Shown here one piece after another: positions 1-51,397 of a stretch of DNA of 51,397 nucleotides. Both the position numbers and the translations under genes were made by a program. The notes below the pieces were generated by a model. It ran no database searches. It had not been told where the DNA came from and saw nothing but the letters and a program-made list of their open reading frames with translations. Each line of letters begins with the position of its first letter. The first letter of the stretch is position 1. The DNA is from a virus, in the IMG/VR virus record IMGVR_UViG_3300048588_000723, positions 1-51,397 of that record; one strand, written 5' to 3'.

Positions 1-230
1 TGGAGTTATCCCCGATTATGGAGTTATCCCCGATTCTGGAGTTATCCCCGATTCTGGAGTTATCCCCGATTCTGGAGTTATACCCGATTCTGGAGTTATA
101 CCCGATTCTGGAGTTATCCCCGATTCTGGAGTTATACCCGATTCTGGAGTTATCCCCGATTCTGGAGTTATACCCGATTATGGAGTTATACCCGATTATG
201 GAGTTATACCCGATTATGGAGTTATCCCCG
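1..230. repeat. 18-bp tandem repeat array, left end
   Basis: Twelve complete units and a 14-nt partial unit of TGGAGTTATMCCCGATTM repeat with no spacers. Only two positions vary (10 and 18, C or A). On the minus strand the unit reads as the hexapeptide I-G-[D/Y]-N-S-[R/I], so the array is the coding repeat of the beta-helix gene that starts at 343. It continues at the right end of the window (51137-51397). Units in plus order, given as position 10/position 18: CA, CC, CC, CC, AC, AC, CC, AC, CC, AA, AA, AA, C-partial. There are no indels inside the array, so the reading frame is kept. Confidence 0.97.
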
Positions 231-343
231 CCTTTAAATTCAATTCCTCTAGCTTTAAATTCAGCATCAAGTTCAGAGATGTCTTCATATTCAAACTTTT
301 TAGTATCATAATTTTTGTCGTACAGATAAATTTTCTTTTTCAT
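1..343 (-). CDS. Hexapeptide-repeat left-handed beta-helix protein, N-terminal part (continues at 51397)
   Basis: ATG is at 343 on the minus strand. About 37 charged residues (beginning MKKKIYLYDKNYD, then an Asp/Glu/Lys-rich stretch ending EFKGG) precede tandem hexapeptides IGYNSI, IGYNSR and IGDNSR that run off the window at base 1. The pattern [ILV]-G-x-N-S-x is the classic left-handed beta-helix hexapeptide, in which three hexads make one coil. The same frame re-enters at 51397 and ends at 50879, so this is one gene cut by the contig ends. It belongs to the leftward early operon, downstream of the two small regulators at 463-961. Its function is unknown; related C-termini occur in proteins of many phage early regions (recalled, not searched). 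Copy number is uncertain because the array was probably collapsed or cut in assembly. Confidence 0.85.
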   Translation of the reverse strand, partial: MKKKIYLYDKNYDTKKFEYEDISELDAEFKARGIEFKGGDNSIIGYNSIIGYNSIIGYNSRIGDNSRIGYNSRIGDNSRIGYNSRIGYNSRIGDNSRIGDNSRIGDNSIIGDNS

Positions 344-361
344 GTTGCAGATTTTAAGGTT

Positions 362-459
362 AAACTATTTGTTTCGCTCATACTGCCGAGCCTTTTCCGT
401 TTGGCAGTTCATTAGGCCCTCCTTCCTCAAGGGTGATTCTGGCACCTCACAAATAGTTT
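362..459 (-). promoter_or_regulatory. Structured leader with short upstream ORF ahead of the beta-helix gene
   Basis: An 11-bp perfect inverted repeat (AAACTATTTGT at 362-372, ACAAATAGTTT at 449-459) encloses about 76 nt with smaller stems, for example TGCC/GGCA. Inside it, on the minus strand, a strong Shine-Dalgarno (AAGGAGGG, complement of 417-424) lies 4 nt before ATG at 412. This opens a 15-codon ORF (MNCQTEKARQYERNK, 365-412) whose stop codon lies in the inverted-repeat arm. Such SDs are rare in this genome. It could be a translational-coupling leader or attenuator for the gene at 343, or a remnant of a longer gene: the same frame is open upstream and could start at a GTG. Confidence 0.4.
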
Positions 460-462
460 GTG

Positions 463-732
463 TTATTTATTTTTATTTAATGGTTCCAATACAATTGTTT
501 TGTCATCTAATTTTGCAGCTACTTTATACAGGTCCGCTTTCTTATATTTATATCCATCAGCTCTACTATATCTCGGCAATAACCCTCGTTGAAATAACTG
601 AGAAAGGAATCTGTAGTTATTTACCCCTATGATTCTACACGCCTCTTTTGAATCGCAATAGTCAGATTGATTACTAAGTAATGCTATTCGAATAAGCCTC
701 AACTCTTCCAGTACAGCTTTATCGTTACTCAT
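463..732 (-). CDS. Small helix-turn-helix (excisionase/MerR-like) DNA-binding protein
   Basis: 89 residues. The N-terminal third is a coiled helix (EELRLIRIALLSNQ); a winged-helix-like segment follows (DSKEACRIIGVNNYRFLSQLFQRG at about 27-50), then a basic strand-turn (RYSRADGYKYKKADLYKVAA). The layout resembles Bacteroidota helix-turn-helix domain 17/excisionase proteins, in which a small MerR-type fold recognises a site near att or in the early promoter. It overlaps the upstream gene by 8 bp (ATG of this gene inside the end of 725-961), so the two are co-translated. As the second gene of the leftward early transcript it may act as an excisionase or an early transcription regulator. The family is inferred from the pattern only. 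Confidence 0.6.
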   Translation of the reverse strand: MSNDKAVLEELRLIRIALLSNQSDYCDSKEACRIIGVNNYRFLSQLFQRGLLPRYSRADGYKYKKADLYKVAAKLDDKTIVLEPLNKNK

Positions 733-961
733 GCTCTAATGCTTCTTGAATTAATTTTTCTTCCTGGCCATCACCTTCTTTATAGTATTTTGCAATAACA
801 TCAAATGTTTCTTTTTCACAACGACCAGTATTTAATGCTGTACCTATTGTTTTGGTGCTGACTTTTTTATTTATCTTTTTAGATAGATCGTGGATTTTTT
901 CAATATCTCCATGCTCTCTCTTCAGCTTCCAGCTTTTTAGGATTACTTTTGGTATTTTCAT
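725..961 (-). CDS. Cro-like small DNA-binding protein, first gene of early operon
   Basis: 78 residues, basic at the N-terminus (MKIPKVILKSWKLKREHGD), with a likely helix-turn-helix DLSKKINKKVSTKTIGTALN at about 25-44 and an acidic C-terminal tail. It is the first gene leftward from the divergent control region, facing the repressor at 1107 across 145 bp, which is where lambdoid-type phages keep Cro. The expected role is repression of the repressor promoter and commitment to lytic growth. The Cro assignment rests on size, helix-turn-helix and position; no family was confirmed. Confidence 0.6.
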   Translation of the reverse strand: MKIPKVILKSWKLKREHGDIEKIHDLSKKINKKVSTKTIGTALNTGRCEKETFDVIAKYYKEGDGQEEKLIQEALEHE

Positions 962-1037
962 CGAATTACTTTTTTTTGTATTATCTTTGTATTTGTGTTC
1001 CCTTTTAGGTTCTCATTTAAGTTCCTATTTGGTAAGA

Positions 1038-1082
1038 CAAAGTAAAGTCAAATATTGTCAAATTGCAAGTTTTTGACAATAT
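1038..1082. promoter_or_regulatory. Divergent control region: early promoter -7 box and 11-bp inverted-repeat operator
   Basis: A perfect inverted repeat, ATATTGTCAAA (1052-1062) and TTTGACAATAT (1072-1082), is separated by 9 nt. It ends 25 nt before the repressor ATG (1107). On the minus strand TTACTTTG (complement of 1038-1045) is one base off the Bacteroidota -7 consensus TANNTTTG, and a TTG lies about 19-20 nt upstream inside the operator. A bound dimer would therefore cover the -33 region of the leftward early promoter. A further GTCAAA (about 1047-1052) abuts the left arm as a direct repeat. Repressor or Cro binding is inferred. Confidence 0.5.
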
Positions 1083-1106
1083 ATTTTTATTAACAATTAC
1101 CTAAAA

Positions 1107-1475
1107 ATGGCAAAATTTGTACAAAATCAGCAAACAACAAGGCTTTTAGAGGTTTATAAAACTTTGATAAAAAAGGGTGTTGTTAATAAACCATTAGATT
1201 TTTGCAGTCAAGTTGACTATTTAAATACCTCTTTTGTTCATGTTGCAGCAGGAAGAAGGAACTTCCCTACATTGATAATTAACAATGCTTGTAAGGTGTT
1301 TGGAATAAATCCGGACTACATATTTGATGGAAAATTGCCAATTTTCGTTAAAAAAGAAGATGTTGGTGATGATTCCGAAATTAATCTTTTACGAATTAGA
1401 GTGGAATACTTGGAGCGAATAAACGCATTGTTGGAGAAGCAGTTAGAACAATATCAGAAAAAGCAAAAACCGTAA
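1107..1475 (+). CDS. Phage repressor-like protein (N-terminal HTH, C-terminal coiled coil)
   Basis: 122 residues. Residues 1-75 look like a helix-turn-helix domain (RLLEVYKTLIKKG, then LDFCSQVDYLNTSFVHVAAGRRN and IINNACKVFGINPDYIFDG). That order is typical of Bacteroidota repressors, which resemble the CI/Xre fold in ending with a 'GINPDYIFDGK' helix. Residues 88-118 (INLLRIRVEYLERINALLEKQLEQY) have heptad leucines and would form a dimerising coiled coil. There is no LexA-like Ser/Lys protease domain, so induction would not be by RecA-stimulated self-cleavage. Divergent orientation to the small regulators and the inverted repeat just upstream make it the probable lysogeny repressor. Confidence 0.7.
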   Translation: MAKFVQNQQTTRLLEVYKTLIKKGVVNKPLDFCSQVDYLNTSFVHVAAGRRNFPTLIINNACKVFGINPDYIFDGKLPIFVKKEDVGDDSEINLLRIRVEYLERINALLEKQLEQYQKKQKP

Positions 1476-1556
1476 TTTTCTTACATCGTAAGTGTTTTGT
1501 AGATTTTATAAATGTAATCTTTTTGATCCCATTTCGTTATAGAATAAATAAAACCT

Positions 1557-1733
1557 ATGTGTATGGAGCAAAATAATAAAGCCAAATGTGAGGGGTGCAA
1601 ACTCTCTCTCCTAATTCAGAAAATTCAAAATGATTACTTAAAGTTAAGAAGCTTAACAGAGCTTGAAAGCAAACAACGTTTTAAATTTATTAGAGCCCGG
1701 CAGGGTGTGTTGGACAAAATTTTTCCAAACTAA
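1557..1733 (+). CDS. Small Cys-containing hypothetical protein (58 aa)
   Basis: ATG TGT ATG GAG opens 58 codons ending TAA immediately before a hairpin terminator. The product has a CEGC motif at about residues 11-14, a heptad-like middle (LLIQKIQNDYLKLRSLTEL) and a basic C-terminus (RFKFIRARQG). The ORF is isolated between the repressor and the terminator. Either ATG (1557 or 1563) could be used. No family recognised; the snug terminator at its 3' end is the best argument that it is real. Confidence 0.55.
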   Translation: MCMEQNNKAKCEGCKLSLLIQKIQNDYLKLRSLTELESKQRFKFIRARQGVLDKIFPN

Positions 1734-1764
1734 AAAAAGCCTCCAATAATATGGAGGCTTTTTT
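1732..1764. terminator. Bidirectional intrinsic terminator
   Basis: AAAAAAAGCCTCC-aataatat-GGAGGCTTTTTT: a 6-bp GC stem extended by A/T pairs, with an A-tract on one side and a T-tract on the other. It can stop the rightward transcript of 1557-1733 and the leftward transcript of the gene at 1798-2154. Confidence 0.85.
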
Positions 1765-1797
1765 ACTATCTGTAAATAGGTTTATTTTTTTATTCAG

Positions 1798-2154
1798 CTA
1801 AGAATTATACCAGACCGAATACTTCCATTTGACTATATTGTCAACAAATGGACTTTGATAAGCGAGGTTTTCATCTCTTATAATCGCTAATCGATTGTTT
1901 CCCGTCTGGACGGGCTCAACCAAAACCGCAAAAGAGTTATTTCCTGCATTCGTCAATTCAATTACTTCAAAACTTCTTGCCTCAAAGGAAAAAAGCGCAA
2001 CCGGTTGGTCAACAGCAGTTACATCTGTAATCAAATAATCTACGCTGACAGCGTATTCGGTTTTCGGAACTTTGGCCTGATCAAAGCCATAAGCTACGTG
2101 TGTTACCATAATCCCTAGGAATACAAAACACAAAGTGAATAATTGTTTTTTCAT
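1798..2154 (-). CDS. Secreted small protein (moron candidate)
   Basis: 118 residues from MKKQLF. It has a clear signal peptide (MKKQL, then a hydrophobic TLCFVFLGIMVTHVAYG core, with likely cleavage after AYG) followed by a beta-rich mature domain without Cys, including VDYLITDVTAVDQPVALFSF and IVKWKYSVWYN. An upstream in-frame ATG at 2208 would put 18 residues before the signal peptide and lies inside the divergent promoter, so the internal start is preferred. It is transcribed against the flanking late genes and closed by the terminator at 1732-1764, which is the arrangement of a lysogenically expressed moron. A TTGACA...TATATT pair lies upstream on the minus strand. Function unknown; periplasmic or outer-surface location inferred. 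Confidence 0.65.
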   Translation of the reverse strand: MKKQLFTLCFVFLGIMVTHVAYGFDQAKVPKTEYAVSVDYLITDVTAVDQPVALFSFEARSFEVIELTNAGNNSFAVLVEPVQTGNNRLAIIRDENLAYQSPFVDNIVKWKYSVWYNS

Positions 2155-2173
2155 GCCGCTAATATAATAATTA

Positions 2174-2204
2174 TTTGCAAATCGTGTCAATTTGACTATT
2201 TTTG
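2174..2204 (+). promoter_or_regulatory. Bacteroidota-type promoter for the late/terminase genes
   Basis: TTTG (2174-2177), 19-nt spacer, TATTTTTG (2197-2204): an exact match to the Bacteroidota -33/-7 consensus TTTG-N19-TANNTTTG. The expected transcription start is only a few bases downstream, at about 2209-2213, on top of the GTG at 2210. The spacer contains TTTGACTATT, which recurs at 9617. Confidence 0.65.
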
Positions 2205-2209
2205 CCATT

Positions 2210-2464
2210 GTGAGTGCAAAAAATAAATATATAGAAAATAATATTCCTGCTCTTTACAGAAGAACTATTCTTGATGTTATGATTTATACTTTTATTGATG
2301 CAGTAAAGCATACTATTCCAGGCATATCAGTTGATGAGGCCGCATTGGCTTTTTCTAAAAAATACAAAATAGATGAAGATGAAATGACCCTCACTTCAAT
2401 TACACGCGTGTATTATCGAATCCAAAAAGAACTATTTGAAGATGAACGTACTAAGAATACCTGA
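2210..2464 (+). CDS. Small protein upstream of terminase, start GTG
   Basis: About 84 residues counted from GTG 2210, helical and acidic/basic mixed (NNIPALYRRTILDVMIYTFIDAVKHTIPG, ISVDEAALAFSKKYKIDEDEMTLTSITRVYYRI). An ATG at 2192 is in frame but lies upstream of the -7 box of the promoter at 2174-2204, so it cannot be in a transcript from that promoter. GTG 2210 would then be leaderless, or the internal ATG at 2279 is used. It overlaps the next gene by about 23 bp. Similar short helical ORFs often precede terminase genes in Bacteroidota phages; function not recognised. Confidence 0.6.
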   Translation: MSAKNKYIENNIPALYRRTILDVMIYTFIDAVKHTIPGISVDEAALAFSKKYKIDEDEMTLTSITRVYYRIQKELFEDERTKNT

Positions 2465-2744
2465 AAAATCAAATTCTGAGAAGCTCAGAGATAAGTCGGA
2501 AGCGAAACTGAACAGTCTTGTTATTAAATATTTTGAAGAGGCAAAAGACAAGCCACTTAAAAAAGAACTCATATTTAAAAAGCTAAATACTGAATGGTGC
2601 AACTATGCATTTCTTGCAAACAAAACTCAAAAAGGGATTCAGGTATATGCAAATGCTTTTAAAAAACGAGTAGACTATGTATTGCAAAAAGTAGAAGAAC
2701 AAAATCAATCACAAACCAATGACAGAGAGGACGATAAAGAGTAA
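2442..2744 (+). CDS. Hypothetical helical protein before terminase
   Basis: 100 residues from ATG 2442, lysine-rich, with no Cys cluster or transmembrane segment. The middle (KPLKKELIFKKLNTEW, ANKTQKGIQVYANAFKKRVDYVLQKVEEQ) looks like helices with a possible DNA-binding surface. It overlaps its upstream neighbour and the small ORF at 2719, forming a tight run of overlapping genes leading into the terminase. It could be an accessory packaging factor; not recognised as a family. Confidence 0.6.
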   Translation: MNVLRIPEKSNSEKLRDKSEAKLNSLVIKYFEEAKDKPLKKELIFKKLNTEWCNYAFLANKTQKGIQVYANAFKKRVDYVLQKVEEQNQSQTNDREDDKE

Positions 2745-2877
2745 GATTCGTTTCCATGAAAAAAAGCTCAAGCACTATGAAGATAAGCTACATGAACTTA
2801 TTCACCCTAAAATCGGTTTTATAATTCCTACAAATGGCAAGAAAAAAAGTAACAGTAAAAAAGAAAACAGGACGTAA
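2719..2877 (+). CDS. Small basic ORF overlapping the small terminase start (52 aa)
   Basis: MTERTIKSKIRFHEKKLKHY followed by EDKLHELIHPKIGF and a Lys/Ser tail: 52 codons overlapping the previous gene by 26 bp and the small terminase by 44 bp. It bridges an otherwise untranslated 89-bp gap in a region where neighbours overlap, and its N-terminal half is a plausible amphipathic helix. The C-terminal part is simply the out-of-frame reading of the Lys-rich terminase start, so it may be shorter or not expressed. Confidence 0.4.
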   Translation: MTERTIKSKIRFHEKKLKHYEDKLHELIHPKIGFIIPTNGKKKSNSKKENRT

Positions 2878-3319
2878 AACATTATACGATCCTCTTATTG
2901 TATTGCCAAGACTCGAAGCGCTAGCAAAGAAAGGCGTTACAAACATTGATATTGCAAAATCATTAGGAATTACTGAAAGTACTTTTTATGAATGGAATGA
3001 TAAGTATCCGGAGTTTTCGCTGTCCTTAAAGAAGTACAAGGGTTTGGCCGATATAGAAGTGGAGAATGCTTTATTTAAAACAGCTGTCGGATTTGATTAC
3101 GATGAAAACAAATATGAGCGCGTTAAGAACAATAAAACAGGTAAGTATTCCATGCAGTTGGTTCAAAAAACCGTTAAGAAAGTAACCGGCAATGCAACAG
3201 CTCAAATATTTTATTTGAAAAACAGAATGCCTGACAGGTATCGTGACAAAACAATACACGAACATTCAGGTAAAATAGAAATGGAAGCAATCACATTTAA
3301 AGCAAAACGTAGAGAATAA
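2834..3319 (+). CDS. terS: Terminase small subunit
   Basis: 161 residues with a basic N-terminus (ARKKVTVKKKTGRKTLYD) and a helix-turn-helix at about 27-52 (RLEALAKKGVTNIDIAKSLG, ITESTFYEWNDKYPEF). A central region with KYKGLADIEVENALFKTAVGFDYDE and a C-terminal basic stretch follow. The order helix-turn-helix, 'ALFKTAVGFDY', 'NATAQIFYLKNRMPDRYRD' matches small terminases of the Listeria/Bacillus-like family. It recognises phage DNA at pac/cos and hands it to the large subunit encoded about 580 bp downstream. Start ATG 2834 (caaATGGCAAG). Confidence 0.85.
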   Translation: MARKKVTVKKKTGRKTLYDPLIVLPRLEALAKKGVTNIDIAKSLGITESTFYEWNDKYPEFSLSLKKYKGLADIEVENALFKTAVGFDYDENKYERVKNNKTGKYSMQLVQKTVKKVTGNATAQIFYLKNRMPDRYRDKTIHEHSGKIEMEAITFKAKRRE

Positions 3320-3375
3320 TGGAAGATTTTGAAATCATCGCATTCGATGACCACTTTGTAATAATTAAAAATTAA
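3319..3375 (+). CDS. 18-codon micro-ORF coupled by TAATG on both sides
   Basis: ATG 3319 overlaps the terminase stop (TAATG), and its own TAA overlaps the ATG at 3375 (TAATG again). The peptide MEDFEIIAFDDHFVIIKN is acidic/hydrophobic. The double overlap would let ribosomes pass from small terminase to the metallopeptidase-like gene, so it may serve as a translational bridge rather than encode a functional protein. Confidence 0.35.
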   Translation: MEDFEIIAFDDHFVIIKN

Positions 3376-3779
3376 TGAGAACGCCTAGAATATTCTATTG
3401 GAAGTACACATTCAATTACAATGGCTTTATAATTCCTTACGTTGGAATTGTATTAAATAGTAGCGTTCGAGGCGTAAGAGGTGAAGATGTTTTAATTGAG
3501 CACGAAAAAGTTCACTACAAACAATTTGAAAAGTATGGAGCTATTCTATTCATTCTATTGTACTTGATGGACGTTATGTATCATTCTTACGATTTGTCAT
3601 TATTTGAAATTGAAGCGCGATTTGCTGAAGACAATTTTGCAAAGTACAATTATACATATGCTGTTAGAAACGGTTTAGCTAAAACTCCGCACAATCCAAA
3701 TTTTAGAAAAGGTAAATCAATTTATAAATTAAAATCATATCAAGATGAGTTCAGAAAACTGGAGCAAAACAGCCGGTAA
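3375..3779 (+). CDS. Small HExxH (zincin-like) protein in the packaging operon
   Basis: 134 residues. HEKVH at residues 43-47 matches the HExxH zinc-binding motif of metallopeptidases. A hydrophobic helix (AILFILLYLMDVMYHSYDL, about 56-74) and then FEIEARFAED (77-86) follow, where a Glu could be the third ligand as in gluzincins. The product is smaller than full peptidases, so it is a minimal zincin, possibly membrane-associated. Close relatives appear as unannotated genes in Bacteroidota phages (from memory). It sits between small and large terminase, suggesting a role in head maturation or only co-expression. Catalysis is unproven. Confidence 0.55.
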   Translation: MRTPRIFYWKYTFNYNGFIIPYVGIVLNSSVRGVRGEDVLIEHEKVHYKQFEKYGAILFILLYLMDVMYHSYDLSLFEIEARFAEDNFAKYNYTYAVRNGLAKTPHNPNFRKGKSIYKLKSYQDEFRKLEQNSR

Positions 3780-3894
3780 AACAGCCGGGGTAATTACAGG
3801 TGTATGGGTAGGTATAGCAATTGCAGTACTAGCTTTAACCGCACCAACTAAAGGAATAGTAATGCTAGTTACTTGGTTTTGGAATTTGTGGTAA
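3745..3894 (+). CDS. Small membrane protein (49 aa)
   Basis: MSSENWSKTAGKTAGVITGV, then a continuous hydrophobic stretch (WVGIAIAVLALT) and a second hydrophobic C-terminus (GIVMLVTWFWNLW). One or two membrane helices are predicted. It begins inside the 3' end of the metallopeptidase-like gene and stops 3 nt before the large terminase ATG, so it is tightly packed in the operon. Function unknown; an accessory holin-like role is only a possibility. Confidence 0.55.
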   Translation: MSSENWSKTAGKTAGVITGVWVGIAIAVLALTAPTKGIVMLVTWFWNLW

Positions 3895-3897
3895 TAA

Positions 3898-5367
3898 ATG
3901 AAAACTGTTGAAATTGAATTCTCTGACCCTCAGCTGGACATTATTGAAAGTACTGCTCAGCGTAATCTATTCCATTCTGGAGTAGGTTCAGGGAAGACTC
4001 ATTGCATAGGAGCAATTTCGGGGGACTTTGTATTAAACAATCCTGAAGTACGAGGATTCATTGGAGCAAATACTTATTCCCAATTAAGTAAATCAACTCT
4101 GAATGGTGTATTTAAGTTTTGGGAGTCTACATTAAAATGGAAGCGCGACATACATTACGTAAGCAATAAAATGCCTCCTCCACATTTCAAAAGTTTTGGA
4201 CCTAAACTAGATGATTATGCTCATACTATTTCATTTGAAAATGGTGCGCTAGTTTTTACAGCTTCACTTGATAACTATAAAGTTATCGATGGAACTGAAT
4301 TTGCCTGGGCCTGTTTAGATGAAACGAAAGATACAAAAGAAGAAGGAGTTAGAGAGGTTGTTACTGCACGTTTGAGACAGCCGGGTATGTACATTAATCC
4401 TAAAGGGCAATTGTGTAAAGAAAAAAAAGCAGACAACTACACCGGTTTCAATCCACTTTATATATTTACTTCTCCTGCCAAAACAGATTGGCTTGCTGAA
4501 TGGTTTGATATACCAGAGTATTTTGAAGAAATCAACGAAAGCATATTTTCTGAAACAGATTATTTTAGAAAAAGGAAAGGGGATAAATTAGTGGTGATAT
4601 CATCTACTTACCACAATAAAAAGAATTTATCAGAAGGATTTATTGAACGGCTAATTGAAGACAACAAACACAATAGCCACCGTATAAATATGCTTGTATA
4701 CGGTTCGCCTCTTGCTAAAACAGGTGGTGAATATTTTTCTCGTTTTGATAGATTAAAGCATATTAAATATTTGCCTATCAATCCAGAGCTGCCGATTCAT
4801 TTATCATTTGACCAAAACAGAAATCCATACATCACTTGCACCTGCTTTCAAACATGGTGGAATGAAGACACACAAAAATGGATAGTTAACAAATTTGATG
4901 AGTTTTGTTTAGAAGCTCCCAAAAATTATACAGAAGCTTTGTGCCAGGAGATTTTATTTAAATACGGACACCTGATGAAAAACGGTGTGTTTTATTATGG
5001 TGATTGGTCCGGAAAGAATAGTAGAACTAATTCTCAAGAAGACGATTACGATGTCATACGAAGAGTATTTGGAAAATTTGTAGGGCCATATTCCGATAAA
5101 GTTATAACAAATAAAGGGTTGGTTAAGCGACACGACTTTATGAATAAAATATTGTTTGGAGGTTTACCTATTGAATATTACCAGGCACCTCATTGTAAGA
5201 AGTCAATAATGGAATACGAATACCTGAAAGAGGATCCTAATGGAGGAAAATTAAAACAATTAGCGACTAACCCTATAACACAAGTACAGTATCAGAAATA
5301 CGGACATATTGCTGATGCTGACGAATATTTTTTCACATCTGCATTCGACACATTTTATAATCAATAA
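3898..5367 (+). CDS. terL: Terminase large subunit (ATPase-nuclease)
   Basis: 489 residues. Walker A GVGSGKT at 28-34, Walker B-like WACLDE at 137-142 with the catalytic Glu, then a C-terminal RNase H-like nuclease region in which LSFDQN (about 303-308) and YYGDWSG (about 361-367) supply acidic residues. It pumps DNA into the prohead and cuts the concatemer. Length and order fit tailed-phage terminases. It is followed after 8 bp by the portal gene, as is standard. Confidence 0.93.
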   Translation: MKTVEIEFSDPQLDIIESTAQRNLFHSGVGSGKTHCIGAISGDFVLNNPEVRGFIGANTYSQLSKSTLNGVFKFWESTLKWKRDIHYVSNKMPPPHFKSFGPKLDDYAHTISFENGALVFTASLDNYKVIDGTEFAWACLDETKDTKEEGVREVVTARLRQPGMYINPKGQLCKEKKADNYTGFNPLYIFTSPAKTDWLAEWFDIPEYFEEINESIFSETDYFRKRKGDKLVVISSTYHNKKNLSEGFIERLIEDNKHNSHRINMLVYGSPLAKTGGEYFSRFDRLKHIKYLPINPELPIHLSFDQNRNPYITCTCFQTWWNEDTQKWIVNKFDEFCLEAPKNYTEALCQEILFKYGHLMKNGVFYYGDWSGKNSRTNSQEDDYDVIRRVFGKFVGPYSDKVITNKGLVKRHDFMNKILFGGLPIEYYQAPHCKKSIMEYEYLKEDPNGGKLKQLATNPITQVQYQKYGHIADADEYFFTSAFDTFYNQ

Positions 5368-5375
5368 TTACAACC

Positions 5376-7232
5376 ATGGCAAAAATAGACAAAGAAAAAG
5401 GTAAAGGAATTCTAAAAAATACAATTAGAAAAGACCTTCGACATATCGATTACAAAAGAGTAACCAGCTTGGCTAGCAAGTATGCTGGGTATACCATTGC
5501 AGATGAAGATGAGTTAAAAAAATTACTGCGCCAATTCACTCCTAGAGAGGACGAATCTTTATTTGATCAACGTGTTCGACTAACCTCGCTGACTACTCCA
5601 GATATTGTTAATTCAATGATAACCCCTATGTATAAAATTGGTCGTACTACGGCCAATGAAAGATGTGTATGGGATAAAAAGGATGATAGTGAAAAAAATG
5701 AAGCGGAGTTAAATGAAGTTTCCTCTAAATTTTATGGAGAATTATCAGTAAAAGACTATTTAACAACTAGAATGGTTGACTTGGATTCTATTGATCCGAA
5801 CAGTTTTATCATTGTTGAATTTTCTGGCAAGGTAGATCCTGCTAATCCGGAAACAAAAGCAGACCCTTATCCATTTGAAGTAAATTCGCAAGAGGCCATC
5901 AATTATGAATATATAAACAATGAGCTACAATGGTTAATTGTAATGATAGGTCAATCGGAGAAGTTTACTATATATTTAGATGATGATTCAATAGTTGCGA
6001 CCCGGATTACAAAAGAGCAAATGGTACAGATTAAAGCTGAAAATCCACAAGCTGAAATATTTTTCAAAAACGAAGAAGAAAAAGAAGCCGGACCAATCTT
6101 TCTAATTGAAGAGTTTAATCATAAAGCAGGAAGAGTTCCCGCTAGAAGAGTTGGAACTAAATTAGACCCTAAAACCCGTTATCGTACATGTGTACCGATG
6201 ATACATCCTGCACAATCTTATTTGGAGAAAGCCATTAAAACGATTTCTGAGTTCGATTTAACGAATGCATTGCACACTTTCCCGAAGATATTTCGATATG
6301 ATGAAATATGCCCTGGAAATATGGCTAAAGGACTTGTTTGTCAATCTGGAATATTAACGACAGGAGAAAAATGTCCTGAATGCAAAGGGACTGGATGGAA
6401 ATCTCAAACAAGCACAGCCCAAGAGTTTATTGTTAAACTGCCTAAAGACCCTAAAGACATGGTTTCTCTTGAAAACATGTTAGCATACAAAGCTCCTCCT
6501 GCAGAGCTTTTAGAGTTTCAAAAGAACTTAGGTTTGTATGAGTTAAGACAAGCTGCTATAAAAGCGGTGTATAATTCGGATACATATGTATCTGATTCTA
6601 CAGCCAAAACGGCCACAGAAAAGAATATTGATTTGGAATCTGTTTATGATACCTTAAAACCTTTTGGAGACAATTGGTCTGGTATGTATAAACACATCAT
6701 TTATGTTTGTGCAGCATATCGGGATTTAGAACAGGGATTACGTGTTGAACATGCGTTCCCGAAAGACTTGAAGATGAAATCTCTAAACATTCTATTAGAC
6801 GATTTAAAAAAGGCAAACGATTCTGGGGCTCCATCTTATGTAAAGAAATCAATACATAGAGACATTGCACATAAAATGTACATCGATCAACCAGATGAGT
6901 TGCTAAAGCTTCACGTTAAAGAACTCTTCTATCCATTCAGCGGCAAGACAGAAAGTGAAATCAATATTATACTCACAAATCAATTGAAATCAAAATTTGA
7001 CATGGTTTTATATGCAAACTTTGACCAAATATTTGATGAGTTAGAGCAAGAGCAAAGCCTTAATTCTATCAACTTCTACAAGATGGATTTTATAAAACAA
7101 CGTGATTTAGTAAGAAAGAAAGTTGAAGAATACAAACTTGTTATTGATTCAGAAGAAGAGGCTGTGAGGGCAATACCATTTGGTAGTGATTTAAATAAAA
7201 ATCTAGATTCTGAAAAAAATGCCAACGTATAA
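5376..7232 (+). CDS. Portal protein
   Basis: 618 residues, between terminase and the MuF-like gene, the canonical portal position. It is acidic and helical with a long C-terminal helical region, and longer than SPP1/HK97 portals. A Cys cluster at residues 312, 322, 333 and 336 includes CPECKGTGW, a DnaJ-like CxxCxGxG element that could bind zinc and is unusual in portals. The role is the dodecameric ring at the head vertex through which DNA passes. The call rests on position and size; I did not see an invariant portal motif. It overlaps the next gene by 14 bp. Confidence 0.8.
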   Translation: MAKIDKEKGKGILKNTIRKDLRHIDYKRVTSLASKYAGYTIADEDELKKLLRQFTPREDESLFDQRVRLTSLTTPDIVNSMITPMYKIGRTTANERCVWDKKDDSEKNEAELNEVSSKFYGELSVKDYLTTRMVDLDSIDPNSFIIVEFSGKVDPANPETKADPYPFEVNSQEAINYEYINNELQWLIVMIGQSEKFTIYLDDDSIVATRITKEQMVQIKAENPQAEIFFKNEEEKEAGPIFLIEEFNHKAGRVPARRVGTKLDPKTRYRTCVPMIHPAQSYLEKAIKTISEFDLTNALHTFPKIFRYDEICPGNMAKGLVCQSGILTTGEKCPECKGTGWKSQTSTAQEFIVKLPKDPKDMVSLENMLAYKAPPAELLEFQKNLGLYELRQAAIKAVYNSDTYVSDSTAKTATEKNIDLESVYDTLKPFGDNWSGMYKHIIYVCAAYRDLEQGLRVEHAFPKDLKMKSLNILLDDLKKANDSGAPSYVKKSIHRDIAHKMYIDQPDELLKLHVKELFYPFSGKTESEINIILTNQLKSKFDMVLYANFDQIFDELEQEQSLNSINFYKMDFIKQRDLVRKKVEEYKLVIDSEEEAVRAIPFGSDLNKNLDSEKNANV

Positions 7233-8142
7233 GGAGGTTTCTAAAATTATTGATGAGTTTATTGCACAGCGTGAAAACCAAATAAAATCAAAGGTTTCAT
7301 TGATGCAGAATAAACTTTATGAAGATGTGATACTCGATTTCTTAAATAAAATTAAGAAAAGTGGGGAGGATTTTTCATACACAGATTTAGTACAGCTGGA
7401 GAACAGAATTAAAAAATTTGGGGTGAATGGCCACCCGGAAGTACTACAAGAAATCATTGATGCAACAAAGTCAATGAGCAATCTAAATTTATTATACTTC
7501 TCCACGCTTATCGACAGTCCTGAAAAACTAAATGATATTAAAATCAAAACAGAAAAACTTGTTAATCGCAAGCTGGGACTAGATGATAAGGGACGTATAA
7601 AACCGGGTGGATTCCTGGATCGAATGATTACAGATAAATGGGTACAACGTACTATACTAAAAGAGGCTCGTAAAGCATTGGCCGGAGGCTTCGACTTTCA
7701 ATCAACAAGAGAAAAATTTAAACAAATTATCGTTGGTGGCCCAAAAGAAAGTGGTGTGATTCAAAAGCATTATACTACATTCACTAACGATTTGCTAAGC
7801 AGCGTTAATAATAACAATAACAATATTTATGCAACAGAATTGGGCCTCAATTACGCGCGATATGCAGGAGGTTTGATTAAAACATCTAGAAGTTTATGTA
7901 TAAAAAATAACGGTAAAATATTTTCTAGAAAGCAAATTGAAGCATTAAAGGAAGACCCATTTATAATAAAAATGTATGGGGGTAATATCGATGATTACAA
8001 CCCATTTGAGTTGCCTGGAGGTTATGGTTGCAAACATAGTTGGAACTGGATTACAGACGACTATGCTGTTGGTTTAATCCGGGAACAAAACAAAAAAGCT
8101 ACTGAAAAAAATCAGAAGTTTAAGGATAGAAATGGTTTATAG
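7219..8142 (+). CDS. MuF-like minor head protein
   Basis: 307 residues. The N-terminal two thirds are helical (VSKIIDEFIAQRENQIKSK and others). The C-terminal third has the Cys/His pattern of Mu gpF/SPP1 gp7 minor head proteins: SRSLCIKNNGKIFSRKQIE at about 227-245 and GYGCKHSWNWI at about 269-279. These proteins associate with the portal and enter the head with DNA. The start overlaps the portal gene (ATG 7219). The 3' end overlaps, tail to tail, the lipoprotein gene on the other strand. Confidence 0.8.
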   Translation: MPTYKEVSKIIDEFIAQRENQIKSKVSLMQNKLYEDVILDFLNKIKKSGEDFSYTDLVQLENRIKKFGVNGHPEVLQEIIDATKSMSNLNLLYFSTLIDSPEKLNDIKIKTEKLVNRKLGLDDKGRIKPGGFLDRMITDKWVQRTILKEARKALAGGFDFQSTREKFKQIIVGGPKESGVIQKHYTTFTNDLLSSVNNNNNNIYATELGLNYARYAGGLIKTSRSLCIKNNGKIFSRKQIEALKEDPFIIKMYGGNIDDYNPFELPGGYGCKHSWNWITDDYAVGLIREQNKKATEKNQKFKDRNGL

Positions 8143-8367
8143 AGACTTTAACATTTCGTATGTAATACTATCTTGATTTTTAACAGCTCTTGTCGCCTCA
8201 TTTTCATCCATGCCTGCATCCATTAGTTTAATTACATTATTGTAAAACTTTTCGGTCGAATCTTTTTTATCAGTAGCAGATTTAATTTCTTGGTTTAATT
8301 CTTTTGTTTCTTCTGATTGACCACATGACCATATAAATATAATTGCAAATAATAATATCACTCTCAT
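8137..8367 (-). CDS. Small lipoprotein, candidate moron
   Basis: 76 residues: MRVILLFAIIFIWSCGQSEE. A short hydrophobic signal ends in a lipobox (IWSC), so lipidation at Cys15 is expected. The residues after the Cys (GQSEETKE) are polar and acidic, reminiscent of the lipoprotein export signal that sends Bacteroidota lipoproteins to the cell surface. The rest is a charged helix (ELNQEIKSATDKKDSTEKFY). It is transcribed against the late genes, so expression from a prophage is likely. Superinfection exclusion is a reasonable but unproven role. Confidence 0.7.
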   Translation of the reverse strand: MRVILLFAIIFIWSCGQSEETKELNQEIKSATDKKDSTEKFYNNVIKLMDAGMDENEATRAVKNQDSITYEMLKSL

Positions 8368-8455
8368 TCTTTTAGTTTTTTAAACTCGTACATCCACCTA
8401 TTAGGGTGAATAAGTACAAGTATGATTAAGCACCTGAAGATTTTCTTCATTTTAT

Positions 8456-8485
8456 TTTGCAAGTTAATAATTATTTGTATATTTG
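8456..8485 (+). promoter_or_regulatory. Bacteroidota-type promoter of the accessory pair 8623-9248
   Basis: TTTG (8456-8459), an 18-nt spacer and TATATTTG (8478-8485) match the -33/-7 consensus. The predicted start at about 8490 would put the whole complementary-repeat leader (8489-8643) in the RNA. With the terminator at 9266-9302 it makes the two genes between them an autonomous transcription unit inside the late operon. Confidence 0.65.
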
Positions 8486-8488
8486 CAA

Positions 8489-8643
8489 TGCTAAATACAA
8501 CAACATGTTTCCATTTTCAACTAATCTTTTTAAATGTTCGGGTGCCGTAACCAGTAATGGTCGGAAATATCTACAACCTTGTGTTGTTGTGTTTAGCACA
8601 CCCGGACACCATATTAAATACCATGCTAAACACAACAACACAA
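8489..8643 (+). ncRNA. Leader with three mutually complementary segments sequestering a start codon
   Basis: TTGTGTTGTTGTGTTTAGCA (8579-8598) is perfectly complementary to 8624-8643 (20 bp, 25-nt loop). The downstream arm overlaps the ATG of the next gene (8623-8625). A near copy of that arm (TGCTAAATACAACAACA, 8489-8505) lies upstream and can also pair with 8582-8598, its one difference giving a G-U pair. Two additional stems are present: TGTTCGGGTG (8534-8543) with CACCCGGACA (8599-8608), and CCG-TA-ACCA/TGGT-CGG within about 8545-8564. The upstream copy also begins an ATG ORF whose first residues, MLNTTT, equal those of the real gene. This is consistent with an RNA switch controlling translation. 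Pairing is read directly; the function is inferred. Confidence 0.55.
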
Positions 8644-8931
8644 GAAACAAGCACGAACAACAGTAGTGCTATTTCACAACGTGCAAAAGACGATTTGCAC
8701 AAAATCATTAATGAATTTCTAGAACTTGGTGGTGCGGCCTATCCTATTGAAACCTTAAGCACATTGCTTACAGAGCTGTTTAATACAGATGAAGAGGATA
8801 AGGATTTTACACAAAAATTTATTATTGAAACCGTTGGCGAATCTCAACGCATCATTCTGTTTCTTGTAAAGCTACAAGAGGCTTGGAACCGTTATCAATT
8901 ATTTTGTATAAACCAATCCTTGAAATCATGA
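8623..8931 (+). CDS. Small accessory protein with sequestered start codon
   Basis: 102 residues from ATG 8623 (MLNTTTQETSTNNSSAISQR). The polar Thr/Ser N-terminus is followed by a helical domain (AKDDLHKIINEFLELGGAAY, PIETLSTLLTELFNTDEEDK, IILFLVKLQEAWNRYQLF). The start is chosen because the upstream in-frame ATG at 8557 would translate through the hairpin, while 8623 begins exactly in the right arm. It overlaps the next gene by ATGA. No family recognised. It carries its own promoter and is placed inside the head-gene operon, so probably an accessory (moron) gene. Confidence 0.6.
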   Translation: MLNTTTQETSTNNSSAISQRAKDDLHKIINEFLELGGAAYPIETLSTLLTELFNTDEEDKDFTQKFIIETVGESQRIILFLVKLQEAWNRYQLFCINQSLKS

Positions 8932-9248
8932 TAACGAAAAAAGAAGAAAAAAAATTACACAGAAAATTTCAAATTTCAAGCATTAAGTTTTTGTTAGAAA
9001 CATCCCAAATGTCTTATGAAGAAAGAGGGAAATATATTACATTAATTTGTTCAATGCACCAATTTGGCAAATTAAGAAAAGCGCATATAATTGAAATTTT
9101 AGGTGAATTTCCTGATAAAATAATGAAAAAATTTATTATTAATTCCGGTGGGTATTATTACCATGAAATAATAGAAAATGCAGATAGAAAAAGTAGGTCT
9201 AGGTCAGCTGCTGGAATTATTGGCAATAAAAAACGGTGGAGTAAATAA
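8928..9248 (+). CDS. DUF1376-like small replication-associated protein
   Basis: 106 residues from ATG 8928 (coupled by ATGA). KFQISSIKFLLETSQMSYEERGKYITLICSMHQFG (about 11-45) resembles the 'F..D......M...E.G.Y..LL...W..G' opening of DUF1376 proteins. The end, ADRKSRSRSAAGIIGNKKRW, mirrors the REKRRKSGLAGNAKRW of the second DUF1376-like protein at 39586-40260. It lacks the long C-terminal region of that protein. DUF1376 proteins are linked to phage replication initiation; here the adjacent long inverted repeat (9328-9530) would be a natural target, but this is inference. Confidence 0.55.
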   Translation: MITKKEEKKLHRKFQISSIKFLLETSQMSYEERGKYITLICSMHQFGKLRKAHIIEILGEFPDKIMKKFIINSGGYYYHEIIENADRKSRSRSAAGIIGNKKRWSK

Positions 9249-9265
9249 AATTTATTTTTGATTGC

Positions 9266-9302
9266 AAAAAGAGCGTTATAGTAAAAAATAACGCTCTTTT
9301 TT
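9266..9302 (+). terminator. Intrinsic terminator closing the accessory cassette
   Basis: AAAAAGAGCGTTAT, an 8-nt loop region, then ATAACGCTCTTTTTT: a 9-bp stem with a T-tract, 18 nt after the stop of 8928-9248. Confidence 0.9.
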
Positions 9303-9327
9303 ATTTAATTAACTAATAGAGAGTAAA

Positions 9328-9530
9328 TTATCCTGATGGTATCCCAAAGGTATCCTGATGGTATCGCACTACATAGTATTAGGATACCATAAATGCAATA
9401 TTTTATTTATGTAAGCAATGTGTTTTTATAATTTTAAGTTTATATTTTTTAATTAATTGTCTGACAGTTATTTAAAAATCGCATTTGCGAGGCATCAGGA
9501 TACCATCAGGATACCTTTGGGATCGCTCTT
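9328..9530. repeat. Iteron-like GGTATCC repeats forming a long inverted repeat around an AT-rich core
   Basis: ATCCCAAAGGTATCCTGATGGTATC (9341-9365) is exactly complementary to 9499-9523: 25-bp arms 133 nt apart. Each arm holds several GGTATC/GATACC units, and another GGATACCAT lies between (9382-9390). The intervening DNA is very AT-rich, and TCGCATTTGCGA (9479-9490) and ACATTGCAATGT (9576-9587) are extra palindromes. This fills the 385-bp gene-free stretch 9249-9633. Clustered repeats beside an AT-rich segment and a DUF1376-like gene suggest a replication origin, partition site or large operator; which one cannot be told from sequence. Confidence 0.7.
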
Positions 9531-9617
9531 CATCTTCTACTATATTATATATAAATAGAAAGGCTTTAAAAATCAACATTGCAATGTGATAATTTTATTG
9601 GAATAAAAACAATCATT

Positions 9618-9642
9618 TTGACTATTCTTGACTATGTTTGAC
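9618..9642 (+). promoter_or_regulatory. Three TTGAC elements at 10-nt spacing plus -7 box
   Basis: TTGAC occurs at 9618, 9628 and 9638, exactly one helical turn apart. TATGTTTG (9633-9640) matches the -7 consensus TANNTTTG. The first copy sits in TTTGACTATT, the same 10-mer as in the promoter at 2191. No well-spaced TTTG -33 is present, so the promoter may need an activator. Confidence 0.45.
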
Positions 9643-10128
9643 ACGAATTATTTAATCAAACAACTCATGTCATACATTCTCGCACAAAAAGGAAAGTTAA
9701 GAAAAAAATTTCCAATTTCAACTTGGGAGCTTTTAGTAAACAAGAACGGATGGGTTCCTGTTGAAGAAAAGGAAACTCAGATTGTTGTTAACAAAAATAA
9801 AGCAATTGTTAGTCCCCCTTCTAGTGGAGATAAAAAAGTTGTGAGTGACGCTACTAAATCACAAACACAAGTTGTCAAAAATGAAATTGATTTTGTTGCT
9901 TCAGATGATTTCAAAAAAGTAATTGAAGAAAATAAAATTTCAAAATCCAATATCAAAGACAAATTGGATGAGAAAGAGATTACTTATAAAAACAATTCCA
10001 ACCTCGAAATATTAACAGCCATTTTGGCTAAAGAATTAAATAACGATGTTAAATCGCTTAAGGAACTTTTCGTAATTGAAGAAGATATTAAATCTGAAGA
10101 AGGTACTCAAGCTACAAATGACTTATAA
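9634..10128 (+). CDS. Head-region protein with HeH/LEM-like C-terminal motif
   Basis: About 164 residues from ATG 9634. If the -7 box at 9633-9640 is used, the true start is more likely ATG 9667 (MSYILAQKGKLRKKF, 153 residues). After a short basic start (KFPISTWELLVNKNGWVPVE), a low-complexity Pro/Ser/Thr linker leads to a helical end (FKKVIEENKISKSNIKDKLD, then EITYKNNSNLEILTAILAKEL). That end has the 'IK..LDE..I.Y....N...L...L' pattern of HeH/SAP-like domains, often found in small phage head-completion or DNA-binding proteins. It comes directly before a small coupled gene and the scaffold. Role inferred from position. Confidence 0.6.
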   Translation: MFDTNYLIKQLMSYILAQKGKLRKKFPISTWELLVNKNGWVPVEEKETQIVVNKNKAIVSPPSSGDKKVVSDATKSQTQVVKNEIDFVASDDFKKVIEENKISKSNIKDKLDEKEITYKNNSNLEILTAILAKELNNDVKSLKELFVIEEDIKSEEGTQATNDL

Positions 10129-10130
10129 AA

Positions 10131-10337
10131 ATGTTAGTTAAAAACAAAACAAACGGAAAAAAAATCTCCATTTCTGAAAAAGATTGGGATAAAATTTCAG
10201 CAAAGAGCAAATCAAATTTTATCATTCTTGTAGAAAAAAAAGAAGATAAAATAGTTCAAATTGTTGAAAACAAAGCAACTCCAACCCCACTTCCAGATAG
10301 TGGAACAAAGCCAGGAGTTGAGAAAAAGAAAAAATAA
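10131..10337 (+). CDS. Small head-region protein
   Basis: 68 residues: MLVKNKTNGKKISISEKDWD opens with a short beta-rich module (VKNKTNGKKISISEKDWDKI) seen in small proteins of Bacteroidota phage head operons, then a basic Pro/Lys tail (KATPTPLPDSGTKPGVEKKKK). It lies 3 nt after the preceding stop, so co-translated. Possibly a minor structural or connector component; not recognised further. Confidence 0.5.
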   Translation: MLVKNKTNGKKISISEKDWDKISAKSKSNFIILVEKKEDKIVQIVENKATPTPLPDSGTKPGVEKKKK

Positions 10338-10342
10338 AATAG

Positions 10343-10418
10343 TGCGAGATGGAGCAGTTGGCAGCTCGTTAGACTCATACTCTAAAGGTCACCGGTTCGA
10401 GTCCGGTTCTCGCTACCA
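10343..10418 (+). tRNA. tRNA with CAT anticodon (Met or lysidine-type Ile)
   Basis: A full 76-nt cloverleaf: U8, D stem GAGC/GCTC with loop AGTTGGCA, anticodon stem TTAGA/TCTAA with loop CTCATAC (anticodon CAT), variable AGGTC, T stem ACCGG/CCGGT with TTCGAGT, encoded ACCA end. The acceptor stem is GCGAGA/TCTCGC with a T1-T72 mismatch at the top. It lacks the three G-C pairs of initiator tRNA in the anticodon stem, so it is an elongator Met or the Ile2 (CAU modified to lysidine) species. It lies in a 123-bp gap between two head genes in the same direction and would be processed from the late transcript. Confidence 0.93.
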
Positions 10419-10460
10419 AATAAATTAATGAATAATGCTGACGGGTAAGCCGTATGAATT

Positions 10461-11375
10461 ATGACAAAATCAGAAATTGAATTCGTTACAACGTTGGTCG
10501 GGAAAACGTTAAACACTCCCGCTGCTGAAGCTGCCTCGCTTCTATTTGAAATAAAAGAGGATGGATCAGGTGATTTGAAGGACACAGCTCTTCAAGCCTT
10601 ATTAGACAAAGATAGCGCACGCATTCAGAAAATTAAAGATGAAGGTAAAACTTTATTCGATAATGGCTATAAAAAAGCTCAGGGCGAAGCGCTTACAAAG
10701 TTTGAAAAAGACTTAAAAGAAAAGTTCGGAATAACAACTGATAAGCAAGGAGTAGAACTAATCGAACTCGTTGTTACAGAAAAGTTAAAATCCCAAGGTG
10801 GTGAATTAGACGATGAGAAAATAAAGCGCTCAAGTGCTTATTTGGCAATGGTCGATAAACTAACAAAGGAAAAGGCTGACGCTGTAAAAGCAGAAACAGA
10901 CAAGTTCAATGAATTGCAAACATCGATTCAAAGAGAATCAACCTTTAGTGAAATTTCTAAAGCTGCCGAAAAAATTATTAATGAATTGAATCCTATTTTA
11001 CCAGAAAGCAAAGAAAAAGCTAACGCTCAAATCAATCGATTAATCAAAGAACTAGGTTCTGAATACTCGTTTGAAATTAAAGATGGCAAAACTATTGTAT
11101 TAAAAGACGGTAAAGTACTTGAAGACAAACATGGTCACATGGTTGATTTCAAAGAGATAGTTAAATCCAAAGCTTCTGAAGTTTGGGATTTTAAACAAGG
11201 TCAACAGCGCCAAAGCGCAGGAAACAATAATAATGCCGGTGGAAATGGAGATGGAAATAAAGGGTATGCAGGACCAATACCAAAGAATGCTGACGAGTAC
11301 ATGGAGATGATTAAATCAGCTCCTGATGATGCTACAAAGCAAGAAATTACTAAGGTATGGACTGCGCAAAAATAA
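10461..11375 (+). CDS. Scaffolding protein
   Basis: 304 residues, highly charged and helical. It has a long coiled-coil-like middle (KAQGEALTKFEKDLKEKFG, SAYLAMVDKLTKEKADAVKA), an Asn/Gly-rich linker (AGNNNNAGGNGDGN) and a short C-terminal helical tail (ADEYMEMIKSAPDDATKQEI). This composition, and its place immediately before the major capsid gene, fits a scaffolding/GP20-type protein that directs procapsid assembly and leaves before DNA fills the head. Start ATG 10461; no protease domain seen. Confidence 0.75.
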   Translation: MTKSEIEFVTTLVGKTLNTPAAEAASLLFEIKEDGSGDLKDTALQALLDKDSARIQKIKDEGKTLFDNGYKKAQGEALTKFEKDLKEKFGITTDKQGVELIELVVTEKLKSQGGELDDEKIKRSSAYLAMVDKLTKEKADAVKAETDKFNELQTSIQRESTFSEISKAAEKIINELNPILPESKEKANAQINRLIKELGSEYSFEIKDGKTIVLKDGKVLEDKHGHMVDFKEIVKSKASEVWDFKQGQQRQSAGNNNNAGGNGDGNKGYAGPIPKNADEYMEMIKSAPDDATKQEITKVWTAQK

Positions 11376-11404
11376 GCAGTATAAACCCTTAATTATTTAA
11401 AACC

Positions 11405-12454
11405 ATGGCAATAGATTTAACATGCGCAACATTAACAGCCGCATATTTTTTAGCACAAACAATGTTTGCAGACTCTGCAAAAAAAGCAGATTATGTTTCA
11501 GAAGTTGAATCAGCAAAAGCATTGATTGAAAACTCAACTGCGAAAGTTGATTATTTAGAAGATCCAAAAAAAGAGCGTGAAGCTCGTATTTATTGGACAA
11601 AGTTTTGTAACGAAACAACAAGCACAAGCGCACCTGATTTCTGTGAGTTCACAGGAGCTGAAGCTGACGCTGCTTGTAAAGACTATGCAATCGAATTGCA
11701 AGTTTCAAAATCGTTCACCATTGATGAAAAAAATTACGTTACAAGCAACCTGAACGTTCCGGAAGTGTTTGCTGATAACATGTTGAAAACCAAAAAAGCA
11801 TTGGATGAAAAAGTAACACAAATGCTTTTAGCAAAATTGGCTACATTCGCTTCTGCTAACTTGTACCAACAAGCTGGCATCGGATGTTCTGATGAAACCG
11901 GAGATTGGATTACAACATTTATTAATCCTACCTATTGGACACCTTCAGTATATGCTTACTTCTTGAAAGTAGCAAAAATGAATCACTTTTCTTCTCCATT
12001 TTTATTGGATGGTGAAAACTTGTTTGACATGATTGTTAATGCAGGTTTAAACGAAGGAAATGCAAATGGAAAAGGTGCAGCAGCAGCTGTTAAGTTAATG
12101 AAAACTTACAGCGATTTATTCAACATGACAAGCGTTGCGCCAAGCAAAACTTACATGATTGAAAGAGGAACTGTTGCTTTTGCTAATAAGGTTCTTTGGA
12201 AAGGATCTTCCGCACAAGCGCCAATCAAACGCGGAGACCACATTGGATTTAAATACAGTGAGCCTTCGATGAACATCCCTGGTTTGATGTACGATGTTTA
12301 CACCAAAACTACTTGTTCTGAGCAATATGAAAAAGTAGATGTACTTGTTCATACTCGTTTCGATTTGTTCAACGGAGCTGAAGGTTGTGATGGTGCTACT
12401 GGAGTTTTAGAATTCGAGTGTGGCGCTTGTCCTGAAATCGAAGCTGGATCATAA
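11405..12454 (+). CDS. Major capsid protein
   Basis: 349 residues following the scaffold, with a terminator just after it: the expected layout for the most highly expressed head gene. The N-terminus is helical (SAKKADYVSEVESAKALIEN). The middle contains 'PEVFADNMLKTKKALDEKVTQMLLAKL' and later 'RGTVAFANKVLWKG' and 'HIGFKYSEPSMNIPGLMYDV', consistent with HK97-fold capsid spine helix and beta segments. The C-terminal part holds several Cys (about residues 302-345), perhaps stabilising the shell. The HK97-fold call rests on context and general pattern rather than a conserved motif. Confidence 0.75.
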   Translation: MAIDLTCATLTAAYFLAQTMFADSAKKADYVSEVESAKALIENSTAKVDYLEDPKKEREARIYWTKFCNETTSTSAPDFCEFTGAEADAACKDYAIELQVSKSFTIDEKNYVTSNLNVPEVFADNMLKTKKALDEKVTQMLLAKLATFASANLYQQAGIGCSDETGDWITTFINPTYWTPSVYAYFLKVAKMNHFSSPFLLDGENLFDMIVNAGLNEGNANGKGAAAAVKLMKTYSDLFNMTSVAPSKTYMIERGTVAFANKVLWKGSSAQAPIKRGDHIGFKYSEPSMNIPGLMYDVYTKTTCSEQYEKVDVLVHTRFDLFNGAEGCDGATGVLEFECGACPEIEAGS

Positions 12455-12477
12455 TCCAATTAATTATTATTTGAACT

Positions 12478-12513
12478 AAAAAGAGCCGCTTCATATTTGG
12501 GGTGGCTCTTTTT
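12478..12513 (+). terminator. Intrinsic terminator/attenuator after the capsid gene
   Basis: AAAAAGAGCC...GGCTCTTTTT forms a stem of up to 10 bp around a 16-nt loop, 24 nt after the capsid stop and 16 nt before the next ATG. It would give more capsid than downstream connector transcript. Confidence 0.75.
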
Positions 12514-12528
12514 ATAAAGCGCCTAATC

Positions 12529-13596
12529 ATGGAAGAATGCTTAACAAATGTGATTAAACTATCACGTACAACTTGCGAATGCTTTGATGAAAATAAACCG
12601 GAAGAATTTGCTGATGGCAAGTTTGATATTTACTTGGATGAGTTAGAAGGAATGAATCTTAAAATGGTTTCAGGAGCTGAAGGATGTGAAGAAGGTGGAA
12701 TATGGGATATACTTGATAAAGCACGAGAAAACGCTACAAAGCAATTTAAAGCAGATTTATTGTCCTGCTTAAATACCAACTATATAAATCGCAGAGAAAG
12801 TTATTCCGGAGTGGTTGGCAAAACAACATTCACCGGGTCCTTATCATTGACAAAATCTACAATTGGTTGGAAGGTAAAATTTAATCCTATTGATGGTGGC
12901 TATATGACAATTAAGCGCATAGCAATTGGAATAAATACAACTCAATCAGTTACTGTTTCAGTTTTTGATAATAACGAATATGCAGATACTCCTCTTGGGG
13001 TATATACAATCAATGCTGTAGCAAATGTATTAACCTATGCAACTCTTGCAACTCCATTAGAGTTACCAATGTGGAGCACTTCAGGAAAACGATTAGAGTA
13101 CTATTTTGTTTATGACAGAGGTTCCGCTCAGCCAAAAGACATGAAAGTCGATTGTAATTGCGGTGGCATAAAACCAGCATGGACACAATGGATTGCTGTC
13201 AATGGAATTCAAGGAAACAATACTGACTATGCTACATTTACTTCAGACAATTATGCAAATGGATTAATACTAGATATAGCATTTAGTTGTAAAGCAATTA
13301 GTATCATTTGCAATGAGCACAAGCCATTGAGCGAAGATAATGGTTATGATTTGCAAATTGCCTATGCTATTCGTTGGAAAGCCGGAGAATTAGTTTGGGA
13401 GAAAATATTAAGCTCTCAAAACATCAATAGATACACGCTGATGGATAGAGAGGCTTTGTATGGCAAAAGAAATCATGCACGAAAATTATATGGTGAATTC
13501 ATTGCTTATCTATGTGAAAATGTACCGGCACAAAAGTATGGATGTTTAACATGCAGGCCTAATAATAATTTTCATAAATCAAATGCATTGGCATGA
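12529..13596 (+). CDS. Structural protein after capsid (connector/decoration, unassigned)
   Basis: 355 residues from ATG 12529. The upstream in-frame codon at 12502 lies in the terminator hairpin, so it is rejected. The N-terminal 90 residues are helical/Cys-containing (MEECLTNVIKLSRTTCECFD). The rest is beta-rich with repeated aromatic strands (IGWKVKFNPIDGGYMTIKRI, SVTVSVFDNNEYADTPLGVY). Its place between capsid and an HK97 gp10-like gene suggests a head-tail connector or a capsid decoration. Its last residues overlap the next ATG. Family not recognised; genes of this kind occur in other Bacteroidota siphophages. Confidence 0.6.
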   Translation: MEECLTNVIKLSRTTCECFDENKPEEFADGKFDIYLDELEGMNLKMVSGAEGCEEGGIWDILDKARENATKQFKADLLSCLNTNYINRRESYSGVVGKTTFTGSLSLTKSTIGWKVKFNPIDGGYMTIKRIAIGINTTQSVTVSVFDNNEYADTPLGVYTINAVANVLTYATLATPLELPMWSTSGKRLEYYFVYDRGSAQPKDMKVDCNCGGIKPAWTQWIAVNGIQGNNTDYATFTSDNYANGLILDIAFSCKAISIICNEHKPLSEDNGYDLQIAYAIRWKAGELVWEKILSSQNINRYTLMDREALYGKRNHARKLYGEFIAYLCENVPAQKYGCLTCRPNNNFHKSNALA

Positions 13597-14168
13597 AAGC
13601 AAACCAATTTGATGATAAGCTAAATAAATTCAGAGCCTTATTGGCTGCTGAAGTTCCTGCTATTAATGAAAGGATTGCGTTAAATGCATATGATATGGCC
13701 AGCACACGTGTTATAAATTCTGGTGTCGATGGAGATGGAAATCAATTAGGATCTTATTCAGAAAATGAATTGCCATTATTTTTTTACACAGGAAAAAGTT
13801 TAAATAAAGCTGGTGAAGCGGCAGTAGAAAAAGCAAAGAAAGCCGGGAAAGGGCTGTCCTATAAAGATTTCAGAGAAGCGAATAACAGACCTACAGACCA
13901 TGTGACACTTTCCTTTTCTGGTGACATGTGGAAAGACATAGGTGTTGTAAAGCAAATTGTTGATGCAAATAAAATTGTAACTGTTGTAGGAGCCAAGAAC
14001 ACGAAAACAAGAAAATCTGGAAAGAAAACATTGAGTACAGATGATATATTGGATGGAAATAAGGAGCGTTATGGAGATTTTTTGGAAGTAAATGCTGAGG
14101 AAGAAAAAAAATTACTAAACACATATGATGTTTATTTACAACAATTAATTAATAAGGTATTCGAATGA
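13593..14168 (+). CDS. Tail-completion/neck protein (HK97 gp10 or virion morphogenesis-like)
   Basis: 191 residues, basic, starting MKANQFDDKLNKFRALLAAE with an amphipathic helix (EVPAINERIALNAYDMASTR). The pattern of an early helix, a loop 'GDGNQLGSYSENELPLFFY', then 'LSFSGDMWKDIGV' resembles Mu gpG/HK97 gp10 proteins that cap the tail or join it to the neck. The ATG overlaps the preceding stop (ATGA), and the following membrane gene overlaps it. Confidence 0.6.
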   Translation: MKANQFDDKLNKFRALLAAEVPAINERIALNAYDMASTRVINSGVDGDGNQLGSYSENELPLFFYTGKSLNKAGEAAVEKAKKAGKGLSYKDFREANNRPTDHVTLSFSGDMWKDIGVVKQIVDANKIVTVVGAKNTKTRKSGKKTLSTDDILDGNKERYGDFLEVNAEEEKKLLNTYDVYLQQLINKVFE

Positions 14169-14515
14169 TAACAAGCGATTTTTTTATACTGTCATTTTTA
14201 ATAGCCATTCTCGCATTTGTTTATGTGTGCATACTTGCTATTCCAGGAGAAGTATTCGGCAAAATCAATAATTTTTTGTACTTGTATTTTAAGAACAATG
14301 AAAGAGAACAAGCTGGGATGTTTCCTCATCCTATATACAAATTGTTAATTGGTTGTGAAAAATGTATTGCCGGCCAAATAGCGCTATGGTCATTCCTTGT
14401 TAAAAATTGGACTGAATACACTTATAAGTTGATTTTTACACATGTCTTATTTGTTGGGCTTACAATTTTCATCACAGTAATTATTAAATCAATTTATAAA
14501 CGCTACATCGAATGA
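14165..14515 (+). CDS. Membrane protein with CxxC motif between neck and tail genes
   Basis: 116 residues with an N-terminal membrane helix (FFILSFLIAILAFVYVCILAI), a loop with GCEKCIAGQIALWSF (about 58-72) and C-terminal helix IFTHVLFVGLTIFITVIIKSI. The 'C.KC...Q..LW' signature resembles DUF1360-type membrane proteins that turn up in tail operons of Bacteroidota phages. It overlaps both neighbours by ATGA/ATGAG starts, so it is co-translated with tail genes. Its function is unknown; membrane location is predicted from hydrophobicity. Confidence 0.65.
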   Translation: MITSDFFILSFLIAILAFVYVCILAIPGEVFGKINNFLYLYFKNNEREQAGMFPHPIYKLLIGCEKCIAGQIALWSFLVKNWTEYTYKLIFTHVLFVGLTIFITVIIKSIYKRYIE

Positions 14516-15003
14516 GTGAAGTAAAAAGTATTGAAAAAAAACAACGTGAATTTATGGCTAATGGCCATAAGTACATTGTTATGGACAAGATTTCTATTGC
14601 TCGTTTTAAAGAGTATGAGAAGCTAGTGCCACGCTTAAGTTTTGGATTATCATTCAAAGAAATTTTTGATAAACTAAATAAATTGTACACCGCATTGAAT
14701 AAACAACAGTTTGCAAATGCAGCTGTATTGTGTCATAATATGATGAATGGAATCAATGCTGTTGATGATAATAAACGCGTTAACCCGGCATTAATGATGG
14801 CTGCTCTTGTTATTAATCGTGTAGATGAAGATCCAACGACATACAACGAGGAATTAATGTTTGATAAAATAGCAGACTGGCAAACGGAGGGCTATAATAT
14901 GATGGATTTTTTCGAATTGTCTCTGAATTCTATCCAGGGCTTCAGAGAAACATTGCTAAAATATACTCAGGCGCAGGCGGAAACAATGCTGGAGAAAAAA
15001 TAG
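14512..15003 (+). CDS. Tail assembly chaperone-like protein (gpG position)
   Basis: 163 residues, helical: KKQREFMANGHKYIVMDKIS, then IARFKEYEKLVPRLSFGLSFKEIFDKLNKLY and a C-terminal half with LMFDKIADWQTEGYNMMDFFELSL. It is two genes upstream of the tape measure, the slot of lambda gpG-like tail chaperones. The final codons GAG AAA AAA TAG carry six A residues, and the -1 frame is open straight into the next ORF, so a fusion product is possible. No motif independently proves the family. Confidence 0.6.
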   Translation: MSEVKSIEKKQREFMANGHKYIVMDKISIARFKEYEKLVPRLSFGLSFKEIFDKLNKLYTALNKQQFANAAVLCHNMMNGINAVDDNKRVNPALMMAALVINRVDEDPTTYNEELMFDKIADWQTEGYNMMDFFELSLNSIQGFRETLLKYTQAQAETMLEKK

Positions 15004-15023
15004 TCTTGCTGCAACAGCATGAC

Positions 15024-15227
15024 ATGGAAGTAGAAAAGAATTGGTCAGAACTATTTATGGTGATGACGGAAAGTGAATCTGGAAGAGTACAGGCAACAGA
15101 TGAGAAGGCACTCAGTGCAATGTGGGTAGAAGAGTTTTTTACAAAATTATTGGTGTTTAAAGAACGCCTAGACAAACGAGCCGCAGCGGCCGCAAAAGCA
15201 AATGGCAAAACTAACTCTAGATATTGA
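15024..15227 (+). CDS. Small tail chaperone, second part (gpT-like position)
   Basis: 67 residues from ATG 15024 (MEVEKNWSELFMVMTESESG), with acidic start and basic Ala-rich end (FKERLDKRAAAAAKANGKT). Its frame is -1 relative to the preceding gene and is open through the A6 run at 14995-15000, so it may also be made as the C-terminus of a frameshift product. The reading frame overlaps the tape measure start by 26 bp. Its order relative to the tape measure matches gpG-GT of lambdoid tails. Confidence 0.55.
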   Translation: MEVEKNWSELFMVMTESESGRVQATDEKALSAMWVEEFFTKLLVFKERLDKRAAAAAKANGKTNSRY

Positions 15228-18200
15228 ATCGAATGCGCTCAGTGTATTTGATAAAGCATTAGAAAGCATGTCAGAGCTTAGCTCTGGTGTTTCTGATTTT
15301 GAAAAACAGGGAAAAAAATCATTTGATAATGTTACAAAAGAAGCTGAAGGATTAAATAATGAGATTGTAAAAGGAGCAGAATCTACATCTGATTTTGTTG
15401 ATGAAACAATTAAGCTGAGTAAGTCCTCTAATGTAATAAAAGATTTAAAAAAACAAATTAAAGAGTACGAATCTCAGGCATTTAAAGCAGCATTAGCAGG
15501 AGATAAGGCATTAGGGGAAGAGTTTCAACGTAAAGCAGGTGCTGCTAAAAACCAGTTATCCAGTTTTAATACTGAGGTTAAAGCATTAACAGGAAATTTT
15601 GGACAAAACTTAGCAAAAGCAGCTAGTGAAGCCACTACTGTCATAGCTACAGGATTTGAGGGGATTTTATCAACTCAAATTTTATTAGGCGATAAATCTA
15701 AAGAGTTTGAAGAAACATTATTAAAGTTGCAAGCAATAAATGGTATTGCAAATGTTGCTAGAGAATTTGCAGGTATCTCAGACAAGCTTACTGAAATAAA
15801 GCTAGGTTTCGCACCAGTAACACAATTATTTACAAATGGAGCTTCGTCAATAGTTGATAGTTACAGTAACGTAAATGAATCATTAAAAGGATTCTTTTCC
15901 AATTTTACAGGAAATGCTAAAGCAGCCATTACAGGTGCAGCAGGTTATTTAAAAGATTTCGGTAAGCAATCTGTACAAGTTGCAAAAAATTTAGGAACAG
16001 GATTTGTTTCCTTCTTCTCTAATTTCGGCACCAACATGAAAGCGTTTGCAACATCTGCAAAGGCTGGAATTAATACAATAGGAACTGCTATACGAGCAAA
16101 TCCACTGGGAATTATACTAACCATTGTAGGTTTAATTATAGGGGCAATGGTTTTACTAAGAGATAAAGTAAAACCAATAATGGTCCTTTTCCAATTTTTG
16201 GGAGACATTATAGGTGCTATTGCTGACCACATAGAATCATTATTACAAGCAATTGGATTAACTGCATCGGAATCTGAAAAGGCTAATCAAAAAATAATTG
16301 ATAGTCATGCTGAGGTAAGAGAAGCAATTGAAAATAGATATGACAATGAAATCAAATTATTAAATGCTGCCGGGAAAGAAACTGCTGAAAAGGAAAAGGA
16401 AAAACTAAAAGCTGTTCGAGAATCAATAAAACAACAGCTTACAGCAATGGAAATTAAAAAAGCCAGAGGAGAAGAATTGTCTGATGAAGAAACAGAGGCG
16501 TATAAAAAAAGTATGATTGAACAAAAAAATATTTTGTTTGATTTGGCAGCAATCGATTTACGTGTTAAAAAAGAGCGTGCAGATGCAGCTAAAGCAGCTG
16601 CGAAAGAAGCTGAAGCAGCAGCTAAAGAGGCTGCACAAAAACAATTGCAATTACAAAAGGATTTACAACAAGGCTTAGCAGACCTTGCTAAACGTGCTCA
16701 ACAAGCAGAATTAGAAGGCTTGTATGGCAAAGAGCGATTAGACAGACAGAAAGAAATTAATGATAAGGATTTACAAGCATTGCGCGACTTACTTCAAAAG
16801 AAAGGCGAATTGCTTAATAAAAATTTTAAATTCTCAGCAGAGCAGGAGGAGCAATTTGCTATTCTTAAAACTCGAATCAATGAAGACTATTATGATGCTA
16901 TTTTAAAACTCGAAGTTGAAAACTCAAATAAAATAGCGGAGTCTAGAAAAAAAGAGATTGATTCTGAAGTAGAATTTTTAGAGTTAAAAGCCAAACTTGC
17001 TGAAGAAAGAATTAAAGGCACAACTGCACCAAAAGGTATCTCCAAAGATGCTGAAGTAACATTTGAATTACTTAAACAAAAGCAAATTCTTGAAATACGC
17101 AAACAAGCAGCTATTGATTTGTTGCAAATCAAACAAGATGCTATTGATGCTGAAACGAACAAATCTACAACCGCTTTAGAAAATGAATTAAAGCTATTGG
17201 AAGGAAGAAACGATGCCATATCAATAGCAAGAGCATCCGCAATCGAAAAAGAAATTGAGGCAATTGAAAAAAGTGCTGTAGTTCAAAAAGAAATATTGGT
17301 TGCTCAAACTCAATCTACTGTTTCAGAAATTAATAAGGAATTGGATAAAATAGGTGAAAACCTAAAACCTAAAAAAATTGATTTAGAGAAGTTGTTAGGT
17401 GGTGATGCTTCTGAGATTTCCTTTGCACTTAAAGCCAAAGTAAATATTGAGGTTTCCCAAGAAGATGTACAATCTGCTAAAGATGCACTTTCAACCCTTG
17501 CTGATAGTTTAAAATCTATCATGAATGATTATTTCGAAGCGGCACAAGCGCAACTTGACCAGGAGTTAGAAATGAATGCTCAAAGAATTGAGTCTCATGA
17601 AGAAATGATTAGTAGTTTAAAGGATCAGCTAGCAAATGAAAAAGAATTACGCGATCAGGGATTAGCAAATGATGTTGAACGTATTCAAGCTCAAATAAAA
17701 GAAGTAGAAGCTGCAAGGCAAAGAGATTTAGACAATGAAAGACGCTTGAAAAAAGAGAAGTTGAAGTTGGCAAAAGAACAATTAGTGATTGACACAATTA
17801 CTCAAGCATCACAAATGGTTTTAGCCATTGCTCAGTTATATGCATCCTTATCGTCTTTCACAATTGGACCTATTCCGGTAGGTGTTATTATTGCAACAGC
17901 CACAAGTGCTGCAATGGTAGGAGCTTTTATTGCAGGTAAAAAGAAAGCATTTGAAGCAGTTAATTCAGGAAATCAAGGATTGAGAAAAGGTGGTTATACA
18001 GGTGATGGTAATTGGGATGAACCTTCCGGCCACTTCACTCATAAGGGAGAGTTTGTTAATACGGCTGAAGACACTTTGAAATATAAGCCATTATTTGAAG
18101 GTATTCATAAGAAGGATAAATCTTTAATGGAGATTGGATTGCGTGATTTATTAAAAGATACAGGAGTAGTTTTAGATTCCGAAATACCAAAAGGTCTTTC

Positions 18201-18405
18201 AGATAAAAAAGAGTCAACACGTGCAGCTGAAATAAAAATGCAGTTTGCAAACGATAATTCGGGTGTTGAAAGCAGAATTGATAATGTGGAATCACACATA
18301 AAAAAATTAGTGAAACAAGGAGAGTTTTCTACAACAGTAAAACCGGATGGTACTGTAATTGAAAAAAGAGGAAGCATTACACGAGTAATCAAGCCAAGAA
18401 AATAG
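15202..18405 (+). CDS. Tape measure protein
   Basis: 1067 residues, the longest gene. It has an N-terminal coiled-coil region with Ser/Lys repeats, a hydrophobic segment (ANPLGIILTIVGLIIGAMVLL, about 300-320), very long charged coiled coil from about 370 to 890 (AAKAAAKEAEAAAKEAAQK and similar), a second hydrophobic segment (SSFTIGPIPVGVIIATATSAAMVGAFIAG, about 893-921) and a short tail. Tape measure length sets tail length; at about 1.5 angstrom per residue this suggests a tail near 160 nm (family rule of thumb). It overlaps the upstream chaperone and ends on TAGTG with the next gene. Confidence 0.93.
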   Translation: MAKLTLDIESNALSVFDKALESMSELSSGVSDFEKQGKKSFDNVTKEAEGLNNEIVKGAESTSDFVDETIKLSKSSNVIKDLKKQIKEYESQAFKAALAGDKALGEEFQRKAGAAKNQLSSFNTEVKALTGNFGQNLAKAASEATTVIATGFEGILSTQILLGDKSKEFEETLLKLQAINGIANVAREFAGISDKLTEIKLGFAPVTQLFTNGASSIVDSYSNVNESLKGFFSNFTGNAKAAITGAAGYLKDFGKQSVQVAKNLGTGFVSFFSNFGTNMKAFATSAKAGINTIGTAIRANPLGIILTIVGLIIGAMVLLRDKVKPIMVLFQFLGDIIGAIADHIESLLQAIGLTASESEKANQKIIDSHAEVREAIENRYDNEIKLLNAAGKETAEKEKEKLKAVRESIKQQLTAMEIKKARGEELSDEETEAYKKSMIEQKNILFDLAAIDLRVKKERADAAKAAAKEAEAAAKEAAQKQLQLQKDLQQGLADLAKRAQQAELEGLYGKERLDRQKEINDKDLQALRDLLQKKGELLNKNFKFSAEQEEQFAILKTRINEDYYDAILKLEVENSNKIAESRKKEIDSEVEFLELKAKLAEERIKGTTAPKGISKDAEVTFELLKQKQILEIRKQAAIDLLQIKQDAIDAETNKSTTALENELKLLEGRNDAISIARASAIEKEIEAIEKSAVVQKEILVAQTQSTVSEINKELDKIGENLKPKKIDLEKLLGGDASEISFALKAKVNIEVSQEDVQSAKDALSTLADSLKSIMNDYFEAAQAQLDQELEMNAQRIESHEEMISSLKDQLANEKELRDQGLANDVERIQAQIKEVEAARQRDLDNERRLKKEKLKLAKEQLVIDTITQASQMVLAIAQLYASLSSFTIGPIPVGVIIATATSAAMVGAFIAGKKKAFEAVNSGNQGLRKGGYTGDGNWDEPSGHFTHKGEFVNTAEDTLKYKPLFEGIHKKDKSLMEIGLRDLLKDTGVVLDSEIPKGLSDKKESTRAAEIKMQFANDNSGVESRIDNVESHIKKLVKQGEFSTTVKPDGTVIEKRGSITRVIKPRK

Positions 18406-21068
18406 TGAACGATAAAAAAAAATATCAAATTACTGTTGGCGCAACCACACGACAAGTATATCCAATAAACGACAAGGATGTGGTGTATACCTTTGCGCGT
18501 GAAGATGACCATATTTTCTATGGCAAAAAATTAAAAAACAAACTCGTATTTCACAACAACGCAAAAGCAACTATTGATGATTATTCTTTTTTCTACGGTT
18601 ATGAAAGCAACCCTGCCCTGCGTTGTGAAACTTTTTATTTAGAAATATTCAAATTATGTGAAGGAGAATATGTTACTGAATTCAAAGGCAAGTTCTCGTT
18701 AAATGATGGTGATTGGGATTTAGATAAATGTACGTTTGCTGTTAAGCCAGAGCCCAATGATATATACGCCTGCATCAAAGCAAATAAGAAAAACGAAGTG
18801 AACATCCTAGATGTTTTATCAGTTGTTACCACATCTGCTCAATTAGCATACAACTATGAATTTTATTACTGTATCGGAGCAGGTGCGCCTTATGCTGGAG
18901 CGTGTGCGCCTCCGGGTCCGAATGCATCAGAATGGGCGCTTCTTCATCGCTTTCAAAACTATACCTATTATGATGAAGATTGTGTGTTGCAAACAATCAA
19001 TGTAACTATTTATTATCGTGAGTTTGTTGTTACCACTTGTGTTGCAGGAGCTCCCAATTATCCATCAACAGGATCAGGTTGGGCGTTAGAAGATGATAAT
19101 TGTACTTTAAACGGAACAGCTAAATATGTTCGCACACCAACGATTACCTATTCACTTATCTCAAGCAATGAAAACCCCAATGTCGTGTCAAGCAACTGCG
19201 ATGACACTCCGCCACAAAAGACGTGTTTAGAAGTTACAAAAACGGCAACTCCAAACACTGTTACTATTGTAGGTTTTAGTGCTGTTGATATTGCAACACA
19301 AACTACAGGAAAGTATCTTGTTGAAGAAATACCTGGTGCAACTTATACTTGGAGCATTACCGGTTCAGGAAATACTATTGATGCAGGAAACGGTACAAAT
19401 GTGATTGATGTTACTTTTAATAACAGTGGTACTGTATCAGTTGCTATTCTAACTGTTTGTGGAAATACAATTAATGCTTCCCTTCCTTTCGTTGTAACCG
19501 TTGGTGGTACAAACAATGTTGTAAATGGAATAGAACTATCTGGCAGAACCCGTGTTTGTCCTGGAAGCAAAGCTCGTTTTAAATTCAATTACAATCCTGG
19601 AACATCCATGATTGCAACTGTATTGACAGGCACTCCTACTATTGTTGGAAATACAACTATAAGCTCAAGCCCGGATTATGAATTTGAGTTGGAGTTTGGA
19701 AATGATGAGGGAGCTATTCAATTGTCATTTGCACCAAGTGCATCGACATCTGTTGACAATGCTCCTGGAATAACTGTTGTTGTTTCTAGAGCAGCTGCTA
19801 CTCCTACCATAAAAGGATATACGGATGTATGTAATTCCGGGGAGTATTATTATGAGGTACCGGCAATGGATACTGTTACTAACTATGCATGGACAGTGTC
19901 CGGAGGAACAATTACGGCAACAGCAAACCCCAACAGAATTAAAGTAACATGGGATGGAAACAATGGGCCGGAAATAATTACATTAAAAGAAACGATTGGA
20001 TGCGCCTGCTCTCTGATTTTAATAACAGATTATTTGTCCGGTTTGCCTTCATGCCCTCGATTTTGGTTGTGCCCTAAAACAGATACCAATGTAATCTTTG
20101 ATAGAAACAGACCATTTCAGGATGTTTGCGAATATGTTGTAGATGCGCTAGGATGCGGTGTTGACAATGTAGTGTCTGATTTTTTTGATTGGAACGCTAT
20201 TGGAGATGCTCCCGGATATACAGCCGGCATCAACTATGTAACAACAGCTGCAAATAAATTAACTCGTATGACAATCGCTCAGAAGAGCGACATTATCAAT
20301 CCTACATCATCTGGAGCAGCTACAAAAGGCATGATTACTTTTGAAAAACTTGAAAAGATTTGGAGAGAGCTATTTAATGCATATTGGTTTATTGATGCAA
20401 ATGATAATTTACGAATCGAACACATCAGCTATTTTCAAAAAACGGTAGGTTACGATACAACTATTTCTCCGAATGCAATATACAATATTGCAAAAAGAAA
20501 ATACTCTTATGATAAATCAAAAATGCCAAAAGTGGAACGCTTCAAGTTTAGCGAGGCATTACAAACGGATATGGTAGGAGCTGACATTTGGTATGATTCT
20601 ATTTGTGTAGACCAAGACAGTGATAGTAATGTAAAAGAGAGAGGAACAGCAGATTTCCTTACGTGTGATTTGTATAACATTTTCCAAAATCCGGGCGACA
20701 TAAATAAGCAAGGATTTGTTTTGATGGCCAATACATTTGATGGTGTAAATTATCAGGTGGATAGTGAACAGGGTAAAATTTCAAACCTCATCATTCAAAA
20801 TGGACACTTGTCATGGGCTAACCTTCATCACAATTATCATAAATACAATCGAGTGTTGCTGCAAGGTTATATGAATTTGGTAGTTACCAATTTTATAACA
20901 GCCATTAAAGCAAAAAAACAATCTGAGATAGTTATTCAACTATGTTGTGATGAAGAATTTGAGCCAAGCAATTATTTAGTAAAAACAGATTTAGGTGATG
21001 GCATAGTAGATGAAGCAGATTATAGTACACGCTCCAATAGAGTGAGCGCAACCATTTTACACACATAA
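18405..21068 (+). CDS. Baseplate/distal tail protein with PKD-like domains
   Basis: 887 residues starting at GTG 18405 (TAGTG coupling to the tape measure). The N-terminal 120 residues are tail-protein-like (YQITVGATTRQVYPINDKD, FYLEIFKLCEGEYVTEFKGK). Then come Cys-rich strands and at least two PKD/Ig-like modules: about 280-365 (ATYTWSITGSGNTIDAG, VIDVTFNNSGTVSVA) and about 465-545 (NYAWTVSGGTITATANPN). The C-terminal 350 residues look like a baseplate hub (RIEHISYFQKTVGYDTTISP). PKD modules typically bind polysaccharide or pack between domains. It probably forms the tail tip in contact with the cell. Confidence 0.7.
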   Translation: MNDKKKYQITVGATTRQVYPINDKDVVYTFAREDDHIFYGKKLKNKLVFHNNAKATIDDYSFFYGYESNPALRCETFYLEIFKLCEGEYVTEFKGKFSLNDGDWDLDKCTFAVKPEPNDIYACIKANKKNEVNILDVLSVVTTSAQLAYNYEFYYCIGAGAPYAGACAPPGPNASEWALLHRFQNYTYYDEDCVLQTINVTIYYREFVVTTCVAGAPNYPSTGSGWALEDDNCTLNGTAKYVRTPTITYSLISSNENPNVVSSNCDDTPPQKTCLEVTKTATPNTVTIVGFSAVDIATQTTGKYLVEEIPGATYTWSITGSGNTIDAGNGTNVIDVTFNNSGTVSVAILTVCGNTINASLPFVVTVGGTNNVVNGIELSGRTRVCPGSKARFKFNYNPGTSMIATVLTGTPTIVGNTTISSSPDYEFELEFGNDEGAIQLSFAPSASTSVDNAPGITVVVSRAAATPTIKGYTDVCNSGEYYYEVPAMDTVTNYAWTVSGGTITATANPNRIKVTWDGNNGPEIITLKETIGCACSLILITDYLSGLPSCPRFWLCPKTDTNVIFDRNRPFQDVCEYVVDALGCGVDNVVSDFFDWNAIGDAPGYTAGINYVTTAANKLTRMTIAQKSDIINPTSSGAATKGMITFEKLEKIWRELFNAYWFIDANDNLRIEHISYFQKTVGYDTTISPNAIYNIAKRKYSYDKSKMPKVERFKFSEALQTDMVGADIWYDSICVDQDSDSNVKERGTADFLTCDLYNIFQNPGDINKQGFVLMANTFDGVNYQVDSEQGKISNLIIQNGHLSWANLHHNYHKYNRVLLQGYMNLVVTNFITAIKAKKQSEIVIQLCCDEEFEPSNYLVKTDLGDGIVDEADYSTRSNRVSATILHT

Positions 21069-21070
21069 CC

Positions 21071-22870
21071 ATGGACATAATTATTACGCCATATAGATGG
21101 TATAACCAATACCACAAACAAAACAGATTTGACAGAGAGTGTTCAAATACCTGTGAATTCAAATTAATCACTCATCGTAGTGCATTGTTACCTTTTCAAT
21201 TTACTCGCTCAGCTAGTCCTTACGCAATTGATAAATGGTTGTTACGTCCAGCATGTAAAGCATATGAGCCAACATTATTAGAAACAAATGAATCAAAATT
21301 TATTTCACCATTTAATTGGAATCAAAATGGTAGTTTTCAATTTGATTGCAGTGTGGCAAAAATTAGTGGGGCTGATAATGATTCACTTGAGTTGGGAGGA
21401 GTTCTTACAATTGGCATTAAATATAGAATTACTTTTTCGTGTACCGATTTGTTGCTTACAACTGGTAGTACTCAATTTCTTTCATTTCATAATGGTGGAG
21501 GCTCAGCAATTGTAAATAATGTTAATGCATTAGGTTTTTACGAAGCTGAATTTACTGCAACTTCAACTGATGTAGAATTTGTTCTTAACAATTCGCAAGT
21601 TTCAGTAAACGATTTTATTGGGATAAAAGATGTACAAATATTTGAAGTATTTAAACAAGAATCATTTGATATTGAGCTAGACAAAAGTTTAATTCAGCTT
21701 AAAAATTTTGGTGTTGTTGATTACTTTGTTTATTGTGGAGCGGAACTTGGTCAAGTATTGCCAGTTGGAGATTATTATTCAATCATTATTGATGACAACC
21801 AAGAGAAGAATTTTTCTGAGATAATAACTGTTCGTGATTTTCTTCCCGAAAAATCACCCTATTATATTTTAAAATGGGAAAACACATGTGATATAAATAA
21901 TGTATTATATCAGGACATTGATTGCGATTATTACAACTTACTATATCTTGATGAAGCAATTTTAACAAAGCCAGAGTATCCATTTAAAGAAGAGGGAGAG
22001 GAAGATGGAAATCAGGATTTTAATGCAACATTTCAAAAGTGGGAAAAACGCGTAGCATTTATTATTGGTAAATGCCCTGAATTCATTGTTGATGCATTAA
22101 CAGCAATACGTTTGCACGAAACAATTTTGCTAACCAGTCCTCTTAGAAAAAAACAATTAGTTGTGGATGATGCTGTATCTATAAAAAGTGTTGATTACGA
22201 AGTGTTGCCTATTTTTAATGATTGTTTTTCTAATGTTCAATTAAATCTTCTTTTACATGATAAGTATATTGACAGCACATGTTGCAATAACAATGAAATA
22301 ACGCCATGTGTAGAATGCGAAAATGCATTTAACTATTATAATGACCTTCCTGAAGACGCAACAGGAGGAGAATTAGCTATACTCATAGGGTATGGTGAAT
22401 ACCCAGATGGTCTTTATCAATACGATGAGGGGGAAGATACTTGGGTTTTTGAAGAAGGAGAAGAAGATACCATTTATTGCATGTCAGTAGATGAAGATGA
22501 TTTAGTATTTATTTATACTGCAGGAGCATTTCAACAATTACCCTCTATTTATAATTGGGGAACTACTAGTTACTGGTTCCTTTCACCAACACCACACTTT
22601 CATATAGAAGGATATGGGTATCCAGGTTCGTATATTCAAATAGAAATATCAGACGATGGAGGAGCATCATGGACTAAATACTCTCCTATTGTTACTGCTG
22701 CCGAATTTGCCTTGCTTGGTGTCGATATCCCATTTATAGATGACGATAATCTAGTTAAGGTGCGTGCTCATAATTTCACATTAAACTGCGATTATGGATA
22801 TTCTGATGTAAAACAAATAAACATGGTAGGTGATTATAACAATGATTACAATGACGATTTTTTCCGATAA
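21071..22870 (+). CDS. Tail tip/receptor-binding-like structural protein
   Basis: 599 residues. The first 65 residues (ITPYRWYNQYHKQNRFDREC and SASPYAIDKWLLRPACK) match a start often seen in baseplate proteins next to the hub. A beta-rich carbohydrate-binding-like module follows at about 75-190 (ENGTF-like opening NWNQNGSFQFDCS). The second half has acidic Tyr-rich strands and a terminal fibronectin/PKD-like segment (GYPGSYIQIEISDDGGASWT). Position immediately after the PKD protein and the surface-type domains suggest host attachment. Specific function not proven. Confidence 0.6.
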   Translation: MDIIITPYRWYNQYHKQNRFDRECSNTCEFKLITHRSALLPFQFTRSASPYAIDKWLLRPACKAYEPTLLETNESKFISPFNWNQNGSFQFDCSVAKISGADNDSLELGGVLTIGIKYRITFSCTDLLLTTGSTQFLSFHNGGGSAIVNNVNALGFYEAEFTATSTDVEFVLNNSQVSVNDFIGIKDVQIFEVFKQESFDIELDKSLIQLKNFGVVDYFVYCGAELGQVLPVGDYYSIIIDDNQEKNFSEIITVRDFLPEKSPYYILKWENTCDINNVLYQDIDCDYYNLLYLDEAILTKPEYPFKEEGEEDGNQDFNATFQKWEKRVAFIIGKCPEFIVDALTAIRLHETILLTSPLRKKQLVVDDAVSIKSVDYEVLPIFNDCFSNVQLNLLLHDKYIDSTCCNNNEITPCVECENAFNYYNDLPEDATGGELAILIGYGEYPDGLYQYDEGEDTWVFEEGEEDTIYCMSVDEDDLVFIYTAGAFQQLPSIYNWGTTSYWFLSPTPHFHIEGYGYPGSYIQIEISDDGGASWTKYSPIVTAAEFALLGVDIPFIDDDNLVKVRAHNFTLNCDYGYSDVKQINMVGDYNNDYNDDFFR

Positions 22871-22873
22871 TTA

Positions 22874-22953
22874 AATTGTGACAATTGGTCGTTGAAGTTA
22901 AATGTTGTTTTCTTGTGCTTTGTATAAAATTATAAACATATAAAATTATAAAC
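22874..22953 (+). promoter_or_regulatory. AT-rich leader with palindrome and 16-nt tandem repeat before the tail-tube-like gene
   Basis: AATTGT-G-ACAATT (22874-22886) is a pseudo-palindrome. TATAAAATTATAAAC is repeated exactly (22923-22937 and 22939-22953), 15 nt before the ATG at 22969. This is the largest gap in the tail operon and A/T-rich upstream DNA boosts translation in Bacteroidota, so a strong late expression signal is likely. No clear -7 box. Confidence 0.4.
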
Positions 22954-22968
22954 TAAAAATTATACAAA

Positions 22969-23556
22969 ATGGCATCAACCTGTGAAGATATAGTATGTTC
23001 TACGTCATGCGCGGCAGAACTTCCAGCAACATCATTCTCCATTTGTGCTCCAAACACAAATTTTGGTCAAATCGCAAAAATTTACATTGCTAATGATGGA
23101 TATCCTTTAACGGATGAAAATGATTTAGCAGAATGGCAAGCTCGAGCAGCACTAGCTCAATCTGATCCTGCTCGAATCATGGAGTTGTCAGTAATTGGCG
23201 ACCATCCATTGCCGGCAGCAAATGAAATTCCTTTAAGCCGAGGAAGAATTACTAATGGTGCAAAAGACCGCGTTATCAATTTAACAATTGACGAAACTAA
23301 CCAAACGAATTACGAAATGATGCGTGCTTTTGAGTGCGGAAAAACTGTTCGTGCTTGGTATGAAACATATGGTGGATTGTTATATGGAGGAACAGAAGGT
23401 ATTTTGGGCTCTATAACTTTAGGTGAAGTTATCACCGCAAACACAACAGAGTTAATTACATTCCAAGGGACATTCAAATGGAAGTCCAAATTTTCACCTT
23501 GTCGTACAGAATCGCCAATGGCAGGTATCGACTTGGTTGAAGAAGCCGGTAGTTAA
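22969..23556 (+). CDS. Putative major tail (tube) protein
   Basis: 195 residues with a Cys-rich beginning (TCEDIVCSTSCAAELP) and a beta-strand body (ITNGAKDRVINLTIDETN; ALAQSDPARIMELSVIGDH; FQGTFKWKSKFSPC). Size, predicted all-beta nature, stand-alone expression leader and tail-cluster position suit a tail tube protein, although it comes after the tape measure, not before. A collar or tail decoration protein is the alternative. No motif decides. Confidence 0.45.
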   Translation: MASTCEDIVCSTSCAAELPATSFSICAPNTNFGQIAKIYIANDGYPLTDENDLAEWQARAALAQSDPARIMELSVIGDHPLPAANEIPLSRGRITNGAKDRVINLTIDETNQTNYEMMRAFECGKTVRAWYETYGGLLYGGTEGILGSITLGEVITANTTELITFQGTFKWKSKFSPCRTESPMAGIDLVEEAGS

Positions 23557-23584
23557 TTAGTATTCACTTTTAAAATTTCAAACA

Positions 23585-23824
23585 ATGCCAGAAGATTTTA
23601 TCACTTGTGAGAATGCTCAATTAACCCCTGAGCAAATCCTTGCAGCTTTAGTAACTAAAGATGCATCGGGAAACTGGGCGTTACGTACCATGAATGTAAC
23701 AGCATGTGCAGATGATGCAATAGGTTGTAATAACAACCAATTAACTCCAGTAGACATTTTGAAAAAATGTATTGGAATAAATGAATGCGGAAAACCTGCA
23801 ATTCGTTTAGCAATAGAAGCATAA
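23585..23824 (+). CDS. Small protein of two tandem ~35-residue modules
   Basis: 79 residues: the module ENAQLTPEQILAALV-xxDASGNWALRTMN (about 8-38) is repeated as NNNQLTPVDILKKCI-xxNECGKPAIRLAI (about 48-78). The shared pattern is N-x-Q-L-T-P-x-x-I-L, a turn, then G-x-x-A-x-R, that is, a helix followed by a strand. The next gene carries a third related module. It sits 28 nt after the tail gene and before a terminator, so expression in large amounts as a virion component is plausible. Function unknown. Confidence 0.6.
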   Translation: MPEDFITCENAQLTPEQILAALVTKDASGNWALRTMNVTACADDAIGCNNNQLTPVDILKKCIGINECGKPAIRLAIEA

Positions 23825-23825
23825 T

Positions 23826-23853
23826 AAAAAAGCGGAGGGCAACTTCCGCTTTT
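23826..23853 (+). terminator. Intrinsic terminator
   Basis: AGCGGA (23831-23836) and TCCGCT (23845-23850) form the stem, flanked by an A run and a TTTT run. It lies immediately after the 79-residue gene stop and 27 nt before the next ATG, so it probably attenuates rather than blocks downstream tail genes. Confidence 0.7.
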
Positions 23854-23879
23854 AGTTTTAATCTTTTAAAAAAAATCCA

Positions 23880-24083
23880 ATGGCAGTAGATTTTGATCCA
23901 GCAGAATGCGAGTTATTCATTGACGCTTGTACTAAAAAGTATTCTACAGAAGACCTTTTCAGATTTGTTATTGGTGTAGATGAGAGTGGATGTCCCTATG
24001 TTAAAACAAACGGACCCACAGCTGCTCAGGTAGTTGCTTTAACAGAAGCTATCAATGCATTAGCAGCTGCAATAAATCCATAA
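23880..24083 (+). CDS. Small module protein related to 23585-23824
   Basis: 67 residues: CELFIDACTKKYSTEDLFRF then VIGVDESGCPYVKTNG matches the 'helix, xxDxxG, strand' module of the previous gene, followed by a helical Ala-rich tail (AAQVVALTEAINALAAAINP). The tail could trimerise like short fibre stems. It begins just after a terminator and ends 3 nt before the next gene. Probably a small tail component; unassigned. Confidence 0.55.
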   Translation: MAVDFDPAECELFIDACTKKYSTEDLFRFVIGVDESGCPYVKTNGPTAAQVVALTEAINALAAAINP

Positions 24084-24086
24084 AAC

Positions 24087-24689
24087 ATGATTATTGAAAT
24101 AGGCAATATTATTATTGATAAAATTAGCACACTCCCATTTTTAGATAAATATACTGGAGTGGTAAAACCTATTTCCTTTAACGATGAAAAAGGAGCAAAG
24201 AAAATATTTCCGGTTGCTTGTAATTTAACATTAGAGCAATGCTTAAATGGAAAAAATCATGAGGATTTATGCCCTGACAATTCTAAAAAAAGCGTTTTGT
24301 ATCTCGAAGATAAATCAATGCCATTTATAAAACGTGAAGGCGACTTGTTTTTTTTTCAAGCAAATTACGATTTAATCTGTTGGCTAAACATACCAAAATT
24401 AGGATTAAAACAATGTTCTGTAAGCGCAAAAGCATTTATGTCAATTCTAAACGAATTGCCTTCTACACCATTTAATAGTGGTGTTTATCAAAGAATAATG
24501 ATAAATGTGTTAGGCCAGGAGCCTAAAAGTAAAAACCCATTTTTGAAATACACATATGATATAGAAACACATCAGTTGTTAATGTATCCATATGATTATT
24601 TTATCATGCCACTACAGGTTGCTTTTGCAGTAAATAAAAGATGTATAAACGAATTAATATTGGCAGACCCAATATCATGTGCTAATTAA
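24087..24689 (+). CDS. Hypothetical tail-region protein
   Basis: 200 residues, with mixed alpha/beta composition (FPVACNLTLEQCLNGKNHED, EGDLFFFQANYDLICWLNIP) and several Cys. It has no signal peptide or transmembrane segment. It is tightly placed between the small module protein and the tail fibre, whose gene starts behind an unusually good SD, so it is likely a tail tip or fibre attachment protein. Not recognised. Confidence 0.5.
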   Translation: MIIEIGNIIIDKISTLPFLDKYTGVVKPISFNDEKGAKKIFPVACNLTLEQCLNGKNHEDLCPDNSKKSVLYLEDKSMPFIKREGDLFFFQANYDLICWLNIPKLGLKQCSVSAKAFMSILNELPSTPFNSGVYQRIMINVLGQEPKSKNPFLKYTYDIETHQLLMYPYDYFIMPLQVAFAVNKRCINELILADPISCAN

Positions 24690-24701
24690 AAGGAGGGAAA
24701 G

Positions 24702-26330
24702 ATGTCAGTAAAAACAAAAATTCAGCTTAAAGCAGATACCGATTCATTTATTACCACAAACAATAATCAAGAGATTACTGGTTTAATTGATAATGGACTT
24801 CGTACAGATATAATTGATTCAATGGCTCAGGTAAATCCAGCTGTTAATTATTATGCAGTTAATATTTTAGGCGAATTTGGAGATGGTCACTTGTCGCAAG
24901 ATGCAACCGACTTATTGGTTGATACTGGATCTAGAATGTTATTTTCTTCAGGTTATGGTATTGACACCAAAGTAACGGGTGGAACTGATATATTGTATGT
25001 TGGAAATAGTAATGCTGATTTAGTTGTTATTGGTAGAGTTGGTGGACAGGTTCAAATATTGGGTGATGTTACAAAATATGATGCCACTAATGCAGAAATA
25101 AAAGATTCGTTAATTACTTTAAATAAAGGTGGTGGAGCAGGTACCGGGTCTGCTGTTGGTTTTGAAATTGAAGAAAACTCAACTATTACCGGATATTTTA
25201 AAACGAATGCAGCAAGGAATGGTTATTTAATGCTCTCCCCTGCTGTGGCTTATTATGCTGAATTTTTGCATTCATCATTGAGTGCAAACAGAAGCTATAC
25301 AATGCCTAATGCAAGTGGAACATTGGCTTTAACGAGTGATATTACCAACTATACTTTTTCAACCGGGTTAACCAATACTGCAAATACAATTACAAATGAT
25401 GTGTTAACTGGGAAAGCAGGAGGACAAACATGGGTTGGAGGAACAGCAGCGGGTGAATATATTATATTAAGCTCAACGTCACACGCAACAAAGGGAAGCA
25501 TTTTATTTGGGACTTCTTATTATAGTGAATTATCAAACAAATTGATTTTGATTTCCGCAACAGAACAATTTCGTTCAGGATATGATGGCACAACTAATTA
25601 TTGGAGCGCTACTACAAATAGTACAGGCGTAACTACATTTAAGGGAGCAGGTTCTTCCGGAGGTTTTAAATTTACAAATAATGCGGATGCGCAGTCGTTA
25701 GTAGTTGCGTCAGATGGCAGTGTTTATAATTGGGGAGCTGGGGCAGTCAGCTCTAATACTGTTTATGGAAATTTAGCATGGGGAACAAATACAACAGGAT
25801 TTCAATCCACAATATATGGCTATCGTGCTGCGAATGTAAATTCAACAGGTGGATACATTACAGCATTTGGTTACGATGCTTTGCGTTTTTCAACGCAGGA
25901 CGGAAATGCAGCTTTTGGACATAATGCTTTGGGGGCTTTAGCGACAGGAACATACAACACATCAGTTGGGACTTTTTCTATGCAAGGTAGAACTGGCGGA
26001 GGGTATAATACTTCTTCTGGGATTGGTTCAGGCGGCATTGATACTACAGCAATAGACAGAAGCGTTTTTTATGGTGCTTATGCCGGAGCGCACGAATCAA
26101 CATCGTATAAATTATATATTGATTCAATTAACAGGGGGTCACAAGTTTTAGGAAGAAATGAATCGTTGATTTATGGTAAAATTGATGCTTCAGTTGCTAA
26201 TCAATTTTTAGTTTTAAACGGTGCATTGTATTTACAAAATTCGGTTTCAGACACAAACTATTATAAAGGGGTTTTGGTTTCAGGCGTATTAACATGGACT
26301 GATACAGGAAGTACAAACGCACCATCATAA
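24702..26330 (+). CDS. Tail fibre protein
   Basis: 542 residues preceded by a strong Shine-Dalgarno (AAGGAGGGAAAG-ATG), rare in this genome. The N-terminal 60 residues look like an attachment domain (TKIQLKADTDSFITTNNNQE). A repetitive Gly/Asn/Ser/Thr-rich beta body follows, with 'NASGTLALTSDITNYTFS' typical of fibre shafts, and a distal block (NGNAAFGHNALGAL-type motifs; YGYRAANVNSTGGYITAFGY). That block resembles the 'GNTAFGYNAL' repeats of Bacteroidota head-fibre and adhesin proteins. No intramolecular chaperone (Ser/Asp cleavage) is evident. It likely decides host specificity. Confidence 0.8.
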   Translation: MSVKTKIQLKADTDSFITTNNNQEITGLIDNGLRTDIIDSMAQVNPAVNYYAVNILGEFGDGHLSQDATDLLVDTGSRMLFSSGYGIDTKVTGGTDILYVGNSNADLVVIGRVGGQVQILGDVTKYDATNAEIKDSLITLNKGGGAGTGSAVGFEIEENSTITGYFKTNAARNGYLMLSPAVAYYAEFLHSSLSANRSYTMPNASGTLALTSDITNYTFSTGLTNTANTITNDVLTGKAGGQTWVGGTAAGEYIILSSTSHATKGSILFGTSYYSELSNKLILISATEQFRSGYDGTTNYWSATTNSTGVTTFKGAGSSGGFKFTNNADAQSLVVASDGSVYNWGAGAVSSNTVYGNLAWGTNTTGFQSTIYGYRAANVNSTGGYITAFGYDALRFSTQDGNAAFGHNALGALATGTYNTSVGTFSMQGRTGGGYNTSSGIGSGGIDTTAIDRSVFYGAYAGAHESTSYKLYIDSINRGSQVLGRNESLIYGKIDASVANQFLVLNGALYLQNSVSDTNYYKGVLVSGVLTWTDTGSTNAPS

Positions 26331-26342
26331 ATAATAATAAAA

Positions 26343-26801
26343 ATGGAAGATAATTTAGTGAAATTTAACAGCGACCGCAAATTTATTGATTTGCCTAATC
26401 ATCCTTACTTGCCAAACGTAACACGTAAAGCAAAGGTGCATGAAACGAATCCGAACTATCACAACAAATTTGTGGAGTTGGTAGTAGATGTATTTCATTA
26501 CAACGAAGATGGAGTATTGATTGAAAGTATGAGTGGCGCAAAAGGCCGTTGCATATTAATGGCTGATAACAACGATATTGTAAGTACTCAAACCGGAGAT
26601 GAAATTCCTAAGGATGCCAAAGGAAGTTATATCACACAAACTATTAATGGCGTATTAACTTATCCTGCAAATTCGGCTCGCAACTTTGATTACTTGTGGT
26701 ATTTAGTAAACATTGCTAAAGTTATGACAATGGAGGAAGCTGAAGACTTATACATCACAAAAAGAGTAGAAAAAATTAATTTAAAACTATACGGACAATA
26801 A
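26343..26801 (+). CDS. Small fibre-associated protein
   Basis: 152 residues (MEDNLVKFNSDRKFIDLPNH...), with a central beta-rich part (KFVELVVDVFHYNEDGVLIE) and a helical tail (TMEEAEDLYITKRVEKINLK). It follows the fibre by 12 bp and overlaps the next ATG (TAATG). Such genes are common downstream of fibres, where they act as fibre-assembly factors or are structural; I cannot tell which here. Confidence 0.5.
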   Translation: MEDNLVKFNSDRKFIDLPNHPYLPNVTRKAKVHETNPNYHNKFVELVVDVFHYNEDGVLIESMSGAKGRCILMADNNDIVSTQTGDEIPKDAKGSYITQTINGVLTYPANSARNFDYLWYLVNIAKVMTMEEAEDLYITKRVEKINLKLYGQ

Positions 26802-27340
26802 TGAAAGCGATGAAAACCCAAGCGGAAGAAATTACATTTAAAAAGCTAGTTGATGTAATTGAAATGACAAATACTATTTCAACACTTAAAAAAGATCCTT
26901 TAACATTTGGTGTGTTAACCCTTCGTGATAATTTGGAAGGTCCACTAAAAAAGTATCAAAAAAAGGTGCAGGAAATTAAAAGAGAAACTACTGCTTTGGA
27001 TGAAGACGGATGCTATTATGTTACCGAAATTTACACCAATCCGAAAACAGGCCAAAGAGCAGGTGGTGAACCTGATTACAATAAAATGACTCCTGAATCG
27101 GACAGAAGACGCGAATCGTTAATGGACGCTTTGTTGAAAGAAAAAGTAATGATAGAGCCTGTTTGTGTAATAGACCATTCTCGCTTAAAAAAATTACCAT
27201 TGAAGTATTTAAAAGAATTAAATGGCATTTTGTTTCAAGTAACGGAAGAACAAATCATGCAATATTTTTCAGAATCGGAAACTGTTGAGAAAAAAGAAGT
27301 AGAAACTAAAACAGATGATGCAAATGGGGCTACTGCTTAA
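26801..27340 (+). CDS. Hypothetical coiled-coil protein after the fibre
   Basis: 179 residues, Lys/Glu-rich and helical (AEEITFKKLVDVIEMTNTIS, EGPLKKYQKKVQEIKRETTA) with a beta-hairpin insert (DEDGCYYVTEIYTNPKTGQR). Its start overlaps the previous stop and its end overlaps the membrane gene at 27315. Possibly a fibre-assembly chaperone; not recognised as a family. Confidence 0.45.
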   Translation: MKAMKTQAEEITFKKLVDVIEMTNTISTLKKDPLTFGVLTLRDNLEGPLKKYQKKVQEIKRETTALDEDGCYYVTEIYTNPKTGQRAGGEPDYNKMTPESDRRRESLMDALLKEKVMIEPVCVIDHSRLKKLPLKYLKELNGILFQVTEEQIMQYFSESETVEKKEVETKTDDANGATA

Positions 27341-27920
27341 TATTATTGCATCCATTTTAAAATGGATTTTTCAGCCTATTTGTTGGGCTGTTGGAGCAAT
27401 TGTTTCTATTCGTAAAAGGGAGTTTTTTCAATGGAATGAAGATATTGCCTACACGAAAGATGTGTACGGTAATGTGCTAATGAAATATGTTGCAAATTAT
27501 GTTTTGATTAAAAAAGAAAGTCAGCATAAGTTTGGAAATAAAAAACAAACTATTTCTGCTGTAATAGGCCTAAACAAACATAACTACACATTAGCATATT
27601 GGGGCATGGTGATAGATGGAGTGCTTGAGTTTTTTGATCCGGGACATTCGCTAGCTGCTGCCGGAGTGCTTCGCTTTAAAGTTGTTATTGATAAAGAATG
27701 GTATAAAACAAAAGTTGGTTGGCTGTATGTTTCAATGGCACAAGTTGTTTTATTTGGCATTATTTATCAGTTTCCTTCTATGGATTGGGCTTTTTATCCT
27801 ATGGTTGCAGGCTATATTTATCCTGTTGCGCTGGGTGTTGTATTAATAGCTTACGCTTTTATAATTAATCCGATTAATCATTTAAATGAAAAGTACAGAA
27901 ATGAGTCACGAAAAATTTGA
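27315..27920 (+). CDS. Multi-span membrane protein in the lysis region
   Basis: 201 residues with an N-terminal hydrophobic helix (LLLNIIASILKWIFQPICWA), a soluble middle (about 40-140) and two C-terminal membrane helices (WLYVSMAQVVLFGIIYQF; WAFYPMVAGYIYPVALGVVLIAYAFII). It precedes a small holin-like gene. Possibly an accessory lysis or superinfection membrane protein; function not recognised. The in-frame ATG at 27315 is taken, two further ATGs follow closely. Confidence 0.55.
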   Translation: MMQMGLLLNIIASILKWIFQPICWAVGAIVSIRKREFFQWNEDIAYTKDVYGNVLMKYVANYVLIKKESQHKFGNKKQTISAVIGLNKHNYTLAYWGMVIDGVLEFFDPGHSLAAAGVLRFKVVIDKEWYKTKVGWLYVSMAQVVLFGIIYQFPSMDWAFYPMVAGYIYPVALGVVLIAYAFIINPINHLNEKYRNESRKI

Positions 27921-28107
27921 TCAGCTATTAACATCTATTTTAACTGTAGTAGGTGTTTCAACAGGCACAGCAGGCTTGTGGCTTGCACAAGTTGATTTGA
28001 TAATGGCTGTTTGTTTAAAATTTATAAGCATATTGGCTACTTTGCTAGTTATTGCTGTTAATTGGGAAAAAGGCAGCAAACAATTTAAAGATTGGTTTAA
28101 AAGATGA
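27901..28107 (+). CDS. Holin-like small membrane protein
   Basis: 68 residues from ATG 27901 (an alternative ATG 27886 adds five residues). Short soluble start (MSHEKFDQLLTSI), two hydrophobic helices (LTVVGVSTGTAGLWLAQV and IMAVCLKFISILATLLVIAVNW) and a basic tail (EKGSKQFKDWFKR). The topology is that of small two-span holins that permeabilise the inner membrane so that the endolysin can escape. It directly precedes the endolysin (ATG overlaps its end). Confidence 0.65.
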   Translation: MSHEKFDQLLTSILTVVGVSTGTAGLWLAQVDLIMAVCLKFISILATLLVIAVNWEKGSKQFKDWFKR

Positions 28108-28598
28108 AAATATCAGAAAATTTTGATTTGAGAGAATTTGTGCCAAAAAGCACATTTCAAAAGTATGGAGCCAATGCACGTTGGTTTGTGAGGTTGCTTA
28201 TTGTAACTATTGCTGAATTTTACAAAGAGTTTTTTACCAATTATTATAAATTAAAATATCCTGGTAAAGTGAGCCATGTTGTGATTACAATTAACAACTG
28301 GCATGTTGGCGGCACAAAACAATACAGCGGTTATCGGCCGCCTGAATATACTGAAGGTGCAAAAGAATCGCAACACAGGTTAGCAAATGCTTTTGATTGT
28401 GAAATAACCATTGTTTTTTTGGATGGTACCAGGCAGGAAGTGGATTATGTGGAAGTGCATAAAGTCATTAAAGAAAATGAAGCACTTTTTTTGTCAAAAG
28501 GAGTTACAACGGTCGAAGATGTAAGCATTGCTAAAGGATGGCTGCATACCGATTGCCGTTGGACAGGATTATCAATTATTTTAATTGTGAAGCCATGA
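28104..28598 (+). CDS. Endolysin, peptidase M15-like
   Basis: 164 residues. Zinc-binding pattern of the M15/D-Ala-D-Ala carboxypeptidase family: SQHRLANAFD gives H91 and D98, and WLHTDCRW gives H148 with D150. A conserved SGYRPPEY precedes the first block at 75-82. It should cleave peptide cross-links of peptidoglycan at lysis. There is no signal peptide, so the preceding holin-like protein is needed for export. The ATG overlaps the holin stop. Confidence 0.85.
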   Translation: MKISENFDLREFVPKSTFQKYGANARWFVRLLIVTIAEFYKEFFTNYYKLKYPGKVSHVVITINNWHVGGTKQYSGYRPPEYTEGAKESQHRLANAFDCEITIVFLDGTRQEVDYVEVHKVIKENEALFLSKGVTTVEDVSIAKGWLHTDCRWTGLSIILIVKP

Positions 28599-28897
28599 CA
28601 AATAATCAAAATTGGTTGCAAAATAATGTAGCTGCTTTAATAGCGCTATTGTTTACAGGGTTTACCCTGTTTATTTATGTTTTGGTTTTAACAAAGGTTA
28701 TATCAGCAACAGAAAACATTGCATTCCTAATCATCAATAGCGTTACAAATATTATGATGATTATAGTTGGTTATTTCTTTGGTTCAAGCGCTGGAAGTAA
28801 AGCAAAACAGCTGTCGCTTGATAAAATCAATGATAACACTGTTTCATATACCAATTCAATAAAAACAGAAACAAATAAAGAAGATAAAGCCCAATGA
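28595..28897 (+). CDS. Small membrane protein, holin/antiholin-like
   Basis: 100 residues from ATG 28595 (overlapping the endolysin TGA): MTNNQNWLQNNVAALIALLF with two membrane helices (AALIALLFTGFTLFIYVLVL and IAFLIINSVTNIMMIIVGYF), then YFFGSSAGSKAKQ and a polar tail. The 'GYFFGSS.GS..K' signature is common in small membrane proteins of Bacteroidota phage lysis modules. It may be a second holin or an antiholin that times lysis; not proven. Confidence 0.65.
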   Translation: MTNNQNWLQNNVAALIALLFTGFTLFIYVLVLTKVISATENIAFLIINSVTNIMMIIVGYFFGSSAGSKAKQLSLDKINDNTVSYTNSIKTETNKEDKAQ

Positions 28898-29559
28898 CAA
28901 AAGAACGGATCCTATATATAATAGTTATCGTATTAACAATTACCTCATGTTTGCAACAATGCCACTATCAAAAAATGCAAGATGATTTGGTGAAAAATTT
29001 AGCTACATATACAGGAGAAGTTACTTTGTTGAAACTAAATAATGGAGCTTTAGTTTCCTCAAACAAAACTCTAAGCCTTAACTCAGAGAAGCAACTTAAG
29101 GCAATGGCATCCAGTATAAATGATACGGTTAAACAAATGCTGAAGAACTTTAAGAAGGTAAGCCAGTTTACATACATCACTAATAATTTTGTGGCCAGTG
29201 CCGATAGTTCCAAATTTGCAAAAGAGATTCCTTGCGATTTTAAACCTTTCCAAGCTTCTTATTCCGACAGCAGCTATTCATTGCATCAAACGATATCCAG
29301 GACCGGCTTTGTAGTTGACAGTCTAAAAGTGCCTAATAAAATGGCTTTGGTGTTTGGTCAGAAAAAATCAGGATTCCTAAAACGTGACAATTATGTCGAC
29401 ATCAATAATTCAAATCCTCTAATGACAGCTTCGAATATTAGAAACTATTCTTTCACTCCAGAAAAGAAATGGTGGGAAAGGACCTGGGTTCATGTATTAG
29501 GTGGAGCAATATTGTATAAGGCAGCTGAGCGAGGGGTAAACGCTGTATTACCCAAATAA
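28894..29559 (+). CDS. Spanin-like protein: N-terminal lipobox and C-terminal hydrophobic helix
   Basis: 221 residues overlapping the previous gene by ATGA. Residues 1-19 form a signal ending in the lipobox TITSC (Cys19), so an outer-membrane lipoprotein start is possible. A charged/coiled middle follows, and a C-terminal segment (WVHVLGGAILYKAAERGVNA) that is moderately hydrophobic. A lipobox at one end and a membrane helix at the other is the u-spanin topology (T1 gp11 type), in which one protein bridges inner and outer membranes. The gene lies last in the lysis block. The C-terminal helix is short and weak, so the alternative is an i-spanin/Rz-like protein. Confidence 0.55.
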   Translation: MTKERILYIIVIVLTITSCLQQCHYQKMQDDLVKNLATYTGEVTLLKLNNGALVSSNKTLSLNSEKQLKAMASSINDTVKQMLKNFKKVSQFTYITNNFVASADSSKFAKEIPCDFKPFQASYSDSSYSLHQTISRTGFVVDSLKVPNKMALVFGQKKSGFLKRDNYVDINNSNPLMTASNIRNYSFTPEKKWWERTWVHVLGGAILYKAAERGVNAVLPK

Positions 29560-30678
29560 TGTATCCATAGCACTATCTGTTTCCTCTTCATAAAACGATT
29601 TCATATACTGTTCAGTTGTACTTACTTTTGTATGGCCAAACAAATCCTTTAATGTATGTACATCAATTCCTTTCTTTTTCGCATAATCTGCAAAACTGTT
29701 CCGGGAAGTATGGAATGTTATTTTTTTGATACCAATCAAATCACACCCGTCTTTTAACTTTGTATTGTAAAATGAGTTGCGAGCATTAATGCTTTGATCC
29801 TCGTTTTTCCAATCCACTTTTGTATCAAACAGGTACTCCTTGGAATTTTTATATTTATCAATGACTGCTATCGCCTGTGGCATCAACTTAATATTCCTTT
29901 CAATTTTTGTTTTGTGCATTTTATATCTCAGGCGGCCGCCTTGTATCATTTCCATTTTGATCCTGCATAAATCACCAAAGCGGATGCCGGCACAATAAAA
30001 ACTGAAAATATACATATCCCGGGCCAACTGTATTGACGGATGTTTTACGAAGGATTCAGCTTCTAGTTTTTCGATATCACCAATTTCGATTCTTTCCTTC
30101 TTCGTTCTCTGAGTCGTCATTTTGAATGAAAGGAATGGATTTTTATGGTATTCCATTGCTCCTGATCGGATGATGCTATTTACAATAATTTTAATTCTCA
30201 TTAAATTATCGGCCACAGTATTCATATCATTACCTAACCCCAACATGTGTTTCTCAAAATCAAGCAGAAATTTGTAATCTAAACGCTTTATTGATAATTC
30301 AGGAGCAAATACCTTCAACTTATTATAAACTGCATTTAACTTCTTCCAATTGTATAATGAGTGCTTTTGTTTCGAATAGTTTAATCGCTCTTCAAACCAC
30401 CAATAAAAATCTTCTTTATTTCCGAGCTCCACTCCTCCTCCCTGCAGGTTGTTTTTTTCAATCGAATTACAAAGTTCCAGGATTTTTAAATTAACAGCTG
30501 CTCCATTTGGTCGCTTATCAATTTTCACTCTTCCTGATTTAGCGTCCCACTCTTCCTTTTTAATTTTTACACCAACTGGTACCAGCCTTCTTTTTTTACC
30601 TATATTTACTCTGATGTAAATGGGATAAGTTCCATCTTTCGATTTGTAATCATTCCCTAGAATAGGTTTAATTTTCAT
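29548..30678 (-). CDS. int: Tyrosine-family integrase
   Basis: 376 residues. Catalytic set: R233 (CAGIRFGD), K256/K258 (HKTK), H323 and R326 (HTSRNSF), H349 (FGHTK), Y358 (TEQYM). An N-terminal arm-binding domain (IKPILGNDYKSKDGTYPIYI) and SAM-like core-binding domain (about 85-190) precede the catalytic domain. It recombines attP with attB for lysogeny. The gene converges with the spanin-like gene (12-bp overlap at the ends) and its start abuts a direct repeat that probably belongs to attP. Confidence 0.95.
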   Translation of the reverse strand: MKIKPILGNDYKSKDGTYPIYIRVNIGKKRRLVPVGVKIKKEEWDAKSGRVKIDKRPNGAAVNLKILELCNSIEKNNLQGGGVELGNKEDFYWWFEERLNYSKQKHSLYNWKKLNAVYNKLKVFAPELSIKRLDYKFLLDFEKHMLGLGNDMNTVADNLMRIKIIVNSIIRSGAMEYHKNPFLSFKMTTQRTKKERIEIGDIEKLEAESFVKHPSIQLARDMYIFSFYCAGIRFGDLCRIKMEMIQGGRLRYKMHKTKIERNIKLMPQAIAVIDKYKNSKEYLFDTKVDWKNEDQSINARNSFYNTKLKDGCDLIGIKKITFHTSRNSFADYAKKKGIDVHTLKDLFGHTKVSTTEQYMKSFYEEETDSAMDTLFG

Positions 30679-30903
30679 TGTGACGATTTTGTGACGATTG
30701 TATTACTTAAAAGTACTAAAAAATACTTTATTATACGTACAATAAAAGCACTCAAATCCCATTTATATAACGGAATCCTTTATTAATATGGTGTTTCGGT
30801 AAAAACGCAAATTATCCCGATCCCGGGTACAGTTGAATGTGTAGAAAGCCTCATTAATATGAGGCTTTCGCATTAAACAGAAAACATTGTGACGATTTTG
30901 TGA
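30676..30903. other. Candidate attP/integrase control region with 19-bp direct repeat
   Basis: CATTGTGACGATTTTGTGA occurs at 30676-30694 and again at 30885-30903, 209 bp apart. The left copy contains the integrase start codon and the right copy abuts the ATG of the plus-strand gene. Between them lie an imperfect palindrome around TACGTA (about 30733-30751), ATCCCGATCCCGGGTAC (about 30815-30832; GC-rich, unlike its surroundings) and a terminator (30844-30869). Arm-type and core sites of a tyrosine integrase usually sit beside the gene, so attP is likely here; the exact core is unknown. Confidence 0.5.
30844..30869. terminator. Intrinsic terminator-like hairpin in the att region
   Basis: GAAAGCCTCAT-TAAT-ATGAGGCTTTC is an 11-bp perfect stem with a 4-nt loop; the T-run is only three bases, so it might equally be a protein-binding hairpin. 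It sits between the GC-rich att candidate and the right-hand direct repeat. Confidence 0.55.
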
Positions 30904-31214
30904 TGAAAAAAGAAAACGAAAATATCAGAATCAGGCAGGTTCAAGAGTGGTTATTGCAAGGGCATCTTGTTACTGACATTTGCCGGAACATTATAAAATT
31001 GTGGAGCATTGACCAGCCTGCAGCACTCGAATATATCGCCAGTGCATTTGATGATTTTACAAAGCAAACCAAGCAAGGGTATCAAGAAACAAAAGCCTAT
31101 CACGTTCAGTTAAGGCTTTCGTTGTACAAACAAGCTATGGAGGCAAAGGAATTCAAAACAGCTCTTCAGGTTCTAACTGACCTTGCAAAAATTGACGGTG
31201 TTTATCCCGAATAA
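30903..31214 (+). CDS. Small HTH-like protein next to integrase
   Basis: 103 residues from ATG 30903. IRIRQVQEWLLQGHLVTDICRNIIKLWSIDQPAALEYIASAFDDF (about 8-52) matches helix-turn-helix-like small proteins of Bacteroidota mobile elements, with the pattern 'R...I..WL.QG......I...I...W.I....A..YI..A...F'. The C-terminal half is a helix-rich stretch (QGYQETKAYHVQLRLSLYKQ). It is the only plus-strand gene in this region and its 3' end overlaps the minus-strand neighbour. It may regulate integration or be a small terminase-like DNA binder. Unverified. Confidence 0.5.
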   Translation: MKKENENIRIRQVQEWLLQGHLVTDICRNIIKLWSIDQPAALEYIASAFDDFTKQTKQGYQETKAYHVQLRLSLYKQAMEAKEFKTALQVLTDLAKIDGVYPE

Positions 31215-31567
31215 ATTAATTCTTTTCCTGTTAATGCAAAAACTAGGTTTTGAAAACTATGTATATACTCTAATTCAATAATATAACTTCCATTGTAAAA
31301 GCAGCGCCATTTTTTATCTAGATATTCAAGCCTAAAGCCATTTTTTTCAAAATAAACTTTTACAAGGTTGTTTTTCACTCCAAACTTTAATAGCAACTCT
31401 GAATTTATTTTAATAGGTTTATGAGGAAGCGATGTTTGTGGACCATCTAGTGCCGGAGCCTCTATTGTGTGTCCTTCTTGTTTATCAAATACAATCGCTT
31501 GTACTCTGCACAATCTTCCTTCTCTATCATGAAGATAATTGCCTATCCTAAATTGTTCTGCTTTCAT
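31202..31567 (-). CDS. Conserved Bacteroidota phage protein, last gene of early operon
   Basis: 121 residues: MKAEQFRIGNYLHDREGRLC with a beta-rich N-terminus, then PHKPIKINSELLLKFGV and a C-terminal YIHSFQNLVFALTGKELIY. The scheme 'RIGN... P..I....L.KFG.......H.LQN....L.G.EL' recurs in the gene at 36569-36970, so the two are paralogues in one phage. Such proteins are abundant in Bacteroidota phage early regions, function unknown. It follows the methyltransferase by 6 bp. Confidence 0.6.
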   Translation of the reverse strand: MKAEQFRIGNYLHDREGRLCRVQAIVFDKQEGHTIEAPALDGPQTSLPHKPIKINSELLLKFGVKNNLVKVYFEKNGFRLEYLDKKWRCFYNGSYIIELEYIHSFQNLVFALTGKELIYSG

Positions 31568-31573
31568 GTGTTA

Positions 31574-32935
31574 TTATTTAAAGTTTTCAATTGTTAAATC
31601 TCCATTCAAATGCGAGAAATGGAGAGGAATGTTGTTTTTCTCGCAATGCCTTATGTAACGCTTAATATCTGATTGCACATAGCCCGGCATAATTTCAGTA
31701 CCAAAACAAATTCTTCCTGCAATCTCAGAAGCAATAATTGTGGTACCACTTCCCATAAACCAATCAATCACTAAATCATTTTCATTGGTTGTATCCATAA
31801 TAGCATCTACTACCATTTGAACTGGTTTTGGTGTAGGATGATTTAACAATTCTTTTCTGTCCGGGTTATTAAAAGCTGTTGAAGTAGGATAGTCCCAAAC
31901 ATTATAACGAATGCGGTCCATTAACTCCAAATGTGATAGATGCTTTGCTGTACCGTTTTTATAAATAAAAACCAACTCGTGCTTGGCCCGGTAAAAAGAA
32001 CCATTCGCTCCATTGCTTTTATTCCACACCACAAGCTGCTTTGGAATCATAGAGCCATAAACCCTGTTTGATGCCTCGCACATGTGCCACATGTGACGGA
32101 AATCCATACAGATGTAATGTATTGAACCATCAACTGAATTTTCGCACGATACCTCCATAATTGATTTTAGAAACAACATAAACTCCTCCTCTGTCATTTC
32201 TCCTCCACCCATAGCAAAATCTTCGTGTCGCTTCTCTCCTTTGTTCGAAAAGCGGTCTGCTTTTAAATTGTAAGGAGGGTCAGTAAATATAATCCTTGCC
32301 TGTTCACCATTCATTAATTGCTTAACAATATCTTTATCCAAGCAGCTGCCACAAATTAAACGGTGCTTACCTAATTGAAACAAATCTCCAGGCTTTACAA
32401 TAATATTCTCATCCACTCCCGGAAGCTCTTCATCTTCTTCAGTAACTTCAATTCCCATAGGATTAAATTTCTGTTCGAATCTCGGAATGCTTAACTCAGG
32501 TAAATCCATTTCCATTTTCAATTCATCAAATACCAATTCATTTAACTTTACGAAATCGAATAACCCTTCCTGAGTGATTTTAGCATACATGGAGGAATAA
32601 ATCAATACCAATCTGGCTGCCTCCTTTTTATTATCACAATGAATAAATGTTGCCGGAAGTTGGTATGGAACTTCCACTCCTTCTTTTACCAATTCTTCTA
32701 ATATTACTCTTCGGTGATAACCATCCAGACACCATCTAGCGCCTTCAAAATCTTCATACACATAAAATGGTTGTGTGAAATTATTGGCAACAATAGAAGC
32801 TTTCAACTTATGTTTTGCTTCTGGAGATAGTTCTTTAAAATTATTTGCCTGAATAGAACCTAGTTCTCTCCAGTTAATTAATTCAGTTTTGAGTACTCGA
32901 GATTTGATGTTGTTGTTTTCGTTTAGTGTTTCCAT
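31574..32935 (-). CDS. ParB-like domain fused to DNA adenine/cytosine-N4 methyltransferase
   Basis: 453 residues. A ParB/Srx-like N-terminal domain (residues about 20-130, LDGYHRRVILEEL at 70-82) is fused to an amino-methyltransferase with TDPPYN (218-223, motif IV) before FMGSGTT (393-399, motif I). That DPPY-first order marks the beta class. It methylates adenine-N6 or cytosine-N4, probably to hide phage DNA from restriction. The start ATGGAAACACT resembles a start context repeated in this genome. Part of the leftward early operon. Confidence 0.88.
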   Translation of the reverse strand: METLNENNNIKSRVLKTELINWRELGSIQANNFKELSPEAKHKLKASIVANNFTQPFYVYEDFEGARWCLDGYHRRVILEELVKEGVEVPYQLPATFIHCDNKKEAARLVLIYSSMYAKITQEGLFDFVKLNELVFDELKMEMDLPELSIPRFEQKFNPMGIEVTEEDEELPGVDENIIVKPGDLFQLGKHRLICGSCLDKDIVKQLMNGEQARIIFTDPPYNLKADRFSNKGEKRHEDFAMGGGEMTEEEFMLFLKSIMEVSCENSVDGSIHYICMDFRHMWHMCEASNRVYGSMIPKQLVVWNKSNGANGSFYRAKHELVFIYKNGTAKHLSHLELMDRIRYNVWDYPTSTAFNNPDRKELLNHPTPKPVQMVVDAIMDTTNENDLVIDWFMGSGTTIIASEIAGRICFGTEIMPGYVQSDIKRYIRHCEKNNIPLHFSHLNGDLTIENFK

Positions 32936-33035
32936 TAATTATAGGTTTTAAATAATTTTTACAGTTTGTTTGCAAACAAAACCATTCAGGATATGCTCCT
33001 GCAACTAAATTACGTTTGCAATAATTACATTTCAT
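32883..33035 (-). CDS. Small zinc-ribbon-like protein (50 aa)
   Basis: ATG 33035 opens MKCNYCKRNLVAGAYPEWFC with C-x2-C and a second pair (CLQTNC), then a basic tail. The Cys spacing suggests a zinc ribbon. Its ATG overlaps the preceding gene's stop (ATGAAATGTAA) and its 3' end overlaps the methyltransferase start by 53 bp. It fills the only gap in the operon here and is too short for most gene callers. Confidence 0.5.
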   Translation of the reverse strand: MKCNYCKRNLVAGAYPEWFCLQTNCKNYLKPIINGNTKRKQQHQISSTQN

Positions 33036-33756
33036 ACTTTGATTTGTTAGGGAATAATTCGTTAAGCAATACTTTTACACTACTCTCTTTCTCTCCAGGA
33101 TAAGGATGTAAGCATTTGTCACCTATTGAGAATACGTTGCGGTCCTTTATTTTTTGTAACAATCTCCAATATGCTATACGTCCGGAAATTTTACAATCCT
33201 CTTGCATCTCAACTCCTTTTATTCCATTTGAATTACAGTACAAGGACTTGATTACATATTCTAAACTCCAATCATAAGAATCCATTGTTTCAATAAATTT
33301 CTTTTTGTTATACACTATAGGTGTATGTATATCAAAATTTAATGTTGTAAACTTGTTGTGTGATAACATGGCCAGTGTATTGTTTAGCGCATCCTTGTAA
33401 ACATCGTTTATCAACCTTTTTTTTATAGTTTTAGCCAACGAGCCTTTGTGATAAAACCGGAAAGCGACAGCATTAATATCTTTCAAAAAGAAATGGTCGT
33501 CATTTATGAACAGAAAATTTTCACTCGGCCGATTGTGCTCGCACAAGTGTTTTATTTTCTCCATGATATTTCTTTCGTGTCCGTACTTATCTTCAAATGG
33601 CAGATGAATAACATTTTGCAGCCAATGCGGACACTCTCCTACTATATAAACATCTCGATAGTTGGACACATGCTTTTCAACGCTTCTGAGCGAATATCTC
33701 AGCTCGTTGTTATCCCAAGTGCTGCCACTTCCTAATGCGTAAACTATGTCAATCAT
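33025..33756 (-). CDS. Stealth-like hexose-1-phosphate transferase
   Basis: 243 residues. IDIVYALGSGSTWDNNELRYSLRSVEKH (2-29) is the conserved Stealth CR1-like opening and FLFINDDHFFLKDIN (about 100-114) the CR2-like block with paired Asp. These enzymes move sugar-1-phosphate in capsule and glycan synthesis, and act in the cytoplasm. It is the last of a glycan set (GT fusion, methyltransferase upstream in the same transcript). Shorter than cellular Stealth proteins, but CR1/CR2 are intact; no CR4 recognised. Confidence 0.65.
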   Translation of the reverse strand: MIDIVYALGSGSTWDNNELRYSLRSVEKHVSNYRDVYIVGECPHWLQNVIHLPFEDKYGHERNIMEKIKHLCEHNRPSENFLFINDDHFFLKDINAVAFRFYHKGSLAKTIKKRLINDVYKDALNNTLAMLSHNKFTTLNFDIHTPIVYNKKKFIETMDSYDWSLEYVIKSLYCNSNGIKGVEMQEDCKISGRIAYWRLLQKIKDRNVFSIGDKCLHPYPGEKESSVKVLLNELFPNKSKYEM

Positions 33757-33874
33757 ACTTTTTAAAATTTTCTGTTATAAATTGTGCTAATGAAAACAAA
33801 CCTATGCAGCAGATTATCAATAGTATAATTTGCCACCAAACTAGACTTAATAGCCATTGAACTATATCAATCAT
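33749..33874 (-). CDS. Small single-span membrane protein (41 aa)
   Basis: MIDIVQWLLSLVWWQIILLI followed by ICCIGLFSLAQF and a short basic end: one continuous hydrophobic helix. The ATG at 33874 abuts the upstream gene and its TGA overlaps the ATG of the Stealth-like gene (ATGATTGA). It could tether the glycan enzymes to the membrane, but nothing shows this. Confidence 0.45.
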   Translation of the reverse strand: MIDIVQWLLSLVWWQIILLIICCIGLFSLAQFITENFKKYD

Positions 33875-33875
33875 C

Positions 33876-34247
33876 TTACTCAGGATTTAATTCTTTAAAC
33901 TCTTCTTCTGTAACTCCTGACCATTTAGCATGACTGAATACATGGAAATCTTTTTGCAGGTTTCTACTGGTCAAATATTCATCAATATGCTTAATTCCTA
34001 CAGATCGTATTTCAGAAAGAATTCCTTCATTACAATTTGTACAAAACGTTTCGTCAGCGCTTGTTACTATATTTTCAGGAGCAAAGTATCCATCACATGA
34101 CGTACACTTTTCTAGTTCATCAGTATTTTTTAATAAAACATGAGCTATATTGTTGACTACTGTTTCGTAAACTGCATCATTAATAAAATCGCTTTTCGTT
34201 AATTGAGCATCTGTTAATATTTTTTCGGCTTCTTTTTTATGATTCAT
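33876..34247 (-). CDS. Zinc-ribbon hypothetical protein
   Basis: 123 residues with a four-Cys zinc ribbon (CTSCDGYFAP at about 48-57; CTNCNEG at about 69-75). The N-terminal part is helical (KKEAEKILTDAQLTKSDFIN). The C-terminal motif ATSRN-type is absent, but HAKWSGVTEEEFKELNP shows a helical end. It is one gene downstream of the glycosyltransferase. No function recognised; structural zinc site probable. Confidence 0.55.
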   Translation of the reverse strand: MNHKKEAEKILTDAQLTKSDFINDAVYETVVNNIAHVLLKNTDELEKCTSCDGYFAPENIVTSADETFCTNCNEGILSEIRSVGIKHIDEYLTSRNLQKDFHVFSHAKWSGVTEEEFKELNPE

Positions 34248-34251
34248 GGTT

Positions 34252-35583
34252 TTACTTTTTTTTAAATGAATTAAGTGGATGTTTTCTACTCATGTATGCA
34301 ATGATTTCATTGTGCTTTGCCATTGCATCTCTTAGCATGGACACAGAATGTTTTCTGTAATAGAAAAGGAATTCGTCAGTCAAGCAAGTGAAGTTAAATC
34401 CACATTTTGCAGCACGTATCCAAAACTCCCAATCTTCATATCCTAGCTTCATGTTCTCATCATAACCTCCGGCCATTGTCCACACGTCTTTCTTAAACAG
34501 CGAGCAGCAGTTCAATGGATTCTTATGAAGGAAATTTTCTAAGGTTGGATTTGTAAATGGCTTCACCCAGCGTTTGGATTGGTCACCAAATGTTACCAAT
34601 CCGGTTGCAACAATATCATTCTTGCCAATGGTACGTTCAATAAATTGCGGGTGTATTTTATCATCTGCATCAAGTGGTAGTATCCAACCTCCGGCCGCTT
34701 TTTTTATTCCGGCATTACGTGCTGAAGACAAGCCACCATTTTCTTTTTCAATCAGTTTTACTTTGCCATTGTTTGATATCGCTTTTCTATTTCTTGCTAA
34801 AGGAATACCATCCATGTATTGCTTAACAACCTCAGATGTATTATCTGGGGAGCCGTCATTAACAACTATGATTTCAATATCTTGATACGTTTGATTTAAT
34901 ACAGATTCAATTGCATCTGGTAGAAAGTGAGCTTGTTTGTAACAAGGAATTACTACAGTTACTTTGTTATTCCAACTGTTCCCCCAGTGATGAACTGATA
35001 GCGTGTTTTCTGTCACACATTCAGGAGTGTAAAATTCATCGTAGTGATAAGGGTAGAAATATTCCGGACGAAGTATCGCTACATCTTTATAAATTTTATC
35101 GAACTCGCCTACCTTCCATCCACGCTTCTTCATGATGTTGGTAAACATAATAGGCCCGGTTGCAAGTTCAATTTTTTCTGAATCAAACGGAAAAGCATCC
35201 ATGTAATCCAAACATTCCTTTAAATAAGGATGTCCTTTTTCTGCAACAATCACAGCATTGTTTATCCATGTTTTACTTTCTGCGCCCAATACAAGTTTGT
35301 TGTGCAACAAACAATCAAATGATTTCACAGCTTCCACATCAATATCAAAATAGATACCTCCATTTTCGTACAATTCCTGCACTCGAGCATAGTGGCCAGC
35401 TAGTGCATAGTTTTTGATTGCAATAGCTTTATCTACAAAGGTGCCATGTTTGACATTCTCCATTGAGATAATGTGTACTTCATAATCGGGCATCACTCGT
35501 TTCCATGACTCGATATACTTTTCAAATTTTTGTGGTACCGGCTTATCGCTGATCCATGTGCTGTAGATTTTTTTTGGTATCAT
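34252..35583 (-). CDS. Two-domain glycosyltransferase (GT32-like + GT2-like)
   Basis: 443 residues. Domain 1 (1-205): MIPKKIYSTWISDKPVPQKF, then GGIYFDIDVE with the DxD at 80-82, as in GT32/OCH1-like enzymes. Domain 2 (208-443): VTVVIPCYKQAHFLPDAIES, VVNDGSPDN, and DADD at 305-308 with YEDWEFWIRA, typical GT2 with intact metal and catalytic acid sites. Two active sites in one polypeptide suggest sequential addition of sugars. Placed with a Stealth-like enzyme and methyltransferase. The fusion is a single open frame with no sign of decay. Confidence 0.8.
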   Translation of the reverse strand: MIPKKIYSTWISDKPVPQKFEKYIESWKRVMPDYEVHIISMENVKHGTFVDKAIAIKNYALAGHYARVQELYENGGIYFDIDVEAVKSFDCLLHNKLVLGAESKTWINNAVIVAEKGHPYLKECLDYMDAFPFDSEKIELATGPIMFTNIMKKRGWKVGEFDKIYKDVAILRPEYFYPYHYDEFYTPECVTENTLSVHHWGNSWNNKVTVVIPCYKQAHFLPDAIESVLNQTYQDIEIIVVNDGSPDNTSEVVKQYMDGIPLARNRKAISNNGKVKLIEKENGGLSSARNAGIKKAAGGWILPLDADDKIHPQFIERTIGKNDIVATGLVTFGDQSKRWVKPFTNPTLENFLHKNPLNCCSLFKKDVWTMAGGYDENMKLGYEDWEFWIRAAKCGFNFTCLTDEFLFYYRKHSVSMLRDAMAKHNEIIAYMSRKHPLNSFKKK

Positions 35584-35594
35584 AATTATTTTTT

Positions 35595-35777
35595 TTAGTC
35601 GATGTATCCTATTACTTTTAATGAGTTAGGCTCGTAAAGCGTAGCATTGTTGCTATATTCGTTTGGCTTCGTTACTAAATACACAGGAACTTTTTTATTT
35701 ACAAAAGCTTTGTTGTGAAACGTTCTTCCGGTTTTGCCATCCTTCGTTTCTACTATATATCCTGAATCCTTTTTCAT
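35595..35777 (-). CDS. Small basic hypothetical protein (60 aa)
   Basis: MKKDSGYIVETKDGKTGRTF, HNKAFVNKKVPVYLVTKPNE and a Tyr-rich end; beta-rich with alternating charged residues. It reads like the small 'GYIVETKDGKTGRT' proteins seen in many Bacteroidota phages. Overlaps the methyltransferase stop (TAATG). Function unknown. Confidence 0.5.
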   Translation of the reverse strand: MKKDSGYIVETKDGKTGRTFHNKAFVNKKVPVYLVTKPNEYSNNATLYEPNSLKVIGYID

Positions 35778-36280
35778 TAACCTTTAACAAACCACCATGA
35801 TTGATATTCTTTTCCTTCCCAAAAATCCTCTGTTGTAAAATTCATTTTTACTTCAGGATGAAGCTGCATGTATTCATCGATGAATTGCTTTACACCAAAA
35901 CCATTGTCACCGTAATCGTGTCCTGAAACTATTCCTCCGCTTCTTACTTTCGGAAACCATGCTTCAAAATCTGCTTTTACTTCTTCGTATGAATGTCCTG
36001 CATCTATGTAAACCCAATCAAGTCCTCCATTAGCATAATAGTCGGCTGCTGCATTAGAAGTGCCTTTAAATTTCTCAAAATGTGGCAATTCAAGGATAAC
36101 ACTTGCTACCTCCTCAATTTCTCGATTTTCCCATGAATCGACACAAATAATTCTGCCGGTCCAATGTTTTGAAATTGTTTTAGAAAATAATCCATAACGG
36201 ACACCAATCTCTGCTCCAGTTCCCTGTTTAAAATGTTCTTGGAATAATTTTCCGAATGTTTCTCTTGATTTATGTATCAT
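35777..36280 (-). CDS. Class I SAM-dependent methyltransferase (Methyltransf_24-like)
   Basis: 167 residues from ATG 36280. GAEIGVRYGLFSKTI (motif I, about 22-36), IICVDSW (about 45-51) and DWVYIDAGHSYEEVKADFEAWFPKV (about 87-111) followed by GGIVSGHDYGD form a complete Rossmann methyltransferase. This subclass typically methylates sugars or small metabolites, not DNA. Upstream of the glycosyltransferase, so a glycan decoration is the likely substrate. Start chosen at ATG after an in-frame TTG. Confidence 0.75.
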   Translation of the reverse strand: MIHKSRETFGKLFQEHFKQGTGAEIGVRYGLFSKTISKHWTGRIICVDSWENREIEEVASVILELPHFEKFKGTSNAAADYYANGGLDWVYIDAGHSYEEVKADFEAWFPKVRSGGIVSGHDYGDNGFGVKQFIDEYMQLHPEVKMNFTTEDFWEGKEYQSWWFVKG

Positions 36281-36282
36281 AA

Positions 36283-36585
36283 TCAATAAATTGATGTTTC
36301 GTCTGATTGTCTTAATAGTTTAGCAAATTGATCCACAAACTTTTCATTGGATGATAATTCTGATTCTTTCATGGTATCCAATATCATGTGAACTTTCTCG
36401 TGGTAGAAAGTATCTTTTATTTTGTCATCGGAAAGTTTATCTAACCCATTTGATGTAGATAAAAATATTTTGCTTTGACTGTAATCAGATTCTCCGTAAC
36501 ACTTTTTGTCATTGCAGTATTTATTATTCCATACCACATTTATTTTGGTGGCAAACAAGGTGAACGCTTTAGGTATTTTTTTCAT
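36283..36585 (-). CDS. Small HExxH protein (second zincin-like)
   Basis: 100 residues. HEKVH at 62-66 inside FYHEKVHMILDTM, then NEKFVDQFAKLLRQS (80-94) with Glu81 as a possible third ligand. Family members occur widely in Bacteroidota phages as unannotated HExxH proteins, with KLFATKINVVWN at the start (8-20 here) and YGESDYSQ (30-37). It may be a metalloprotease acting on host or phage protein, or simply zinc-binding. It shares only the motif with the HEKVH gene at 3375. Confidence 0.6.
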   Translation of the reverse strand: MKKIPKAFTLFATKINVVWNNKYCNDKKCYGESDYSQSKIFLSTSNGLDKLSDDKIKDTFYHEKVHMILDTMKESELSSNEKFVDQFAKLLRQSDETSIY

Positions 36586-36970
36586 TTTTGATGTAGATTA
36601 ATTCTTCATTTTTGATTTCATAATACAAGTTTTGCAAACGATGCACATACTTTACTTTTAGATGACTAGATTTTTCAGAATTCAAAACAAACATTGGAGA
36701 GGTTAGCTTGTCAAGTATTGGAATTTTTACTTGTATCAAATAGAAATTTTCTTTTTGATATTCCCAATAGTCGCCCATATCCGTTACTTCAAATCCGAGC
36801 TCCTTGAATATTTCTTTTGTTAATTCAATTGGCTCGTGCTTTGAATTGAAATCTTCTGGATCATCTTGTAGCCACTTTAAAGTTTTGATATTTGTTATAA
36901 TATCACATGTATTGCCTTCTTCAATGAAGTTTAATAAATTGCCAAATCTCAATTCTGCTTTTTTAATCAT
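36569..36970 (-). CDS. Paralogue of the protein at 31202-31567
   Basis: 133 residues: AELRFGNLLNFIEEGNTCDI, then EPIELTKEIFKELGFEV and a C-terminal VKYVHRLQNLYYEIKNEELI. The order of motifs equals that of 31202-31567 (FRIGN, PIKINSELLLKFG, HSFQNLVFALTGKELIY). Both are small, beta-rich early proteins of unknown function. The presence of two divergent copies suggests independent targets, or acquisition from different phages. Confidence 0.6.
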   Translation of the reverse strand: MIKKAELRFGNLLNFIEEGNTCDIITNIKTLKWLQDDPEDFNSKHEPIELTKEIFKELGFEVTDMGDYWEYQKENFYLIQVKIPILDKLTSPMFVLNSEKSSHLKVKYVHRLQNLYYEIKNEELIYIKNEKNT

Positions 36971-36974
36971 AATT

Positions 36975-37283
36975 TTATTTTAAGTATTCTGGTTTAGATA
37001 ATGTTGCGTGTGGTACTGCCATCAATCGTTCTTTAGATATTAAATTTCCGGTTGCACGGCATATTCCGTATGTTTTGTTTTCAATTCTTTTTAGTGCATC
37101 GTTAAGCGATGATATAAATCGCTGTTGTCTTTCAAGTAACCTGTTGAATTCCTTTTTTGTTATCTGGTCAACAATTGGATGGTCTCGGTTTTCAAGATGA
37201 AAAAGCTCGTTTTTTGCTAATTCAATTTTCTGAAGCAGATTTGCTTTAAACTCTTCTAGTTCTATGTCTGAATATTGCACCAT
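36975..37283 (-). CDS. TraR/DksA-like transcription factor
   Basis: 102 residues. A coiled-coil (IELEEFKANLLQKIELAKNELFHLEN, about 7-32; LERQQRFISSLNDALKRI, about 50-67) precedes YGICRATGNLISKERLMAVPHATLS (72-96), the DksA zinc-finger-like end. Only one Cys is retained, so zinc is probably not bound; Bacteroidota homologues often lack it too. DksA/TraR proteins enter the RNA polymerase secondary channel. A phage copy could change host promoter choice early in infection. Position: between DnaA-like and glycan genes. Confidence 0.75.
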   Translation of the reverse strand: MVQYSDIELEEFKANLLQKIELAKNELFHLENRDHPIVDQITKKEFNRLLERQQRFISSLNDALKRIENKTYGICRATGNLISKERLMAVPHATLSKPEYLK

Positions 37284-37284
37284 G

Positions 37285-37743
37285 CTATTTACTTTTTGAA
37301 TTAAAATATGTTAATACTTTTGCATAGCAAGGTCTGCAATCCATTCCCAATCTTCTGTTCGATTTATCATTGTTGTAAATTCCAAATGCCTTTATCCATA
37401 TTGGGTCAGATGAATTCCTTGTAAATAGGGAAATGGTTTGAGACATATGATATAATTCAAATTTTGAAATTTTATTTGCTTCAGCAACAAATCTATATTC
37501 TCCTCTAGGAGTCGAATAAATACAATATTCACTAGACCCAACAAATCCACCTTTTCTAAAAGCTGGCCGCTCATATTTTTTCTCCATGTATTGATTGAGA
37601 GCTCTTAAAATCAAACCATCAATAGCAATATTTACTTTCATAGCTAAACTCTTTTTTGCAATCAAGCTAAGCTGCTGCACGGCCTTATCTATTGCTACTG
37701 CATTTGCTTTGTAGTATTCTATTTGTTTGTTTATTCCTATCAT
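37285..37743 (-). CDS. Hypothetical early protein
   Basis: 152 residues with a helical start (NKQIEYYKANAVAIDKAVQQ), central basic patch (KKYERPAFRKGGFVG) and a Tyr/Phe-rich body (SEYCIYSTPRGEYRFVAEAN). Three Cys near the end (GMDCRPCYAKV) contain CRPC, but no second pair was seen. The stop precedes the DksA-like gene by 2 nt. Unassigned; early expression is expected. Confidence 0.5.
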   Translation of the reverse strand: MIGINKQIEYYKANAVAIDKAVQQLSLIAKKSLAMKVNIAIDGLILRALNQYMEKKYERPAFRKGGFVGSSEYCIYSTPRGEYRFVAEANKISKFELYHMSQTISLFTRNSSDPIWIKAFGIYNNDKSNRRLGMDCRPCYAKVLTYFNSKSK

Positions 37744-38087
37744 TTTAATCTTGGTAAATTAAATATCAATTGGTTGTAATCGTTTCTAAATTGGGTGTTG
37801 CTGCTTTTTAATTCATGAAATTTTCTTATGCCACGAATGATAGACTCATGCTTCTTCCCAAAAATTTCGCCAATTTGCTCAAGTGTTAAATCGTGATGCT
37901 TCTTTAATAAGAAATAAGTCATATATTTTGTATCTCGTAAATGCACCGGCTTGTTTTTAGTCAGAAAATCTAAAAGTGGAATATTCTTAATCATGCTTAT
38001 TTTTTCGACTAGATGAAATGGCTCTATCTCATATCTGAGTAAAGCAGGAATGAGCATAGTGCTTATATTTTCTTGTTTAATTTTCAT
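37740..38087 (-). CDS. DnaA domain IV-like DNA-binding protein
   Basis: 115 residues. Residues about 50-95 (RDTKYMTYFLLKKHHDLTLEQIGEIFGKKHESIIRGIRKF) match the C-terminal helix-turn-helix of DnaA that reads DnaA boxes, including the 'LGEIFGKKH-S-' type recognition loop. No AAA+ domain is present. It follows DnaB after 2 nt, so a role in marking the phage origin or interfering with host DnaA is likely. The N-terminal 45 residues are helical and unassigned. Confidence 0.75.
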   Translation of the reverse strand: MKIKQENISTMLIPALLRYEIEPFHLVEKISMIKNIPLLDFLTKNKPVHLRDTKYMTYFLLKKHHDLTLEQIGEIFGKKHESIIRGIRKFHELKSSNTQFRNDYNQLIFNLPRLK

Positions 38088-38089
38088 AA

Positions 38090-39589
38090 TTATAAGTGAA
38101 CAAATTTGTCGTCATCTAAAAAATTGTCGTTTGATTCCATACTGTTTTTTCTTGGTTCTGTATAATCAATTGGAGTCACAGAATTATATGAAGGAGTGTC
38201 ATTCGATGGCAAAAACTTTGTCAGGTGACTAATGAATCGAAGTTTTTCTGTTCCAATAGGCCCATTCCTATGTTTTGCAAATATTATTTCAGCTACACCT
38301 CTAGCATCTTCTCCATTGTCATATTCAAATACATTGTAATATTCCGGACGATGTATAAAAGCAACGATATCGGCATCCTGTTCAATGGCTCCAGATTCAC
38401 GTAAATCTGAAAGCTGAGGTCGTTTATCTCCTCCCCTAGTTTCAACTGCACGACTTAACTGTGATAATGCAATTATAGGTATTTCTAATTCTTTGGCAAG
38501 TGATTTTAATCCTCTACTTATTGAGGATATCACTTGCTCACGATTTTCTTTTATACTATTATTTTTAACACCTTCCATCAATTGCAAGTAATCAACAATG
38601 ATATAACCAATACCCTTTTCTCTTTTCAGTTTCCGAGCTTTACTCCTTAATTCAGTGATAGAAATGCTTGGAGTGTCATCTAAGTATAAAGGTGAGTTGA
38701 TTAATTTGATACAATTATTTTGTATGTATGTTAATTGCTCGTTTGCAATTCCTCTTCTTGTAAAATCTGAAATAGAGGTATCGCTTTCTAATGCAAAAAT
38801 TCGTGTTGCAATTTGTCGGGAAGACATCTCTAATGAAAATATAACCCCTGGTATTTTAAAGTCAACAGATGCATTCCGAGCGAAATTACAAACCAGTGAT
38901 GTTTTACCCATTGCCGGACGAGCAGCTATAATAATTAAATCGGGTGATTGCCAACCTGCAGTTATCCTGTCAATGTTTGGATATCCCGAAGGAACACCTG
39001 AAATTCCTTTTTTTGTTAAAAGCACTTCATTGTGTGCCATCACTTCATTCCACATAGTTGCAATTGACTGAACCTTGCCAATTGCAACATCTTTTGTTAT
39101 AGCCGTTAATCCCTTTTCTAACGACTCTAAAACATCAAAGCAATCTGCATGGTCAGAATAGGCTTCCTGCATCACTTCTGTGCTTAATCGAATCAATTCC
39201 CTCTGAATAAATTTTTGTTGAATAATACGAGCATGGTACTCAGCTTGATTTGATTCTCGATTTGTGAGCTGAGTAATATACCAAGGACCTCCAACCAAAT
39301 CTAGCTTTTCAGTTCTTTTTAATTCCTGAGTTACACTAAGTATGTCAGGCGTGATACTTTTTTTATATAAATTTATTATTGCACTATAAATTAACTCATG
39401 TGTTTCTTTGTAGAACGATTCTGGCTTAAGTATATCTGCAATAACGTGAACAGATTCGAGGTTCAGCATTAATGACCCAAGCACAGCCTCTTCCAAATCA
39501 ATTGCTTGAGGAGGAAGCTTAACATCTAAAGAAGGTCGAGCTAATTGAGAGGATTTATTCTTTTTATTATATTTATTTACTTCATTCAT
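38090..39589 (-). CDS. dnaB: Replicative DNA helicase, DnaB-like
   Basis: 499 residues. An N-terminal DnaB domain (PPQAIDLEEAVLGSLMLNLE at 26-45) precedes a RecA-like core: Walker A RPAMGKTSL at 224-232, followed by DYLQLMEG and SQLSRAVE motifs and RESGAIEQDADIV. It is full length for a hexameric helicase. It is encoded after the DUF1376-like gene (start overlaps its end), which may act as helicase loader or initiator. Length and motifs are canonical, so the call is firm. Confidence 0.96.
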   Translation of the reverse strand: MNEVNKYNKKNKSSQLARPSLDVKLPPQAIDLEEAVLGSLMLNLESVHVIADILKPESFYKETHELIYSAIINLYKKSITPDILSVTQELKRTEKLDLVGGPWYITQLTNRESNQAEYHARIIQQKFIQRELIRLSTEVMQEAYSDHADCFDVLESLEKGLTAITKDVAIGKVQSIATMWNEVMAHNEVLLTKKGISGVPSGYPNIDRITAGWQSPDLIIIAARPAMGKTSLVCNFARNASVDFKIPGVIFSLEMSSRQIATRIFALESDTSISDFTRRGIANEQLTYIQNNCIKLINSPLYLDDTPSISITELRSKARKLKREKGIGYIIVDYLQLMEGVKNNSIKENREQVISSISRGLKSLAKELEIPIIALSQLSRAVETRGGDKRPQLSDLRESGAIEQDADIVAFIHRPEYYNVFEYDNGEDARGVAEIIFAKHRNGPIGTEKLRFISHLTKFLPSNDTPSYNSVTPIDYTEPRKNSMESNDNFLDDDKFVHL

Positions 39590-40260
39590 TTTAATTCAAA
39601 TGGCCTAGGTGCTGATGTTGTTGTAGTTTTATTAGCTTCTTTTTGGCCTCCTTTATATACAGGCTTATCTAATTCTTTGGCAGTTTTCTTTAATGAATTT
39701 TGAATATGATTCTCGTCAGTGAACTTGTATCCAGCATAGTCAGAATCCATTTGATTCAGCAATTTTGTTAAATCAATTGCCTTGTTTTTCATTCTCCAAA
39801 GATTTAAAAACTCAGGCATATTCTCTTTTATGTAATCAGAGATATTGGCTTTATAGCGAGTTAATCCAATGTAGAAAAATTCCTTTGCTGCCTCAGTTAA
39901 TAATGGTCTTGGTTGGATTTCAGTAATTTGTTTTTCGCCATTCCATCTTTTTGCATTCCCAGCTAATCCCGATTTTCTTCTTTTTTCTCTGTTTGCAATT
40001 TGTTCTTCCCGGATCAGTTCTAATCGTTTATTTCTCAACAAGCCGTCTTCTCCTTTTGGAAATTTATCAATGATAAATTCGATTGTTTCAACCTCACATC
40101 TTGCAATGCCAGCTAGCTTATCTTTATTCGTTGGCACCATTCCTTTGTCCCATTGATATAGCAACAGAAGTATATATGCTCCAACCTGCTCTGCTGACAT
40201 GTGCATAGTACCTACCAAAAAATCTTGTACGTATAATTGAAATGCAGGTGATTTATTCAT
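39586..40260 (-). CDS. DUF1376-like replication protein (helicase-loader position)
   Basis: 224 residues. 'FQLYVQDFLVGTMHMSAEQVGAYILLLLYQWDKG' (7-40) followed by REKRRKSGLAGNAKRW (91-106) is the DUF1376 signature of phage replication-initiation proteins. A poorly conserved C-terminal region (about 120-224) follows. ATG overlaps the ThiF stop; its own end overlaps DnaB. It probably recruits DnaB to the phage origin. Compare the shorter relative at 8928-9248. Confidence 0.8.
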   Translation of the reverse strand: MNKSPAFQLYVQDFLVGTMHMSAEQVGAYILLLLYQWDKGMVPTNKDKLAGIARCEVETIEFIIDKFPKGEDGLLRNKRLELIREEQIANREKRRKSGLAGNAKRWNGEKQITEIQPRPLLTEAAKEFFYIGLTRYKANISDYIKENMPEFLNLWRMKNKAIDLTKLLNQMDSDYAGYKFTDENHIQNSLKKTAKELDKPVYKGGQKEANKTTTTSAPRPFELK

Positions 40261-41024
40261 AAATTAATTGTAGATATTTTAAGCGTTTGTAAATTCAGGA
40301 ATGCTCCCTGATAATCTAATTTTCCTTCCCGGAACATCTTCCATAATGTCCCCATTGCCAACTGCACTAATGTTGAGTTGATAAATAAATCCTGCTTTGA
40401 TAATGCTTCAGCAAGTGAACAGCTCGGAGTGTTCGTGTCTTCCTTTTGTTTTTTTAGTCCAGGAAATAATTGAAATAGGTCTTGCAAAATAGCAGCAGTT
40501 TTATGTTTGCTCTTTGGTTGTTGCTGGATATAAACAGTGCTTATAACGAATTGTCCGGAGTGCTGAGTGTTTCCAATATCCATCCAATAGTAAGGCTTTT
40601 CAAATGGCTCTGCATTTGTTTTTGTATCATGTATGCACTCATCAATAAGTATTCTGGAAGCAATTGTATCAACACAACTGATGGTGATGTTTGCATGTCG
40701 ATTAAGAGCCTTCAGATTATATCTTATAGGCATTGCATCCCATGAAGTCCCAAAGAATCTATTTAATCTAGTAATCAATACAACAGCTTTATTAACTCCC
40801 AAATCAGCAGGAGAAAACAATTGTCTTCCAAGATTTGCTTCTGTAACTATATCATCATCAAAGCAAGTAACATGCAATCCTAAGTGGCCAAGTTTCTTTA
40901 ATGATTGGTCTATGCGAGCCAACTGTGTTAATACCTGACTACCATTTCCTCCTGCGCCAATAACATTCACAGTGATTGGATGAACTGGGTTAAGTAAATA
41001 TTCGTGTACAAAATGTATTTTCAT
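40257..41024 (-). CDS. PRTRC system ThiF (E1-like) protein
   Basis: 255 residues. Nucleotide-binding GAGGNG at 23-28, CFDDDIVTEANLGRQLFS (54-71) with the E1 Arg, and a C-terminal PSCSLAEALSKQDLFINS (200-217). Cys202 is the best candidate catalytic thiol. ThiF/E1 enzymes adenylate the C-terminal Gly of ubiquitin-like proteins and carry them as a thioester. The family (PRTRC ThiF) is known from clusters with proteins B, C, E and F, all present just upstream here. Coupled by overlap to the DUF1376-like gene. Confidence 0.88.
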   Translation of the reverse strand: MKIHFVHEYLLNPVHPITVNVIGAGGNGSQVLTQLARIDQSLKKLGHLGLHVTCFDDDIVTEANLGRQLFSPADLGVNKAVVLITRLNRFFGTSWDAMPIRYNLKALNRHANITISCVDTIASRILIDECIHDTKTNAEPFEKPYYWMDIGNTQHSGQFVISTVYIQQQPKSKHKTAAILQDLFQLFPGLKKQKEDTNTPSCSLAEALSKQDLFINSTLVQLAMGTLWKMFREGKLDYQGAFLNLQTLKISTINL

Positions 41025-41030
41025 AATATA

Positions 41031-41236
41031 TTACTTCAGTTTAACAACAAATGAATTAAATCCGCTTGCAATAAAAGTTCCTTCAGTTAGTGACAATTGA
41101 TTCAGTTCAAATAAATCATCTTTCATAAGTTTATTGGTTAACATTGATTTCAAATAGCTTTTTTCAACAGGTGTTGTGCCACACCATCCCTATTGATTTG
41201 ACTTATAAATATTAGTTCGTGAGCCTTTTTTTTCAT
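41031..41236 (-). pseudogene. Gap between PRTRC B and ThiF with possible decayed small gene
   Basis: Two open fragments: a 28-codon ORF (ATG 41236, MKKKAHELIFISQINRDGVA) that stops at 41150, and a 51-codon frame without an ATG start (WCGTTPVEKSYLKSMLTNKL, 41031-41186). The second frame is open up to a TAG, so one gene broken by a nonsense or frameshift change is possible. The JAB-type protein A usually found in such cassettes is not otherwise seen. The fragments are too short to identify. Confidence 0.35.
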
Positions 41237-41237
41237 T

Positions 41238-41957
41238 CTACTTGGTAATTGAGTTGATAAATCCATTAACTGTTTTGTATTTGCTGAGTACAAATGCATC
41301 TTTAAAAAACACTTGATTTGTACCAACATTTCTCTTTAAAATAACGGATAGGTTATACTTCTTCTGAACCACATTTGTATCTATTAGATGCGTGAACTCC
41401 GAGCCAAAATACCTACGCTCCCATCGCTTCATTTCTTCCTGAATAGTAGGTAATCTTTTTGCTTCAGTAGTGTTTCCCATGCAAACTTCGCCATCTTCGT
41501 ATTGATTGAAAAAAGGAGCTTTGTATAACTTTGATTTTTCTGTTGGTCGTGTGTTTTTCTCCAGGGCAAATACATACAAGTTTTTCTTTACAACTGCAAA
41601 TAGCATAGGAGGACACACGATTGTTCCGGATTTTAATTTCAATTGTTTGTTGAAGTGCAGCATCCTTTTTTGTGAAGGAATAAACCACATCAATGTTGTA
41701 TTGGCATATTCCTGTTTCAAATAAATCAAATTGTCAGGAAGAACACCTTTTGATTGCATGGGTTCAAATTGCTTTTCTCCAAGGGCTTTTGCTACCCCAA
41801 TTAAAGAATCTGATGTCAATGGCTTTCCTTCCGTCCACTTATATTTATCACCGTCCTTCAGTATAGCATGTGATTCTAAATAATAATCAGAGCCTTTTTT
41901 ATATACAATGATTGCTTGTACAGGATCAAAAGGAAGTATCGTCTCTTCTACTATCAT
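41238..41957 (-). CDS. PRTRC system protein B (E2-like)
   Basis: 239 residues. The stretch PPMLFAVVKKNLYVFALEKN, then APFFNQYEDGEVCMGNT (147-163), has the 'FxNxxxxGxVC' surrounding of E2/UBC catalytic Cys; here Cys159. Sequence work on bacterial ubiquitin-like systems placed PRTRC protein B in a prokaryotic E2-like family that lacks a classical His. The first 80 residues are a beta-rich cap. It would accept the ubiquitin-like protein from ThiF. Start overlaps the protein F end by about 32 bp. Confidence 0.82.
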   Translation of the reverse strand: MIVEETILPFDPVQAIIVYKKGSDYYLESHAILKDGDKYKWTEGKPLTSDSLIGVAKALGEKQFEPMQSKGVLPDNLIYLKQEYANTTLMWFIPSQKRMLHFNKQLKLKSGTIVCPPMLFAVVKKNLYVFALEKNTRPTEKSKLYKAPFFNQYEDGEVCMGNTTEAKRLPTIQEEMKRWERRYFGSEFTHLIDTNVVQKKYNLSVILKRNVGTNQVFFKDAFVLSKYKTVNGFINSITK

Positions 41958-43101
41958 AATGATTTTTATATTTTAAATTGTAATACTGAAAGTACATCGC
42001 TCTTCCTTCTTTCATAAACTCTTTTAGAGCTTTTAATGGCGCTATTGGTTCAGGCTGAATATGTTCGTTTTGATTAAATTCGCCAACTTCATAAGGCGCC
42101 ATTACTCCTAATTGGCCAGCTGTATCATTTTGCCACTCTTCAATTTTCTCGAATACTTTATCATAAAAAGAGTGAACAAATGAGTAATAATCAGATGGAA
42201 TAATTGGTGTTCCATCATTATTTTCCGGGTCGTCAGGATTAAAATTGAATCGATATAAATTAAATGGTTGCTCTAAAATAGGTATAGCTAATTTTAGCCA
42301 GTTGTGATGTATGCGCTGCTTTAGGCTTCTTGGCTTGTATTCATTTATTTTTTTGATGCAATCTGCCTCTGAAATTTCTCTGCCATACTTAAAAATAAAT
42401 TGCAACAATTGCCTCCATTGTCCATTGTGTTTATATTTTGCTACATCTATTTCAAACCAATGGTTCCATTCTTCATCATCTGATTCCTCCAATGGCAATT
42501 CGTGGACTATCATATCTTCGAATTGACTTCCAGTTGAAATGCTATGATTCAAAATCATCCTTCCGAGTGTACACAATGTTAGTTCGTAAAGCTCCACGTT
42601 CCATTTTTGTAAATCAGGCAGCCATTCGAGCGGCATGGTGTATAATCCTTCAAGTTCTGGATATTCTGTAAAATATTTTATTACATACCTGTCTGAATTG
42701 AAATCCATATAAATACACCAGTCATTATCTCCGGCAGCTTTCTTTACCTCTGAAAATAACCAATCTGCAATTTCATCAATAGTAGTAGAGCTGTTCCAGT
42801 CTGTTCTATCAACAAAAGTTGGCGCATTTCTTAAACAGTGATAAATATCAATCAATGTATCGTGGCCAGTAAATTGTTTTCTGAACTGATATTGAATGCC
42901 GTCTTTGAATGCACTCACCTTTTTAAGCTCAACACCTATAAAAGAGGGCAAAGCATTTCCGGAGGAGGAAGTTGTAAGTTTCCTTCTTTTTCCTCCTGAA
43001 ATTCCGTATTCAGATATTCTTTTCTGTTGATGAGAGAATCTCTGAATGCTTTTGCCAGATTTTGGTGCAGGTCTACGTTGTATTTTGGTTGTGTGTCGCA
43101 T
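41926..43101 (-). CDS. PRTRC system protein F-like
   Basis: 391 residues, acidic. A basic N-terminal tail (KIQRRPAPKSGKSIQRFSHQ) is followed by an alpha/beta body with conserved aromatics (LEWLPDLQKWNVELYELTLC; LPLEESDDEEWNHWFEID; FVHSFYDKVFEKIEEWQ). Its place between proteins C and B and its size fit PRTRC protein F; no catalytic residues are obvious. Another ORF in a different frame begins with an ATG right at the C stop (43139), but protein-like content favours this frame. The actual N-terminus could lie later. Confidence 0.6.
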   Translation of the reverse strand: MRHTTKIQRRPAPKSGKSIQRFSHQQKRISEYGISGGKRRKLTTSSSGNALPSFIGVELKKVSAFKDGIQYQFRKQFTGHDTLIDIYHCLRNAPTFVDRTDWNSSTTIDEIADWLFSEVKKAAGDNDWCIYMDFNSDRYVIKYFTEYPELEGLYTMPLEWLPDLQKWNVELYELTLCTLGRMILNHSISTGSQFEDMIVHELPLEESDDEEWNHWFEIDVAKYKHNGQWRQLLQFIFKYGREISEADCIKKINEYKPRSLKQRIHHNWLKLAIPILEQPFNLYRFNFNPDDPENNDGTPIIPSDYYSFVHSFYDKVFEKIEEWQNDTAGQLGVMAPYEVGEFNQNEHIQPEPIAPLKALKEFMKEGRAMYFQYYNLKYKNHYDSRRDDTSF

Positions 43102-43139
43102 TCGTTTTTCAGCCTTTTTAAAAGAGCCATTGTTTTCAT

Positions 43140-43361
43140 TTATCCTTTTGTTCCGATAACAGATTTAAATTCGTACACAGCTGCATCGTCTTTCATTTTC
43201 GGACCACTTACTGATGCAGTAATAAGTTGTGGATATTCTCCACTATAATGATTGATTACCTCCTGAATAGACATTTTTGGATTTGGATCCGGTAAGTCTA
43301 TTTTTTTACTATCCACTTGAATGGTGAATTTTCTTTTTGCAACATTTACTTGTAATGCCAT
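43140..43361 (-). CDS. PRTRC system protein C (ubiquitin-like)
   Basis: 73 residues: MALQVNVAKRKFTIQVDSKK, LPDPNPKMSIQEVINHYSGE and the end YEFKSVIGTKG. It is the right size for a single beta-grasp domain, and the chain ends in Gly, as needed for adenylation by an E1. The family (Prok_Ub-like) has been predicted to be ubiquitin-like. E1-like and E2-like proteins are encoded in the same operon. Final Gly73 without a following extension suggests it is mature as made and needs no protease. Confidence 0.85.
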   Translation of the reverse strand: MALQVNVAKRKFTIQVDSKKIDLPDPNPKMSIQEVINHYSGEYPQLITASVSGPKMKDDAAVYEFKSVIGTKG

Positions 43362-43390
43362 TTATTGTTTCCTCCTATTTTAATTAATGA

Positions 43391-43993
43391 TTATAAACTC
43401 TCCACTGCTTTCACCCATTTAACAGCTTTCTCGTATTCTGTTTTTGCTGTTGCATCATCCGGGAATAAATCCAATGCTTCTTTGAAAGCATTTTCTGCAT
43501 CCTTGTATTTGCGCTCATCAAATAATTTTTTGCCAGTGGCCATTGAGTGCTTAAATACTGTTTTTTTGTTTTCAGTTTCTGCATCTACTGAAGGTGCATG
43601 GCTTCCTTCTTTCTTTTCTGTTTCTATTTTTTCTACTTCCGGCTTTGCACCTGCCTTCTTTTCCTCTTTTTTATTAGCAGCTTTTTTATCCGCTTTTTTT
43701 GCATCTGCCTTCTTTGATGCTGTTTTGTCGTCATCGCTTCCTTCTTCTTCCTCTTCCGTTTCAGGAGCATCACTTACTTCAGCAGTGAACTTTTTTTCCT
43801 GATTAGGAATAGATTTGATTTGATTTAAAAATTCAGCATCAAATTCAGCAGCTGTACCACTCATGTTAATGTGCTTTCCTTCATGCACAACAAGAGCTGT
43901 TAAATCCTCACCAACTTTTGTAACGGTGATTCTGATTGATTGTTTGTCTTGCAACACTATGGCTGCTAATTCTTGAAAAAAAGTTGTTTCCAT
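43391..43993 (-). CDS. PRTRC system protein E-like
   Basis: 200 residues. Residues 1-63 (METTFFQELAAIVLQDKQSI; VVHEGKHINMSGTAAEFDAE) match the N-terminal domain of PRTRC protein E. A Lys/Ala/Glu-rich low-complexity linker (about 75-145) and a TPR-like pair of helices (YKDAENAFKEALDLFPDDATAKTEYEKA, about 164-191) follow. The linker may be disordered and, being rich in Lys, is a conceivable modification target. The start context AATCAAAATGGAAAC recurs in this operon. Confidence 0.75.
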   Translation of the reverse strand: METTFFQELAAIVLQDKQSIRITVTKVGEDLTALVVHEGKHINMSGTAAEFDAEFLNQIKSIPNQEKKFTAEVSDAPETEEEEEGSDDDKTASKKADAKKADKKAANKKEEKKAGAKPEVEKIETEKKEGSHAPSVDAETENKKTVFKHSMATGKKLFDERKYKDAENAFKEALDLFPDDATAKTEYEKAVKWVKAVESL

Positions 43994-44013
43994 TTTGATT
44001 GGTTTTTAATTAA

Positions 44014-44391
44014 TTAATTGTTTTGAGTTGTATGTGAGCTATGATTGCCTTTTGAATTTTCAATGTCTATTTTCTTTGCTAACTCTTCTAATATTTTTGT
44101 TGTATTCAGAAAAGTATTCCCGTTGACATCAGTAAAATGAGTGAACATGTTCACAGTATCAGATACTTTTTTATTCCATGCTTGTTTATCCCCTTGAAAA
44201 TCCTCTTCAAGTTTGGCTTTAATTCTTAAAAAATCACCTTCAAATTTTGCGCAAGAATATGTAGTATCTACCTTCAACAAATATTCGCTGAAGCCTGGAG
44301 TGTGCAAAACAATTGATGCAGCAATATCGTATTCTTTACAAATTGCTTTGATGCGCTCCATGGCTGTTTTTAATTTTGGACTGTATTTCAT
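44014..44391 (-). CDS. Hypothetical early protein, conserved in Bacteroidota phages
   Basis: 125 residues: KLKTAMERIKAICKEYDIAA followed by SIVLHTPGFSEYLLKVDTTY and FEGDFLRIKAKLEEDF, an alpha/beta pattern with no Cys cluster. The C-terminal part is a helix with polar tail. Similar proteins accompany recombination genes in Bacteroidota mobile elements (recalled). It follows the helicase by 3 nt. No function proposed. Confidence 0.5.
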   Translation of the reverse strand: MKYSPKLKTAMERIKAICKEYDIAASIVLHTPGFSEYLLKVDTTYSCAKFEGDFLRIKAKLEEDFQGDKQAWNKKVSDTVNMFTHFTDVNGNTFLNTTKILEELAKKIDIENSKGNHSSHTTQNN

Positions 44392-44394
44392 GTT

Positions 44395-45561
44395 TTATTT
44401 TTTAGTGAATGTTACGTTAGTTAATTGCTTTCCATTGTTCCAAATGGACATTAGACCTTTTTCTGTGGTTTGTATTTTCATTGTTTCAATCTTTCCGAAG
44501 AAGTTTATGTTACCTCCCATATCAACCACCCATCCAATTTTTTTAGTTCCATCAGGATAAGTAAATGGCCTCATAACACGTCCTACAATTTGATAATACA
44601 ATGCCAGTGACATAGTTGATCGAGCTATCAATACAGCTTCTAATTCAGGATAATCAAAACCGGTTGTGAGTACTCCCACATTTATGACACATCTTATTTT
44701 GCCTGACTTGAATTGCATTAAAATTCGTTCTCTAACTTTTGCATCCGTTTCTCCAGTTAATACAACTGATCCTGGTATTCCTTTTGAAACTTCGTTTGCT
44801 TCCGATATCAGTGTGCAGAAAACAAGTATGTTATTTCGCTTTTGCAGAATTCTATTTGCATAACCAATGGTGCGCTGAGGCATATTGATTTGTCGGTAAT
44901 AGCTTTTCAAACTTGCATCTGTAAAATCAGTTCCATTAGAATTTGTTTGAAGCATACTTCTGTCCACTACGTTGAAGTTATAATACTCTAGTTGGGCTAA
45001 GTGTCCAGCATTGAAAAGAACATCGTTCTGAATGTGATATATGCACTTATTAAAGATTCTGGGATTCGTTCTGTTGATGAATTTTAATTGCGCTCCATCA
45101 AATCCTGTTGTTAAGCGATAAGGTGTTGCTGTCAATCCTAAGACTTTTGCATCCGGAAGAGAGTGAATAAAATCGTGATACATTCCTCCATTTGCATTTA
45201 CTAAATGGCATTCATCAATAATAATGTTTTTTACATCTCGGAATAAGTGATGTTTTTTTGCAACACTACCAATCGTTGCGAATGTAATTTTATCAATGAA
45301 TTTACTTCCGGCAGATGCTGAATACACTCCTGCACGATATCCGTAAGACATAAACTTTTTTAAGTTCTGTTCCAATATTTCTTTGGATGGTTGGAAAACA
45401 ATTGTTTTAGAATCCAAACTCATTGCCGTGTTTGCAATCACAACACTTTTTCCTGATCCTGTTGGAAGAATCTCAAAAGCATTGTGATTGCCCTTACCTT
45501 TAAAGTAAGCTACATTGGCATCAATTGCCTCAACTTGATATGTGCGTGGAGTGAAAATCAT
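44395..45561 (-). CDS. Superfamily II DEAD/DEAH-type helicase
   Basis: 388 residues. PTGSGKS (33-39, motif I), DECH (116-119, motif II), LGLTATPYR (motif III, about 139-147) and QIVGRVMRPF (motif VI region, about 334-343) are all present. Length is that of short phage UvsW/RadD-like helicases without accessory domains. It may act in recombination-dependent replication or branch migration with the RecT system. It is downstream of the nuclease pair in the same transcript. Confidence 0.9.
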   Translation of the reverse strand: MIFTPRTYQVEAIDANVAYFKGKGNHNAFEILPTGSGKSVVIANTAMSLDSKTIVFQPSKEILEQNLKKFMSYGYRAGVYSASAGSKFIDKITFATIGSVAKKHHLFRDVKNIIIDECHLVNANGGMYHDFIHSLPDAKVLGLTATPYRLTTGFDGAQLKFINRTNPRIFNKCIYHIQNDVLFNAGHLAQLEYYNFNVVDRSMLQTNSNGTDFTDASLKSYYRQINMPQRTIGYANRILQKRNNILVFCTLISEANEVSKGIPGSVVLTGETDAKVRERILMQFKSGKIRCVINVGVLTTGFDYPELEAVLIARSTMSLALYYQIVGRVMRPFTYPDGTKKIGWVVDMGGNINFFGKIETMKIQTTEKGLMSIWNNGKQLTNVTFTKK

Positions 45562-46146
45562 TTACTGTTTTGCGTTTTCAAATTCGTCTGCTTGGTCTAC
45601 TAGGCTTAGTTGGTCTGGATCGTTTGTTGTCTCCACTTCAACTGGAGTGCATTTGCCGTTTCTGTATTCTTCCACTTCAGCAATGCATTTGTTTGATTCT
45701 TCTAGTAACTCATTGTACCATTTATAGGATGTACCAGGCTCTAAAAGAATTTTTGGTGTTTTCATTTCAATGCGTCCACCAACATTGATGTGTTTGCTTC
45801 CAATTAAAATAATTTGTCTATTTTCTTCGGAACCTTTAATTTCAAAGCCTGTTACAATGTAGAGGTGGGCTTGATCGCTATTGTGATACTTATCGATGTT
45901 ATCTACATCAATAGATTTAAAAGCATCATCAATAGCTGCCATGTGAACATTTAACCGGGCAAATGCAATTTTTAAATCTTCATCAACAATACCACTTCCT
46001 TTTACATTGTGTTTGTCACCAATTCCTACACCGGAAAGGATAGCGAATGAATAGTGACAGAAATCGTCTTTGATTGCTGCTGCGGTGATTTCAATTGCTT
46101 TTGCTTCTGTAGCTTCAGTTTCTTTTTTGTTTTTTTTCTTTGCCAT
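45562..46146 (-). CDS. Hypothetical early protein
   Basis: 194 residues. A basic N-terminus (MAKKKNKKETEATEAKAIEI) leads to a body with YSFAILSGVGIGDKHNVKGS and AHLYIVTGFEIKGSEENRQI, beta-rich, then an acidic tail ending LSLVDQADEFENAKQ. No catalytic motif. The family occurs near nuclease/helicase genes in Bacteroidota phages (from memory). Perhaps an ssDNA-binding or recombination factor; unproven. Confidence 0.5.
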   Translation of the reverse strand: MAKKKNKKETEATEAKAIEITAAAIKDDFCHYSFAILSGVGIGDKHNVKGSGIVDEDLKIAFARLNVHMAAIDDAFKSIDVDNIDKYHNSDQAHLYIVTGFEIKGSEENRQIILIGSKHINVGGRIEMKTPKILLEPGTSYKWYNELLEESNKCIAEVEEYRNGKCTPVEVETTNDPDQLSLVDQADEFENAKQ

Positions 46147-46150
46147 TTTT

Positions 46151-46540
46151 TTAGTTATTAATTGTTAGGTACTCGTTGATAATATTCTGTGCCATTTCAT
46201 ATCCAATTGCAAATTCACACTTGAATCCTCTTCTTTGTAATTCAAGCTTTACTGCAAACTGCTCAGCCACATGGTCGGATATAGGTGTGGTGCCATCTTT
46301 CATAAGTAGCTTTTCTCCAGTCCGTTTTAATTCGATGAACAATCCTGCATACTCTCCTCTTTTTTCGATGATGAATAAATCAGGGAATCCATTATGAGAG
46401 CGTAATGTTTTTGCTTTTACTGCCATACCAACTGACAAACGTATTCCACTCATATCAGTATTAAACATTACTCCAGGGTGTACTTGTTTGAGCCACTTAC
46501 AAACTAGTGAATGCTCTTGTGCTTCAGTTAATTTACTCAT
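46151..46540 (-). CDS. VRR-NUC domain nuclease
   Basis: 129 residues. NGFPDLFII and AGLFIELKRTG (about 51-75) carry the Asp and Glu-x-Lys of the VRR-NUC fold, with Gln in EQFAVKLELQRRG downstream (about 91-103). It is a minimal stand-alone version of the PD-(D/E)XK nucleases often encoded in phage recombination modules and possibly cuts branched DNA. Its start overlaps the upstream nuclease gene by ATGA. Confidence 0.85.
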   Translation of the reverse strand: MSKLTEAQEHSLVCKWLKQVHPGVMFNTDMSGIRLSVGMAVKAKTLRSHNGFPDLFIIEKRGEYAGLFIELKRTGEKLLMKDGTTPISDHVAEQFAVKLELQRRGFKCEFAIGYEMAQNIINEYLTINN

Positions 46541-47130
46541 GCTGCAACCCTCCCGAATTTTATAATTTTATCGGCCCAGAAATCATTCATGTTATCACGA
46601 CAGTCTAATGGGATAAGAAAATTCTTTTTCAATGGTATGCTATGGATCATAAAATATCCATCATTCACTTTAGCCATTTTAGCATAGTGCCATACCTGAT
46701 TTTTATAACCCATGTATTCAATTAATCCATGTACATCTTTTGATTTGGTTACTTTCAAATCAAGCACACAATGTTTAGGAAGAAGAAAATCTAATCTTCC
46801 TGTTGTTGCCATAATAAATCCGTTGTGAACAATATCGGCTGTGTAACTTAATTGCTTTTTGAATTGAGGTAATACAGCCCCGAAAGTGTTTTTTATTTCC
46901 ACGGCAATGGCTCTTGCTGTTGGATATAATGGATCCAACATATTAACAGTTTCGGGGTCTGTGATTATCCCATCCACTAACTTACCAATAGTAATGTTTT
47001 CGGTAATGGTTAGTTCTTCTACAACTCCAAAGCGTTCACGCTTCAGAAATGAATGGCTGTATCCCGGTAGTTTTAAATAGTCCTCAAAAGGAATATTATC
47101 GTGTTGGATGATGTTTGTGTATTCAATCAT
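46537..47130 (-). CDS. PD-(D/E)XK (RecE-like) nuclease
   Basis: 197 residues. TGRLDFLLPKHCVLDLKVTKS (about 110-130) shows D...D-x-K, as in RecE/Cas4 exonucleases. An Arg/His-rich start (EDYLKLPGYSHSFLKRE) and a final helix support this. With RecT at 49067 it would form an exonuclease-annealase pair that repairs or recombines DNA ends. The gene is coupled with the VRR-NUC gene. Confidence 0.75.
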   Translation of the reverse strand: MIEYTNIIQHDNIPFEDYLKLPGYSHSFLKRERFGVVEELTITENITIGKLVDGIITDPETVNMLDPLYPTARAIAVEIKNTFGAVLPQFKKQLSYTADIVHNGFIMATTGRLDFLLPKHCVLDLKVTKSKDVHGLIEYMGYKNQVWHYAKMAKVNDGYFMIHSIPLKKNFLIPLDCRDNMNDFWADKIIKFGRVAA

Positions 47131-47132
47131 GG

Positions 47133-47576
47133 TTATAAATCAGATGAATTAGGAATGTTAGCACTTTCTTGAACAGCCGGTTTAGCTTCTGTGATTTCAA
47201 CTGATAAGTGAACACCTTTTACTTCAGAATTTATGTGCTTACCAATTGATTTAGCTACTAATAATTTCTTCCAATCCTTTTCAAGGAAGTCCTGATAAGC
47301 ATATTTTTTGTTGTTTTTAAATGTTACAACAAGCACTCGATTTATATTGTCAAACTCTGTCTTTTCAACATTGCTACTTTCTGGCCAGCATTTTTCATTT
47401 GGAACAATTTCATTGGAAGTGTTGTGATTAAAAATGCTATAAGAATTTTCAACAACAACTTGTAATACTTGGTCAGGAGTTTGGTCTGTTCTGCTTTCTG
47501 TTGTTATTATAGCAAGAGCCGCAAGCAGCAATTTGCCTTCAGGAATATTTGTGTTGATTTCTTCGATTGATTTCAT
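47133..47576 (-). CDS. KTSC-like domain protein
   Basis: 147 residues. The C-terminal half (VLVVTFKNNKKYAYQDFLEK, then SIGKHINSEVKG) matches the KTSC domain pattern of a short beta-sheet followed by 'S.GK..N....G'. Usually that domain sits next to helicases or nucleases. The N-terminal part is helical and Thr-rich (LLAALAIITTESRTDQTPDQ). Role likely in DNA processing, uncertain. The start ATG lies in the overlap with the previous small gene. Confidence 0.6.
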   Translation of the reverse strand: MKSIEEINTNIPEGKLLLAALAIITTESRTDQTPDQVLQVVVENSYSIFNHNTSNEIVPNEKCWPESSNVEKTEFDNINRVLVVTFKNNKKYAYQDFLEKDWKKLLVAKSIGKHINSEVKGVHLSVEITEAKPAVQESANIPNSSDL

Positions 47577-47752
47577 TTTAAATGGTATTTAATTACTTCA
47601 ATTTTATTCTCCATACACTCGATGGAGTCTTTTATTTTATTTATAATCTGAAGCCGCTTTTCCTTTTTTACATTTTGTAAGTGGCTTTCGGCTTTGTGCT
47701 TTTTAACAAGCAATCTTTTTGATACAAGGAGACCACAATGTGTTTTCGCCAT
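47573..47752 (-). CDS. Small Lys-rich protein (59 aa)
   Basis: MAKTHCGLLVSKRLLVKKHK, then a helical Lys/Glu-rich segment (VKKEKRLQIINKIKDSIECM) ending KIEVIKYHLK. The ATG overlaps the previous stop (TTAATGG) and its TGA overlaps the next ATG (ATGA), so it is translationally coupled on both sides. This makes expression likely although the protein is short. No family recognised. Confidence 0.6.
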   Translation of the reverse strand: MAKTHCGLLVSKRLLVKKHKAESHLQNVKKEKRLQIINKIKDSIECMENKIEVIKYHLK

Positions 47753-48870
47753 TAAAGCTTATCCACTTGTTTAAATGTGATACCTGATGGCTGAAAGTTA
47801 TTGTCATCACATTTTACTTTTGCTAGAGCAATTCCTAATTGTGATGCAGTACATGCAAACCATTTATTTACTTTCAACTTTGGTAAACACAAATGAATAT
47901 TAGCTGCAAATGCAGTTACGATAGCGATCATGTTCTCCACACTTTCTTCCATATCTAGTTCGTAAGATTGTTTCAGTGCTTTTAAGTCATTTGATACAAC
48001 CGGAGCAATAGCCAATGTGCTTAATTTTGCTGCTACATCCGCATTGGCTTTTTCGTTTTGGATATCTTGTGCTTTTGCAGCTGCTGCATCCTTGGCTAAT
48101 TTTAAAGCCTCTGCTTTATTATTTAATGCCACTTCATAGTCTGTGAACTTTGCTCTGATTTCGTTCTCGTATTGTGATAAATACTTCTTAGAATCGAAAA
48201 TTAAAAGTTCATTACATAATGCCATGTATTCATCAGTAGTAACAACATCACTAAAAGAATTTAATGGATATTGTATTTTGAAATCAACTTCTGTTAAACG
48301 TGTAAGTGCTAGTTTAATGAAGTCAGCTAATTCAGCCATTCCAATGTTTCCTTCACCTAATGCATACTCATATACTTTGGCAACTTTCTCATTGATTTTG
48401 TTTTGGAAAGCTGCCTCAGCATTATTTTTAGTGTTGATTAAAAATTCTCTACATTGTTTTCTCTTCTCAATTTTTTGTGATTCAACACGTTTTTTTTCTT
48501 CATCTGCTTTTTTCAATGCGATGATACTCTTTTCCAGTGCTTCAATATGAGGCAGGAATGATTTTTCCGGTTCCATTAATCGTTTACTCACATCATCGAA
48601 TTTTGATGTGATCGATTTTCTTGAGTTGGTAATAGCTGCACAGTCTGCTTTTATTTCCTTCATTAAAACCTCTGCATCTTTCACTTCCTCAATTTTTGTA
48701 GGGATTTTAATTTTAGCAATTGACTGTTGTGCTCTTGCTTGAATAAGCAATTCATTTTCATAAATTGATACACCTAAGTCGCCCCAGGCTATTCTTTTCT
48801 TTTCCATCATAGTAGGGTCAATATCAATTTTCGCTACTAATTTTTTTGTTTCTGTTGCAGTTGTTTCCAT
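47752..48870 (-). CDS. Coiled-coil early protein (DUF1351-like)
   Basis: 372 residues, start ATGGAAACAACTGCAAC (the recurrent start context). A helical coiled coil (about 90-150, EALEKSIIALKKADEEKKRV) follows an N-terminal beta region (IAWGDLGVSIYENELLIQAR). A second Ala-rich helix lies at about 250-280. The combination resembles DUF1351-type proteins that sit beside RecT/nuclease genes in phages. It is placed directly downstream of RecT and a structured intergenic region. Its function is unknown. Confidence 0.55.
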   Translation of the reverse strand: METTATETKKLVAKIDIDPTMMEKKRIAWGDLGVSIYENELLIQARAQQSIAKIKIPTKIEEVKDAEVLMKEIKADCAAITNSRKSITSKFDDVSKRLMEPEKSFLPHIEALEKSIIALKKADEEKKRVESQKIEKRKQCREFLINTKNNAEAAFQNKINEKVAKVYEYALGEGNIGMAELADFIKLALTRLTEVDFKIQYPLNSFSDVVTTDEYMALCNELLIFDSKKYLSQYENEIRAKFTDYEVALNNKAEALKLAKDAAAAKAQDIQNEKANADVAAKLSTLAIAPVVSNDLKALKQSYELDMEESVENMIAIVTAFAANIHLCLPKLKVNKWFACTASQLGIALAKVKCDDNNFQPSGITFKQVDKL

Positions 48871-48910
48871 TTTGATTTTGTTATTAGTTACTAGCTATTT
48901 TTTAAATTAA

Positions 48911-49055
48911 GGGGAGGAGAAGTACAATAATTATCGTGTACCTTTTGAATCCTCCCCTTCTCTCATTGTGGCTCCGGTTCCACACACATCTGGTTGCTAT
49001 GTTCTCTGTGTGGAAAAAACATAGCCCACTTTTCGCCTCAACCGTTTTATGAGCC
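48911..49055 (-). ncRNA. Structured intergenic element with mutually exclusive hairpins
   Basis: 196 bp between RecT and the coiled-coil gene. Stem 1: GGGGAGGA (48911-48918)/TCCTCCCC (48950-48957), extended by GTACA/TGTAC. Stem 2: TTCCACACA (48978-48986)/TGTGTGGAA (49007-49015). Stem 3: GCTATGTT (48996-49003)/AACATAGC (49018-49025), which crosses stem 2 so both cannot form together except as a pseudoknot. Outer GGCTC/GAGCC (48970-48974, 49051-49055). On the minus strand stem 1 ends with CCCCTTAATTT, a weak terminator. A switch between readthrough and stop is conceivable. Confidence 0.5.
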
Positions 49056-49066
49056 TCTGTGGTTAT

Positions 49067-49921
49067 CTATAAATCGTTTGTTGTTGCAAATTCAGTATTC
49101 GGCTTTATTGCTTCATTGGTAGTTGATTCAACTACTTCAGCATAATTTGCTTCTTCGCTTCCGGCAGCATTATCTTTTTCAGCATCTACTATTACTTCAA
49201 TAGGGTGTGCAATAATGCTTTTAAATTTTCCTTCATTAGGATTAGTTCCAAGTTTTTTCAATCCGTGACGCACTGCTTTTGCTCTTGCAAACTCCGGGTC
49301 AATACCGCCTTTCCAATTGGTATAATTTTCATTGGCATACTTCAACGACTCGGTTGCAGCAGCTGTGCCAAAATCATCTTTGTAACGTCCATTTTCTTTG
49401 TGTGAAGCTCTTCTCCAACGATAAAAATCTGATTCATCAAATTCTCTTTTTTCCCATCTAGGTTCAGGAGTAGAAGGAAGAAGTATTTCAACTGATACAG
49501 CAATAACTTTTCCTGTTGCATCTTTTGTGACAACCGGATTTTTCATATCCAATATTCTACCACATTGGCGATTAATAGAAATAATTCCGTTGGCAGATGG
49601 CATTATCTCTAATGCTTTTTTGGTCACCATTTGTCCATTGTTATCTTTTACTTTAACATTTCGAGTTTTCACATAAACCAAACCTGCGTTTGGATCAAGT
49701 GATAAATTTTGCTTTAACACTGTTTTAACGGCCATAACAATTGTGGCCGGAAGGCAATCTAATATTTCAGGTTTTGAAATGCAATGCATTCGTATGTGTT
49801 CTAACTCCTGGAGTGCTAATGTTTTTACATCTACACCATCAGCTGCGTTAAGTCTTAATACAGCTTCTAATTGTGGGAGTTCCGCTTTTAGCAATTCTAT
49901 TGGTTTTAATTCTGTTGACAT
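49067..49921 (-). CDS. recT: RecT-family ssDNA annealing protein
   Basis: 284 residues. The N-terminal KPIELLKAELPQLEAVLRLN and LDCLPATIVMAVKTVLKQNL, then NGIISINRQCGRI and REFDESDFYRWRRASHKE carry the RecT layout of helix-rich annealase, with the conserved C-terminal Lys/Arg block (TESLKYANENYTNWKGGID, FARAKAVRHGLKKLGTNP). Single-strand annealing protein acting with the RecE-like nuclease at 46537. The C-terminal tail is acidic (Glu/Asn rich) as in other RecT relatives. Confidence 0.88.
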   Translation of the reverse strand: MSTELKPIELLKAELPQLEAVLRLNAADGVDVKTLALQELEHIRMHCISKPEILDCLPATIVMAVKTVLKQNLSLDPNAGLVYVKTRNVKVKDNNGQMVTKKALEIMPSANGIISINRQCGRILDMKNPVVTKDATGKVIAVSVEILLPSTPEPRWEKREFDESDFYRWRRASHKENGRYKDDFGTAAATESLKYANENYTNWKGGIDPEFARAKAVRHGLKKLGTNPNEGKFKSIIAHPIEVIVDAEKDNAAGSEEANYAEVVESTTNEAIKPNTEFATTNDL

Positions 49922-49932
49922 GATATTTGGTT

Positions 49933-50142
49933 TTAGTGAATAATTTTACATTTATATGATTCGATTGATTCCTTTTGAAAAAAACGAGAGACAAAAAACT
50001 TTCCATTTACAGGATTGTAGCAAAAGTGAACAGGATGCAGATCCTTTAATTTTTTGTCTTTTTCATATTCCTCCATTGCGGTTTTATAGTTATCACTATT
50101 CCGCTGTTCAATAGGGATTTCTATTTCAAGCTGTTTGCTCAT
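49933..50142 (-). CDS. Small early hypothetical protein
   Basis: 69 residues from ATG 50142 (MSKQLEIEIPIEQRNSDNYK). A possible start 13 codons earlier is not favoured. It has a helical middle (AMEEYEKDKKLKDLHPVHFC) and aromatic C-terminus. Small and co-transcribed with RecT; a DNA-binding or inhibitor role is conceivable. It overlaps the gene before it by 17 bp. Confidence 0.5.
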   Translation of the reverse strand: MSKQLEIEIPIEQRNSDNYKTAMEEYEKDKKLKDLHPVHFCYNPVNGKFFVSRFFQKESIESYKCKIIH

Positions 50143-50506
50143 CTGGAAGTGATTTAATTTCTTCTTCAGCATGTAAAACAAAATCTCTCAATACTCCAAT
50201 CAAACCTTCTGAAAGTATTCTCTCCTGTTCGCCTCTACACTCCGGACCTGCAATTGATTTTAATTCTTTAACAAAGTCTAAAAGCTTTTTCTTGTCAGGA
50301 ATTTTTGATAGCTCAAGCTTTGTGTTGGCTACAGATTTTGTGAGATAATCAATGTATCTGTTCCAATCATCATCAGTCATATATTTGATGTGATAAGAGG
50401 TTACGAAAATAATGTTGAAAGAGAATCCGAAAATTCGCTTAGCAAATCCTAGTGATAATAGCTCTTTTTCTCTTTGTGATTCTTTTTCTGTTGAAGATGT
50501 TTCCAT
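50126..50506 (-). CDS. Small early hypothetical protein, helical
   Basis: 126 residues from ATG 50506 (METSSTEKESQREKELLSLG), chosen because this ATG has the same AATCAAAATGGAAAC context as two other early genes; longer in-frame starts exist. Hydrophobic FGFSFNIIFVTSYHIKYM follows, then charged helices (TKSVANTKLELSKIPDKKKL). Function not recognised. It follows a hairpin terminator and a tiny ORF (MEINY, 50530-50547). Confidence 0.5.
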   Translation of the reverse strand: METSSTEKESQREKELLSLGFAKRIFGFSFNIIFVTSYHIKYMTDDDWNRYIDYLTKSVANTKLELSKIPDKKKLLDFVKELKSIAGPECRGEQERILSEGLIGVLRDFVLHAEEEIKSLPDEQTA

Positions 50507-50563
50507 TTTGATTACTTTTGTTTTAGTTATTAATAATTGATTTCCATTTTGATAACTGATTGA

Positions 50564-50593
50564 ATAATGCCCGGTGTTGCAGTCGGGCATTAT
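50564..50593. terminator. Hairpin terminator between early genes
   Basis: ATAATGCCCG (50564-50573) and CGGGCATTAT (50584-50593) form a perfect 10-bp stem with a 10-nt loop. T-rich on the plus side, A/T-rich on the minus. It follows the stop of 50599-50886 by 5 nt and could cut leftward transcription partly. Confidence 0.75.
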
Positions 50594-50598
50594 TTATT

Positions 50599-50886
50599 TT
50601 ATATTGCCTCAATTTGTATTTTCTTTCGGTATTGCTGTTTAGTCCTTACCGTGATAACTATTTCACGATTTGATGGCAGGTGATAATCGAAATGATAATA
50701 ATCTAGCGATGGCACTTCGAAGGGGTTATATAAATGGCACTTTACATAAGTGGCCGCCTCCATTAATTGGGTTATGCTATCAACGCAGATGGTTGCATGA
50801 GCTTTACTTGTGTGTTTTAAATTTTTCAATTCCGCTTCTAAAGCAAAAAGGCTTTGAACTACTGGGTTGCTTGATGAGTTATTCAT
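50599..50886 (-). CDS. Hypothetical early protein
   Basis: 95 residues from ATG 50886 (MNNSSSNPVVQSLFALEAEL), whose ATGAATAA overlaps the end of the beta-helix gene, so the two are coupled. An ORF in the same frame opens 45 codons earlier, but those codons are the overlapping gene's sequence. The rest is alpha/beta: FALEAELKNLKHTSKAHATI, ITQLMEAATYVKCHLYN, a basic strand end KQQYRKKIQIEAI. Not recognised. Confidence 0.55.
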   Translation of the reverse strand: MNNSSSNPVVQSLFALEAELKNLKHTSKAHATICVDSITQLMEAATYVKCHLYNPFEVPSLDYYHFDYHLPSNREIVITVRTKQQYRKKIQIEAI

Positions 50887-51397
50887 TTGTTGCAGGTTTG
50901 TTTTTATTTTCGATTGGCAATAATATTTTTGAATCGTGGATTTTGGATATGGTGTCAATGTATACTTTGTACTCTTGTTTTTCTTCGGAAGTGTAACCTT
51001 CGTCTTCTCCAACTTCTTCATACAACTGCTTCCATTCTTTAATATTCATGCTTTTGCATCCAATTTGAATCGCATCGTAACCCCAATAAGAAACAAAATG
51101 CTTTGATCCTGAAAAACAAATGGCTTTTATAATAAGGTTATACCCGATTCTGGAGTTATCCCCGATTATGGAGTTATCCCCGATTCTGGAGTTATCCCCG
51201 ATTCTGGAGTTATCCCCGATTCTGGAGTTATACCCGATTCTGGAGTTATCCCCGATTCTGGAGTTATCCCCGATTCTGGAGTTATCCCCGATTATGGAGT
51301 TATCCCCGATTCTGGAGTTATCCCCGATTCTGGAGTTATCCCCGATTCTGGAGTTATACCCGATTCTGGAGTTATACCCGATTCTGGAGTTATACCC
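50879..51397 (-). CDS. Hexapeptide-repeat beta-helix protein, C-terminal part (continues from base 1)
   Basis: The frame entering from the right end reads IGYNSR/IGDNSR repeats to about 51137, then NLIIKAICFSGSKHFVSYWG, YDAIQIGCKSMNIKEWKQLY, and a helical EGYTSEEKQEYKVYIDTISK before TAA at 50879. The C-terminal cap 'S-KH-V-YWG...IQIGC...I.EW...YEEVGE.EGYT..E..EY' is the type found in small phage proteins of unknown role with beta-helix cores. The stop overlaps the next ATG (ATGAATAA). Codon use in the repeat is fixed while the cap is unique, showing expansion by slippage or recombination in the middle of the gene. Confidence 0.85.
   Translation of the reverse strand, partial: GYNSRIGYNSRIGYNSRIGDNSRIGDNSRIGDNSIIGDNSRIGDNSRIGDNSRIGYNSRIGDNSRIGDNSRIGDNSIIGDNSRIGYNLIIKAICFSGSKHFVSYWGYDAIQIGCKSMNIKEWKQLYEEVGEDEGYTSEEKQEYKVYIDTISKIHDSKILLPIENKNKPATNE
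51137..51397. repeat. 18-bp tandem repeat array, right end
   Basis: A 14-nt partial unit, 13 complete units and a final 13-nt partial unit of the same repeat as at 1-230. Order of variable positions: AC (partial), CA, CC, CC, CC, AC, CC, CC, CA, CC, CC, CC, AC, AC, A-partial. A seven-unit (126-bp) block starting with CA, CC, CC, CC, AC occurs twice (from 51151 and 51277), and 51277-51397 matches 1-121 apart from one base. It encodes the hexapeptides next to the C-terminal cap of the beta-helix protein. Confidence 0.97.

What the first reader, a model, noticed from the sequence alone, without database searches (positions are those of the whole stretch)
50879..51397. Left-handed beta-helix gene built from an 18-bp minisatellite, split across the window ends
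Read on the minus strand, the array at both ends gives uninterrupted IG[DY]NS[RI] hexapeptides with unique N- and C-terminal caps at 343 and 50879. The repeat unit of DNA (18 bp) equals exactly one hexapeptide and three units make one coil, so the gene can change helix length in whole-coil steps by slippage. This explains the array better than CRISPR, iterons or a plus-strand ELSPIL protein. It is the first sizeable gene of the early operon; what a length-variable early beta-helix does is not described that I know of.
Basis: partly seen in the sequence, partly recalled or inferred. Interest (0 to 1): 0.82.

Follow-up and report, generated by a model that had tools for sequence, protein, structure and literature searches.

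The report
Phage repeat-rod gene of variable length
A temperate phage carries an early gene encoding a rod-shaped protein made of nearly identical six-residue blocks, one per 18-bp DNA repeat; in related phages the number of blocks and their outward-facing residues differ between close relatives while the core stays fixed, which suggests a quickly adjustable binding rod of unknown target.

Summary
The minus-strand arrays at both window ends are two halves of one gene. The N-half and C-half match opposite ends of the same phage family (phrog_5353, function unknown), and several relatives carry both caps around one uninterrupted array. The solenoid is very probably a left-handed beta-helix by sequence; AlphaFold gave a solenoid but did not settle its handedness.

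The "whole-coil steps" claim fails: unit counts fall in all three classes modulo 3, with no lag-3 pattern.

New here: (1) within arrays nearly all variation is non-synonymous and outward-facing (37 of 70 possible changes, against 5 of 41 synonymous and 1 of 64 inward); (2) the C-cap also closes a pentapeptide solenoid encoded by a 15-bp minisatellite; (3) in Flavobacterium phages the gene is an exchangeable cassette, probably the "N-acyltransferase" ORF that a paper linked to broader host range.

I read it as a non-enzymatic binding rod in an arms race; the function is inferred. A length-variable hexapeptide prophage gene was reported before (Liberibacter).

The parts
230..343 (-). ATG and unique N-terminal cap (about 37 residues, conserved L...F-x-Y...L...E...R-x-I), ending at the first, degenerate unit GGDNSI
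1..229 (-). N-terminal part of the hexapeptide array (13 units of 18 bp, last one cut by the contig end)
   Evidence: Pfam Hexapep E=9e-17
51136..51397 (-). C-terminal part of the hexapeptide array (one cut unit, 13 perfect units, last unit IGYNLI)
   Evidence: Pfam Hexapep E=4e-23
50879..51135 (-). C-terminal cap domain (about 80 residues: hairpins and two helices in the model; invariant H, YWG, I-Q-[IV]-G-C, W, EY, YI, H); stop TAA at 50879-50881
   Evidence: phrog_32789 and phrog_5353; no Pfam family
50599..50886 (-). next ORF of the operon; an in-frame ATG at 50886-50884 overlaps the end of the solenoid gene (ATGAATAAC over TAA), suggesting translational coupling; function unknown
   Evidence: sequence, ORF list; no family
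463..732 (-). small ORF upstream of the solenoid gene in the same leftward operon (89 aa, no family match)
725..961 (-). first small ORF of the leftward operon (78 aa, no family match)
49067..49921 (-). RecT-like annealing protein downstream in the operon (weak: below the Pfam cut-off); marks an early recombination/replication module
   Evidence: Pfam RecT 19.4 bits against cut-off 24; helicase at 44395-45561 and DnaB at 38090-39589

Best explanation
The gene is a member of phrog_5353: N-cap + array of hexapeptides + conserved C-cap. It is an accessory gene of the early (recombination/replication) region of temperate phages and phage-plasmids. The protein is a capped, probably left-handed, beta-helix rod with no sign of an active site. 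The DNA array gains and loses 18-bp units by slippage or unequal recombination. Each event changes the rod by any whole number of thirds of a coil, which the caps tolerate because all units present the same core. Inward positions (1, 2, 5) are fixed by folding. The outward positions (3, 4, 6) carry two to several alternative residues (D/Y/N/S/H; N/R/E/G; R/T/I/K/E/S), kept mixed in every lineage although synonymous sites are homogenised, so the surface appears to be under diversifying or balancing selection. Most likely role: a non-enzymatic binding scaffold made early in infection that engages a fast-changing host (or rival-phage) target, for example as a counter-defence protein. Shown in relatives: family, anatomy, length variation in near-identical phages, outward-biased variation, cassette-like gain and loss. 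Inferred: slippage as the agent, selection as the cause of the bias, protein binding, counter-defence.
For: Family and anatomy. LbH class by sequence: Hexapep E=4e-23; 52 PDB sequences hit, nearly all hexapeptide (LbH) proteins such as LpxA/LpxD/GlmU/eIF2B-epsilon/gamma-carbonic anhydrase; 84 columns at 1.5 A to a predicted viral eIF-2B gamma protein, a class known to carry an LbH. Length variation: L031 (11 units incl. the last) versus L032 (at least 19) with 99.94% identity over 5.4 kb; L023 (15 units) versus L014 (5) with about 93% identical flanks; Leptospira plasmids/prophages 12, 19, 20 units, nearby DNA mostly about 90-98% identical. Outward diversification: over 10 arrays, changes seen/possible 37/70 outward non-synonymous, 1/64 inward, 5/41 synonymous; Fisher p=1.6e-5 outward versus synonymous. 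Accessory status: present in 51 Flavobacterium phage records, absent from about 28 with matching flanking DNA; in FCV-1 a different ORF fills the slot. PMC5524643 reports an extra ORF (67.1, 'N-acyltransferases' domain) in the broadest-host-range group of these phages, which I take to be this gene. Early/recombination context: RecT-like, DnaB; AAA_24 in L012 and L024, RecT in L031, DnaB in L022, PD-(D/E)XK next to the gene in Leptospira.
Against: No experiment on any member. Units within an array are not independent, so the variation test overstates its p-value. Copy numbers in metagenomic contigs can be wrong through repeat collapse. AlphaFold's solenoid has no close PDB match (best E about 0.01-0.02), so handedness and register are unproven. 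The Flavobacterium homologue has degenerate, non-tandem repeats (no array there), so variability is not essential to the family. ORF 67.1 = ASD52775 is my inference from order and domain, and the host-range link is a correlation shared with other gene changes. PADLOC gives no defence-related match, which neither supports nor excludes counter-defence.
Confidence: 0.6

Rival explanations
1. It is an acyl/acetyl-transferase of the LpxA/NeuD type that modifies a surface sugar or lipid, as its Leptospira relatives are annotated, comparable to the prophage polysialate O-acetyltransferase NeuO.
For: Hexapeptide class and database names (acyl-ACP--UDP-N-acetylglucosamine O-acyltransferase; DapH/DapD/GlmU-related); partial hits to LpxD/NeuD/LpxA models; NeuO is a prophage-encoded hexapeptide O-acetyltransferase subject to phase variation (PMC3046976, abstract).
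Against: All NCBIfam enzyme models are far below cut-off (63.6 against 242.5 bits); the window's array consists only of I, G, D, Y, N, S, R (plus L in the last unit) with no histidine and no loops; active-site geometry would not easily survive changes of 1/3 coil; the gene sits in an early recombination operon.
Confidence: 0.08
2. It is a DNA mimic, like pentapeptide proteins MfpA/Qnr, that occupies DNA-binding host proteins (gyrase, restriction enzymes, nucleases).
For: The same C-cap also closes a pentapeptide solenoid (L033); both solenoids make straight rods; early expression next to recombination genes; a pentapeptide gene lies beside the hexapeptide gene in a Leptospira plasmid.
Against: Arrays are close to neutral, -0.5 to +0.2 charges per unit, and several are net zero or positive; the D/Y and R/T mixture does not mimic a phosphate ladder.
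Confidence: 0.12
3. It is a virion structural protein (fibre or tail decoration) whose length variation alters host range.
For: Beta-helices are common in phage fibres; variable outward residues fit a receptor-binding role; the gene correlates with host range in Flavobacterium phages (PMC5524643, inferred identity).
Against: The gene is in the minus-strand early operon with RecT-like and helicase genes, away from the plus-strand portal/terminase/tail block; relatives keep the early context.
Confidence: 0.07
4. The array is a DNA element (iteron, recombination hot spot or assembly artefact) and the reading frame is incidental.
For: Both contig ends fall in the array; several relatives also break there (L009, L010, L018, L025, L032, L034).
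Against: The protein frame is kept across lineages while the DNA changes synonymously; caps are conserved on both sides; Flavobacterium homologues encode the protein without a DNA repeat.
Confidence: 0.03

Closest known systems
PHROG family phrog_5353 (256 columns, unknown function)
   Same: N-cap, hexapeptide array and C-cap all match; window halves E=2e-18 and 2e-37, full relative L012 E=2e-59, Flavobacterium homologue E=9e-75
   Different: The Flavobacterium member has degenerate single-copy repeats; the window and its near relatives have near-identical tandem units
'Ca. Liberibacter asiaticus' prophage-region gene CLIBASIA_05650 (PMC3296602)
   Same: 18-bp tandem repeats each encoding one hexapeptide, LpxA-like fold predicted, natural alleles of 18 and 22 hexapeptides
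   Different: Imperfect V-led repeats; presence of the N- and C-caps was not tested here; not placed in phrog_5353
LbH acyltransferases (LpxA, LpxD, GlmU, NeuD, NeuO)
   Same: [ILV]-G-x-x-[STA]-x hexapeptide signature and probable triangular helix
   Different: No enzyme model passes its cut-off; perfect repeats without loops or catalytic histidine in the array; variable helix length; different caps
Pentapeptide-repeat proteins (Qnr/MfpA class)
   Same: Solenoid rod made of short repeats; one phage pentapeptide protein (L033) carries the same C-cap and is encoded by a 15-bp minisatellite of 38 copies
   Different: Different repeat and helix type; arrays here are near-neutral in charge
Variable-length tandem repeat regions of Campylobacter phages CP220/CPt10 (PMC2853527)
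   Same: PCR showed mixed repeat lengths within one plaque-purified phage population, attributed to slipped-strand mispairing
   Different: Mostly non-coding ~75-bp repeats

Membership tests
phrog_5353 | N-terminal part of the profile (positions about 5-111) | tested here: met
   left half of the gene, E=2.1e-18
phrog_5353 | C-terminal part of the profile (positions about 75-251) | tested here: met
   right half, E=1.6e-37
phrog_5353 | both parts in one continuous protein | tested here: met
   met in relatives L011, L012, L023, L027, L028, L031; in the window itself the array is cut by the contig ends
left-handed beta-helix (hexapeptide) proteins | tandem [LIV]-G-x-x-[STAV]-x hexapeptides above the Pfam Hexapep cut-off | tested here: met
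   60.4 and 80.5 bits against cut-off 27; PDB sequence hits nearly all LbH proteins
left-handed beta-helix (hexapeptide) proteins | left-handed triangular coil of 18 residues in three dimensions | tested here: inconclusive
   AlphaFold gives one short strand per hexapeptide (pLDDT 87.5) but no PDB match at E<=0.001; 1.5 A over 84 columns to a viral eIF-2B gamma model
LbH acyltransferases | full-length enzyme model above curated cut-off | tested here: not met
   best 63.6 bits against 242.5 for LpxD
LbH acyltransferases | catalytic histidine in the helix | tested here: not met
   no histidine in the window's array
LbH acyltransferases | acyl-donor (CoA or acyl-ACP) binding site | not testable with these tools
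   needs a structure or a binding assay
DNA-mimic pentapeptide proteins | strongly acidic rod surface | tested here: not met
   array net charge -0.5 to +0.2 per unit in 15 relatives
DNA-mimic pentapeptide proteins | pentapeptide A(D/N)LXX repeats | tested here: not met
   hexapeptide repeats; only the C-cap is shared, with L033
length-variable tandem-repeat genes | different copy number in otherwise near-identical genomes | tested here: met
   met for relatives L031/L032 and L023/L014 and Leptospira elements; not testable for the window phage itself

The most novel reading that the evidence does not exclude
A phage-borne class of 'adjustable rods': a common C-cap domain closes interchangeable solenoids (hexapeptide, pentapeptide, GG-x-F type), at least two of them encoded by a minisatellite whose unit equals one structural repeat. 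Slippage gives rapid change of rod length and reshuffling of outward residues, and selection keeps a mixed outward surface, so that the phage can retarget an early-acting host-interaction (counter-defence) protein without changing its core.
Probability: 0.3. Interest if true: 0.78.

Novelty: new variant of a known kind. Interest (0 to 1): 0.52.

Why it matters
If right, this is a simple way to evolve a protein surface quickly: core residues fixed, outward residues variable, length set by repeat number, all in an early phage gene. Repetitive solenoid genes near phage recombination modules, now annotated as LpxA-like enzymes or hypothetical proteins, would become candidates for fast-evolving host-interaction factors. 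The Flavobacterium and Leptospira members make this testable in cultured systems. It also warns that such arrays break short-read assemblies, so the genes are often truncated or missed.

Tried and rejected
Whole-coil (54-bp) stepping: rejected by unit counts 16,28,17,17,16,20,40,22,11,6,10,12,19,28,26 (mod 3: two 0, eight 1, five 2) and by absence of lag-3 enrichment (pooled z -2.4; the strongest lags are 7-8 units in some arrays). Per-face residue ladders: not supported by the same test, although L028 shows a local E-R-V triplet. DNA mimic by charge: not supported. Exact terminal overlap to close the circle: none found. Pentapeptide neighbour in the Leptospira plasmid sharing the C-cap: looks alike by eye, not confirmed (hhalign probability 9%). 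Search of species-representative genomes with two cap alignments: candidates but no confirmed relative. Near-identical phages in the phage collection: none for window 1-20000. AlphaFold plus PDB fold search for the C-cap: no informative fold. PADLOC and NCBIfam: no usable family. Literature searches for an earlier description of this phage family: only the Liberibacter, NeuO, Campylobacter-phage and Flavobacterium papers were useful. The genome record equals the window, so no further sequence bridges the junction.

Full report
What is there. The window is a 51,397-bp IMG/VR virus record classed as linear, with integrase, portal, terminase and tape-measure genes, so a temperate tailed phage. 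An 18-bp array lies at both ends. On the minus strand the left end starts at ATG 343 with a 37-residue cap and 13 hexapeptides; the right end gives one cut unit, 13 perfect units, IGYNLI and a cap of about 80 residues ending at 50879. Both use the same register and frame. No exact end overlap exists (best long one 121 bp with one mismatch, in phase) and a literal join would be out of frame, so the array's true length is unknown: about 21 units if the ends overlap, 28 or more if not.

One gene, known family. The left half matches phrog_5353 at positions 5-111 and the right half at 75-251 of 256. Relatives in IMG/VR carry both caps around one array: L011, L012, L017, L022, L023, L027, L028, L031. 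This settles, as far as sequence can, that the two ends belong to one gene. The family has no known function. Leptospira plasmid copies are labelled LpxA-like and Flavobacterium phage copies hypothetical.

Fold. Hexapep scores 60 and 80 bits (cut-off 27), and a sequence search of the PDB returns 52 sequences, nearly all hexapeptide proteins, mostly LbH enzymes. AlphaFold gives a solenoid with one short strand per hexapeptide and a C-cap of hairpins and two helices (pLDDT 87.5, 76.4). Foldseek finds no PDB match at E<=0.001. Against viral models it matches a 178-residue protein (E 9e-7), pentapeptide proteins, and an eIF-2B gamma model at 1.5 A over 84 columns. I therefore treat left-handedness as probable, not shown.

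Length variation. L031 and L032 are 99.94% identical over 5,378 bp including the C-cap, yet L031 has 11 units (counting the last one before the cap) and L032 at least 19. L023 and L014, with about 93% identical flanks, have 15 and 5. Leptospira elements have 12, 19 and 20 with nearby DNA mostly 90-98% identical. Short-read collapse could affect the metagenomic cases, but two of the Leptospira cases are complete plasmid records. Counts in 15 proteins fall in all classes mod 3, and units three apart are not more alike than shuffled ones (pooled z -2.4). So changes come in hexapeptide units or blocks, not whole coils; because all units share one core, the C-cap can apparently dock in any of three rotations (inference).

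Surface variation. Each lineage has its own synonymous dress (ATCGGGGATAACTCCAGA in the window, ATCGGTGATAATTCAAGG in L011, ATTGGCGACAATAGCAGA in L012), homogenised within the array; yet D/Y at position 3 and R/T/I/K at position 6 are mixed in each. Over ten arrays, counting variants seen in at least two units, 37 of about 70 possible outward non-synonymous changes occur, 1 of 64 inward and 5 of 41 synonymous. Homogenisation acts on all sites of a unit alike, so the contrast suggests that selection keeps a mixed outward surface. Units are not independent and the p-value (1.6e-5) should be read loosely.

A portable C-cap. The C-cap has no Pfam family. It recurs on a pentapeptide protein (L033, hhalign 98.7%) whose gene is a 15-bp minisatellite of 38 copies, and on a GG-x-F repeat protein of a Vibrio/Shewanella phage (L016, 99.0%). 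Different solenoids, at least two of them minisatellite-encoded at one structural repeat per unit, thus share one cap.

Context and accessory nature. In the window the gene is the third ORF of a leftward operon with RecT-like, helicase and DnaB genes further on; the next ORF's in-frame ATG overlaps its stop. Relatives lie near RecT, AAA_24, DnaB or PD-(D/E)XK genes. In Flavobacterium phages the homologue is in 51 records and missing from about 28 with matching flanks; in FCV-1 an unrelated ORF fills the slot, and part of the neighbouring gene region is duplicated beyond the insert in V165. A published time series reports that the later, broadest-host-range phages gained ORFs, one (67.1) with an 'N-acyltransferases' domain (PMC5524643). 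The gene's order and domain suggest it is this one; that is my inference, and other changes coincide.

Mechanism. I favour a non-enzymatic binding rod in an arms race with the host. Against an enzyme: no enzyme model near cut-off, no histidine or loops in the array, and tolerance of one-third-coil changes. Against a DNA mimic: near-neutral arrays. Against a virion part: early operon. The target is unknown and no experiment exists.

Prior knowledge. A prophage-region gene of 'Ca. Liberibacter asiaticus' with 18-bp repeats has alleles of 18 and 22 hexapeptides (PMC3296602), and Campylobacter phages show mixed repeat lengths within one plaque stock (PMC2853527). So a length-variable hexapeptide phage gene is not new in kind. 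New here are the link to phrog_5353, the outward-biased variation, the refutation of whole-coil stepping, the shared cap across solenoid types and the cassette swap. I rate it a new variant of a known kind.

Noticed in passing
L037 (Leptospira mayottensis plasmid p2) 3301-6231: Five tandem paralogues of the hexapeptide gene; the first three end in the array (ENGANV[SP]L*) and lack the C-cap, the last two have it.
   Followed up: partly
L033 4405-4976: 38 copies of a 15-bp repeat encoding a pentapeptide solenoid that carries the same C-cap.
   Followed up: partly
L009 1102-2268: Near a truncated family member, a 388-aa protein built of another short repeat (N-T-G-x-x-S type) with its own C-terminal domain; a second probable solenoid in the same region.
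   Followed up: no
L035 6366-6944: A pentapeptide-repeat gene follows the hexapeptide gene in a Leptospira interrogans plasmid; its C-terminal end resembles the cap by eye but is not confirmed.
   Followed up: partly
L026 4371-5225: The Leptospira copy in this prophage has an in-frame stop in the array, so it is a pseudogene or a sequencing error.
   Followed up: no
L009, L010, L018, L025, L032, L034: Many contigs of relatives start or end inside the array, so members of this family are likely truncated or missed in short-read viromes.
   Followed up: partly
window 34252-35583 (-): Glycosyltransferase gene with two domains, family 2 and a DXD sugar-binding region, in a phage genome.
   Followed up: no
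window 31574-32935 (-): DNA methyltransferase that also matches ParB-like partition profiles at its N-terminal part.
   Followed up: no
L040 1417-2655: In Flavobacterium phage V165 the hexapeptide cassette is followed by a ~420-bp second copy of the neighbouring ORF region, a possible trace of how the cassette was inserted.
   Followed up: partly
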